From positions 1-40,696 of the forward strand of contig CALPWQ020000010.1 of NCBI GenBank assembly GCA_943327315.2: a stretch of 40,696 nucleotides of DNA, written 5' to 3'. Origin of the DNA: Chitinophaga pinensis (GTDB lineage Bacteria > Bacteroidota > Bacteroidia > Flavobacteriales_D > Crocinitomicaceae). Shown here in pieces: positions 1 to 40,696 of the stretch; the first letter of the stretch is position 1, and the number at the start of each line of letters is the position of its first letter. The position numbers and the translations under genes were made by a program. The notes beneath the pieces were generated by a model, which saw only the letters and a list, made by a program, of their open reading frames with translations, had not been told where the DNA came from and ran no database searches.

Positions 1-2
1 CA

Positions 3-452
3 GAGATCGACACCAATCACTTGCAAGGAAAGGAAATTGTACTGGATTTGAGGCATTACAACGAGTGCTTGAGTGAATTTGTGAATGTAACACAAATCAT
101 TGACTGTTTAGTCGATTTGGGCTATTCCTCACCCAAGGGCTTTACTGTTCTTGTGAATGTTTCGCGTAAAGAATGGGTTCAAGCCTTTGTAGATGCGGGG
201 TTTCATACCGTGCTCTCGATTTATTCGATGACTGAATTTACTTATGCCGAGAGCGTTTACCCAGATATTTATGGCTTCATCATGAAAAATAGCGATGTGA
301 CTGAGGACAATGTGGAAGCAATTCAACAAACTGGAAAAAAACTCTTTATTTTTGAAGTGCGTTCACCAAAAATGACGCGTGAGGCATTGAGAAAAGGGCC
401 TGATGGAATTCTCTCTGATGATCTACGAACGGCAATAATTGAAAAATACTGA
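3..452 (+). CDS. C-terminal part of a glycerophosphodiester phosphodiesterase-like protein (5' end outside the window)
   Basis: The reading frame is open to the window edge (first full codon at base 3), so the gene starts upstream; the TTG at 21 is probably not a true start. The visible 150 residues end in a pattern typical of the C-terminal strand and helix of the GDPD TIM barrel: a hydrophobic strand (KKLFIFEV), then a helix, then GPDGILSDDL, matching the family's 'G(V)DGI(I)TD' ending. The N-terminal catalytic half is not in the window, so activity cannot be judged. The stop codon overlaps the start of the next gene by one base (TGATG), suggesting translational coupling to the SUI1 gene. 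The family call rests on the C-terminal pattern only; another TIM-barrel phosphodiesterase is possible. Confidence 0.5.
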   Translation, partial: EIDTNHLQGKEIVLDLRHYNECLSEFVNVTQIIDCLVDLGYSSPKGFTVLVNVSRKEWVQAFVDAGFHTVLSIYSMTEFTYAESVYPDIYGFIMKNSDVTEDNVEAIQQTGKKLFIFEVRSPKMTREALRKGPDGILSDDLRTAIIEKY

Positions 453-796
453 TGGCGAAACAGAAGAAAGAAAAAATCAATGTGGTCTACTCCACCAACC
501 CGGATTTCAATTTTCAGTTTGACGAAGAAGAAGAGATTGAAACGCTATCCAAGGCTCAACAACAGCTGTATGTGTCGATCGATCGCAAACAGCGTGGAGG
601 CAAGGAGGTAACTTTGGTAGAAGGATTCGTAGGTAAAGAAGATGATCTGAAAGAATTGGGTAAACTACTTAAAAGCAAATGTGGTGTTGGTGGCACGGTA
701 AAAGACAATGAAATCCTGATTCAAGGAAATTTCCGAGACAAGGTGTTCGATCTTCTCACGAAGGAGGGGTATAAAGTGAAAAAGAAAGGCGGATGA
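452..796 (+). CDS. SUI1/eIF1-like translation initiation factor
   Basis: This is a 114-residue protein. It has an acidic N-terminal tail (FDEEEEIETL, about residues 25-35) and a C-terminal SUI1 domain. Family hallmarks are visible in order: a basic strand (YVSIDRKQRGGKEVTLVEG, residues 46-64), a helix with KELGKLLKSKCGVGGTVKD, then ILIQGNFRDKVFDLLTKEGY. The CGVGGTVKD turn is diagnostic of the eIF1/YciH fold. In E. coli the homologue YciH affects start-codon fidelity; a role at the 30S subunit is likely here but inferred. The length is normal for a bacterial SUI1 protein. ATG 452 overlaps the upstream TGA by one base. A dispersed repeat follows the stop. Confidence 0.88.
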   Translation: MAKQKKEKINVVYSTNPDFNFQFDEEEEIETLSKAQQQLYVSIDRKQRGGKEVTLVEGFVGKEDDLKELGKLLKSKCGVGGTVKDNEILIQGNFRDKVFDLLTKEGYKVKKKGG

Positions 797-804
797 TGCG
801 GACG

Positions 805-870
805 GAATTACGAATTACGAGTTAGGTGGCTGAGGTCCGCAAGCAGACTCGAAGCCACGAGTTACGAATT
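805..870. repeat. Dispersed hairpin-type intergenic repeat, copy 1
   Basis: This segment is nearly identical to 40230-40286. The core carries an inverted pair GTGGCT...AGCCAC around a GAGGT...AGCAGACTC middle. Both sides carry the direct repeat ACGAGTTA, extended outward as ATTACGAATTACG. It lies in the non-coding gap between the SUI1 gene and the subtilase gene. It has no coding potential and looks like a short palindromic, non-autonomous element. Confidence 0.75.
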
Positions 871-891
871 TGAAGCGTATTACCAATCGTT

Positions 892-923
892 GTCTTAATC
901 TCTTGAAGTCTTAATTTCTTAAC
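892..923. repeat. Imperfect tandem 16-bp repeat upstream of the subtilase gene
   Basis: Two adjacent copies, GTCTTAATCTCTTGAA and GTCTTAATTTCTTAAC, sit 10-41 bases before the subtilase ATG. They differ at three positions. The second copy contains a weak TAATTTC match to the Bacteroidota -7 box, so the pair may overlap the promoter, but no exact box is present. Confidence 0.5.
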
Positions 924-932
924 ATCTATAAA

Positions 933-2498
933 ATGAAAAAAATTTTAATCGCAACAGCCCTATTTGTTTTGGGATCAACCCATATAAACGCGCAAAAGGC
1001 GCCAGTCAACTGGTATTTGCAGAGTATTGCAAAAGATGGTGTCTTCGGTACTGGAGCAACTCAAGCATATGAATACTTGAATGGAATGACACCACAAACG
1101 GTCATTGTAGCTGTGATTGACAGCGGTGTGGAAATCGATCACGAAGACTTAAAAGGGGTGATTTGGACCAATAAAAATGAGATCCCTGACAATGGCATCG
1201 ATGACGACAAAAACGGGTACATCGACGATATTCATGGATGGTCATTTCTAGGTGGTCCAGGTGGTGACATCAATCATGAAGCCATGGAAATTGCACGTCT
1301 TTATCACAATGCACGTCGTTCTTTTGAAGGCAAGGATACGAGCAAACTGAGTGGGAAGGAACTTGAGGATTACAAAGAATACATCGAGCTAAAAGCAGAT
1401 TTCCAAAAAGAGCAAGGTGAAATTGAAATGCAGGAGAAAAGTTTGGGTCTGCTCTCGGGATATATCCAAAAGGTGAAGGATGCATCAAAAGGTGAATTTT
1501 CCAAGAAAACGAATAAGGCCTATGTTCCGAAGGATGATGTGGAAAAGCGCATTCAAAAACGAGTGAGCTTGATTCTTCTCGCCTATGATGCAAAGGACCT
1601 AGACGGCATGATCACCGAAGGCGCTGAAACATACTCAAACATGGCGAAGTACAACCGAATGAATACAGACAGCTTACGTCAAATTTTAGTCGGTGATGAC
1701 CCATCAAATGGTGAAGAACGCTTTTATGGCTGCAACCGGTACGAAGGTCCAGATGCGATGCATGGAACCCATGTTTCTGGTATCATTGCGGCGCAACGCG
1801 GAAATGGAATTGGGATCGATGGAATCGCAGCAAATGCACAAATCATGGTTCTTCGCGCCGTTCCAAATGGAGATGAACGAGACAAAGATGTCGCAAATGC
1901 GATTCGCTATGCCGTGGACAACGGAGCGAAGGTGATCAACATGTCGTTTGGAAAATACTATGACCAAGATAAAGTACTTGTGGATGCAGCCATTCGCTAT
2001 GCGATGGATAATGATGTGCTCTTGGTGCACGCTGCAGGAAACGATGCGAAAGACAAAGATGTTCAAGATTCGTATCCTACACGTCGTCTTTCTGATGGTA
2101 CGATCGCAAACAACTGGATTGAAGTAGGAGCAGCAAGTGTTTCCAAAAAAGGGAAGACGCTTTTGGCGGATTTCTCCAATTATGGCTTGACAACAGTAGA
2201 TGTATTCGCACCAGGTGTGGACATCTATTCTACAGTGCCTGACGGGAAATATGAAGATGCATCAGGGACAAGCATGGCATCGCCAGCAACAGCGGGGGTG
2301 TGTGCGATCATTCGCGGATATTTCCCAGAATTGACTGCGGCTCAAGTGCGTGAGGTATTGATGAAAACAGCTGTGCCTTACAAAAAGAAAGTAGTTGTAC
2401 CAGGAACAAAGAGAAAAGTAAACGTAAGTGATGTGTCGATCAGTGGGGGATTTGTCAGCGCGGAAAAAGCAGTGGAGTACCTTCTGCTTCACCGTTAA
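933..2498 (+). CDS. Secreted subtilisin-like serine protease (S8 family)
   Basis: This is a 521-residue exported protease. A Sec signal peptide covers about residues 1-20 (MKKILIATALFVLGSTHINA, then Q21). The catalytic triad is visible: Asp63 in VAVIDSGVEIDH, His277 in HGTHVSGIIAA, and Ser447 in GTSMASPATAG. Asn370 in HAAGND is the oxyanion-hole residue. A charged, mostly helical insertion of roughly 180 residues (about 95-270) separates Asp from His; these are about 32 residues apart in subtilisin. There is no T9SS sorting domain, and the protein ends soon after the core, so it probably acts in the periplasm or is released by another route. A good terminator follows at 2525-2553. It is likely monocistronic. 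Confidence 0.93.
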   Translation: MKKILIATALFVLGSTHINAQKAPVNWYLQSIAKDGVFGTGATQAYEYLNGMTPQTVIVAVIDSGVEIDHEDLKGVIWTNKNEIPDNGIDDDKNGYIDDIHGWSFLGGPGGDINHEAMEIARLYHNARRSFEGKDTSKLSGKELEDYKEYIELKADFQKEQGEIEMQEKSLGLLSGYIQKVKDASKGEFSKKTNKAYVPKDDVEKRIQKRVSLILLAYDAKDLDGMITEGAETYSNMAKYNRMNTDSLRQILVGDDPSNGEERFYGCNRYEGPDAMHGTHVSGIIAAQRGNGIGIDGIAANAQIMVLRAVPNGDERDKDVANAIRYAVDNGAKVINMSFGKYYDQDKVLVDAAIRYAMDNDVLLVHAAGNDAKDKDVQDSYPTRRLSDGTIANNWIEVGAASVSKKGKTLLADFSNYGLTTVDVFAPGVDIYSTVPDGKYEDASGTSMASPATAGVCAIIRGYFPELTAAQVREVLMKTAVPYKKKVVVPGTKRKVNVSDVSISGGFVSAEKAVEYLLLHR

Positions 2499-2524
2499 CC
2501 AGCACTGAACTGTCTAAAGAATTT

Positions 2525-2553
2525 AAAGCGTCACTTCTGGAGGCGCTTTTTTT
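2525..2553 (+). terminator. Rho-independent terminator after the subtilase gene
   Basis: AAAGCG(T)C pairs with G(G)CGCTTT across a short loop and is followed by a run of seven T residues that overlaps the descending stem. It lies 27 bases after the protease stop codon and separates that gene from pyrR. Confidence 0.75.
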
Positions 2554-2607
2554 GTGAATTCTATGTTGATATTTTACCTTGAAAAATTGCCTCAAGTCAT
2601 CCTTCCC

Positions 2608-2622
2608 ACGCGAAAAGCGCGT
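2608..2622. promoter_or_regulatory. Perfect inverted repeat next to the pyrR promoter (candidate operator)
   Basis: ACGCG-AAAAG-CGCGT is a perfect 5+5 inverted repeat. Its last base is the first base of the -7 box at 2622-2629, placing it in the spacer between the -33 and -7 regions. A bound regulator there would block RNA polymerase. No family is assignable from the motif alone. Confidence 0.4.
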
Positions 2623-2629
2623 ATATTTG
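2622..2629 (+). promoter_or_regulatory. Bacteroidota -7 promoter box for pyrR-pyrB
   Basis: TATATTTG matches the TAnnTTTG consensus exactly. The pyrR ATG at 2635 lies only five bases downstream, so the transcript would be leaderless or nearly so. No -33 TTTG at standard spacing is evident. Confidence 0.5.
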
Positions 2630-2634
2630 TATCG

Positions 2635-3183
2635 ATGGAAAAGCAGGTCATACTGAACAGCAGACACTTCGAACTGACGATAAAACGACTTTGCTATCAA
2701 CTCATTGAACAACATCACGATTTTTCCGACACCGTTCTAATTGGTCTTCAGCCTCGCGGTATTCATGTGCTTGTGCGCATAAAAGCAGAGCTTGAACGCA
2801 TACTTGGGAAAGAAATTCTTTGCGGAAATTTGGACATTACGTTTTACCGGGATGATTTTCGACGACGTGAAAAAGCGATTATTCCAAGTGTGACGAACAT
2901 CGATTTTGTCATCGAAAACAAGCAAGTCGTTCTTGTGGATGATGTGTTATTTACGGGACGAACGATTCGCGCAGGATTGGATGCACTTTTGGCCTTTGGC
3001 CGACCGAAAAAGGTGGAGTTGTTGACCTTAGTTGATCGTCGTTTCAATAGAGATTTGCCCATTCAAGCCAATTACATCGGGAAAAGTGTGGACACCTTGT
3101 CAAAGGAACGCGTTTCTGTGGAGTGGAAAGAAATTGAAGGAGAAGATAAAGTAGTCTTATTTACACCTGACACCAATGAATAA
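2635..3183 (+). CDS. pyrR: PyrR bifunctional pyrimidine operon regulator / uracil phosphoribosyltransferase
   Basis: This is a 182-residue type I phosphoribosyltransferase. The PRPP-binding loop is clear at residues 98-110 (VVLVDDVLFTGRT), and the PyrR-type N-terminal segment reads LIGLQPRGI at 36-43. Length and the internal YRDDFRRRE segment fit PyrR better than Upp or Apt. PyrR proteins bind pyr mRNA in Gram-positives and have UPRTase activity; in Bacteroidota the regulatory role is less established. I chose ATG 2635 over the earlier GTG at 2554 because homology begins at MEKQVIL and a promoter box lies at 2622-2629. It overlaps pyrB by eight bases, which supports a shared pyrimidine role. 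Confidence 0.9.
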   Translation: MEKQVILNSRHFELTIKRLCYQLIEQHHDFSDTVLIGLQPRGIHVLVRIKAELERILGKEILCGNLDITFYRDDFRRREKAIIPSVTNIDFVIENKQVVLVDDVLFTGRTIRAGLDALLAFGRPKKVELLTLVDRRFNRDLPIQANYIGKSVDTLSKERVSVEWKEIEGEDKVVLFTPDTNE

Positions 3184-4105
3184 TCTGAGCGTTAATCATC
3201 TCACGGGAATTCGGGACCTTACCCGAGAAGATATTGAATTGATTTTCAAGACGGCAGATAGTTTCAAGGAAGTAATCAATCGACCAATCAAGAAAGTGCC
3301 TTCACTTCGAGATATCACCATTGCCAATCTATTTTTTGAAAACTCCACCCGCACGCGCTTGTCTTTCGAGCTTGCTGAAAAACGACTTTCGGCTGATGTG
3401 GTCAATTTCAGTGCATCAAGTAGTTCTGTGAAAAAGGGAGAAACGCTCATCGATACAGTGAATAATATTTTATCCATGAAAGTGGACATGGTGGTCATGC
3501 GTCACCCGAATCCTGGGGCTGCTAAATTTTTATCTGAAAGGGTCAATGCAAGAGTGGTAAACGCAGGTGATGGCACCCACGAACATCCTACACAAGCACT
3601 CTTGGATGCGTTTTCAATTCGTGAAAAACTTGGTTCTGTGGAAGGGAAAAAAGTGGTGATTGTAGGCGATATTCTTCATTCCCGTGTCGCACTATCAAAC
3701 ATTTATTGTTTGCAAAAATTAGGCGCAGAAGTGATGGTTTGCGGGCCTACGACCTTGATTCCTAAATACATTCACGAATTGGGTGTCTTGGTGGAACACA
3801 ACTTGAGAAAAGCACTCGAGTGGTGCGATGTGGCCAATATGTTGCGCATTCAGCTTGAGCGTCAAGACATAAAATTCTTCCCTTCCTTGCGTGAATATTC
3901 TATGCAATTTGGATTGACCAAAGAAATCTTAGATTCACTGTCCAAGAAAATAATTGTCATGCACCCAGGCCCCATCAATAGAGGTGTTGAGATCACGAGT
4001 GATGTTGCTGATTCTGACCAATCCATCATATTAGATCAGGTGGAAAATGGTGTTGCGGTGCGCATGGCCGTCATTTATTTGCTGGCATCAAAAATTGGAA
4101 GATAA
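3176..4105 (+). CDS. pyrB: Aspartate carbamoyltransferase catalytic chain
   Basis: This 309-residue enzyme joins carbamoyl phosphate and L-aspartate to make N-carbamoyl-L-aspartate, the committed step of UMP synthesis. The carbamoyl-phosphate-binding motif STRTR is at residues 57-61 (FFENSTRTRLSFE). The catalytic helix motif HPTQALLDAFSIRE follows, then GPTTLIP for substrate closure, and HPGPINRGVEI near the C-terminus with the HPGP signature. Length is standard for the catalytic chain. No pyrI regulatory chain follows, so a non-ATCase-R form is likely. The start overlaps the end of pyrR (ATG 3176 inside its last codons), indicating one operon. Confidence 0.96.
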   Translation: MNNLSVNHLTGIRDLTREDIELIFKTADSFKEVINRPIKKVPSLRDITIANLFFENSTRTRLSFELAEKRLSADVVNFSASSSSVKKGETLIDTVNNILSMKVDMVVMRHPNPGAAKFLSERVNARVVNAGDGTHEHPTQALLDAFSIREKLGSVEGKKVVIVGDILHSRVALSNIYCLQKLGAEVMVCGPTTLIPKYIHELGVLVEHNLRKALEWCDVANMLRIQLERQDIKFFPSLREYSMQFGLTKEILDSLSKKIIVMHPGPINRGVEITSDVADSDQSIILDQVENGVAVRMAVIYLLASKIGR

Positions 4106-4142
4106 TGCCATGCGGCACAATGCTAAGCGAATTGTAAAACTC

Positions 4143-4176
4143 TTGCATTGCTTTAAATCAAAAAATGTTATTTTTG
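4143..4176 (+). promoter_or_regulatory. Promoter for the STAS-rnz gene pair
   Basis: A TTG element at 4143-4145 (or 4148-4150) is followed after 23 (or 18) bases by TATTTTTG at 4169-4176, an exact TAnnTTTG match. The predicted start site falls near 4183, about twelve bases before the ATG at 4195. The position of this box argues against the alternative in-frame ATG at 4165. Confidence 0.6.
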
Positions 4177-4194
4177 ACTAAACAACCAAACACA

Positions 4195-4536
4195 ATGAAC
4201 TTCGAAACAACACAAAACAAAAACGAGGCAGTCGTAAAAACGAAAGTGGAAAAACTGGATGCTTCGAATGCTTCAGAATTGAAGTCTGAGTTGTTGGTGC
4301 TGAACAAAAACGGAGTAAACAACATGGTCATCGACATGAGTGAGACGCGTTATTGTGACTCTTCTGGGCTCAGTGCGATCTTGTCTGCAAACCGACTATG
4401 TCGTGATACAAACGGACAATTTGCACTTTGTGGACTCAATGACAATGTGATGAAGTTGATTCAAATTGCTCAACTTGACCGTGTGTTGACGATTACAATC
4501 GATCAAGCGTCCGCAATGGAAGCCTTGCGTAAGTGA
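4195..4536 (+). CDS. STAS-domain protein, anti-sigma factor antagonist type
   Basis: This is a 113-residue single-domain STAS protein of the SpoIIAA/RsbV type. The phosphorylation loop is visible as CDSSGLSAIL at residues 54-63; Ser56 or Ser57 is the probable site for a partner-switch kinase. The rest shows the alternating strand/helix pattern of STAS (VVKTKVEKLDA, NNMVIDMSE, FALCGLNDNVMKLIQIAQLDRVLTI). ATG 4195 is preferred over ATG 4165, which lies before the promoter's -7 box. The stop codon overlaps the RNase Z start (GTGA), so both are probably translated together. No kinase or phosphatase partner lies nearby, so the pathway is unknown. Confidence 0.88.
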   Translation: MNFETTQNKNEAVVKTKVEKLDASNASELKSELLVLNKNGVNNMVIDMSETRYCDSSGLSAILSANRLCRDTNGQFALCGLNDNVMKLIQIAQLDRVLTITIDQASAMEALRK

Positions 4537-5453
4537 GTTTTGAATTAACAATCCTAGGAAGTGGAGCAGCTGTGCCTACATTTCGTCGAAATCCAACAGC
4601 ACAATACATCGTTTGCAACGATCGACATATTCTCATCGATTGTGGCGAAGGTACCCAAATGCAACTCCGCAAGTATAGCATTCGTTTCCAGCGTATTTCT
4701 CACATTCTCATTTCTCATTTACACGGAGACCATTTTTTTGGCTTAGTCGGATTATTGAGCACCATGCATCTGATGGGACGCGATAAAGGAATCACGGTCT
4801 ATGGTCCCGGAGAATTGGAGGGTATCATTCGTTCTCAGCTCGAAATCGCTGGGGCACGATTGGATTTCGACTTGACATTTGTGCGGTTGAATGGGAAGGA
4901 GACCAAGTTGATCTTTGAAGACAACCTCATTGAAATCCATACTTTTCCGTTAAAACACCGCATACCAACCAATGGCTTTGTCATTCGTGAAAAAATCAAG
5001 GAACGAAGACTTATTTCTGAAGCAATAAAAGGTTCGGGATTGCTCATCGAACATTTACCCAAATTGAAACGCGGTGAAAATGTTGTGGATGAAAAAGGAA
5101 ATGAATTTGATGCCGAAGATTTTACATGGCCACCCCATCCGAGTTACTCTTACGCCTTTTGTTCGGATACACGTTATGATGAAACCATTGTTCCACACAT
5201 TAAAAATGTGGACGTTTTGTACCACGAGGCAACATTCACCGAGAAGGATGCAGATCGCGCCAAAACCACCTTTCATTCTACCGCAAAACAGGCAGCTACA
5301 ATTGCTGTAAAAGCAGATGTCGGCCGCTTGCTGTTGGGGCATTTAAGTGCCCGCTACGAGTCCACAGATATTCATCTTGAGGAAGCGAAAACCATTTTTA
5401 AAAAAACGCTCGTTGTTGAGGATGGGGAAGTCTTTCAAATTGATGAAAAGTAA
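4533..5453 (+). CDS. rnz: Ribonuclease Z (tRNA 3' processing endonuclease)
   Basis: This is a 306-residue short-form tRNase Z, a metallo-beta-lactamase fold enzyme that cleaves the 3' trailer from pre-tRNA. The zinc motif HLHGDH is at residues 62-67. Further metal ligands are probably in TFPLKHRIPT, FCSDTRYD, and GHLSARY near the C-terminus. The N-terminal strand ELTILGSGAAVPT and LIDCGEGTQMQL are typical of RNase Z. The start is GTG 4533, overlapping the STAS stop by four bases, and the protein begins at the usual position for the family. STAS-rnz pairing suggests co-expression but not a shared mechanism. Confidence 0.95.
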   Translation: MSFELTILGSGAAVPTFRRNPTAQYIVCNDRHILIDCGEGTQMQLRKYSIRFQRISHILISHLHGDHFFGLVGLLSTMHLMGRDKGITVYGPGELEGIIRSQLEIAGARLDFDLTFVRLNGKETKLIFEDNLIEIHTFPLKHRIPTNGFVIREKIKERRLISEAIKGSGLLIEHLPKLKRGENVVDEKGNEFDAEDFTWPPHPSYSYAFCSDTRYDETIVPHIKNVDVLYHEATFTEKDADRAKTTFHSTAKQAATIAVKADVGRLLLGHLSARYESTDIHLEEAKTIFKKTLVVEDGEVFQIDEK

Positions 5454-5518
5454 ACGTCAGTCATAGGATTTGCTCTGATATCCACTCATTTTTTCAAAAA
5501 CCTATATGTATAAGCTGT

Positions 5519-5541
5519 AAATCGCCATTTTTCGCCGATTT
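5519..5541. repeat. Inverted repeat in the parE upstream region
   Basis: AAATCG at 5519-5524 pairs with CGATTT at 5536-5541 around an 11-base spacer. It lies about 90 bases before the parE promoter box, in the 194-base gap after rnz. It may be an operator or part of the rnz 3' end; there is no T-run, so it is not a good terminator. Confidence 0.3.
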
Positions 5542-5594
5542 ATCAAGGTTTTTCAACGGAAAATAGTTCAAAAGTCGCAAGGATCAAGCGTGTT

Positions 5595-5620
5595 TTGTCC
5601 CTTTGGTGTGATTATATTTG
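5595..5620 (+). promoter_or_regulatory. Promoter for parE-parC
   Basis: TTG at 5595-5597 (within TTTTG) is followed after 15 bases by TATATTTG at 5613-5620, an exact TAnnTTTG box. The spacing is slightly short. Transcription would begin near 5627, some 20 bases before the ATG at 5648. Confidence 0.55.
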
Positions 5621-5647
5621 GTAGTTACGCTCAAAGTGCTCAAAACA

Positions 5648-7540
5648 ATGGCAGAAAATCAATATACAGAAGACAACATCCGCTCACTTGACTGGAAAGA
5701 ACACATTCGGCTTCGACCAGGAATGTACATCGGAAAATTGGGTGATGGATCTGCTGCCGATGATGGCATTTATATTCTTGTGAAGGAGGTTATCGATAAT
5801 TGCATCGATGAGTTCGTGATGGGAAATGGAAAGCGTGTAGATATCCGTGTGAAAGATGGGAAAGTTACCGTGCGTGATTATGGCCGTGGCATTCCCTTAG
5901 GAAAAGTTGTGGATTGTGTTTCTCAAATCAATACAGGAGGAAAGTACGACTCCAAAGCGTTTAAGAAATCTGTTGGATTGAACGGAGTAGGAACGAAGGC
6001 GGTGAATGCATTGTCCTCGTATTTCATGGTCTATTCAGTGCGTGACGGAGAGAAGAAGGAGGCTGTTTTTGAGCGTGGGGAATTGATCAAGGATGAATTG
6101 GTCGTCAAAACTGATGAGGTCAACGGTACCTATGTAGAGTTTATTCCCGACGAAACGATTTTCAAGAAGTTTGCCTATAAAACGGCATATCTTGACAAAA
6201 TGATGTGGAACTATTGCTACCTGAATAGAGGTTTGGCAATGTATTACAACGGAGATAAATACCAGTCAAAGGATGGATTGAAGGATTTATTGGAAAACAA
6301 CATGGATGGAGATCCACTGTATCCGATTATCCATCTGGAAGGGGATGACATTGAAGTGGCTTTCACGCACGGAAAAACCTATGGCGAGGATTATTATTCT
6401 TTTGTCAATGGACAGCATACCACCCAAGGAGGGACACATCAAAGTGCCTTTCGGGAGTCTGTGGCCAAGGTCATTCGCGATTTTTACAACAAAAACTACG
6501 AGGCATCAGATATTCGTCAATCTATTGTAGCTGCGATTGCAGTAAAAGTGATTGAGCCGGTATTTGAATCTCAAACGAAGACAAAACTTGGTTCCCAGGA
6601 GATTGAACCAGGTGGGAAATCTATACGGGCCTTTGTCAATGATTTCTTGAAAGAGAAATTAGACAACTACTTGCACAGAAATCCAGATGTTGCCGAATTG
6701 ATTGAGCGTAAAATCAAACAATCAGAGCGCGAACGAAAGGAGCTTTCGGGCATTCGAAAATTAGCGCGTGATCGAGCGAAAAAGTCAAGTCTTCACAATA
6801 AAAAATTACGTGACTGCAGAATACATTTGACCGACTTGAAAGATGATCGTCGTGAGGAAACAACCTTGTTCATTACTGAGGGAGATTCTGCGAGTGGTTC
6901 GATTACGAAATCAAGGGATGTCAATACGCAAGCCGTATTCTCTTTACGCGGTAAACCGCTTAATTGTTATGGTTTAACGAAAAAAGTGGTGTACGAGAAT
7001 GAAGAATTTAACCTCGTTCAAGCGGCACTCGACATCGAGGAGGACATGGACAACTTACGTTATGGAAAGATAGTAATCGCCACCGATGCCGATGTTGATG
7101 GAATGCACATTCGCATGCTTTTGTTGACCTTCTTCTTGCAGTTTTTTCCAGATTTAGTAAAGAGAAATCATGTCTATGTTTTGCAGACGCCTCTTTTCCG
7201 TGTTCGAAATAAGAAGAAAACCATTTATTGTTATTCCCAAGATGAACGGAGGAATGCGATTGAAGAATTGGGAAAGAATCCTGAGATCACTCGATTTAAA
7301 GGATTGGGAGAAATCTCACCAGATGAATTTAAGCACTTCATCGGTGCCGACATTCGACTCGAACCCGTTATTCTGACCAAGGATGCTTCGATTGAAACGA
7401 TATTGTCTTACTTTATGGGAAAAAACACACCAGAGCGACAAGATTTTATCATTGAAAATCTTCGTGTAGAGAAAGATATCGTAGAAGAACTGGCTGAAGC
7501 CAAAACAACGGATTCCGATAATTTAGAAAAAGCTTCTTAA
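5648..7540 (+). CDS. parE: DNA topoisomerase IV subunit B
   Basis: This is a 630-residue type IIA topoisomerase ATPase subunit that powers decatenation of daughter chromosomes with ParC. The GHKL ATPase motifs are present: [10 protein letters not shown] (catalytic Glu47, Asn51), DYGRGIP, and the lid loop [15 protein letters not shown]. The TOPRIM domain shows EGDSASGS (Glu411) and the Mg-binding pair in TDADVDG (Asp480, Asp482). Short length without the GyrB insertion, together with a ParC-type partner one base downstream, supports ParE over GyrB. ATG 5648 is preferred to GTG 5618, which overlaps the promoter box. Confidence 0.93.
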
Positions 7541-7541
7541 G

Positions 7542-10253
7542 ATGGCAGAAGAGAATATCGACGAACCAATAGACAACTCAGGAGAAGAGAACAAGCCCTT
7601 CGAAAGTAAAATTGTCGATGAGCAGATTGTTCCAGTGGGTGGCTTGTACGAAAGCTGGTTCTTGGAATACGCGAGTTATGTGATCCTCGAGCGTGCCGTT
7701 CCTTCTTTGCACGACGGATTAAAACCTGTACAGCGCCGAATCCTTCACTCCATGAAGGAAATGGACGATGGGCGTTACAACAAGGTGGCGAATATCATCG
7801 GGAACACCATGAAGTATCACCCTCACGGGGATGCGTCAATTGGGGATGCGTTGGTGCAACTTGGACAAAAGGATTTGCTTATAGATTGCCAAGGAAACTG
7901 GGGGAATACACTGACTGGCGATGGCGCTGCGGCAGCGCGTTATATCGAGGCACGTTTATCGAAGTTTGCCAGTCATGTGGTGTTTAACCCAAAAACAACG
8001 AACTGGCTATCCAGTTATGACGGACGAAATAAGGAGCCAGAACAATTGCCAGTGAAGTTTCCTTTATTGCTCGCACAGGGTGCGGAAGGAATCGCGGTAG
8101 GAATGGCCTGTAAGTTTTTACCACATAACTTTATTGAGCTTATTGAGCAATCCATCAACCATTTGCGGGGTAAAAAAGTGGAGTTTTTGCCCGATTTTCC
8201 AAACGGAGGAATGGCAGATTTTACCAATTACAACGATGGACTTCGCGGCGGAAAGGTACGCGTAAGGGCAAAAATCAAAAAGGTAGATAACAAAACGCTC
8301 ATCATTCATGAAATTCCCTTCGGTACCACGACAGGTTCTTTGATTGAATCCATCATCAAGGCCAATGACAAAGGAAAGATTAAACTAAAGAAAATTGAGG
8401 ACAACACGGCTGCAGATGCGGAAGTGATGATCCACCTTTCTCCTGGTGTTTCGCCGGATAAAACATTGGATGCCTTGTATGCCTTTACAGATTGCGAAAT
8501 TTCGATTTCTCCGAACTCTTCAATCATCGATAGGGATACGCCTCGCTTCATGGGGGTGAGTGAAATTTTAAAAGTCAATACAGACAATACGGTTCGTTTG
8601 CTGAAGTTGGAGCTTGAAATTCGCTTGGATGAATTGGAACGTCAGTGGCACTTCTCCACCTTGGAGAAAATCTTCATCAATGAAGAAATGTACATTGATT
8701 TCAAGCATTATAGTGACCGTGAAACACTTTACGAATACTTGTACAAACGCTTCGACAAGTTTAAGAAACAGTTGATTCGTGAAATAGTCGACGAAGACCT
8801 TCAGAAGTTGACACAAATTCCTATGATTCGAATCACGCGTTTCGATGGGAGTAAAGCAGATGAGGTCTTGCTGAAGATTGAGGAAGAGATGGCTCAAGTG
8901 AAAGAAAAACTGGCCAACTTAATCGAATATGCGATTGACTACTTCAAAGACTTGAAAAAACGATTTGGTGAAGGAAAAGAGCGGAAAACGGAGATCAAGA
9001 TTTTCGATACAATCAATGCGTCTAAGGTCATCATTGCCAACCGTAAATTGTACGTTGATTACGAAGAAGGATTTATCGGTTATGGCCTAAAGAAAACGGA
9101 AGCGGTGAATGATTGTTCTGAAATCGACGACATCATCATTTTCTTCAATACGGGTAAAATGATGGTCACAAAAGTATCAGACAAGAAATTTGTGGGGAAA
9201 GGCATTGTGCATGCGGATGTCTGGAAAAAAGGAGACAAACGCACCATTTATCACTTGATTTACCAAGATGGTGTTGGTGGTTCAACCATGATGAAACGCT
9301 TCTATGTAAACTCGATTACACGCGACACAGAATACGATTTAACACGTGGCGTCAAGGGCTCGAAAATGCTTTATTTCTCAGTCCATCCGAATGGTGAACG
9401 TGAGGTGGTTACTGTTTTGCTTCGTCCTCGTCCACACTTGAAACGACTGCGTTTTGATGTTGACATGGGGGATCTATTGATCAAAGCGAGGCAGAGTGCA
9501 GGGAATCGTGTAACCAAAGAAATCATTCAGCGCATTACCCAAAAAGAAGTAGGCGGATCAACATTAGCAGCACGAAAGATTTGGTTCGATACCGTTGTTG
9601 GTCGCTTGAATGATGAAGAACGTGGAAAATTCTTGGGTTCGTTCAAGGGCGAAGACAAGATTTTGACCTTATATAAATCGGGAGAATACCGCTTGAGTAA
9701 TTTCGATTTGTCGAATCACTTTGACGAAGACATGATCCATATCGAAAAGTGGAACCCAGACCATGCCATCTCTTCAGTGTATTATGATGCGGAGAAGGAT
9801 TTGCATTTTGTGAAGCGTTTCCTGTGTGAGGTAACCATCGATAAAAAGGTATTGTTTATTAGTGAATCCGCAGGTTCTTACATGGATAGCGTATCGACTG
9901 CGTATCGACCAAATGTGCGCATCGTTTACAATAAATTGCTGAAGGAGACCAAGAACCTACCGGACAATGAAGTGAATATTGCAGACTTCATTGAAATCAA
10001 AGGGATGAAAGCTCAAGGAAACCAATTGACGAAGTTAAAAGTCAAAGAAATTGTCTTGACACACGCGATTGAAGGAACGGAGCCATGGCCTGATGAAATA
10101 CAGGAGGATGAAATCGATCTTGACGCAGTCGATGTTGACGCAGCAGATGTTACCGACGGATCAGACGATAGCGATGATGGAGTTCCAGATGGAACAACAG
10201 TCGAGTGGGATCTAACCAAGAAGGACGACGAGGACCAGATGACTTTGTTTTAG
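7542..10253 (+). CDS. parC: DNA topoisomerase IV subunit A
   Basis: This 903-residue subunit makes the DNA double-strand break and re-ligates it. The catalytic tyrosine is Tyr134 in AARYIEARLS. The helix-turn-helix region reads KYHPHGDASIGDAL (91-104). The residue aligned with E. coli ParC Ser80 is Ala98. A long coiled-coil region (about 440-500) and a diverged beta-propeller-like C-terminal domain follow. The last 50 residues are very acidic and end in QMTLF, which resembles a beta-clamp-binding pentapeptide. It is separated from parE by one base and clearly co-transcribed. Bacteroidota ParC proteins are commonly long like this one. Confidence 0.94.
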   Translation: MAEENIDEPIDNSGEENKPFESKIVDEQIVPVGGLYESWFLEYASYVILERAVPSLHDGLKPVQRRILHSMKEMDDGRYNKVANIIGNTMKYHPHGDASIGDALVQLGQKDLLIDCQGNWGNTLTGDGAAAARYIEARLSKFASHVVFNPKTTNWLSSYDGRNKEPEQLPVKFPLLLAQGAEGIAVGMACKFLPHNFIELIEQSINHLRGKKVEFLPDFPNGGMADFTNYNDGLRGGKVRVRAKIKKVDNKTLIIHEIPFGTTTGSLIESIIKANDKGKIKLKKIEDNTAADAEVMIHLSPGVSPDKTLDALYAFTDCEISISPNSSIIDRDTPRFMGVSEILKVNTDNTVRLLKLELEIRLDELERQWHFSTLEKIFINEEMYIDFKHYSDRETLYEYLYKRFDKFKKQLIREIVDEDLQKLTQIPMIRITRFDGSKADEVLLKIEEEMAQVKEKLANLIEYAIDYFKDLKKRFGEGKERKTEIKIFDTINASKVIIANRKLYVDYEEGFIGYGLKKTEAVNDCSEIDDIIIFFNTGKMMVTKVSDKKFVGKGIVHADVWKKGDKRTIYHLIYQDGVGGSTMMKRFYVNSITRDTEYDLTRGVKGSKMLYFSVHPNGEREVVTVLLRPRPHLKRLRFDVDMGDLLIKARQSAGNRVTKEIIQRITQKEVGGSTLAARKIWFDTVVGRLNDEERGKFLGSFKGEDKILTLYKSGEYRLSNFDLSNHFDEDMIHIEKWNPDHAISSVYYDAEKDLHFVKRFLCEVTIDKKVLFISESAGSYMDSVSTAYRPNVRIVYNKLLKETKNLPDNEVNIADFIEIKGMKAQGNQLTKLKVKEIVLTHAIEGTEPWPDEIQEDEIDLDAVDVDAADVTDGSDDSDDGVPDGTTVEWDLTKKDDEDQMTLF

Positions 10254-10359
10254 AAAGATTTACGTGAATGACATGAATCGACCATTCTGTTGGCATCTGA
10301 ATCTTCTCTCTTTTTTAAGGTGAAAAATTTAACGACTAATTCCGTTTTGTTTTATTTTT
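10254..10359. other. Convergent intergenic gap
   Basis: This is a 106-base AT-rich gap between parC and the minus-strand genes. It contains T-rich tracts on both strands but no clear hairpin. I see no gene or confident terminator. Confidence 0.5.
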
Positions 10360-10689
10360 TTAAATCTCCGATTTTGGTTCGTCATTCTTCATGATGGAAT
10401 CAAGATCAATTACTTTCAAAATTGTGTCGACAATTGGATTGTCTGAACCTTCTGATTTTGTTTCGGCAAATTGCTGGTAAGCATACATGACCAAATTGAA
10501 AACCCGCACCCATCGATCGTTTTTAACGTCTTTGAATGAGCCAGTTAATACTTGGGCTGCAATGGTTAAGGGATGAGTTTGAATAAACAAGCCATGGAAT
10601 TTTTGCTTGATTGATTTTTCCTGTAACTGCATTTTTTCGTCAAGACGAGCAATTTCATATCGGATATCATCGAATTTTTTTATTTCCAT
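10360..10689 (-). CDS. Small hypothetical protein with N-terminal coiled coil
   Basis: This is a 109-residue soluble protein of unknown function. The first 35 residues are a charged amphipathic helix with coiled-coil character (DDIRYEIARLDEKMQLQEKSI, in part). The middle (PLTIAAQVLTGSF, WVRVFNLVMYAYQQF) is hydrophobic but too short and broken for confident membrane segments. It begins five bases after the holin-family gene ends, so the two are probably one transcript. Small proteins of this kind often accompany DUF1469-type membrane proteins in Bacteroidota; that is a general impression, not a match. No catalytic motif is seen. Confidence 0.65.
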   Translation of the reverse strand: MEIKKFDDIRYEIARLDEKMQLQEKSIKQKFHGLFIQTHPLTIAAQVLTGSFKDVKNDRWVRVFNLVMYAYQQFAETKSEGSDNPIVDTILKVIDLDSIMKNDEPKSEI

Positions 10690-10694
10690 CGGGC

Positions 10695-11045
10695 TTATTT
10701 TTTGGATTTAAAAATGATCCTAGTGAGTTTGTTTTGAATGGGTATTTCAATCATGAATTTCTTCAAGAACATCACCAAGACAAGCAGGATTAAGTGAACC
10801 ACGGTGACGATGAAAAAACCGATATGAGCGCCACCATATAGGGTACCAAGCCAAAGTGAGATGCCGCAGACAAAACAAAAGTAAAATACTGTAAATAATA
10901 GGATTACAACAAATGAGCTTGCTGCCGAGGCCCCTATCTCAATTGAATTTGCGATGAAGGAAAGTTTGGTGTGCTCAATGCGTGTATCCACATATGCAAT
11001 GACCTCCTTGCCAATTTCTTCGTATTTGTTTTTTTCTTTTTCCAT
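10695..11045 (-). CDS. Phage holin-family (DUF1469-like) membrane protein
   Basis: This is a 116-residue protein with a charged amphipathic N-terminus (KNKYEEIGKEVIAYVDTRIEHTKL), two transmembrane helices (about 38-62 and 70-95), and a basic C-terminal tail. This layout is that of the putative actinobacterial holin-X / phage holin superfamily III (DUF1469). In non-phage contexts these are chromosomal inner-membrane proteins of uncertain, stress-related role. It starts six bases after the stop of the large NTPase gene, so it appears co-transcribed with it. Nothing else nearby looks phage-derived, so lysis is not implied. Confidence 0.7.
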   Translation of the reverse strand: MEKEKNKYEEIGKEVIAYVDTRIEHTKLSFIANSIEIGASAASSFVVILLFTVFYFCFVCGISLWLGTLYGGAHIGFFIVTVVHLILLVLVMFLKKFMIEIPIQNKLTRIIFKSKK

Positions 11046-11051
11046 TTTTTG

Positions 11052-14000
11052 TTATTCGTTGATGATGAAAGCATGTTTAGTCCAATAATCACTATTTGCC
11101 TTCTGTATTTCTTCTGGTTGATTAGTTGATGGAAACTGCGGAGAAATTGGACCCGGGTGGGCTGTTTCAATGTAATCTAAATCTTTGGATAGGATTGCTG
11201 AAAAGTAATTTGTTTTTGGATAGGCTATGCCAGAAACTAATTTTGCTTCATTGAAATTGCCCCGCTTTCCTGTTCTAATCTCAACGGTATCTGGGAGTTC
11301 GTTGAGGGCAATCACATTGTTTGTTCCTACAACATCATTCAATTCAAGTTGTAAATAGGCTTTCCCATTTTCATAAGCAATCAAGTGTGCTTCGTTTTTT
11401 ACTTTATCCATGATAAAGTCGATTACTTCTTTTGGATTTTTAAAAATCGCCGAATTAAACTTTGAACCGTATGTGCCAGTTAACTTTTTTAAATCAGCAT
11501 CGTTTTCTACAATGTTGTCAGCTTTTAACTTCTGTGAAGAGCCATTCATTTCTAAATCAGATAAGCTAAAGTGAGTGAGAATATGACGCTCGGCATACAG
11601 CCGCTGATTTGTTTTTAGTTTTTCAGTGAGCTTCGTGTGTGTTGTGTGTGGATCACTTTTAAGTAAGCTTGCCATATTGGTAAGTGCAAGCGTTGCTTGA
11701 TAATGTTGTGAATTATACGATTGAGCGAATGACTCTTCGAAGCAATTGAACGCTTCATTTGTTCGTTGGTGATGATTTGACGAACTAAAATTTTGTAGAA
11801 TGAGCCCTTTGAAGGTGGCGGACATGATAATCCCCATGGTATCCTGAACATCATGATTTAGTTCATAGGCATACGTTGAAATAGCTTCAAGGGTCAAATT
11901 CAAATCAGGCGTTTGCATGCGCGCCTCATTATGATCTGTGCTGTAATAATAAAGTGCTCTCGTAATGTAATTTACAGTGTAACTGAGCCCCTTTCGGTCT
12001 ACGAAATAGGTGAGGGGTTTGTAGTTTAAAATAAGAACGATTTTGTTGATTAATTCCAAAGCTTCATCCAAGGATTCCACTTTCTTGGTTTCGATGAAAG
12101 AAATAATTTTCTGAATACTTTCTGCGACGTGCTCATTTTGAGTGTTTTTTACGAAACGATCCAGTTCAATTTTAACGCGGTGTTTTAGGATCGTAATCGA
12201 TTGCAAGAAATAATCCAAACGTCTTTCATCATCGGCCATCAGTTCTCGGTGACCAATCATTTTATCTCCGATAATGCTACCCCCATAATTATTGAGAATT
12301 TGCTGATAGACACCACCAGAGAGATAAACTTCACTGTTTTCGCCGCGCTGAATGGTTTGAATAAGTTCCTCGTACGAACCGCAAAGCTCTTTTAACTTTT
12401 CGAAACTTGCACCGCCTGTTGGTTCGAGCAAAAGCATCAAAAATCGAAGTTTCAAGTCGTAGATGGCGTCATGCTTTTCATTGGCAAGTTTTGTGCGTAT
12501 TGCAGAAATATATTGCCGAGCACTGTCTGGATTATAGGAAGTGCTTTTTGCATAAGCGAGTTTTTCTAAATAGAATAGCTCATTCGATAGTTCAGGGCAA
12601 ACAACAACAATTTCCGCACTGAATTTAAGTATGTCTGCAGCTTGCGCACTATTTATTTCATTTTTTTCGTCCAATGTCCGCAAAAGACCTTTTACTTGGA
12701 GTTCATACATCTCCTTTTTTGGGATGAGGCTGTTTTTTTTCGACATAATCCCTATTGCATTTTCGAAAGATTTCTTTGCGTTTTCGAGAAGACTTATTTG
12801 TGGTTCTAAGAAGAAGTAACCCATCTCTTTTAAAATCATTAGTGATTTTTCAGGATTTATTTCATTCAATAGAAAGGCCCTTTCCGCTAAAGAAATTAAT
12901 GTCTGACGATGATTGATGACATCTTTTTTCAGCGCTTCAAAATGGTCAAAATAGAAATTTACCCATCGTTGGTAATACTCCTTACCGAGTTGTGAAAACA
13001 ATTGATTAACCCCTTGATTATCTTGTTTTTTCAGTACCATGATAAAACGGGTATCATTGAATCGATACCAGTCATTTTTATCTTTCGTGTCATAAACGAT
13101 ATTTAAGTTCTCTGCACTATTGAGGTGGTGGAGAATGTCCAAACGTTTCTTTTCTAGAATATAGCTTATGGCCCCAACCTCAAATTCTCCGTCTTCCAAG
13201 GCCGCATAGGCGCAACAACGCAAAATATCAAGTAATTCCGGACTTAAGGTCTTGATTACAGTTTCGTAGAATTCCAATTCTTCAACAATCTCCGGCATTT
13301 CAAATTCTCTTTTGTTGATGTGGATTGTTTTCTTGCCGATTGAAATTTGCTGCAATTCATGAAGAGTTTTTAAAAGTTCAGTGATTATTCCTGGCGTTTT
13401 ATCTTTTTCAGACCGTTTGAATTTTTCTAAGATGGATTTTTTATCGAAAATCCCTATTTTATATGTACTTAAGTATTTATTTAAAAATTGAGGATCGGAG
13501 TTGATACTGTAAAACGGCGGGTAATTTAGGTCTTCTCTAAGTGAATATATTTTGTCTTCCAATCGAAATGTTTCTTTGTTGGCTGTATTTCTAACATTAA
13601 TTAATCCCTCGATTAAATTCTCGAATTCAAGCTTTATATGAAATCCTTGCGTAGAGGTGAAGAGTACCAAAGGATATTTTTTCAGTACGTTGCTTGATTT
13701 GACATTGTGAACACGCTGAATTTCATTTAAAAAGGACAAAAAGAGTTCCTTATTTTCACCTTCTGTCAAATGGATATTGTCAAAAACAATAAGTGTTTTC
13801 GGATTCGCTTCTATTTTCTTTATTATGATTTCTCGAATCTTACTTAATTCAGCAGGTTTTGATTCGCTTTCATCAACCAAGAAGTCACCCGCTGAAGTAA
13901 TAGAACTAATCAGTTTTCCAAGGATATTGCCTGATTTTCGAGCTTCTTCGGCTTGGTCATTAAACACATTTTTCGGCAACAAGTGTGAAAATGCTTCGGC

Positions 14001-15887
14001 GAATGGGTAATAGTTGATTTTGTTTTTTTCTTCTGTAGATTGACTCAATGAAAAGTCGATGAAGATAAGGTTGTCATACAATTTGTCTTGCGCATATTTT
14101 TCTGCAATTTTCTTTGCTAACCAGGTTTTCCCCATTTTTTTAGCACCGTAAATAACCAACACACCGTCTTTTTTTAGACTATTGAGCATGCTGTCCTCTG
14201 CTAAGTTTTTTATATACCGGTCCTCTTTAAAATCAATTGTTTTTTGAAGTTCGTGACTTGAATGTATCTTAAAATAGTAGTTCAGAATTTGATTGTTGAT
14301 CAGAGACAAGAGGAGAGGAATGCCAACAAAAAGAATGAATGAATTTTGCACATCGGAATACGCTAAATTGCCAAAGGTTGAATAAGGAAAGAGGATGGCG
14401 CAAAGCACTATGATTCCCAATAATGTGTACACCGAAATTTTGTGAAATAAAAATGATTTGGAGGGAAGCTCTTTCATTTTTTTCCAATAATCACTCAAGA
14501 GGTAGGAGATGACTAGCGAATAGATGAACGCGTAAACCCCAAAATAAAGGTTGTCTGAAATTCCAAAACGAAGCAGATTGTAATAGGTGATAGAAACAGA
14601 ATAGATGGTTAAACCAGGAAAAACAACACTGAAAAGTCCGTTTTTGTCGTCAAGCCCAGAATCAAATGAGCTGATGAAGCGATCTAGTTTGCCTACCGTT
14701 AGATGTCCTACTAAAATAGGAATAAGGGTAAAACTCAAGGCAACAGCGAATATCCACACCATTGCTTTGTCCGTTTCTGCAAATTCTCCAGATTCAGGAT
14801 TCCAAAAATACGCTAGGGCCTCGATTGATGCAATGTGAATGGCCATTGCAATGAATCCAACAAGAATAAAACGGTGCCATTTAATTCGTGAATAGGCAAA
14901 TAGCTTGAGTAGGGAAAGGAGTTCTACACCAAGGATCAATAGCAAGAGGTACACCGTAAGTAAAGGGATTTTAATGCCGAGCATGGTATTGTATCCTCTG
15001 GCTACAGTGAATGTTTCTGTATAGCGAGATTTCGTCAACTTATCTGCATGCGGTGAAATTAGGCGAATATTCGCACCGTAATAGTATATGCCATCGAATT
15101 GATCTTGCTTGTTGACATAAATGATGGCCAATTCGCTGCAATTGAAAAAATCGCAAATTTTATTGATGTTTGATGTGTCTTTGAGAAGTTGAGCTACGTT
15201 GTAATTTTTTTTACCTGTAATTTGGGCAATTTCATGTTCTGATATGGTATATTGCTTGGTGCTTAAATTGAGGTATTGTATACCGGCCTCGTGAAGTTGA
15301 GGGTCATTGCTGTTGTGAATTAATATGCTAAAGTAGGGGTATTCACGAATGGACAGGGATGAATTTGGGTCTGGTAAATCCATGAGTTTGGTCAATACGC
15401 GGATGGTTGTCACGCGGTCCATTTCTTCCAGTGCTTGGTCTTCTTCTTGAAGTTCATTCAAACCAGAAAAATCCAAGAAATACGGGTATTTATTATTGAC
15501 AGTTAATGCATTTTGTTCCCTGTTGCGTCTAGCATTGGCTATGATTTTGTCGGCTTTGATGCGCATGACAGCACTGGTGCTATCGGCATTCCTTTTGAGT
15601 AAATGCTTCGCGCGCAGGGCAAGCTTTTCCGATTTTTGAAATTCATAGATGGAATTGCCATATGTCCTGCCAAGCCAATAAAGCGTATTGGCATGATTCA
15701 ACAGTTCAGACGGTGTTTCATTCTCGATATCGGTCAGAACCAATTGTTCATTTACCGATTTTTTCATGTGCATGAACAAAATAAGTATTGTTCCAATTAG
15801 CAAAAAAATGATGCCTAAATGAAGTAGTTTTTTAGGTGTCCGGTATTTTAAATCAGGTTGATCCCCCTCATTGTATGATGTATTCAT
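11052..15887 (-). CDS. Large polytopic membrane NTPase of STAND/AAA_16 type with helical-repeat C-terminus
   Basis: This is a 1611-residue protein. Residues 1-20 are cytoplasmic and TM1 is at 22-41. An extracytoplasmic domain follows at about 42-305, helical at first (TPR-like around 60-100), with Cys245 and Cys250. About seven TM helices lie at 307-540. The NTPase then begins: Walker A GAKKMGKT at 581-588, Walker B TLIVFDNIH at 698-706, and a sensor-like strand VLFTSTQ at 741-747. A winged-helix-like segment (about 880-960) and a long TPR-like helical array follow, ending in a small beta-rich domain. The order NTPase, winged helix, helical repeats is that of STAND switches. The closely spaced holin-family gene follows. 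The ligand and output are unknown. Confidence 0.75.
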   Translation of the reverse strand: MNTSYNEGDQPDLKYRTPKKLLHLGIIFLLIGTILILFMHMKKSVNEQLVLTDIENETPSELLNHANTLYWLGRTYGNSIYEFQKSEKLALRAKHLLKRNADSTSAVMRIKADKIIANARRNREQNALTVNNKYPYFLDFSGLNELQEEDQALEEMDRVTTIRVLTKLMDLPDPNSSLSIREYPYFSILIHNSNDPQLHEAGIQYLNLSTKQYTISEHEIAQITGKKNYNVAQLLKDTSNINKICDFFNCSELAIIYVNKQDQFDGIYYYGANIRLISPHADKLTKSRYTETFTVARGYNTMLGIKIPLLTVYLLLLILGVELLSLLKLFAYSRIKWHRFILVGFIAMAIHIASIEALAYFWNPESGEFAETDKAMVWIFAVALSFTLIPILVGHLTVGKLDRFISSFDSGLDDKNGLFSVVFPGLTIYSVSITYYNLLRFGISDNLYFGVYAFIYSLVISYLLSDYWKKMKELPSKSFLFHKISVYTLLGIIVLCAILFPYSTFGNLAYSDVQNSFILFVGIPLLLSLINNQILNYYFKIHSSHELQKTIDFKEDRYIKNLAEDSMLNSLKKDGVLVIYGAKKMGKTWLAKKIAEKYAQDKLYDNLIFIDFSLSQSTEEKNKINYYPFAEAFSHLLPKNVFNDQAEEARKSGNILGKLISSITSAGDFLVDESESKPAELSKIREIIIKKIEANPKTLIVFDNIHLTEGENKELFLSFLNEIQRVHNVKSSNVLKKYPLVLFTSTQGFHIKLEFENLIEGLINVRNTANKETFRLEDKIYSLREDLNYPPFYSINSDPQFLNKYLSTYKIGIFDKKSILEKFKRSEKDKTPGIITELLKTLHELQQISIGKKTIHINKREFEMPEIVEELEFYETVIKTLSPELLDILRCCAYAALEDGEFEVGAISYILEKKRLDILHHLNSAENLNIVYDTKDKNDWYRFNDTRFIMVLKKQDNQGVNQLFSQLGKEYYQRWVNFYFDHFEALKKDVINHRQTLISLAERAFLLNEINPEKSLMILKEMGYFFLEPQISLLENAKKSFENAIGIMSKKNSLIPKKEMYELQVKGLLRTLDEKNEINSAQAADILKFSAEIVVVCPELSNELFYLEKLAYAKSTSYNPDSARQYISAIRTKLANEKHDAIYDLKLRFLMLLLEPTGGASFEKLKELCGSYEELIQTIQRGENSEVYLSGGVYQQILNNYGGSIIGDKMIGHRELMADDERRLDYFLQSITILKHRVKIELDRFVKNTQNEHVAESIQKIISFIETKKVESLDEALELINKIVLILNYKPLTYFVDRKGLSYTVNYITRALYYYSTDHNEARMQTPDLNLTLEAISTYAYELNHDVQDTMGIIMSATFKGLILQNFSSSNHHQRTNEAFNCFEESFAQSYNSQHYQATLALTNMASLLKSDPHTTHTKLTEKLKTNQRLYAERHILTHFSLSDLEMNGSSQKLKADNIVENDADLKKLTGTYGSKFNSAIFKNPKEVIDFIMDKVKNEAHLIAYENGKAYLQLELNDVVGTNNVIALNELPDTVEIRTGKRGNFNEAKLVSGIAYPKTNYFSAILSKDLDYIETAHPGPISPQFPSTNQPEEIQKANSDYWTKHAFIINE

Positions 15888-16167
15888 TGGTGTTTAAATT
15901 AATCTTGAATGCGCGTTAAAATTGACTATAAATATATTCAATTTAAAAGGAATATACGACCTGTAAATCGGGTAGAAACAATTGCAACGGGATGCTATTG
16001 GTTTGAGGTTAAAATCTATACTTTTAATCGTTTCATTCAAGTGAATCAAGGCAAGGCCTATTTATTCAGTGAACAAAAGAAAAATGGCACGAAGCATTTC
16101 ATTTCGTATTCGACAGGAAAACACTCCAATCTGAAAGTCGCGGGTATTGATTTAGAAAATTAATGGC
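15888..16167. other. Gap between the NTPase gene and the ECF sigma gene
   Basis: This is about 280 bases lying between two minus-strand genes. It must hold the promoter of the NTPase gene if that gene is not read from the sigma gene; the best minus-strand candidate is TATATTTA near 15935-15945, one base off consensus. A single plus-strand reading frame (15909-16163) nearly fills the gap. Confidence 0.4.
15909..16163 (+). CDS. Possible small basic protein (84 residues), uncertain
   Basis: This plus-strand frame fits exactly in the gap between the two minus-strand genes and ends five bases from the ECF sigma stop. The protein is basic and rich in aromatic residues, with alternating hydrophobic stretches (CYWFEVKIYTFNRFIQV) resembling beta strands. 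It has no recognised family, no signal peptide and no clear promoter, and it would be the only plus-strand gene within this minus-strand block. It may be a chance frame or a remnant. Confidence 0.3.
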   Translation: MRVKIDYKYIQFKRNIRPVNRVETIATGCYWFEVKIYTFNRFIQVNQGKAYLFSEQKKNGTKHFISYSTGKHSNLKVAGIDLEN

Positions 16168-16737
16168 TTAATCTTTAGGAAAAAAGTCGTCATATTGGTC
16201 CTTGAATCGATCTACGCCAATTTTAGTGCGCAACTTTTCAATGGCCCGTTTGTAATATTGAGAGCTATTGGTTAAACCTGTGATAGCATCTATTTCTTCT
16301 ACTGACCGATTCTCAAAAAGTTTCAGAATGACAATGGTTTGGTCTCTTTCGTTCAGCAAGGATAGAATTTCTTCCATGTTGAAATGCATCACGCTGCGCG
16401 ACGGGTCTTCGTGATGCAGCCCAGCTCCTTTTTGAAATGCTTTTCGCTCAAGGGCGTCGTCGTCCGGTAAGTCAGTCATGCGACGACTCTTTTTTGACGT
16501 TGTTTTTCGTAAAACTGAGTAACAAAAATTAATGGTCACCGTTGCGATCCAACTTTTCGAATCCCACTTAGCCAAGCTTTCGGCATCTTCATGCTCAATT
16601 TTTTCAAGGATGTGCATAGACAAGTCCTGAAAGACATCGTCCGCGTCCATGCCATTTTTAATGCGCACACGGATTGTCTTACGGATATTTTGCTCATGCC
16701 TCCGAATCAATTCAGTAAAAAGTAATCGTCTATTCAT
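16168..16737 (-). CDS. ECF-type RNA polymerase sigma factor
   Basis: This 189-residue protein has two sigma domains and no sigma-3. Region 2 is seen as GMDADDVFQDLSMHILEKI followed by WIATVTINFCYSVLRKT (about 28-78). Region 4 is LLNERDQTIVILKLFENRSVEEIDAITGL with the helix-turn-helix ending YKRAIEKLRTKI (about 127-172). It lies 15 bases after the 207-residue unknown gene and is probably co-transcribed with it. No classical anti-sigma factor with a TM helix or zinc motif is adjacent. It is plausible that it drives the nearby envelope genes, but no promoter motif pair was confirmed. Confidence 0.85.
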   Translation of the reverse strand: MNRRLLFTELIRRHEQNIRKTIRVRIKNGMDADDVFQDLSMHILEKIEHEDAESLAKWDSKSWIATVTINFCYSVLRKTTSKKSRRMTDLPDDDALERKAFQKGAGLHHEDPSRSVMHFNMEEILSLLNERDQTIVILKLFENRSVEEIDAITGLTNSSQYYKRAIEKLRTKIGVDRFKDQYDDFFPKD

Positions 16738-16752
16738 CCGTAGCTCTGTTAT

Positions 16753-17376
16753 TTAGATTTTCTCAACATCTGCGCATTTGTCAATCTCCATAGATGTTTC
16801 ACTGAATCGGAATAAAAATTCGTTGATGTCAGTTTTCTCACTCAGGGTTGTCCACGTTTGATTAAAGGTGCGCTTCGCCTTCGTTCGTGTTGCTTTGGCG
16901 TCTGAAATCATGTCTAAAAAGGGGATGTCTTGGTTTAAAAGAAGAGCATTTTTTTGTGAAAAGTCCATTTCATTGGCGATTCTGTTTTTAAAATGTTGGA
17001 AGGAAAACAACTGGTATTCGTCGCTCGCATTCTTGTTTTTGTCCGACGATTCAATTTCTTTTGCCATGCTGATTATTTTCTGAAAAAGCAGTTCATAAGG
17101 ACTGCCAATCATTAAATCAATTGTGTTCATTTTAATGGATGAGAAATACGCTTGAAGTGGTTCCGTCAAAGGATTGGATTCATACGCTAAATGCTCAGTA
17201 TCATCGAAATCCTTTACATAGGTTGCTTCTTCGTGCATTCCCGAATGGGTTGAATCAAACAACAACACATGATTGGTAAAGGCTTTTAAAACATTTTTGT
17301 CGGTACGTTGATAGGTCTCAAGCGCTTTATCACCGACCCAAAGTATGCCGTTTTCTGAATTTTCCGAATTTTTCAT
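16753..17376 (-). CDS. Hypothetical protein preceding the ECF sigma gene
   Basis: This is a 207-residue soluble protein with no signal peptide, no TM helix and no recognised motif. The first half is mixed and acidic (YVKDFDDTEHLAYESN); the second is mainly helical and charged. Its position as the first gene before an ECF sigma factor, with 15 bases between them, suggests a regulatory or co-expressed role. It starts 63 bases from the divergent peptidase gene, so the two transcription units share a small intergenic region. A cytoplasmic anti-sigma function is possible but unsupported by motif. Confidence 0.65.
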   Translation of the reverse strand: MKNSENSENGILWVGDKALETYQRTDKNVLKAFTNHVLLFDSTHSGMHEEATYVKDFDDTEHLAYESNPLTEPLQAYFSSIKMNTIDLMIGSPYELLFQKIISMAKEIESSDKNKNASDEYQLFSFQHFKNRIANEMDFSQKNALLLNQDIPFLDMISDAKATRTKAKRTFNQTWTTLSEKTDINEFLFRFSETSMEIDKCADVEKI

Positions 17377-17439
17377 TTCATTATGTTATTTTCAAAATAT
17401 CGATAGGTACGCCAAGAAATATGCTGAATAACTCTTAAT

Positions 17440-18711
17440 TTGAAAATTTCATCTAATTTAGAAAACAATCCATTGACTTACTTCTTCCGTAATAAAAATA
17501 GTTTGGTCACTTTTAGATTTTCACGGCACAATGAATGCAAAGTCGCAGGAAAAATTGCGGAACTTAGTTTTCTTGAACAGAGGATTAAGGAAGGTTTTAC
17601 GTTCTTTTTGGATCAACTTTCTAAATGGGTGAACGAAGATTTGGAAGTGAACATTGCTTTGTTGTCAAGTGATGCTTTTCCAAATGACTGGATCGCCATG
17701 TACAATGCTCAACAGTCATTGCCTCATTCTTTCCATTTTAGTTTTAACAGAGACTTTTTACAGCCGAGTCTACATGGTTATTCTGAAGATGGGCAAATTG
17801 AATTGAAAAAGGCGGTTCTTCATGAATTGACACATGCCTTTGATCATGCTGTAATTACAGAATCGAGTAATGTTTATGCTACGCGAAATTTTCATATTCA
17901 AGATGGTCAATCAGGTCCCGAGCCAAGCAATTTTTGGCTATTTATGCATTATATGTCATGCCTAAGAAATGAGGGGGTGGCCATGTTGGCAGAGGGCTTG
18001 TTTTTCCCTGAAAATGACCTGTCAAAAGAATCTGCTTGGCAGCATTTTTTAAATGATTTTCATTTCGTGATCGAGATGTCTACTTCGAACAGTAATCCTC
18101 AGAATTCCTTGGTGCGACTTCGATCTATTTGTGACAATCTATACCGTTATTCCGGAGAAATCATGCGAAGTGTTATTGATGATCAGATCACACACTTCGA
18201 AAACAATGATCGACTAAAAGTGCTTGAAGCTGCATGTGAATTGGATTTGTCCGAATGGATTGTGTTGATTGCTAAACGTTATGGAAATGAACAAACCAAT
18301 GATTCGCTTCATGCACTATTTTTCTTTTTAAGTCAACCGAAACGAAAGATGAAATCGGACAAAAGCATCCCTGATTTTTATGAGATGTATGCATACGATG
18401 ACTATAATTATCTCGATTTTCTTTCCAAAGTATGTCCGATGAAACTCGATAGTGAGGCCATACATCATGCGTTAAAAAACAGTTTTTTCAAATCAACTAT
18501 TTTTGATGTGGAGCATTCACTGAAAATAAAAACCATGGAGTTGGTTGAATGTAGAAACAATCACAACGCGGAGTTGGTGGACTGGACTTTGTCCTATATC
18601 TTGCTCAATGGAGATGTCATTGATGATCAGCTCGTATTTGTTGGTTATTTGGATGATTGGATGATTATGGATTGTACGATGCAGCGTATTCGAATGAACA
18701 CTGGGATTTAG
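17440..18711 (+). CDS. HExxH zinc-peptidase-like protein with DUF1232-like C-terminal tail
   Basis: This is a 423-residue protein with no signal peptide. The zinc motif HELTH is at residues 128-132 in a helix (KKAVLHELTHAFDHA). Downstream RNEGVAMLAEGL (Glu178, Glu185) supplies a gluzincin-like third ligand and helix. After a helical middle region, the C-terminus (about 384-415) reads LSYILLNGDVIDDQLVFVGYLDDW, which resembles the DUF1232/YkvA signature 'Y...D.IPD...vGylDD'. The only in-frame start is TTG 17440: a stop lies in frame at 17425-17427 and no in-frame ATG occurs until residue 87. It diverges from the ECF sigma unit. The cytoplasmic substrate is unknown. Confidence 0.72.
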   Translation: MKISSNLENNPLTYFFRNKNSLVTFRFSRHNECKVAGKIAELSFLEQRIKEGFTFFLDQLSKWVNEDLEVNIALLSSDAFPNDWIAMYNAQQSLPHSFHFSFNRDFLQPSLHGYSEDGQIELKKAVLHELTHAFDHAVITESSNVYATRNFHIQDGQSGPEPSNFWLFMHYMSCLRNEGVAMLAEGLFFPENDLSKESAWQHFLNDFHFVIEMSTSNSNPQNSLVRLRSICDNLYRYSGEIMRSVIDDQITHFENNDRLKVLEAACELDLSEWIVLIAKRYGNEQTNDSLHALFFFLSQPKRKMKSDKSIPDFYEMYAYDDYNYLDFLSKVCPMKLDSEAIHHALKNSFFKSTIFDVEHSLKIKTMELVECRNNHNAELVDWTLSYILLNGDVIDDQLVFVGYLDDWMIMDCTMQRIRMNTGI

Positions 18712-18984
18712 AGTGTTTTATGTGAGAATTGAAAAGTCGCACGAAAATAGGGCTGAGTTGTTGTGGTCTAAATCAATGTCATTCATGGTTGAAGTTCACT
18801 CGGCTTAGTGTCTCAAAGCAAACGAGTAATTCAAAGATTTAGAAGGTTATCCTAAGGTTCGCCTTCAACCTCGTAATAAAACAATGGAAATATAAATGTT
18901 TTCAATAAATAGGAACTGAAAGGTAGTTAACAATTAATTAAAAATTCAATTCCGAATAATTGTTAAATTTGTAATTACTAAGCT
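18712..18984. other. Intergenic region before the ten-gene run
   Basis: These 273 bases contain no reading frame of note. A short inverted pair GAAGG...CCTTC occurs around 18844-18868. The last 25 bases hold the promoter box listed separately. No terminator for the peptidase gene is evident, so read-through is possible. Confidence 0.45.
18964..18971 (+). promoter_or_regulatory. -7 promoter box for the DUF4407/transglutaminase gene run
   Basis: TAAATTTG is an exact TAnnTTTG match 13 bases before the ATG at 18985. The expected -33 TTTG is missing at normal spacing (the region is AT-rich: TTAACAATTAATTAAAAATT), which could mean an alternative sigma factor or activator is needed. Confidence 0.5.
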
Positions 18985-19953
18985 ATGAACGAACTATTTG
19001 CTATTCTGGGATTGAGCCTAATTGTCTCATTTTATTTGGCATTTAATGGCAGTTTTAATTTGCTCGGCGCTGGCAGTTCCACCAATGATCCGAATGCACC
19101 TGATAGAACGGGTTCAAACAATGTACCTTCTTCGATTCAAAACAATCTATTGCTCATAGAGCATCTAACACAGCACCTCCAAACATTTAGAAAAAACTAC
19201 CGCAATGGCCCGGAGAATTATAATGAATTCGGTTACAAGGTGGATGGGAGCATCAATGCCAATGGTCAAGATGTTGACTTAAGCTACACATACCCAATTA
19301 TAGGTGGTCAAAGCGTGACTTTTTCTGTTTGTTTGAATCCAACGGAGGTTTCTCAAGTAATTGATGGATATGGAGGAACTGAGGATGGCCGCGTATTAAA
19401 AGGAATTGAAATTACATCGAACAGTGGTCAGGCAACAGCAGAGACGAATTATCCCTATGTAGTTGATTTGAGCAATCAGTTTGCAGCTAAAATTGCAGCG
19501 CATATTGTTGAGAATTTACAGCAATTGGGAAAAGACGATTATGTATCGAGGGTCTTAGCTGCAAAGAATTTTGTTCAGCATTTGCCGTACGGTGTTCCTA
19601 AGTTTGAAATAGCACCGTTTCAATATATTGAACTTGCCTTGCCCTACGAATCATTTGTATTGAGCTATAGCGATTGCGACAGCAAATCAGTTTTTATGGC
19701 TGCAATTTTAAAGGAAATGATTGATGTTGAAAATATTGTTTTGGTCAGTTGTCAGGTGCAAGACCCTAATGTTCCTGGTGAAATGGGAGGGCATATGTTC
19801 ATTGGAGTGGCTGGGATGCCATTTCGTAAATCTTCTACAGCGGAATACAAGGGTAAAACGTATCATTTTATAGAGACAACCACGCCACACATTCCTGATG
19901 GACATCCGATGAATGATATTTCCGATCTTGAATTTTATCCTTTGGTGGTATGA
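18985..19953 (+). CDS. Membrane-anchored transglutaminase-like protein A
   Basis: This is a 322-residue protein. An N-terminal TM or uncleaved signal anchor covers about residues 4-21, followed by a Gly/Ser/Asn/Pro linker (27-50). A middle region of strands and helices leads to a papain-like transglutaminase fold: Cys231 in SYSDCDSKSVFMAA, His270 in MGGHMFIGV, and Glu297 in YHFIETTTP. The order Cys-His-acid and the 'DCD(S/T)(K/R)S' context match the transglutaminase-core superfamily, whose bacterial members may be peptidases or cross-linking enzymes. It is the first gene of a tight run and overlaps the next by four bases (ATGA). A paralogous enzyme lies at 25627-26517. Confidence 0.78.
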   Translation: MNELFAILGLSLIVSFYLAFNGSFNLLGAGSSTNDPNAPDRTGSNNVPSSIQNNLLLIEHLTQHLQTFRKNYRNGPENYNEFGYKVDGSINANGQDVDLSYTYPIIGGQSVTFSVCLNPTEVSQVIDGYGGTEDGRVLKGIEITSNSGQATAETNYPYVVDLSNQFAAKIAAHIVENLQQLGKDDYVSRVLAAKNFVQHLPYGVPKFEIAPFQYIELALPYESFVLSYSDCDSKSVFMAAILKEMIDVENIVLVSCQVQDPNVPGEMGGHMFIGVAGMPFRKSSTAEYKGKTYHFIETTTPHIPDGHPMNDISDLEFYPLVV

Positions 19954-20750
19954 CGGGAATGTTCAATTGGTTTACGAGTTTAAGTGCGCTGCAAGGGACC
20001 TTGTATTTCATTGGAGTTTTGCTTGCTCTGGGGTTAATGCCCTATTATGGAATTATTTTCAAATGCATTGGCTTCTGGTACCGAAAAGAAAAAGGGAAAA
20101 TTCTAGATTTTGAATTTGACATTTCTCCCGATCATTATCTTGTTACACTCAAGGGCAGGGAATACTATAAATTACCAGAAGACCAGGGGTTTCTTTTGAA
20201 CGGAGGGAGCATCATACTCACTTGGAGAGTTACTGGTGCTTACCGAGTAGATATCGATGGGGTGGGGAAGAAGTTGAAAGGGAATGGAGCTTATACCGTT
20301 GTGAACCGCAAGCGACCAAATTTCAAAATGACCATTTACACCTTGCAAGGCAAGAAAACGAAGATTTTACATCTCCCAGTTGAGAAAATAAAAGATTTAA
20401 ATACTGCAAAACTTGTGAATCAAAAGATGGGATTGACAAGAGAACTGATGGATCCAAATACACGTGAATTCACTAAATCGGCATATACAGGATTGTCATA
20501 CACGCATGCTCAGCCCAAGGTGAGCATATCTTATCCGAATGCACACATTTCATATCCGAAGAATAAAAACATGAATTACGAGTCGCCGAATCAAGGTGTT
20601 GATCGCAATAGGGTATTGTCAACGCTTTTGGAAAAGCAAAATACGGTAAAATTGAATTGTTTGAATTCCCAAAAGTACAACGCAAATGGGAAGCACTTTT
20701 TTCAGGATGTGAGGGACAAAATGCATCAGGAAATGATTGAAAATAAATAA
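19950..20750 (+). CDS. Single-TM protein with an Ig-like domain
   Basis: This is a 266-residue protein of unknown function. One TM helix lies at about 17-40, immediately followed by the basic cluster YRKEKGK, which suggests the C-terminal part faces the cytoplasm. Residues about 85-147 (GGSIILTWRVTGAYRVDIDG, then a G..AYTVV turn and MTIYTLQG) match the common bacterial Ig-like pattern 'W.v.gA..v.IdG.G.....G...V.P....TYTL'. The C-terminal 100 residues are polar and probably disordered, with near repeats VSISYPN and AHISYPKN. It overlaps the transglutaminase gene upstream, so the two products are likely made together. Confidence 0.65.
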   Translation: MTGMFNWFTSLSALQGTLYFIGVLLALGLMPYYGIIFKCIGFWYRKEKGKILDFEFDISPDHYLVTLKGREYYKLPEDQGFLLNGGSIILTWRVTGAYRVDIDGVGKKLKGNGAYTVVNRKRPNFKMTIYTLQGKKTKILHLPVEKIKDLNTAKLVNQKMGLTRELMDPNTREFTKSAYTGLSYTHAQPKVSISYPNAHISYPKNKNMNYESPNQGVDRNRVLSTLLEKQNTVKLNCLNSQKYNANGKHFFQDVRDKMHQEMIENK

Positions 20751-20791
20751 GAAAAAGTAAAGTTGAATAGTAAGTTTTAAAACAAATAGTT

Positions 20792-22105
20792 ATGAATGAA
20801 AATGTAGATTACAAATTGGATATTGACAAAATGGCAGGCAAGAAAATTGCTAAATTTTTGTGGAAATGTGCAGGTGGAGATGAGCGAATCATGCAGTATG
20901 CAAGTTATTACGACCACATGAAAATGATGGGGATCGGCGGAGTGGTTTTGGCTACAGCTGTTCTTGCAACTCTTGCGATGGGTTTTGCGATACAAACCAT
21001 TTTTGGTTCTTGGTACGCAACAATACCAATTGCTTTGGTTTGGGGATTGATCATTTTTAACCTAGATCGATTCATTGTTTCCGTTGGAAAAGGGGATGGT
21101 GAAGAGAAAATAGGAGGATGGGAATTTCTGTCAGCATTCCCAAGATTGGTCATGGCTATCTTCATTGGATTAACGATTTCTGCACCCTTAGAGACAGAGA
21201 TTTTTGACAAGGAAATTGATCGCGAGTGGGAAAATGCCAAGATGGACATGAGTATCAAACGACGCTACGAGGTAGAACAAGAGTTTTTGAATACGGGGGA
21301 ATACCGTTCCACAATGGATAAAATTAAACAAGATTCAGTCGTTTTAAGTCGTTCTGAACTGCTAAAGAATGAAGCGAATAACAATATTCTTTTACTAAAT
21401 ACAATAGGATTGTATGGCGCAGTACCGTGTAATAAAGGCGCGGTGTGCCGAAACACAAGCCACCAGACGCTCTATAAATTGGCGTCAGATGCGAATTTGG
21501 CATATGAAAAAGATTTGCGACGATTGGACAGTTTAAAAAAGGTGTTGGCATCCTTTGAGGACAAAAGAGTACTCATGTTGAACAATGCTGCAGATAGTAT
21601 AAAGGCGCTTAAACCAGGTTTCCTTGATAAAATTATGATGATTGAAAAGTTATCAAGCCAAGGTAAAGAAGTCGAAGTTTACGACCCCGCAACTGGTAAA
21701 ATCAAAATGGAAAATGGCAAGCCCGTTGTCAAAGAAATCTATGGCAATGCATGGTGGCCAATTAATCTAGTGCGATGGTTATTTATTCTACTTGAAGTAG
21801 CTCCAGTTTTGTTGAAGATGTTCATGGTGAAAAGTGCCTACGATTACATGCAAGAAAATGTCACTCAAATTCTTATTGCCAAGCAAGGGATCTATTACGA
21901 GCCGCTCAAAGATGAACATGGCAAGTTAATTTGGGCAGGAACGAATCACAACCCTGCAAGAATCATTGAGGTCATCAAACACCAAAATGAACTGGAAGAA
22001 CGCAACGCCAAAGAGGCCATTACGCTATTCGCCGATGAGGAAAGCAAAAAAATTAAAGACGACCCAAGTCAGTTTTTTGATGATAAAACGAAAAAAGGGG
22101 GTTAA
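20792..22105 (+). CDS. DUF4407 membrane protein A
   Basis: This 437-residue protein is a clear DUF4407 member. It opens with KFLWKCAGGDERIMQYASYYD (in part), a family hallmark. TM1 is at about 47-70, TM2 at 74-95 ending in WGLIIFNLDRFIV, and TM3 at 113-133 ending in the family motif PLETEIFDKEID. A long charged coiled-coil-like loop (about 140-318) with Cys213 and Cys219 follows, then TM4 at 322-345 and a cytoplasmic helical tail. No biochemical function is established for DUF4407. The gene sits 41 bases after its upstream neighbour and is followed by two one-TM proteins that could be partners. A diverged relative is at 24675-25622. Confidence 0.88.
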   Translation: MNENVDYKLDIDKMAGKKIAKFLWKCAGGDERIMQYASYYDHMKMMGIGGVVLATAVLATLAMGFAIQTIFGSWYATIPIALVWGLIIFNLDRFIVSVGKGDGEEKIGGWEFLSAFPRLVMAIFIGLTISAPLETEIFDKEIDREWENAKMDMSIKRRYEVEQEFLNTGEYRSTMDKIKQDSVVLSRSELLKNEANNNILLLNTIGLYGAVPCNKGAVCRNTSHQTLYKLASDANLAYEKDLRRLDSLKKVLASFEDKRVLMLNNAADSIKALKPGFLDKIMMIEKLSSQGKEVEVYDPATGKIKMENGKPVVKEIYGNAWWPINLVRWLFILLEVAPVLLKMFMVKSAYDYMQENVTQILIAKQGIYYEPLKDEHGKLIWAGTNHNPARIIEVIKHQNELEERNAKEAITLFADEESKKIKDDPSQFFDDKTKKGG

Positions 22106-22160
22106 GAAATTTTTAGGCGTATCGTATAAGTTGGATTTATAGATTCCTGTAAAGAGTAAA

Positions 22161-23282
22161 ATGGCGGAAGAATATGTGATATACGGTGATTTAGATGGGT
22201 ATTTTTATACCGATCAGGACAAAGCCGTGGAAAAACTTTTCGAAACGAAACACGATTCGAAGCCACATAAATTCAACATAAATTTATATACGGGTGACAT
22301 AACGAACATTGAGTTAAAGAACCAATACTTACCGCGTGAGTACGAGAATTATGAAAGTATCATTCTCTCAGGTGTCAAAGGATTAACGCTCAAATCTTTT
22401 CCAAATTCAAATCAGGATGAAAGTTTAGACTTTAGTTCATTGGTGTTGATCAATCCGGAGTATGTGCGCCATTGGTTCACGGATAGAGATCTGTTAAAAT
22501 CAAGCGCGAAGGATGTTGCTGGCCAAAGAAAAATGTACGTTCACGTGCGTTCTAAGGTCATTGGTAAGACGGTAAAACCGATGCCGTTGAAGAAAGTAGA
22601 TCCACCGCAAACGGGCGGAAATGGGCCTGGCGGAAATGGACCCGGTGGAAATGTACCTGGGTCTAAAAATCCTTTAACTGACCTTCTTGACAAAGGTAAG
22701 GGCTGTCTTTCTTCAGGTAGGGGATGCTTATCCAATCTTTTATCTTGGTTAAAATGGATCTTGTTATTGCTTTTGTTGTTGTGGTTGATTCGCAAATGCA
22801 ATGACGATGAGGGTAGACAGCGTACCTGCGATGAAGCAGATCGGATGAAGATGAAGGAGACCCAACGCAAAAGAGAGTTGGATTCCTTACAGAAGGTGTA
22901 CGATACGAATTTGGCGAATGAATTGGCAAATATTTCGAAAGTGTATTTTTACGAAAATGCTTCCGATGTCAATCCATCTTCCTTCGGCGCATATGATCAA
23001 GTACTGATCTTCATGAAAAAGTATCCTGAAATTTCTGTTGCGATTCAGGGATATGAAAATCCTGCGCCAAGAGAAAACGCAGGAACGGATTTGAAAAGAG
23101 CTGAAAGTCTCGCGAAATTTTTGAGAGACAATGGAATCGAATCGTCGCGCATGCGTCCAAAAGGAAACGGCAACAAAGCTCCAATTGTCAGCAATGAAAG
23201 GCAATTGGATGGAAAAGGAAGGTGGTTTAACCGAAATATGCGTGTGGAAATTTTCATTTTAAAGTCGAAAAATGGAAAATAA
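22161..23282 (+). CDS. Single-TM protein with cytoplasmic N-domain and C-terminal OmpA domain
   Basis: This is a 373-residue protein without a signal peptide. The N-domain (1-145) is beta-rich and related to that of the next gene. A GGNGPGG repeat linker (151-167) leads to GCLSSGRGCL (181-190), one TM helix (194-211), then RKC and a charged coiled coil (215-250). The C-terminal OmpA-like domain (about 258-368) has NAGTDLKRAESLAKFL (Asp310, Arg313) and FNRNMRVEIFIL, so peptidoglycan binding is plausible, though the usual GHTD motif is altered to GYENPAP. An OmpA domain must lie in the periplasm, giving an N-in topology. The TM helix lacks the acidic residue needed for a MotB-type proton channel. 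Confidence 0.78.
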   Translation: MAEEYVIYGDLDGYFYTDQDKAVEKLFETKHDSKPHKFNINLYTGDITNIELKNQYLPREYENYESIILSGVKGLTLKSFPNSNQDESLDFSSLVLINPEYVRHWFTDRDLLKSSAKDVAGQRKMYVHVRSKVIGKTVKPMPLKKVDPPQTGGNGPGGNGPGGNVPGSKNPLTDLLDKGKGCLSSGRGCLSNLLSWLKWILLLLLLLWLIRKCNDDEGRQRTCDEADRMKMKETQRKRELDSLQKVYDTNLANELANISKVYFYENASDVNPSSFGAYDQVLIFMKKYPEISVAIQGYENPAPRENAGTDLKRAESLAKFLRDNGIESSRMRPKGNGNKAPIVSNERQLDGKGRWFNRNMRVEIFILKSKNGK

Positions 23283-24675
23283 AATCACTCACAAAGTAAA
23301 GGCTCAATTTGAAGGCCATTTCTTTACGCAACAGAAAGAGGTGCACGAGAGTGCGGTGAAAATTGTTCCAAATGATTCTCATTTGATGCACATCTACCGC
23401 GGCCATGTGACAGAGGTCGAGTTATTGAATGTGGATGAAAAATTACCAAAAACAGATTTTGAATTTTATCAGGTACACAACATTCAAATTGAAGCCGGAG
23501 GACAATGGCCACATGAAAATCCAAGAATTTTTGATTTCTATGAATTCTTCTTGGATGATGTAAAATTCGGTCAGCCTAATTTTCAGAAAGGTGTGCATTC
23601 ATCATTGAAAAATGAGGAGACGTATGTTAAAATTTCAGGCACCTTGTACGGGTCTATTTTGGAGCGTAAAATAAATCCTCCTGCCAATAAGCCACTGCCT
23701 AATCCAGTGCCAGACGAGCCCTGTATTCAATGCAATGCGGATAATAAATCGGGAGGCTATGGCGTTGACCAAAGAGAAATAGTTCTTGGGGAGGAGTCTG
23801 GGAAAGTTTGGCTCAGGTTCAATCCAGTTCAGCGGATAGATAGACTAGAGGTGTTTTATGAAGGAAATAGAATTTGGTCGACTTATGAAGTTCATCCCAA
23901 TGTAGATGGTTTTGTTGGGGGAGATTTATCTTCAGCGAAACAATCGACGGAAATGTGGAAGTCTTTTGATTACAAATTCAATAAAGACACCAATGTTTCT
24001 GTTGTTGTGACAGGAAAAGAACCAGATACAATTTGGGATTACACCCTGTTTTGCCCAAATCATATTCCACCCAACCTTCCGGCGAATGCAGGAAATGATC
24101 CTGGTGGTAATGGCGGAACGGATGTCGATGACCCCCAGAAGCCTGATTCACCGTTTACGAATGCTTTGTCTGGTTGCAGAAATAAAGGTTGTTTAAATTG
24201 GTTGAAATACTTATTTCTTCTGCTGCTGATTTTGTTTTTGCTCAAGCAATGTACCTCACTTGGACGTCACTTTGCATGCTATTATGAAAAAGCACAGAGT
24301 GAGCGCTTGATCAAAGAATACGACGAAGAGATTGAACGCAAGAAAAAGGAAATTGACGACACGAAAATTGAGGTTGAGCCTTGTGCATCCAAAAAGGCGA
24401 ATGGAACAAATGAGGTCACTACGGATTACTATGAATTGGGAGATAAGTCCGGGACAGTAGGTGTTGTATATGATATGATAGAGGCCAAAGATATGATGGA
24501 AGTCTATTATGATGGTGAGTTGGTAGGTAGTACGAACGGTTTGGTATCTGGAACGGGAACGATTTCATGGAATTACACAGCGGTAAAAGGAAAACCGACA
24601 CGCTTCATGGTGAAATTGACACCAGGCCCTGATCCCGATACAGAATGGAGTTATGATTTAATTTGCCCACAATAA
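23272..24675 (+). CDS. Single-TM protein with the same N-domain and a beta-domain repeated on both sides of the membrane
   Basis: This is a 467-residue protein overlapping the previous gene by 11 bases. The N-domain (1-137) parallels the previous gene's: AQFEGHFFTQ, HIYRGHVTEVELLN and YVKISGTLYGS align with YGDLDGYFYTD, NLYTGDITNIELKN and MYVHVRSKVIG. Domain A (about 165-262) ends PDTIWDYTLFCP. After a Gly/Asp linker and GCRNKGCLNWLKY come one TM helix (310-325) and a charged coiled coil. Domain B (about 384-466) ends PDTEWSYDLICP. A and B share the pattern 'LG..SG.V....(N/D).......(V)(F/Y)Y.G' and the W.Y.L.CP ending, so one was copied from the other. No known enzyme motif is seen. Confidence 0.72.
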   Translation: MENKITHKVKAQFEGHFFTQQKEVHESAVKIVPNDSHLMHIYRGHVTEVELLNVDEKLPKTDFEFYQVHNIQIEAGGQWPHENPRIFDFYEFFLDDVKFGQPNFQKGVHSSLKNEETYVKISGTLYGSILERKINPPANKPLPNPVPDEPCIQCNADNKSGGYGVDQREIVLGEESGKVWLRFNPVQRIDRLEVFYEGNRIWSTYEVHPNVDGFVGGDLSSAKQSTEMWKSFDYKFNKDTNVSVVVTGKEPDTIWDYTLFCPNHIPPNLPANAGNDPGGNGGTDVDDPQKPDSPFTNALSGCRNKGCLNWLKYLFLLLLILFLLKQCTSLGRHFACYYEKAQSERLIKEYDEEIERKKKEIDDTKIEVEPCASKKANGTNEVTTDYYELGDKSGTVGVVYDMIEAKDMMEVYYDGELVGSTNGLVSGTGTISWNYTAVKGKPTRFMVKLTPGPDPDTEWSYDLICPQ

Positions 24676-25622
24676 TGGAATTGTACACTCAAATAGGCAT
24701 TGGACCTGATAGTTTTTCGACTCTTTCAACAGAGGAAGGAGATCGTCAAAAAAAGATTTATTCGCGCTTGGTGATTTTGATCATTTTGACGTCAATACTT
24801 GCGGCCTTTTCGATGTTCATGTTCGCAACAATTGTTTTTCAATCGTATTTCATTGCTGTTCCTAGTGGACTTTTTCTTGGCTTGGTGCTGTACAATTTTC
24901 AGCGCTTATTGATCATTGCTTCCTTGACACCTCAAGATGAAACACTCTACTTGAATTGGCTCGATAAAAAACGGGAATTTGAAGACTTAACGGATGCGAA
25001 GGTGATGGAATTGCAATCCAAAGCGGAACGCGAGGCTTTTCTAACTGATAAAAAAATGGCTTTTCGAAATGCTGCGGCTAATTTTAAACCGCGCAAAACG
25101 GGATTCGGAAGTCAGTTTATTGGTAAACTGGTTATCGTTCTGATCTTGGTTTTGTTTGGAATAATTGTCGCAAATGGACTAGAACTTTTCTTGTTTCGTG
25201 GACAAATTAATGAATCCATTGACAAGTTATTGCAATCAAAGGAAGTTGTAGTCGATCAATGGACGAAGAAACATATTTTCACCTCGACGAATGGAAAAGA
25301 GTTTCTACTCATCAATTCAAGATCACTTCTGGTGGATATTGAATTTCTTACCCGAGGATTGGGATATTGGAAGTATTTAATGGATTTCATTGTGCTTATT
25401 ATCTTTCTTCTCCCCATAATTTTGTTGAACAAAAGCGATGAATTTTTAAAAGGACCCGTAATGAGAGAATTGGTACTGCAGGAGTTGAAGATCACCAATG
25501 ATCATTACATCCTTTCAAGACGTTTCATTCTCATTGAAAAAGAGGAGTATATAAAGTGGCTATCAAACAGGTCATACGCTGATTTTTACAATCGATCAGA
25601 GCGACCAAACAAGAAAAACTAA
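24675..25622 (+). CDS. DUF4407-like membrane protein B (diverged)
   Basis: This 315-residue protein has the layout of DUF4407 with shorter loops: TM1 at about 32-55, TM2 at 58-82 (GLFLGLVLYNFQRLLIIAS), TM3 at 150-172 (ending NGLELFLFRGQI) and TM4 at 231-252. TM2 aligns with WGLIIFNLDRFIV of protein A, with the conserved Asp replaced by Gln; TM3 aligns with PLETEIFDKEI. The CAGGDE N-terminal motif is missing. I chose ATG 24675, which overlaps the upstream stop (TAATG), over the TTG at 24663. The similarity was judged by eye, so the relation is probable rather than certain. It may form a hetero-complex with protein A. Confidence 0.68.
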   Translation: MELYTQIGIGPDSFSTLSTEEGDRQKKIYSRLVILIILTSILAAFSMFMFATIVFQSYFIAVPSGLFLGLVLYNFQRLLIIASLTPQDETLYLNWLDKKREFEDLTDAKVMELQSKAEREAFLTDKKMAFRNAAANFKPRKTGFGSQFIGKLVIVLILVLFGIIVANGLELFLFRGQINESIDKLLQSKEVVVDQWTKKHIFTSTNGKEFLLINSRSLLVDIEFLTRGLGYWKYLMDFIVLIIFLLPIILLNKSDEFLKGPVMRELVLQELKITNDHYILSRRFILIEKEEYIKWLSNRSYADFYNRSERPNKKN

Positions 25623-25626
25623 TCGA

Positions 25627-26517
25627 ATGAATAGTAAGAAATACTTTAACATTGGGAACCTTGTCTTTTGGATATTGCTTCTCTTTTTGTTTCTTGTATT
25701 CATTCCATTTTTTGGTGATTTCTTCTTCAATGAAAAATTGGTCAAAGAATGGGAAAAGGAATTAAAGACGGAGGATAGACAAGATGAAGAGTGGGATGAT
25801 ACAGAAAATGAAGATACGAGTTCAGTCAATGGGAAGATAAACATTGTTTGGAAATGGCAAGATTACGATCGAGAATGGCATGAAATCTCCTTTTCTGTTG
25901 ATTCAGTTCAATTGAATCAAGTGCCAGGATTTAGAGAGGACCAAGGAAATATTCTCAATGTACTGTATGGCAAGTTGCATGACAACAGCTTGCCAATAAT
26001 GGATCCGATGATTGAAGCGTTTAAAGCTGAAATAAAAAGGCAAAATTATCCAAAACAGGAAGCTTATATGAAATCAATGGAGTTGGTAGCTTCGGCAGTG
26101 CAGTTTATTCCTTACACTTTGGTGCTTGATGATCAAGAAGAATGTCCTTGTGAAATGCCTTTCGGAAGTTTCAGTGCGGATTGTAAGGTGCAAAGCGACG
26201 GACGCGGGTGTTGCAGTGGAATCATGCCTTTAGGTGTCTATGCGCCCGCTGAGTTTATGTACCACAAAAAAGGGGATTGCGACACGCGTTCTTTGTTTGC
26301 ATACACCATCTTGAATGAACTCGGTTTTGATGTGGCTGTGATGGTGAGTATGAAAGAAGGGCATAGTGTTTTGGGGGTCCATCTAAAAAATAGAAACTGT
26401 CCGAGCTATGGTAAAGATGCTTCGGGTAAAAAGTACTTTTTATGGGAACTTACCGCAAGGGATTTTCAGTTGGGGTATGACGTAAAAGGAAATGATTGGG
26501 AATCCTATTTAAATTAA
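25627..26517 (+). CDS. Membrane-anchored transglutaminase-like protein B with a cysteine cluster
   Basis: This is a 296-residue protein. A basic N-terminus (MNSKKYF) precedes a TM helix at about 11-30, which puts the rest in the periplasm. An acidic linker (36-66) is followed by a helical and beta region, then the catalytic core: Cys218 in KKGDCDTRSLFAYTI, His246 in KEGHSVLGVHL, Glu274 in FLWELTARDF. Before the core lie Cys173, Cys175, Cys186, Cys195 and Cys196 (ECPCEMPFG, then GRGCCSG), which could form disulfides or bind a metal; protein A lacks this cluster. The gap to the upstream gene is four bases. Substrate and reaction (hydrolysis or cross-linking) cannot be told from sequence. Confidence 0.78.
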   Translation: MNSKKYFNIGNLVFWILLLFLFLVFIPFFGDFFFNEKLVKEWEKELKTEDRQDEEWDDTENEDTSSVNGKINIVWKWQDYDREWHEISFSVDSVQLNQVPGFREDQGNILNVLYGKLHDNSLPIMDPMIEAFKAEIKRQNYPKQEAYMKSMELVASAVQFIPYTLVLDDQEECPCEMPFGSFSADCKVQSDGRGCCSGIMPLGVYAPAEFMYHKKGDCDTRSLFAYTILNELGFDVAVMVSMKEGHSVLGVHLKNRNCPSYGKDASGKKYFLWELTARDFQLGYDVKGNDWESYLN

Positions 26518-26541
26518 TGTTAACCATAAAAATGACGTAAA

Positions 26542-27018
26542 ATGAGTACTTCTGTAATTAACTTAGCAATTGTTGTTCTGTTGGGAATAGCTTATATGTT
26601 CACCTATTCATTGGTGATTAGCAAGTTCCTCAATAAAATATCAACACCAAAAAACACGGCCATTCTGATGATTTATTTCTCGGCCTTGCTTTCGGCGGGG
26701 GTCAATTTGTACCACATTTCTGAAATATCAACCAATGCCTTTACGTTCTTTTTCGACAAACAAGATTTCGCGAATGCCATTCTATATTCAATGGGGTTCT
26801 TTATTGGAATGTGGCTTTTCTCTTTTTCATTTTTCTGGATTAGCTTCTTTCTTGTCGGGATGTTTACCTCGCAAGTTGAAAAACATGAATTGTCAAGGAA
26901 CAACAGAGAAATCGCAGGATTACACGGTGCTATTTTGATCACCCTATCCTTTGTAATCGCACCTGTTTTAATCTCTATTGCGGCTCAATTTATTCCATAT
27001 CCAGAATTGCCCTTCTAA
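26542..27018 (+). CDS. Small four-TM membrane protein, unknown
   Basis: This is a 158-residue hydrophobic protein with TM helices at about 5-27, 41-62, 80-108 and 130-152. Short charged loops include KFLNKISTPKN and SQVEKHELSRNNRE. The second loop and the positive-inside rule suggest both ends face the periplasm, or that one helix is re-entrant. I do not recognise a family; it superficially resembles DUF350-type small integral proteins, which also have four TMs, but no decisive motif was found. Spacing of 24 bases upstream and 17 downstream places it inside the ten-gene run. Confidence 0.65.
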   Translation: MSTSVINLAIVVLLGIAYMFTYSLVISKFLNKISTPKNTAILMIYFSALLSAGVNLYHISEISTNAFTFFFDKQDFANAILYSMGFFIGMWLFSFSFFWISFFLVGMFTSQVEKHELSRNNREIAGLHGAILITLSFVIAPVLISIAAQFIPYPELPF

Positions 27019-27035
27019 TTTTCGGGAAAGAAATA

Positions 27036-28553
27036 ATGGATCAGCGGTTAAGGATACTTTTTTTTCTTGTTTTATCGATGGCATTCAATTCGGATTTGCA
27101 TGTGATTCAAGCTGCCGAAATAAATTTCCGTAGTGATCAGCAGGCAGAATCTGAATTTATCCGAAATAATCTTGCACTGATAAAGTTCAATCCTATCAAT
27201 GCTTTTCGGTATACTCTTCAGATGGATGAATCTTTGGAGGTAGACAAGGGGTCGCATCATTTCAAAATAGCCATTCAGGGGAAATTGGATTACCTTGAAC
27301 TAGGAAAAAAGGTTTCGATGATACTTGATTCAATTTCACTCGACAAAGGTGAAATGTCAAAATACTTTCAGCTAAACAAACAAGAGGTTCATCAATTCAG
27401 CTTCAATGGTACGCTATATTTTTTGAGGTCCAAATCATCGATTGAACTGATTCAATCCTTTTTTGAAGCCATTTGGTTAAGTTCGAAAGAAGTGTTGATT
27501 TTGAACGGCTGTGGTGATGTACTTCCTTATCAATTTGTTCGGGCAACTTTTACACCCTTAAATCTTTTTCTTTTCAATGGAAACGTACCCTTAGGGCATA
27601 TTGTTGGTGCCAGTTCAGAATCATTTAAGACCAATGAAAATACGCTTATTCATAAAGCTGAAATGTCCTATTTCAGCGCTCAGAATGCGCTAAGATTAAA
27701 AGAGGAAATTTTCGACTATTCGGTCTTGAATCCTCGCGAGACGAACTCAATCATGAGGATGCTGATTTATGATGGAATTCGTTTTAGCGAAAAAACCAAT
27801 CAAAATGAATTCACGTGTGCTTTTTCCATCGAGTACACCGATGAAGGACTGAATCTATCTCGGTTTTCTGAATACAATCTCAACATTGCTAATCCTCCAT
27901 TTGATCATGTGAGACATATTTTAGACCAGAATTATCCTAGTGTTTTATGCGACAATTTTGTCAACTCAAGATACGACATACGCATGACTTTGCGCACTTC
28001 AGAAATCGGTATAATTCAGCGAAAAAACCTCATTTCAATGCCTATTTTAAATGAACTTGGTTTTCCATCGGGTAGATATTCTCTTCGAGAGCGGTACATC
28101 ACAGTAAATGATTCCGTTTTCCATTCTACTCAGCTATTGGGCTATAAGGCCTATGGTTGGGAAAATGGCTTGCTCGCGGCTGTAGTGCCTGGTTTAGGAA
28201 TGAAAAGGGTGTCAAATTCTCTTCGAAAATCAATTCTTTGCTTTGGATTGGTCGCTTTACCGACTATTTTTGCCCTTACAGCCGAAGGTGTTTCGCAACA
28301 GTATTTTAAAAAATACTACAATGAAGCGAATGACACACCAATTGGATCCTCACCCAATTATTCGCGAGCAAACAGGTGGCATAAAGCTTCGTTACTATCC
28401 ACGGGCGTATCCGCTGTCGCATGGCTGTTTCAGTTTTCGTGGGTGATTAAATTGGGGATAGAAAATGATGTTGAAGAGAAGATGATTCGATCAGTGTTGA
28501 ACAAGGACAAACTTGTGTATGTGGATGAATTCAAAGAGTATGTTCAATTTTAG
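27036..28553 (+). CDS. Exported protein with a C-terminal DUF5683-like two-TM region
   Basis: This is a 505-residue protein. A signal peptide is likely at 1-28 (ILFFLVLSMAF, cleavage near IQAAE). The first 350 residues are mixed alpha/beta without a recognised family. The C-terminus reads GLLAAVVPGLGMKRV, then a TM helix (ILCFGLVALPTIFALTA), a polar loop with YFKKYYNEAND and NYSRANRWHKAS, and another TM. This is the layout of DUF5683 proteins of Bacteroidota ('PGLGQ.Y', TM, Tyr-rich loop, TM). The match is by pattern only. It overlaps the following lipoprotein gene by 14 bases and closes the membrane part of the gene run. Confidence 0.62.
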   Translation: MDQRLRILFFLVLSMAFNSDLHVIQAAEINFRSDQQAESEFIRNNLALIKFNPINAFRYTLQMDESLEVDKGSHHFKIAIQGKLDYLELGKKVSMILDSISLDKGEMSKYFQLNKQEVHQFSFNGTLYFLRSKSSIELIQSFFEAIWLSSKEVLILNGCGDVLPYQFVRATFTPLNLFLFNGNVPLGHIVGASSESFKTNENTLIHKAEMSYFSAQNALRLKEEIFDYSVLNPRETNSIMRMLIYDGIRFSEKTNQNEFTCAFSIEYTDEGLNLSRFSEYNLNIANPPFDHVRHILDQNYPSVLCDNFVNSRYDIRMTLRTSEIGIIQRKNLISMPILNELGFPSGRYSLRERYITVNDSVFHSTQLLGYKAYGWENGLLAAVVPGLGMKRVSNSLRKSILCFGLVALPTIFALTAEGVSQQYFKKYYNEANDTPIGSSPNYSRANRWHKASLLSTGVSAVAWLFQFSWVIKLGIENDVEEKMIRSVLNKDKLVYVDEFKEYVQF

Positions 28554-29715
28554 ATTGATAAGCCTTAAACTTTTCGTTTTGGTCATGCTGCTTTCTGTAG
28601 GATGCGAAAAGTATGTGCGTTGGAATCTGCCTGTTAAAGCTGATTTGGCACTTGCTGTATTTAGTGTGTCCAATGACACCATCATTGTCAAAGGGGATAT
28701 CTTGAATGAAGGATACGGTGAGCTTACACAGCTCGGATTAATCGTAGCGAAAGGAAATGATTTTCTTCATGCCGACACCCTATATCCAGATTCATTCACT
28801 AACAAGACCGCCTATTTTAAGGTTGTAGATTTTGAGTTGTCTAGTTATTATGAATTGAAATTTTATGTGGTCGGTGAGGCCGGTTTCTCCTGCAGTAAGA
28901 CCATAGCGTTGAATACTCCAAATCCGATAGGTGCGCCAGAAGTACATACCTTAGCGCCAAATGAGACAACAATCAATTCGACAAGGTTGTATGGAAATGT
29001 TTCTAATCAAGGGGCACAAATAGTGACTGAACGGGGATTTTGTTGGTCAACAAGTCCCAATCCAACAACAAGTAATTCTTTCATTATTGTCGGAAGTGGC
29101 TTGGGGTATTTTGACGTAAAAGTAGAGAGCCTTAGTCCCAACACGCTCTATTATGTACGTGCCTATGCGGCAAATGCAATTGCGACCTCGTATGGAGAGC
29201 AGTTGACAGTGGAGACATCGAACTTAGGACAATTGAATTTCGGCGATTCTGTGTTTGGAGGACTATTCTTTTATTATTTACAACCGGGTGATGAGGGTTA
29301 TGTTTCTGGCGAAATTCATGGTTTAGTTGCTGCTACAGAAGACCAAGGAGTTGGTTCTAGCTGGGGTTGTCCGGGCAGCATTGTGTCCACAACGCCATCG
29401 ATTGGGGCAGGATTGAGTAATTCGCAACAAATCGTGTTAAATTGCGCTGACCCAGTTTTTGCTGCAAAAACATGCATTGATTTATCGTTAAATGGATATA
29501 CGGATTGGTACTTGCCCTCTTACGAGGAATTGCGAAAAATGAGACAAAATTTACTGCTCAATGGGCTAGGCAACTTCTTCCCATCGTGGTATTGGTCGTC
29601 TCATCAATTTTCAGGCGCTACCGCGGGAAGTGTCAACTTCAATACCAATCAAACAGAAGTCGGGAATTTCCCTAAAGAATATACCTATCGGGTACGGGCA
29701 ATTCGAATGTTCTAA
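28540..29715 (+). CDS. Lipoprotein with FN3-like repeats and a DUF1566/Lcl-type C-terminal domain
   Basis: This is a 391-residue lipoprotein. ATG 28540 gives a good lipoprotein signal (MLLSVGC, lipidated Cys22); the earlier ATG at 28513 would add nine polar residues inside the upstream gene. Residues about 130-230 contain the FN3-like 'TERGFCWSTSPNPTTSN...LSPNTLYYVRAYA' module frequent in Bacteroidota surface proteins. The C-terminal 160 residues (GDSVFGGLFFYYLQPGDEGY, then GYTDWYLPSYEELRKM and the final YRVRAIRMF) match the DUF1566/Lcl C-terminal pattern, seen in adhesins and cell-surface proteins. It is the last gene of the run, so a surface-exposed end of the system is possible. Confidence 0.78.
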   Translation: MFNFRLISLKLFVLVMLLSVGCEKYVRWNLPVKADLALAVFSVSNDTIIVKGDILNEGYGELTQLGLIVAKGNDFLHADTLYPDSFTNKTAYFKVVDFELSSYYELKFYVVGEAGFSCSKTIALNTPNPIGAPEVHTLAPNETTINSTRLYGNVSNQGAQIVTERGFCWSTSPNPTTSNSFIIVGSGLGYFDVKVESLSPNTLYYVRAYAANAIATSYGEQLTVETSNLGQLNFGDSVFGGLFFYYLQPGDEGYVSGEIHGLVAATEDQGVGSSWGCPGSIVSTTPSIGAGLSNSQQIVLNCADPVFAAKTCIDLSLNGYTDWYLPSYEELRKMRQNLLLNGLGNFFPSWYWSSHQFSGATAGSVNFNTNQTEVGNFPKEYTYRVRAIRMF

Positions 29716-29738
29716 AAACCCAATTAAACTTGGCGTAA

Positions 29739-31403
29739 TTACAAGCTTTTCCGAACAGTAAACGTGGTTCTTCGATTGAGTTGATGTTGTTCCTCGGTGC
29801 ATTTTATCCCATCCGAACACGCGTTGAGTAACAGGGATTCTCCATATCCCCGTGCACTCAAACGAAGTGGGTCAATTCCTTTGGCAATAAGATAAGACAC
29901 AACGGATTGCGCCCTGTTCTGAGAGAGAACCAAATTGTATTGGGATGAACCGCGGCTATCGGTATGAGAACCAATTTCAATAAATAATTGAGCGTTGTCA
30001 ATCATCAGTTTTACCAAATTGTCAAGCTCCGTAATGGCATCACTTCTGAGGTTAAATTGGTCGTAATCGTAATAAATTGCGTTGAGTCGAATTGGTTTAT
30101 CCATCTCAATGATTTCAACCTCGAAATCGGCTTTAAAGTCTGTAGATTCCTGCAAACCTAGTGTGGAAATTGTATCGGATTTTGTGAAAGCACCATCATA
30201 CGCGGCATAAACGACGTACGTCGAACCTTTCTCAAGTGAAAACTTGACTTCACCCTTATCATTACTCATAAGTTCCCAGGTTTGAGAAGATTCTATTTTC
30301 TTTATTTTGAAAGTTGCCCCTTTGATGATTTTTTGGGTTCCGAACCATCTTGAGTTCGCGAAAAAGTTAAAAACGAGCGCTGAATTTCCTGTAGGCGCAT
30401 GATTTGGAAAAACGCGAATGAAATCGTTGGAAAAAAGTCGGTTTGTGCTGTTTTCAATAGATTGGTCATAGCGCTGGTGAAGACGGACGGGTGTGAACCA
30501 ATAGTGGTCGTGCTGTGCTGAAATGTAACTGAATAAACCTTCCTTGTGATCACGACAGAAGAAGAGAGAGCCATCATCGGATAGATAGGGCAAGAATTCA
30601 TTGGCACTCGTATTTATTTCTGCGCCTAAATTCATTGGGCTTGTCCATTGTCCGTCGATTAGATAGGAACAATAAATATCTGTTCCACCAAAGCCATTGG
30701 GTAAATTAGCAATAAAATAAAGTATATTTCCATCGCTTGATATCCAAGGATGTATGCGAGAGTAGTTAGGTAAATTCGATGCATTCTGAAGAAGAGCACC
30801 ATTTTCAAAACGATTCACAATGTCAGTCCTTAAATACAGAGGACTTAACCAGAATAGGGCGTTTTTCTGATTAAAGTAAGTTGTGTTTTTCTTTTCATCC
30901 TCATACAACTGTTGGATCCATAGATTGCTGTAATTCGTTGAATTGTACGGTTTATCTGTCCAGTAATCCCGCAAAAAAACCATCGGGTAATGAATGTTTT
31001 CATTGACAAAGGTTCGGCACACGGCCAACATAAATAAAGCCGCTAGATCAGTTTTATTCTCAAGAGTGTATTGAAGAAGTTCCTTGTCTGCCTTGTCGTA
31101 TTTTCCTTGTTCCATGAGTACACGTATATACTCCATATGGTGATAGGGTGAAATAGACAAGCCTTCAAGTATAGCATTGCTAAAAAATTGTTCAGCAAGA
31201 TCAAGTTTTCCCATTTTAGCATAGCATTGTGCAAGCATAAACTTGACATCTGACTTCTTGCCTTTTTTTATTGCCGCATTGAAGTGAGCAATGGCCATCG
31301 GGTAATTAGAGTGGTCGTAATAAGATTCCCCTTTCTGAATATGAAACCTTGAACATGAAGCAAGCACGATAGTCGCAAGAAGAACTGAGGTTTTTATAAA
31401 CAT
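29739..31403 (-). CDS. PorE-like OmpA lipoprotein (TPR, beta-propeller, CRD, OmpA)
   Basis: This is a 554-residue lipoprotein with the lipobox VLASC (Cys17). TPR-like helices (about 20-130: YPMAIAHFNAAI, AKMGKLDLAEQFFSNAI, EQGKYDKADKELLQY) are followed by a PD40/WD40-type propeller (about 210-330, with HPWISSDGNILYF, GGTDIYCSYL, FLPYLSDDGSLFF). A carboxypeptidase-regulatory-like domain (about 355-420) and an OmpA domain (IGSHTDSRGSSQYNLVLSQNRA, in part, and NRRTTFTV) complete it. This order is that of PorE, which links the type IX secretion system to peptidoglycan. Bacteroidota genomes hold several paralogues, so I do not assign porE. It converges on the ten-gene run with a 23-base gap. Confidence 0.87.
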   Translation of the reverse strand: MFIKTSVLLATIVLASCSRFHIQKGESYYDHSNYPMAIAHFNAAIKKGKKSDVKFMLAQCYAKMGKLDLAEQFFSNAILEGLSISPYHHMEYIRVLMEQGKYDKADKELLQYTLENKTDLAALFMLAVCRTFVNENIHYPMVFLRDYWTDKPYNSTNYSNLWIQQLYEDEKKNTTYFNQKNALFWLSPLYLRTDIVNRFENGALLQNASNLPNYSRIHPWISSDGNILYFIANLPNGFGGTDIYCSYLIDGQWTSPMNLGAEINTSANEFLPYLSDDGSLFFCRDHKEGLFSYISAQHDHYWFTPVRLHQRYDQSIENSTNRLFSNDFIRVFPNHAPTGNSALVFNFFANSRWFGTQKIIKGATFKIKKIESSQTWELMSNDKGEVKFSLEKGSTYVVYAAYDGAFTKSDTISTLGLQESTDFKADFEVEIIEMDKPIRLNAIYYDYDQFNLRSDAITELDNLVKLMIDNAQLFIEIGSHTDSRGSSQYNLVLSQNRAQSVVSYLIAKGIDPLRLSARGYGESLLLNACSDGIKCTEEQHQLNRRTTFTVRKSL

Positions 31404-31487
31404 ATAAACGAAAATAGTAAATTCATTCTAAGTAAATTTAAAATTGACTTTGCAATCTGGTATGAAAGGAACATTTGGTCAATTGTT
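31404..31487. promoter_or_regulatory. Divergent promoter region
   Basis: These are 84 AT-rich bases between divergent genes. On the minus strand, 31409-31416 reads TATTTTCG, one base off TAnnTTTG. On the plus strand, TTTG at 31449-31452 is followed after 17 bases by AACATTTG at 31470-31477, also one base off. Both are plausible but unproven. Confidence 0.35.
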
Positions 31488-32474
31488 ATGAAAACCATTG
31501 CCAAGCGTTACAGAACATCAACAAAGCAAAATGAAATAATTCAACGTGCTATGACGAATAATCAACGTGTATTGGTGTATCTCGCGTCTGGACCAAACAG
31601 GGATGAATACGAGAAGTTGCCTTACGACAAAATCATATTGATTGATTACAACTTTTTCAAGCATGATCAATTGGGAGATAAAGTGGAGTGTTGGAGTTGC
31701 AATGCGATCGAAGCCGTTGAGCGTTTTCATCAGCGCGAAATGAAAATAAACTGCCTCGTGAACATCAATGAGGGTTTACAAGAAGGGGGAGGGTCGTTTG
31801 TTATGCTGTCGGATTTTATGATGGGATATTTGTCTCCACTGCTTATGGATGAATTTATCTTAGTGACGAATTTGCCGTATTATCAGAGTGTTCACATTTA
31901 TGGGAAAATCAAAAAACTAGACTGGGGATATGATTTCAAGCAAATTTCACGAGATGAGTCTGATTTTGTTGATCCGTGGCAATTTTCTCATTACTCGCGC
32001 GGGACTTCAATGCGTAAAGAAGGTTTTGGGGAAGTTTTTCGTTTGCGCCGCATCCAAAAGTCAAAAGTACTCCAATTAAATCCTGCACTTGATGTTCGCA
32101 TCAAACAAGAAAGTATATGGAAAGATGCATATAAATTGGATTTCATCGGTGTGAGTATTTCCAGTGTAAAGGCTTTGTATAAAATGAATCCTAGAGATGT
32201 AAAGTCCTTCTTTCTGCAAAAAGAGAATACGCATGATATCCGAGGTAGAAGCATGTTGCGAATACTAGAATACTGCGAATCGCATAAAATTGAATCGATT
32301 GGATTAATGCCTTGGCGAGATGGAGACTACACAGAGGCAATCGAAGCGATAATTCAGCATAAGGCAGTATTTGTTAAAGAGATTACATTCTTTCATCTGT
32401 CTAAACACGACTATGCCCAACTGTACAATTGCATGCAAAATAATGTTGAACATGAAACGAAACAGTATGAATAG
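31488..32474 (+). CDS. Hypothetical protein, possible Rossmann-like fold
   Basis: This is a 328-residue soluble protein. The N-terminal half shows alternating strands and helices: RVLVYLASGPNRDEY, KIILIDYNF, CWSCNAIEAVERF, INCLVNINEGLQEGGGSFV. That layout resembles a Rossmann-like fold (a nucleotide or SAM binder), but no standard glycine-rich motif or catalytic residue can be named. The second half is basic, with FFLQKENTHDIRGRSMLRILEYC and a final helical stretch. Its stop overlaps the start of the next gene by eight bases (ATGAATAG), so the two probably act together. It has no TM helix or signal peptide and does not resemble its neighbours. Confidence 0.65.
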   Translation: MKTIAKRYRTSTKQNEIIQRAMTNNQRVLVYLASGPNRDEYEKLPYDKIILIDYNFFKHDQLGDKVECWSCNAIEAVERFHQREMKINCLVNINEGLQEGGGSFVMLSDFMMGYLSPLLMDEFILVTNLPYYQSVHIYGKIKKLDWGYDFKQISRDESDFVDPWQFSHYSRGTSMRKEGFGEVFRLRRIQKSKVLQLNPALDVRIKQESIWKDAYKLDFIGVSISSVKALYKMNPRDVKSFFLQKENTHDIRGRSMLRILEYCESHKIESIGLMPWRDGDYTEAIEAIIQHKAVFVKEITFFHLSKHDYAQLYNCMQNNVEHETKQYE

Positions 32475-32916
32475 AGATATCATTGCAATGAATGAACTTT
32501 TCGATTCGTTCACTCCAGAACAACAAGTCTATGCCCTAGAGAATGAGTTTCCGTATGTGTATTCAAAGGCAAGTTCATTCGTGGTGATGGGTGCTGAAAA
32601 ATACCGTGCGAATGACTTTTTCAAGCAGCCGCCATTGGACTTTGATGAGGAGGATATTTCCATTCTTCAGCATGGATGCTCGCAGGTTTTAGCGGGTGTT
32701 GGGATGTCAGTTGAAAACCCTTTTACCGGTTTGGATGTTGCCGGATTCTCTGCACTGATGCGCATGTTTCATTTTGAAGCCATCGGACGAAAGACCAAAC
32801 ATGGTAAGGTTTTGAACAATGAAAAAGGTGCTTTAGATTGTATCAAGTTAAAGCACATGGTAGATGGTCGAACATGTGAGTATTTTAATTTCTGTAGGTA
32901 TCCAAAGATGGATTGA
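32467..32916 (+). CDS. Hypothetical protein coupled to the preceding gene
   Basis: This is a 149-residue soluble protein of unknown function. ATG 32467 is preferred because it overlaps the upstream stop; the ATG at 32371 lies deep inside the previous gene and gives a Cys/Met-rich unnatural N-terminus. ATG 32488 is a second option. The sequence is acidic at the front (MNELFDSFTPEQQVYALENE), has a central PPLDFDEEDISILQHGCSQVL, and ends with Cys-containing MVDGRTCEYFNFCRYPK. Two of its three Cys are close together near the C-terminus. No motif is recognised. Confidence 0.6.
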   Translation: MNRDIIAMNELFDSFTPEQQVYALENEFPYVYSKASSFVVMGAEKYRANDFFKQPPLDFDEEDISILQHGCSQVLAGVGMSVENPFTGLDVAGFSALMRMFHFEAIGRKTKHGKVLNNEKGALDCIKLKHMVDGRTCEYFNFCRYPKMD

Positions 32917-33007
32917 TATCACATTTATTCAAGACAGTTACACGAACAATAGAACGGTAACCTAATGAAAGATATCGCGTAGACACAGCACATTTAAAGG
33001 GTATTGA

Positions 33008-34168
33008 ATGGGTAAATCTATTTTCTTTTTTGTGATGATTTGTTTGTCATTGAAGGTCTCAGGGCAATTGCCACGATCTTTTCGTTCAAATGACAGCACA
33101 GATATTACATTTTCCGGGACAAAAATCAATCCTTATCAAGCCGAATATGACACCACTGGCAAGGTATTGTTGAGTGGCTATGTGGATGCCTATTATGCAC
33201 ATTATTCGGATTCAAGTTCTTCCGATGGGTATTCAAAATTCCCGACTTGTGCGCCGCGGAACAATCAGTTGGGAATCAATATGCTTCAGCTTTCAGCAAA
33301 ATACAATTCGCGTCTTTTTCGGGGAACAATCACCTTGTTCGGAGGAGATTGTCCGAAATCATCGTGGTCGCCACATCTTAACTATATTCAAGAAGCCAAT
33401 GTAGGTTTTCGAATTGTCAAAAAAATGTGGCTCGACGCTGGTTTTTTTCGCACACATTTCGGCTTGGAGTCCATCCAGCCCCGCGAAAACATGACTATGA
33501 GTTTGGCAACAACCACTTATTTTGAACCCTATTTTTTAAGTGGGGCTAAATTAACTTGGCAACACTCGGCAAAGTTGGCAATCCAAGTGAATGCATTCAA
33601 CTCATTCAATCAGTTTTTGGAAATCAATAAGAACAAAGCTCTTGGACTTTCTATTGCCTATAACCCGAACAGCAAATTGACTACTTCATTTTCGGGTATT
33701 TGGTGCGATGAGTCTTCAGCGAATTCAACAATCAAAAGGAATCGAATCTATAGTAATTTGTGTGTGGTGTATAAATCTAACCGATTGGTGGTTGGTCTGG
33801 AAGGAAATTTCGGACTTCAACAACATTCAGTGATGATGGATACTTCTAAAACAGCATTCCTATTTAGTTCACTCTTGGCTTTTAAATACCGTTTCACTCC
33901 GAAATGGGCCGCTTATGTGCGCGGAGAAGTATATTCTGATCCCAATGAAATTTTAACCGGCCCCATTGTCAATGCCAATCACCAATATGTGGGAATCGAT
34001 TTAGTTGGAACTACAGGTGGGGTTGAATTTAAGCCAATTCCGAACAGTTATGTGCGGTTTGAATGCCGTTATCTTCGAACCCATGCCAATGAAGATATTT
34101 TTTACCTCAAAGAGAATTCCTCAAACCAACGTGTTGAGTTGATTGCGGGTATTGGACTTTGGTTCTAG
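33008..34168 (+). CDS. Outer-membrane beta-barrel porin-like protein (BBP2-like)
   Basis: This is a 386-residue protein with a signal peptide at about 1-20 (IFFFVMICLSLKVSG, then Q20). The mature part opens with LSGYVDAYYAHYS, a hallmark of the 'putative OmpL-like beta-barrel porin-2' family of Bacteroidota. It continues with alternating amphipathic strands such as FRGTITLFGG, NVGFRIVKKMWLDAGFF and YVRFECRYL, and ends in GLWF, an aromatic C-terminus typical of outer-membrane barrels inserted by the BAM complex. Substrate specificity is unknown. It converges with the T9SS cargo gene with only a three-base gap. Confidence 0.78.
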   Translation: MGKSIFFFVMICLSLKVSGQLPRSFRSNDSTDITFSGTKINPYQAEYDTTGKVLLSGYVDAYYAHYSDSSSSDGYSKFPTCAPRNNQLGINMLQLSAKYNSRLFRGTITLFGGDCPKSSWSPHLNYIQEANVGFRIVKKMWLDAGFFRTHFGLESIQPRENMTMSLATTTYFEPYFLSGAKLTWQHSAKLAIQVNAFNSFNQFLEINKNKALGLSIAYNPNSKLTTSFSGIWCDESSANSTIKRNRIYSNLCVVYKSNRLVVGLEGNFGLQQHSVMMDTSKTAFLFSSLLAFKYRFTPKWAAYVRGEVYSDPNEILTGPIVNANHQYVGIDLVGTTGGVEFKPIPNSYVRFECRYLRTHANEDIFYLKENSSNQRVELIAGIGLWF

Positions 34169-34171
34169 AAT

Positions 34172-35524
34172 TTACTCGCGAACGATTCTTTTTGAAATCA
34201 ACCCATCTTGAGTGGTGACTCTCAGTATGTATTGTCCAGCAGGAATGTTCAATGCGATAGATCCATTCGTAGCATTCGGGTCAAAATAGACCACACGCCC
34301 ATCCATCGTGAAAATGGTCAAGTCGACAGGTTCAGCACCCAATCCAGAGATATACAAATCAGATGAAAATGGCATCGGATGAAGTTCGAACCCAACATGT
34401 TGTCCTTCGTCAATTCCCAGACCGGTGATGCTCACGCATGCGGAAGTGTCTGCGCAACCTTGCGCATTGGTCACGATAACAGCATAATTCCCATTGCTTA
34501 TTGGGGTGAAGCTCATGTTGTTTGTATTTGGTATCATAGCCATATCCGGACATTCTACCCACTGATAAACGGCGCCGGACTGAAGGGCTGTAATGGTATT
34601 GTTTGCAAGAGAGGTTGCCGTAGATGGGAGAGGAGCTACTGTGATGTTCATGTTATGAGTGCTTGTGCCTCCTGAATTGCCAACAGTTAAGTTGACGGTG
34701 TAATTTCCAGGGTTTGAAAAGCAATGAATGGGTGGGGTTTGTTGTGTGGAAGTTGTTCCATCTCCAAAATCCCAAGCCCATGTGGAAATGTTTCCACTCG
34801 ATTGATCGCTAAAGGTTACGCATTCACCCGGACAGATTGTGCTGATGTTGCTGATGAAATTGGCCACAGGTGGTGTTGCTCCTGGGATGGTGATGCGGAC
34901 ATTGTTCACCGCAAAAGAAGGGTCAGTTCCAGCACCATCATTGTCATTGGTCCAGTTGAAGCCAATGCGCAGGTTAGCGATGTTGTTGCAAGCTGCCGGT
35001 AATGTGATGCTCGATGCCTGCCATAAGCCTTGGCCATTCCCACAAGTTGTGCCGCCTGTCATTGCTTGAAGTGTCGTCCAAGTTGTTCCTCCATTGATGC
35101 TGTAGAGCACTGCGCCGTAATCCGTGCCAGCAGCGCCAATTCCAATCCAGTCGAATGACAGCGTAAGGTTGGTATTGCCAAGTGTTGAAATGTTTGCATT
35201 GTAAACAGTACGTTTATTTGTTGTCGATGCGAATAATCCAAGTCCGCCGTCGCCTGCATTGTAGGTTGCTCCTGCTCCAATACACCAAGTTCCTTGACAT
35301 CCCACATGCAAGGTTTTATTTCCATTCGTTGCAACACCGCATTGTCCTGCAGCAACTCCTCCTTCAGCGTCCGTGATGAACCACATATTGGCATCGAGAT
35401 CATTCACTCCGGTGGATTGATTCAATGTCCAAAGAGCTGGATTCTCAAAGTCATCTGACCAAATTGTTGTTTGCGCAAATGAGCATGTACTAATCAATAG
35501 AAGTGCAAAAAGTAGTGTTTTCAT
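34172..35524 (-). CDS. Secreted T9SS cargo protein with PKD domain and type A sorting domain
   Basis: This 450-residue protein starts at MKTLLFALLLISTCSFAQ, a good signal peptide; the upstream ATG at 35557 adds a polar lead and is less likely. An N-terminal jelly-roll-like domain (SDDFENPALWTLNQST, LTLSFDWIGIG) is followed by a PKD domain (about 225-300: CVTFSDQSSG, WAWDFGDGTTS, PGNYTVNLTV). The last 75 residues carry the type A T9SS sorting domain (LHPMPFSSDLYISG, DLTIFTMDGRVV, PAGQYILRVTTQDG, KRIVRE). The protein is therefore exported through Sec and then the type IX system and probably attached to the cell surface. Low-complexity Gly/Asn/Thr composition is normal for such cargo. Ligand unknown. 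Confidence 0.9.
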   Translation of the reverse strand: MKTLLFALLLISTCSFAQTTIWSDDFENPALWTLNQSTGVNDLDANMWFITDAEGGVAAGQCGVATNGNKTLHVGCQGTWCIGAGATYNAGDGGLGLFASTTNKRTVYNANISTLGNTNLTLSFDWIGIGAAGTDYGAVLYSINGGTTWTTLQAMTGGTTCGNGQGLWQASSITLPAACNNIANLRIGFNWTNDNDGAGTDPSFAVNNVRITIPGATPPVANFISNISTICPGECVTFSDQSSGNISTWAWDFGDGTTSTQQTPPIHCFSNPGNYTVNLTVGNSGGTSTHNMNITVAPLPSTATSLANNTITALQSGAVYQWVECPDMAMIPNTNNMSFTPISNGNYAVIVTNAQGCADTSACVSITGLGIDEGQHVGFELHPMPFSSDLYISGLGAEPVDLTIFTMDGRVVYFDPNATNGSIALNIPAGQYILRVTTQDGLISKRIVRE

Positions 35525-35595
35525 AGGGTATAGTTTAGCGACACGAATGTACATCATTTTTTTAAAGTTGAAAAATAACTGAGTGTGTATTCAGT

Positions 35596-35617
35596 ATTCA
35601 CTGTTGTTGCAGTGAAT
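35596..35617. promoter_or_regulatory. Perfect 8-bp inverted repeat between two minus-strand genes
   Basis: ATTCACTG-TTGTTG-CAGTGAAT is a perfect stem with a six-base loop. It lies 26 bases past the stop of the DUF4116-like gene and about 70 bases before the T9SS cargo start, both on the minus strand. A T-run exists only on the plus-strand side, so it is either a weak terminator or an operator. Confidence 0.4.
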
Positions 35618-35643
35618 GACTATGATTTTTTTTAAGTTCAAGA

Positions 35644-37512
35644 TTAAAAGGGTAAGTCGTCATCTGAAGATGTTTTATTTAGATCAATATTTTTGGATGT
35701 AAATATTGACTGAACAGTTGGGTTTTTAAGAATTTGAGTTGGAATTTTGCAAGCGAGATAAGTGTTTACATTGAGTGTTTCTTGGATGAAATCGATATTT
35801 TGTTTAAGCTCATCATTCGCATAGGCATAAGACCATCCATACGTACTTTTTAAAATACTTTTCAGAAAATCTAAATCTCCTTTCAACTCATCCGAACAAT
35901 GGGCCAAAATATGAAAGTCTAGTTTTGATGCATCCGTCATGAATGATCGATCGCCTTTCAATTGTTCCGTAAGCAATGGATAAATGTCGCTGATCACCTT
36001 CGCTCCACGACGATTTCTTATTTGACTTATTGCAGAAATAAATAAAGTTGAGTCGGACAACAACGTTGGATTCAAGGAATGCAGAAAATCGCCATTGAGT
36101 TTGATTAATTCCATTGCAAAATGCATGTTATTTCGCATTTCTTTAGGAATAGAATCAACGATGGCTTTATTGTTTCTCGCGGCCTTTAACCAAAATTCTT
36201 GGCTTTGAATGGAAGATGTACTCAATCCTGCCATCATGCGCTCAAATTGATTTGGCTGGGCTGTTTGAAGTAGGTGAAGAAAGAGGTTTTCATCTTGAAT
36301 TGGTGAGATGGAGTCAATCAGTAAGTGGCCATCTTCCTTCCAAATTAATGTTTTCACTAGGTGAATTAGATCAACTTTTTCTTCATGAGATGCGTTATAG
36401 GCCTCTAAAACAGAGCGAACAAAATGAGCGTCGGTATACAAGGAAGGGGCTGCATTACTAAGTATTCTCCATTCCTCAGTCGCTAATTCTAAGATGAAAT
36501 CCTTATCCGATTGCAGACGTTTTGATGCAAATTCTAAATAATATGGACTTGATTTGATTGCGCGTTTGATCATCTCACGATCATCAACGGGTGCAATTTT
36601 GTAAATTATACCTGCAGCGCCTTCCATACAAAGCTGAATGATTTCATGGTCTCGTTTTAACTCTTCATTCAAATACCGGTATAATTCCAGGAATGTTTCT
36701 CCTTTCTTTATTACGGAAATCACGAAATCACGGTTGTTTTTTAAGCGATCAGAAAGAAAGGTAAATGCCAAAATATCTTCCTCAATCGCGAATGTTGCAA
36801 GTTCTTCATTGTCTTCATAAAAGGAAATCAAGCTGCGGTAATCGCCTTCATGGTTTTTTAGCCTATGATAGGCTTCAGTGAAAGATAAATGGGAAGAATC
36901 CCAATATAAATCTGCCATACAAAGTGCTGGATATATGCTCTCTTCAATGGCATCACGGTACATTAAATCAGGAAAATCATACGAGGCATTTTCTGGACAC
37001 GGGTGCTCAATTTCAATAAGGTGTTCACCTTCAACTTGGCATAATTCCCAAGAAGGTCTGGAAGAACTTCGGAGTAGAATCAACCCATTCATACCAATAT
37101 CGAGGTCGTGACAATAGCCTGACAACTGTTGACCTTTTCCATTGTAGAGACTATAAATCTGATTGTTATATGATTGCATTGAAATTATCCCACCACAGTC
37201 AAACGATACCTGTTTAATATCGGTAAAAAGTTCGGGATAGCTTGTATAGTGCAGCTTGTCTTTTTCAATAGTGTCTAAATGTGCACAAAAGTAAATGATG
37301 GTTGAAGGCCAATAATCGCCTAATATTTCTCGAATTTCCTTGTCGGAAAGTGTTTCAATTCGATTATAATTGGAATCTCCTGTCTTTTCTAGAAAGGCAT
37401 TTTGGATCTCGTCGGATAATCCAAATGAAGCGTTTATGATTTGGTATAGGTAGGCTTTAAGTTGTAAGGTATCTGGATTTTTCTTGACGAGATTGAAATT
37501 TACAATTTCCAT
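35644..37512 (-). CDS. DUF4116-like helical repeat protein
   Basis: This is a 622-residue soluble protein. The second half has degenerate units of about 45 residues of DUF4116 type, with the recurrent pattern '(F/Y)AS.(R/E)L..D.(D/E)F(I/V)': YLEFASKRLQSDKDFILELA, FLSDRLKNNRDFVISVI, LYRYLNEELKRDHEII, ILAHCSDELKGDLDFLKSIL, and YAYANDELKQNIDFIQETL. The first 200 residues hold a different mixed domain (YSLYNGKGQQLSGY, LDIGMNGLILLRSS). DUF4116 repeats are of unknown function and are frequent in protein families of amoeba symbionts and some Bacteroidota; they may serve as protein-binding scaffolds. No signal peptide or TM is present. The gene stands alone. Confidence 0.7.
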   Translation of the reverse strand: MEIVNFNLVKKNPDTLQLKAYLYQIINASFGLSDEIQNAFLEKTGDSNYNRIETLSDKEIREILGDYWPSTIIYFCAHLDTIEKDKLHYTSYPELFTDIKQVSFDCGGIISMQSYNNQIYSLYNGKGQQLSGYCHDLDIGMNGLILLRSSSRPSWELCQVEGEHLIEIEHPCPENASYDFPDLMYRDAIEESIYPALCMADLYWDSSHLSFTEAYHRLKNHEGDYRSLISFYEDNEELATFAIEEDILAFTFLSDRLKNNRDFVISVIKKGETFLELYRYLNEELKRDHEIIQLCMEGAAGIIYKIAPVDDREMIKRAIKSSPYYLEFASKRLQSDKDFILELATEEWRILSNAAPSLYTDAHFVRSVLEAYNASHEEKVDLIHLVKTLIWKEDGHLLIDSISPIQDENLFLHLLQTAQPNQFERMMAGLSTSSIQSQEFWLKAARNNKAIVDSIPKEMRNNMHFAMELIKLNGDFLHSLNPTLLSDSTLFISAISQIRNRRGAKVISDIYPLLTEQLKGDRSFMTDASKLDFHILAHCSDELKGDLDFLKSILKSTYGWSYAYANDELKQNIDFIQETLNVNTYLACKIPTQILKNPTVQSIFTSKNIDLNKTSSDDDLPF

Positions 37513-37634
37513 TTTTTATCGCGTATTGGGTTAAAATTGAAACCACTGGGTTCAAGCCGATAAAATAACTCAATTTAATTTGAATGGCATTCTATATTTT
37601 ACGTTTGATAGTGAAGTATATACGGTAGAATACA

Positions 37635-38729
37635 TTAAATTTCATTTGAATGGCCTCCCAGCTCCTTTAAACGCTGAACATGAGATTTCAATGCACTTGC
37701 AAAAGTGTGTTTTACATTGTAGGGCAACTTGTATTTTTCAGTCAATTCGTTCACAATAGGAGCAATGTTCTGAAAGTGAATGTGACTGATTTGTTGAAAT
37801 AGATGGTGCTCAATTTGGAAATTCAATCCCCCGGCATACCAATTCAATAAAGCATTGTTTTGTGCAAAATCTGACGTGGTATGCAGCTGATGCACCGTCC
37901 ATTCCATGTGAATAACACCATGTGAATCAGGCAGGGGTTGTTCCGCACCTTCCACAACATGCGCCATTTGAAAGATGGTGCTCATGATCATTCCAGCGGT
38001 AAAATGCATCACCACAAACCCAAGAAGTATTTGCCACCAGGTATAATCTGTGAGCCAAAGTGGCAACCCAATGAAAAGGAAGAGATAGATTGTTTTTATT
38101 CCAATCAATTTCGCCCATTCTTTTTTTGTGTCAATGTGTTGTTGTCTGGTGAGTCCTTCTTTGGTGAATTTTCGTAATTGTGGAAAGTCACCGATGAGTT
38201 TTGACAAGGTCATTAATCCATAAAAGAAAAAGGTATAAATGTGCTGATACTTGTGGTAGGATTTCAGTGGTGCATGATCACTCAAACGGATGACAGCTTT
38301 GGTTTGTATGTCTTGATCGTAGCCGTAAATATTGGTGAATCTGTGATGGAGAAAGTTGTGTTGTATTTTCCAATTGACAGCGTTGCTTCCAAGAATGACA
38401 ATGGTTGATGTTGCCAATTTATTGATCCATGGAACATCCGAAAAAGAACCGTGTGCACCGTCATGCATGACGGACATCCCGATTCCTGCTTCACCGATTC
38501 CCATGATGACAGTCAAAATCAGTGCCCACCATAGCGACATCGACGTGCTCATGATCAATACAAATGCTCCGATATAGATTGCGAGCATGATCATGGCTTT
38601 AACATACAATGCAATATTGCCCCGCATCGAAATCTTTCTTTCCTTAAAATAGGAGTTCACCCGTTGATTGAGTTCTTCTGTAAACGCTTGATGGTTTGCG
38701 TTGTCGCTATTGAATTGAATGATTTTCAT
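37635..38729 (-). CDS. Membrane fatty-acid (acyl-CoA/lipid) desaturase, front-end type
   Basis: This 364-residue di-iron enzyme has the three histidine boxes of membrane desaturases: HDGAH (89-93), HNFLHH (124-129) and QIEHH (305-309). Hydrophobic pairs lie around 42-85 and 205-255. The glutamine in the third box (QxxHH) is typical of front-end delta-5/delta-6 desaturases, whose eukaryotic members carry a cytochrome b5 domain; here no such domain is fused, so an external electron donor is needed. It inserts a double bond into membrane acyl chains, probably affecting fluidity at low temperature. No neighbouring ferredoxin gene is present. The regiospecificity cannot be deduced. Confidence 0.9.
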   Translation of the reverse strand: MKIIQFNSDNANHQAFTEELNQRVNSYFKERKISMRGNIALYVKAMIMLAIYIGAFVLIMSTSMSLWWALILTVIMGIGEAGIGMSVMHDGAHGSFSDVPWINKLATSTIVILGSNAVNWKIQHNFLHHRFTNIYGYDQDIQTKAVIRLSDHAPLKSYHKYQHIYTFFFYGLMTLSKLIGDFPQLRKFTKEGLTRQQHIDTKKEWAKLIGIKTIYLFLFIGLPLWLTDYTWWQILLGFVVMHFTAGMIMSTIFQMAHVVEGAEQPLPDSHGVIHMEWTVHQLHTTSDFAQNNALLNWYAGGLNFQIEHHLFQQISHIHFQNIAPIVNELTEKYKLPYNVKHTFASALKSHVQRLKELGGHSNEI

Positions 38730-38863
38730 ATGTAAGAGTGTTCCTTACAAAATGAATTAATTCAGCCAGATTATACAGTGACCAAAGGGGGTAAAAAGTA
38801 TGATAAATCTTTGATTTCACAGAACGTTTCGATTGAATGAATAAGTCCTTGTTTGCAAAAAAA

Positions 38864-38892
38864 AAAGCCCCGATCAGAAGATAGGGGCTTTT
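38864..38892 (-). terminator. Rho-independent terminator of the exported hypothetical gene
   Basis: Read on the minus strand, AAAAGCCCC, a 12-base loop, then GGGGCTTTT and a long T-run follow the stop codon of the gene at 38914-40164 by about 20 bases. The stem is perfect. The opposite strand has a short T-run, so it may also work weakly in the other direction. Confidence 0.88.
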
Positions 38893-38913
38893 GAATATGG
38901 TGTTAGCTATAGC

Positions 38914-40164
38914 TTAAAGACCATTCGCAGCTTTACGATTCGTTAAATCTAGAAACAGTTCTCTGTAGGCTTCTTTTAGCTTTTTATCGCGGTTTGACAA
39001 GTCAATCGTAGCCAATTTGCTAATGATTTCGTCACCTGCGGTTGTGTTTCTCAACGCAAAATAGCACTCCAATAAATTGAAGTAAATGGCAACGGTAATG
39101 TCTTTGTCAATGCGTGCTTTTTTGTCGAATAGGTTTGATTCACTTAGAGCAGCGTTATATGTAGCTACCGCAGCATCGAGTTTTTGAATGGCAAGCGTTT
39201 CGTTCGCAATCAATGATTTCAAACCAGCGTTAGCGTTGTTGTAAGCTTCCATGATGTCATTGTGGGATTCGTTTTTCGACTTCACGAAGTCCAAAGAACT
39301 CGTGCGGCTTGTCACGGCATATCCAATGCGATCGTTTACCAAAAGGTTGATTGTAGTAAGGTTTTCTTTCAAAATCTTATCTTCCATTGTTTTTATAAGA
39401 ACCGAATAATCGGAAGATGGTGCTGTTTTGCTAGCCGTTGATTTGTAAGTTTTGTACTCAATGAACGCTTCAGGAGAAACGAAGAAAAGTTCTTGGTTAT
39501 TCCCATTTGACACGCGCGCCGTCATCGGGTGACGGTAAGTGAATTCAATATGATAGTAGGTAACATCTCTTGTCGTTGAAACACCATTCGCAACGGTAGC
39601 TTCTTTTTTAACTTCTGTTTTAATTTGAGGTTGTGTGTAATCAAAACCTTGAAGGCTTACCGTGTAGACCAATGCGTTATTGGTAGTTTTCGCGTACCCA
39701 TCAATTTTCAAATGCGCCGATGCCAAAGCGTTGTAATCGTAGTTCGTTTTCATCAAAGGCATTGAAATTGTTTTGCGGTAAGGCTGAGGAACATAATCTT
39801 TCACCGGTTTGTTGTTTTCGTTCAACACCTGCTTTTCAATAATTTTTGAAGCCAATCCTTTTTCATTCCAAGCCGCCATTTCACGCTCGTATTTTTCATC
39901 TGCAGCCTTCACTTTATTTGGGTATTCAGCTGTTTCACGCTGAAAATCAGCCTCCGCTTGTGCTTTGTCTGCCTCGTGTTGCGCCAATATTTTTTTGTTT
40001 TCTTCTTCGTATGAAGCGGTCACGTAAGAAGAATAACTTTCTGGTTTTGGATTCAGGGGACTTGTAGGAAGTTTTACATAGTTGTATGTAATGTCTTCTG
40101 TCTTGAGGTTTTGAGCAAAAAATGTAAAAGAGATTAGGGCAAAAGGGATAAACAGGATTTTCAT
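38914..40164 (-). CDS. Exported hypothetical protein with coiled-coil segment
   Basis: This is a 416-residue protein. The signal peptide is MKILFIPFALISFTFFAQ (cleavage near residue 17). Residues about 50-105 form a strongly charged coiled coil (NKKILAQHEADKAQAEADF, YERE). A beta-rich middle (HLKIDGYAKTTNNALVYTV, TYYHIEFTYRHPMTARV) and a helical C-terminal half with TPR-like character (IYFNLLECYFALRNTTAGDEII) follow. It lacks a T9SS sorting domain, so it is probably periplasmic. A -7 box at 40216-40223 and the terminator at 38864-38892 make it a single-gene unit. Proteins of this sort are frequent and uncharacterised in Flavobacteriales. Confidence 0.8.
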   Translation of the reverse strand: MKILFIPFALISFTFFAQNLKTEDITYNYVKLPTSPLNPKPESYSSYVTASYEEENKKILAQHEADKAQAEADFQRETAEYPNKVKAADEKYEREMAAWNEKGLASKIIEKQVLNENNKPVKDYVPQPYRKTISMPLMKTNYDYNALASAHLKIDGYAKTTNNALVYTVSLQGFDYTQPQIKTEVKKEATVANGVSTTRDVTYYHIEFTYRHPMTARVSNGNNQELFFVSPEAFIEYKTYKSTASKTAPSSDYSVLIKTMEDKILKENLTTINLLVNDRIGYAVTSRTSSLDFVKSKNESHNDIMEAYNNANAGLKSLIANETLAIQKLDAAVATYNAALSESNLFDKKARIDKDITVAIYFNLLECYFALRNTTAGDEIISKLATIDLSNRDKKLKEAYRELFLDLTNRKAANGL

Positions 40165-40215
40165 AAAATAAGTTTAGTGTTGCCTTTCAGACGTTTTTTC
40201 AGGCAAATGGTTGCG

Positions 40216-40223
40216 CAAAGATA
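40216..40223 (-). promoter_or_regulatory. -7 promoter box for the exported hypothetical gene
   Basis: On the minus strand this reads TATCTTTG, an exact TAnnTTTG match, about 50 bases before the ATG at 40164. The dispersed repeat copy 2 begins seven bases upstream, where the -33 region would lie; no clear TTTG -33 is seen. Confidence 0.5.
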
Positions 40224-40229
40224 GTTACC

Positions 40230-40286
40230 AATTACGAATTAGGTGGCTGAGGTGCGGCAGCAGACTCGAAGCCACGAATTACGAAT
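40230..40286. repeat. Dispersed hairpin-type intergenic repeat, copy 2
   Basis: This matches 805-870 at about 51 of 57 positions. The core has the inverted pair GTGGCT...AGCCAC; the flanks carry direct repeats ACGAATTA. It sits just upstream of a promoter box for the gene at 38914-40164. No coding capacity. Confidence 0.75.
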
Positions 40287-40696
40287 CATTGTTGTCCGAC
40301 TAAAAGCACCTTTATGTTTTATCTAAATTGCACAGTGTACTTTTGGTGATTTTGAATTATGTTCAGGTTTTGTTCGCTCACCTCCGCTGCGGAAAAGCCG
40401 CTGGGGCGGAATATCAAAAGCGAATTTTAGTGAACTTCTCTTGTATTGACACCTGCGTTATAGCTTAGCTATAGCTTAGGAAGCATGTATAAACCACCCC
40501 TTAATCCCTCCCGCAGCGTTCCTTGCGGGACAGGCACTCCATGAGGGGATTTTTTAATTTTTTCTTGCTGAGTGTTGACTCACCAAACATTCATAATTCG
40601 TAATTAAAAATGACCAATAGTTTTTAAAGCCATCGAAGAAAGATCAAGTCTTTCAGCGCAGCGGGTCTTTTGTCTTTTAGTCAGCCGGCAGCTGAC
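40287..40696. other. Non-coding end region with clustered small repeats
   Basis: No gene is seen in the last 410 bases. Items present are: tandem 11-mers TATAGCTTAGC/TATAGCTTAGG at 40459-40480; nested inverted repeats at 40497-40549 ending in a T-run; a perfect TGAGT-GTTG-ACTCA hairpin at 40569-40582; an AATTCGTAATTA fragment resembling the repeat flank at 40594-40606; and GTCAGC-CGGCA-GCTGAC at 40680-40696, cut by the window edge. Confidence 0.6.
40497..40555 (+). terminator. Nested hairpin with T-run, possible terminator or repeat element
   Basis: An outer stem (AATCCCTC region with GAGGGGATT) encloses an inner CCCGCA/TGCGGG stem. It is followed by six T residues around 40550-40555. No gene precedes it on the plus strand within the window, so it may be part of a repeat family rather than a true terminator. 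Confidence 0.35.

Follow-up and report, generated by a model that had tools for sequence, protein, structure and literature searches.

An eight-gene cassette joining two DUF4407 proteins to transglutaminase-like and OmpA-like proteins, a candidate inside-out signalling complex in Bacteroidota

The window analysed here, a 40,696-nucleotide stretch of the Chitinophaga pinensis assembly GCA_943327315.2 (contig CALPWQ020000010.1), carries ten closely packed plus-strand ORFs at positions 18985-29715, no gap or overlap between neighbours exceeding 55 bp. Both the tight run and the numbers of transmembrane (TM) helices predicted for its products agree with the first-pass annotation of this DNA. The genes are as follows.

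tgA, 18985..19953, + strand: N-terminal TM helix and transglutaminase-like (TG-like) domain with C231, H270 and E297
ig, 19950..20750, + strand: one TM helix followed by an Ig-like domain (predicted cytoplasmic)
dufA, 20792..22105, + strand: DUF4407 protein with four TM helices and a helical hairpin (about residues 139-271) between TM3 and TM4
ompA, 22161..23282, + strand: beta N-domain, Gly-Cys before one TM helix, OmpA-like C-terminal domain
oneTM2, 23272..24675, + strand: N-domain and TM helix as in ompA, C-terminal beta-domain with paired Cys
dufB, 24675..25622, + strand: short DUF4407 paralogue with four TM helices (start in the ORF list, TTG 24663)
tgB, 25627..26517, + strand: N-terminal TM helix and TG-like domain with C218, H246 and E274, predicted periplasmic
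4tm, 26542..27018, + strand: four-TM protein with a weak resemblance to DUF350, last gene of the cassette
gene 9, 27036..28553, + strand: without Pfam match, outside the conserved cassette
gene 10, 28513..29715, + strand: lipoprotein-type gene with an Lcl_C-like end, outside the conserved cassette

Homologues of the first eight genes are not scattered over other genomes; they lie together in the order TG-like A, Ig-like, DUF4407-A, two one-TM proteins, DUF4407-B, TG-like B and four-TM protein. Order and strand are identical in 11 complete loci of this arrangement (type I), with gaps of -31 to 64 bp, and 3 further loci agree up to the contig ends that cut them. Thus the idea that these genes form one system stands as far as a recurring, co-located unit is concerned, while its borders are drawn at eight genes (18985-27018) and not at the ten first proposed. 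The ten-gene unit was rejected because genes 9 and 10 are separable: neither has a match in the eight loci from named genomes (L033-L040), both are lacking at the cassette locus of G010, where the interval from 4tm to the homologue of the gene at 31488 contains no gene 9, and G015 has a broken lipoprotein gene. Moreover, gene 9 (dN/dS 0.197) gave no Pfam match at E ≤ 1, so its former label as DUF5683-like finds no support there, and the C-terminal end of the lipoprotein falls just below the Pfam cut-off for Lcl_C (32.3 versus 34.9 bits). With both genes outside the cassette, the span to the outer membrane that had been proposed through the lipoprotein falls away. No convincing template repeat of the Lcl_C-like ends, as in a diversity-generating retroelement, was found in the contigs examined. 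Scans for promoters and terminators were at chance level and uninformative (9 terminator-like sites versus 9.1 expected), and the same scan placed none on the plus strand inside 18985-27018. As part of the explanation we favour, we tentatively regard these eight genes as one co-inherited unit coding for an inner-membrane complex.

A direct test of the 86 ORFs flanking L033-L040 found counterparts at another locus for 23 and none for 63, and a thioesterase near the cassette is shared by L038, L039, L040 and G009. An earlier view that the flanks are unrelated at all loci was dropped on this result, and since some flanks are shared, part of the conserved order may reflect common descent of one place. 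Judged from sequence comparison, the eight-gene order nevertheless exceeds chance, as it recurs between distantly related genomes whose DUF4407-A proteins share 38-48% identity, with mostly differing flanks, and purifying selection acts on all eight genes (dN/dS 0.034-0.135, lowest in tgB, 0.034, and 4tm, 0.036; several dS values exceed 1). Such selection also extends beyond the core, the neighbouring sigma factor having a dN/dS of 0.080. A shorter version found elsewhere (type II) keeps DUF4407-A, DUF4407-B, the TG protein and the four-TM protein; its small gene shows a weak link to ig, and no OmpA gene is recognisable in the type II-like loci of G126, G311 and G007. In the phylum, 116 of the 395 genomes sampled have matches to the dufA-family profile, and a tgB-anchored search returned four strong matches (E 2.9e-40 or better; G000, G100, G126 and G311), all beside DUF4407. 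The search anchored on tgA hit 13 of the 395 genomes, the only full-length match being the window's own genome and the others TG-B-like or other proteins. In G352 and G198 a TG gene is paired with a four-TM gene without DUF4407, which suggests that these two proteins work together.

The two TG-like enzymes, the OmpA-like domain and the strong purifying selection would also suit a maturation or cross-linking machine, in which the enzymes would act constitutively on peptidoglycan or surface proteins, joining or trimming them without any signal. However, tgB is present in only 8 of the 26 genomes of the genus (7 of them also with DUF4407; in the eighth, G020, the OmpA one-TM gene adjoins tgB on a 3-kb contig), and its absence from most relatives argues against a core envelope function. 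As such a machine would in addition leave the conserved cytoplasmic parts without a role, we consider it unlikely.

The enzymes themselves were described earlier as two Cys-His-Glu transglutaminase-like proteins, which holds for the triad and not for a Pfam family match. The three residues of tgA are invariant in 12 of 12 sequences, those of tgB are intact in 23 of 23 rows, and the two families align (hhalign 97.9%) with Cys, His and Glu coinciding. Neither protein of the window matches a transglutaminase family in Pfam individually, and among 12 tgA and 12 tgB sequences no profile match exceeded its cut-off; tgA gave 0 of 12, and for tgB one sequence of 12 reached Transglut_core (E 0.0061) and one Transglut_core3 (E 0.11), both below cut-off. 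Nor was a transglutaminase found with the tgA and tgB family profiles among solved structures. From charge counts, the domain of tgB is predicted to be periplasmic, its C-flank being net negative in 12 of 12 sequences and its N-flank net positive in 11 of 12; for tgA the flank charges are ambiguous. Furthermore, the TG protein of type II has a front part similar to the N-domain of the one-TM proteins (hhalign 94.0%, E 1.4e-07; single-sequence profile matches in 2 of 11 at E ≤ 0.003, the best of 130 control ORFs being 0.23), which ties the N-domain and the TG domain to one machine.

Both DUF4407 proteins exceed the Pfam cut-off of 31.3 bits for PF14362 (148.3 bits for dufA and 37.8 for dufB), and dufB aligns with the DUF4407-A family (hhalign 97.5%); judging from homologues, it probably starts at ATG 24675 and not at the listed TTG. 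The AlphaFold2 model of dufA (mean pLDDT 80.5, pTM 0.61) shows the four TM helices and the helical hairpin. It has no solved-structure match at E ≤ 0.001 among the Foldseek matches listed, and its structural matches in VIA cover mainly residues 138-275. The 4tm product stays below the cut-off for DUF350 (PF03994; 19.5 versus 26 bits). Searching solved structures by sequence yielded no relative of tgA, tgB, ig, dufA or oneTM2, the matches being weak or coiled-coil.

The C-terminal domain of ompA is just above the Pfam cut-off for OmpA (27.4 versus 27.2 bits), and its predicted structure (mean pLDDT 76.6, pTM 0.41) has the OmpA fold, with a best Foldseek E of 2.7e-07 and a VIA Z of up to 14.5 (rmsd 3.4, 119 aligned), all matches listed by either being OmpA-type domains. 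OmpA-like domains bind the peptidoglycan peptide through an Asp and an Arg. In the type I proteins the Arg is kept in 10 of 10 and the Asp in 2 of 10, being Asn in the window, while all 7 type II rows retain both. The OmpA part of the proposed link to peptidoglycan is upheld as a fold, and anchoring is doubtful in this genome because of the Asn. The second one-TM protein is related to the first (hhalign 100% over 233 columns) and, in this lineage, carries its C-terminal beta-domain once more before the TM helix (the two copies are 33% identical, with a score of 118 against at most 60 in 500 shuffles). A paired-Cys beta-domain thus lies on both sides of the helix, an arrangement that fits poorly with a simple cytoplasmic N-part.

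A polytopic protein beside a one-TM protein with an OmpA-like domain recalls an ion-driven stator of the MotAB, ZorAB or ExbBD kind, in which DUF4407 would be the channel and the one-TM OmpA proteins its peptidoglycan-bound partner, and DUF4407 has invariant charged residues near its TM helices (D92, R93, E335 and K342). In stators, the partner's only TM helix holds a conserved acidic residue; in the one-TM helix here no acidic residue is present in 17 of 21 rows, and an Asp lies near the edge in 4 of 21, on which ground stator membership was rejected. The long insert between TM3 and TM4 of dufA also departs from the stator topology, and no stator is among the best 50 of 704 Foldseek matches to dufA, which excludes nothing. 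We therefore hold this reading to be very improbable.

On the cytoplasmic side, the charge pattern of ig (C-flank net positive in 10 of 12) predicts that its Ig-like domain faces the cytoplasm, and the N-domains of ompA and oneTM2 would do so too, judging from the OmpA end. The ig product matches the C-terminal part of a kinase-like protein whose gene lies next to another DUF4407 gene, at L031 (74.6%, E 2.6e-05). This DUF4407 gene is preceded by PLD, vWA, PP2C-like and kinase-like genes (the last two below the Pfam cut-off), of which the vWA, PP2C-like and kinase-like genes resemble a TerY-P-type triad; no relevant paper on that triad was found in the open-access literature searched, and the cassette differs from it in having no kinase, phosphatase or vWA gene.

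Another reading is an anti-phage or conflict system, in which the cassette would sense invasion and the TG-like enzymes would damage the cell's own envelope. The patchy spread of DUF4407 (9 of 26 genomes of the genus, own genome counted) is consistent with it, as are the large AAA/STAND-like ATPase upstream in the window and, in G015 and G009, a module of MoxR AAA, DUF2201 vWA, LRR and reverse-transcriptase genes adjoining the cassette. The reverse transcriptase resembles the retron-type RT_III-A of PADLOC (1.4e-73), and 2 of the 26 genomes have a strong DUF2201 homologue, each time at the cassette. On the other hand, the ten proteins gave a single PADLOC match (E 0.062), dufA has no plasmid match, and L033-L040 have no match to vWA, MoxR or sigma models. 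Defence families show no clear excess either, with matches for 46 among 107 flank proteins and 42 among 80 control proteins (25 families listed each), the controls being a loose set hand-picked from 211 and drawn less strictly; the flank set was drawn from 120 proteins by leaving out 13, namely 9 from small type II genes and two homologues each of the lipoprotein and gene 9. The flank matches include AbiEi, AbiEii, AbiGi and DrmC (one protein each), PDC-S01 and CorA (two each) and ZorB/MotB (three proteins, Pfam counting three OmpA proteins in the same set), and a defence island was rejected for lack of clear excess over controls. A conflict role, for which the support is local, seems to us rather unlikely.

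The reading we prefer, with a probability of roughly 0.38, is that a DUF4407-A/B scaffold relays a signal from the cytoplasm to a thiol enzyme in the periplasm, in a way analogous to LapD and LapG. The cassette holds three paralogous pairs, DUF4407-A/B, the two one-TM proteins and the two TG-like enzymes. DUF4407-A and -B would form the membrane scaffold, with the helical hairpin entering the periplasm; the Ig-like domain and the N-domains would read the signal in the cytoplasm and change the scaffold, which would then switch or position TG-B with its four-TM partner, and TG-B would cleave or cross-link an envelope protein. The OmpA domain would tie the complex to peptidoglycan where the binding residues are kept. 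This would resemble the inside-out control of LapG by LapD, the membrane part having no shared ancestry.

LapD carries c-di-GMP receptor domains, whereas no GGDEF, EAL or HAMP domain was found in the ten proteins of the run (Pfam, E ≤ 1); the triad of LapG ends in Asp and that of the cassette in Glu, and the cassette has the DUF4407 pair and the Ig-like and OmpA parts instead. The likeness is one of mode of action and not of membership: LapD is reported to be a membrane protein that reads the cytoplasmic state and controls a periplasmic transglutaminase-like Cys protease (PMC4359373, PMC3032545). Another system close to the cassette is Zorya (PMC11890865). The partner helix of the cassette has no conserved acid, and no cassette protein matches ZorA or ZorB in PADLOC. 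The shared feature is the pairing of an inner-membrane protein with a one-TM OmpA-like protein, which in Zorya is ZorB. Some MoxR-vWA ternary conflict systems are reported to have OmpA or transglutaminase-like effector domains in two further papers, neither of which has the word DUF4407 in its main text (PMC7159879, PMC8195603); a MoxR-vWA pair adjoins the cassette in two genomes, but the cassette itself contains neither gene.

Among the open-access papers searched, no description of the cassette was found, in line with the first-pass annotation, which knew of no described system of this composition; only three of these papers contain the word DUF4407, and none has it in title or abstract. Within that literature the cassette stands apart by its composition and by its failure to match known systems, not by a proven mechanism. 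By pairing DUF4407 with enzymes, cytoplasmic domains and an OmpA-like end in a fixed order, it gives a first handle on the role of DUF4407. Going further, and a little more tentatively, we propose that the DUF4407-A/B heteromer may be a new type of transmembrane machine, in which a cytoplasmic signal at the Ig-like and N-domains gates a periplasmic Cys-His-Glu enzyme, with types I and II in several Bacteroidota lineages, and that DUF4407 may act as a signal-transmitting scaffold in the kinase/vWA and lone-gene contexts as well. If this is true, the wide DUF4407 family would gain its first role, that of a signal-transmitting scaffold.

All ten ORFs of the tightly packed plus-strand run that the first-pass annotation had placed at 18985-29715 were confirmed, neighbours being separated or overlapping by no more than 55 bp. 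The window, 40,696 bases, makes up one entire contig of a source assembly of 3.04 Mb (97% complete, 178 contigs). Pfam gave the matches listed below, a sole match at chance level for gene 7, and no match at E <= 1 for genes 1, 2 and 9; for the ten proteins of the run, PADLOC returned a single match (E 0.062) and all NCBIfam matches were below the cut-off.

Pfam matches in the ten-gene run (plus strand)
Genes 3 and 6: DUF4407
Gene 4: OmpA, barely
Gene 8: DUF350, sub-threshold
Gene 10 (28513-29715, lipoprotein gene): Lcl_C at its end, sub-threshold

Among 80 loci gathered by profile scan, with one genome per species, eight (L033-L040) carry, in a single order and strand, tgA (transglutaminase-like, TG), ig (Ig-like), dufA (DUF4407), one or two one-TM genes (ompA, oneTM2), dufB (DUF4407), tgB (TG) and 4tm (four-TM), and a ninth such locus (L042) is interrupted by its contig end. 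The hosts are, by record titles, Chitinophagaceae, Chitinophaga-labelled, Crocinitomicaceae, Flavobacteriales and unplaced Bacteroidetes MAGs. With the window and the genus loci of G015, G009, G012 and G010 added, this arrangement (type I) is complete in 11 loci, with two one-TM genes in six and one in five, and L027, L030 and L042 match its order up to their contig ends. The earlier idea of a system therefore stands in that the gene set is co-located in the same order and strand in other genomes; its extent is eight genes, not ten. The core is placed at 18985-27018 because 4tm is the last gene of the set, neither the gene 9 profile nor that of gene 10 matches anything in L033-L040, the lipoprotein gene is broken in the genus genome G015 (L023 4000-5152), where an internal loss and frame change split its front from the Lcl_C-like end, and gene 9 evolves faster (dN/dS 0.197 vs 0.034-0.135 for the eight core genes, the neighbouring sigma factor being likewise constrained at 0.080 and several dS exceeding 1). 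We put the probability that such a unit exists at roughly 95%. Downstream, a minus-strand OmpA/TPR/PD40 protein (29739-31403) faces the run and has homologues in the corresponding position in G015 and G009; in G010, 4tm is followed by a homologue of the window's 31488 gene, with no homologue of genes 9 and 10 or of the 29739-31403 protein between them, which again puts the border at 4tm.

The cassette consists of three paralogous pairs: DUF4407-A/B (hhalign 97.5%), ompA/oneTM2 (100% across N-domain and TM) and tgA/tgB (97.9%, with Cys, His and Glu in register). This triad is invariant in tgA (12/12) and in tgB (23/23 rows, two of which are one gene from overlapping loci). The flanks of tgB are net negative on the C side (12/12) and net positive on the N side (11/12), a charge pattern that would put TG-B outside; the C-flank of ig is net positive in 10/12 (exceptions L027 and L037), by which the Ig-like domain is predicted inside, and for tgA the pattern gives no placement relative to the membrane. 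In the dufA model (mean pLDDT 80.5, pTM 0.61), four TM helices are seen, TM3 and TM4 being joined by a long helical hairpin. Most of what the VIA rows cover is this hairpin, and Foldseek found no solved match to the model at E <= 0.001. The ompA model (mean pLDDT 76.6, pTM 0.41) has a five-strand N-terminal domain and an OmpA fold, the motif Asp of which is Asn in the window and is kept in 2/10 type I proteins vs 7/7 type II rows. In the window's oneTM2 (23272-24675), related beta-domains flank the TM helix on both sides (33% identity; score reached by 0/500 shuffles), an insert confined to the window, G015, G010 and G009 among ten rows aligned.

The shorter type II has the order small Ig-like gene, dufA, dufB', ompA, N-domain+TM+TG gene and 4TM gene, and is present from dufA onward in L025, L026 (dufA cut), L044, L047, L051, L052, L057, L083 and G100. 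L050 lacks the last gene only, where its contig ends; L041 holds a 317-aa gene with no ompA profile match at the ompA position; G126 and G311 are type II-like with no ompA gene; and G007 (L029) has a divergent, shorter type II-like form. In type II, the TG protein has a front part similar to the one-TM N-domain (hhalign 94.0%, E 1.4e-07). A relation of the small gene to ig is weakly suggested, one of 14 members (L041) matching at 6.4e-05 and an alignment-level comparison giving 3.2% probability. Both types lie about 14 kb apart on one Chitinophagaceae contig (L033/L044). Within the genus, type I occurs in the window's genome (G000), G009, G010, G015 and G012 (cut), type II-like loci in G004, G007, G021, G022 (cut) and G020 (3-kb contig), and neither was seen in 16 of 26 genomes. 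Of 395 sampled phylum genomes, 4 (G000, G100, G126, G311) have strong matches to tgB (E 2.9e-40 or better), each adjoining DUF4407; there are dufA-family profile matches in 116; therefore the genes of most dufA-matching genomes lie outside the cassette. Four weaker tgB matches are in genomes without a dufA-profile match, and in two of these, G198 and G352, the TG gene adjoins a four-TM gene.

TG-B-like gene beside a four-TM gene, no DUF4407 gene adjoining (two other phylum genomes)
L126 8301-9791
L127 8646-10138

Separately, L031 (4294-11099) has PLD, vWA, PP2C-like and kinase-like genes, then a DUF4407 gene, and the C-terminal region of its kinase-like protein is related to the ig protein.

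From the flanks of the 11 complete loci, 130 ORFs were compared with one another. Many are common to the window, G015 and G009, as expected within one genus. Of the 86 from L033-L040, 63 have no match in any other locus and 23 have one, so the cassette sites are mostly different, yet not wholly independent: some neighbours are common to L036, L037 and L038, two genes to L034 and L040, and a thioesterase gene is found close to the cassette in L038, L039, L040 and G009 and adjoins it in G012.

Thioesterase genes near the cassette (sides and strands vary)
L040 7453-8004
L039 5577-6125
L038 14690-15235
L028 12250-12801
L027 454-1023

Related genes of 203-228 aa directly adjoin the cassette (L033 7511-8194, L035 7591-8277, L039 14597-15208), 5' of tgA in two loci and 3' of 4tm in one, and are possibly accessory.

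Only local evidence speaks for a defence role: next to the cassette in G015 and G009 stands a module of peptidase-like, giant RT-LRR, LRR, MoxR ATPase and DUF2201 vWA proteins, and strong DUF2201 homologues occur in only 2 of 26 genus genomes, each time at the cassette, with a further 26% match in G023. Against it, L033-L040 have no vWA or MoxR profile match and flank scans gave no clear excess of defence families. Adjoining the cassette, the window retains homologues of the sigma-factor, 207-aa and peptidase-like genes (16168-18711); the other four genes are absent at that place, and nothing in its assembly matches the vWA protein.

Homologues of the 16168-18711 genes together with the RT/LRR/MoxR/DUF2201 module that they border (G015, G009)
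L140 208-9547
L141 541-10994

The upstream sigma factor is sigma-70-type, and the module RT is retron III-A-like, fused to a giant DUF4116 protein. On the minus strand, 11052-15887 encodes a 1611-aa protein with an AAA/STAND-like ATPase domain (72% identity to a G015 homologue near the same locus).

That the cassette parts work together is argued by their conserved order, by the pairs of paralogues, by the triad being intact and by the type II N-domain-TG fusion. Tentatively, as the likeliest of the readings though with the odds somewhat against it, we propose that a periplasmic thiol enzyme is used under control, via cytoplasmic sensing and a DUF4407 relay: the Ig-like and N-domains would sense a state in the cytoplasm, the DUF4407 pair would relay it across the membrane, and TG-B with its four-TM partner would target an envelope protein. 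This mode of action would resemble that of LapD/LapG (PMC4359373, PMC3032545), but the cassette does not belong to that system. A stator reading fails, the TM acid being missing. In agreement with the first-pass annotation, no description of a system of such composition was found in the open-access literature searched (DUF4407, PF14362, DUF350, transglutaminase-like, neighbourhood); the papers that contain the word DUF4407 have it in neither title nor abstract, and it is absent from the main texts of the MoxR-vWA system papers PMC7159879 and PMC8195603. The membrane cassette is a real set of eight genes in strict order; it is rare and, within that literature, undescribed. Its function is a prediction, and its enzyme is testable.
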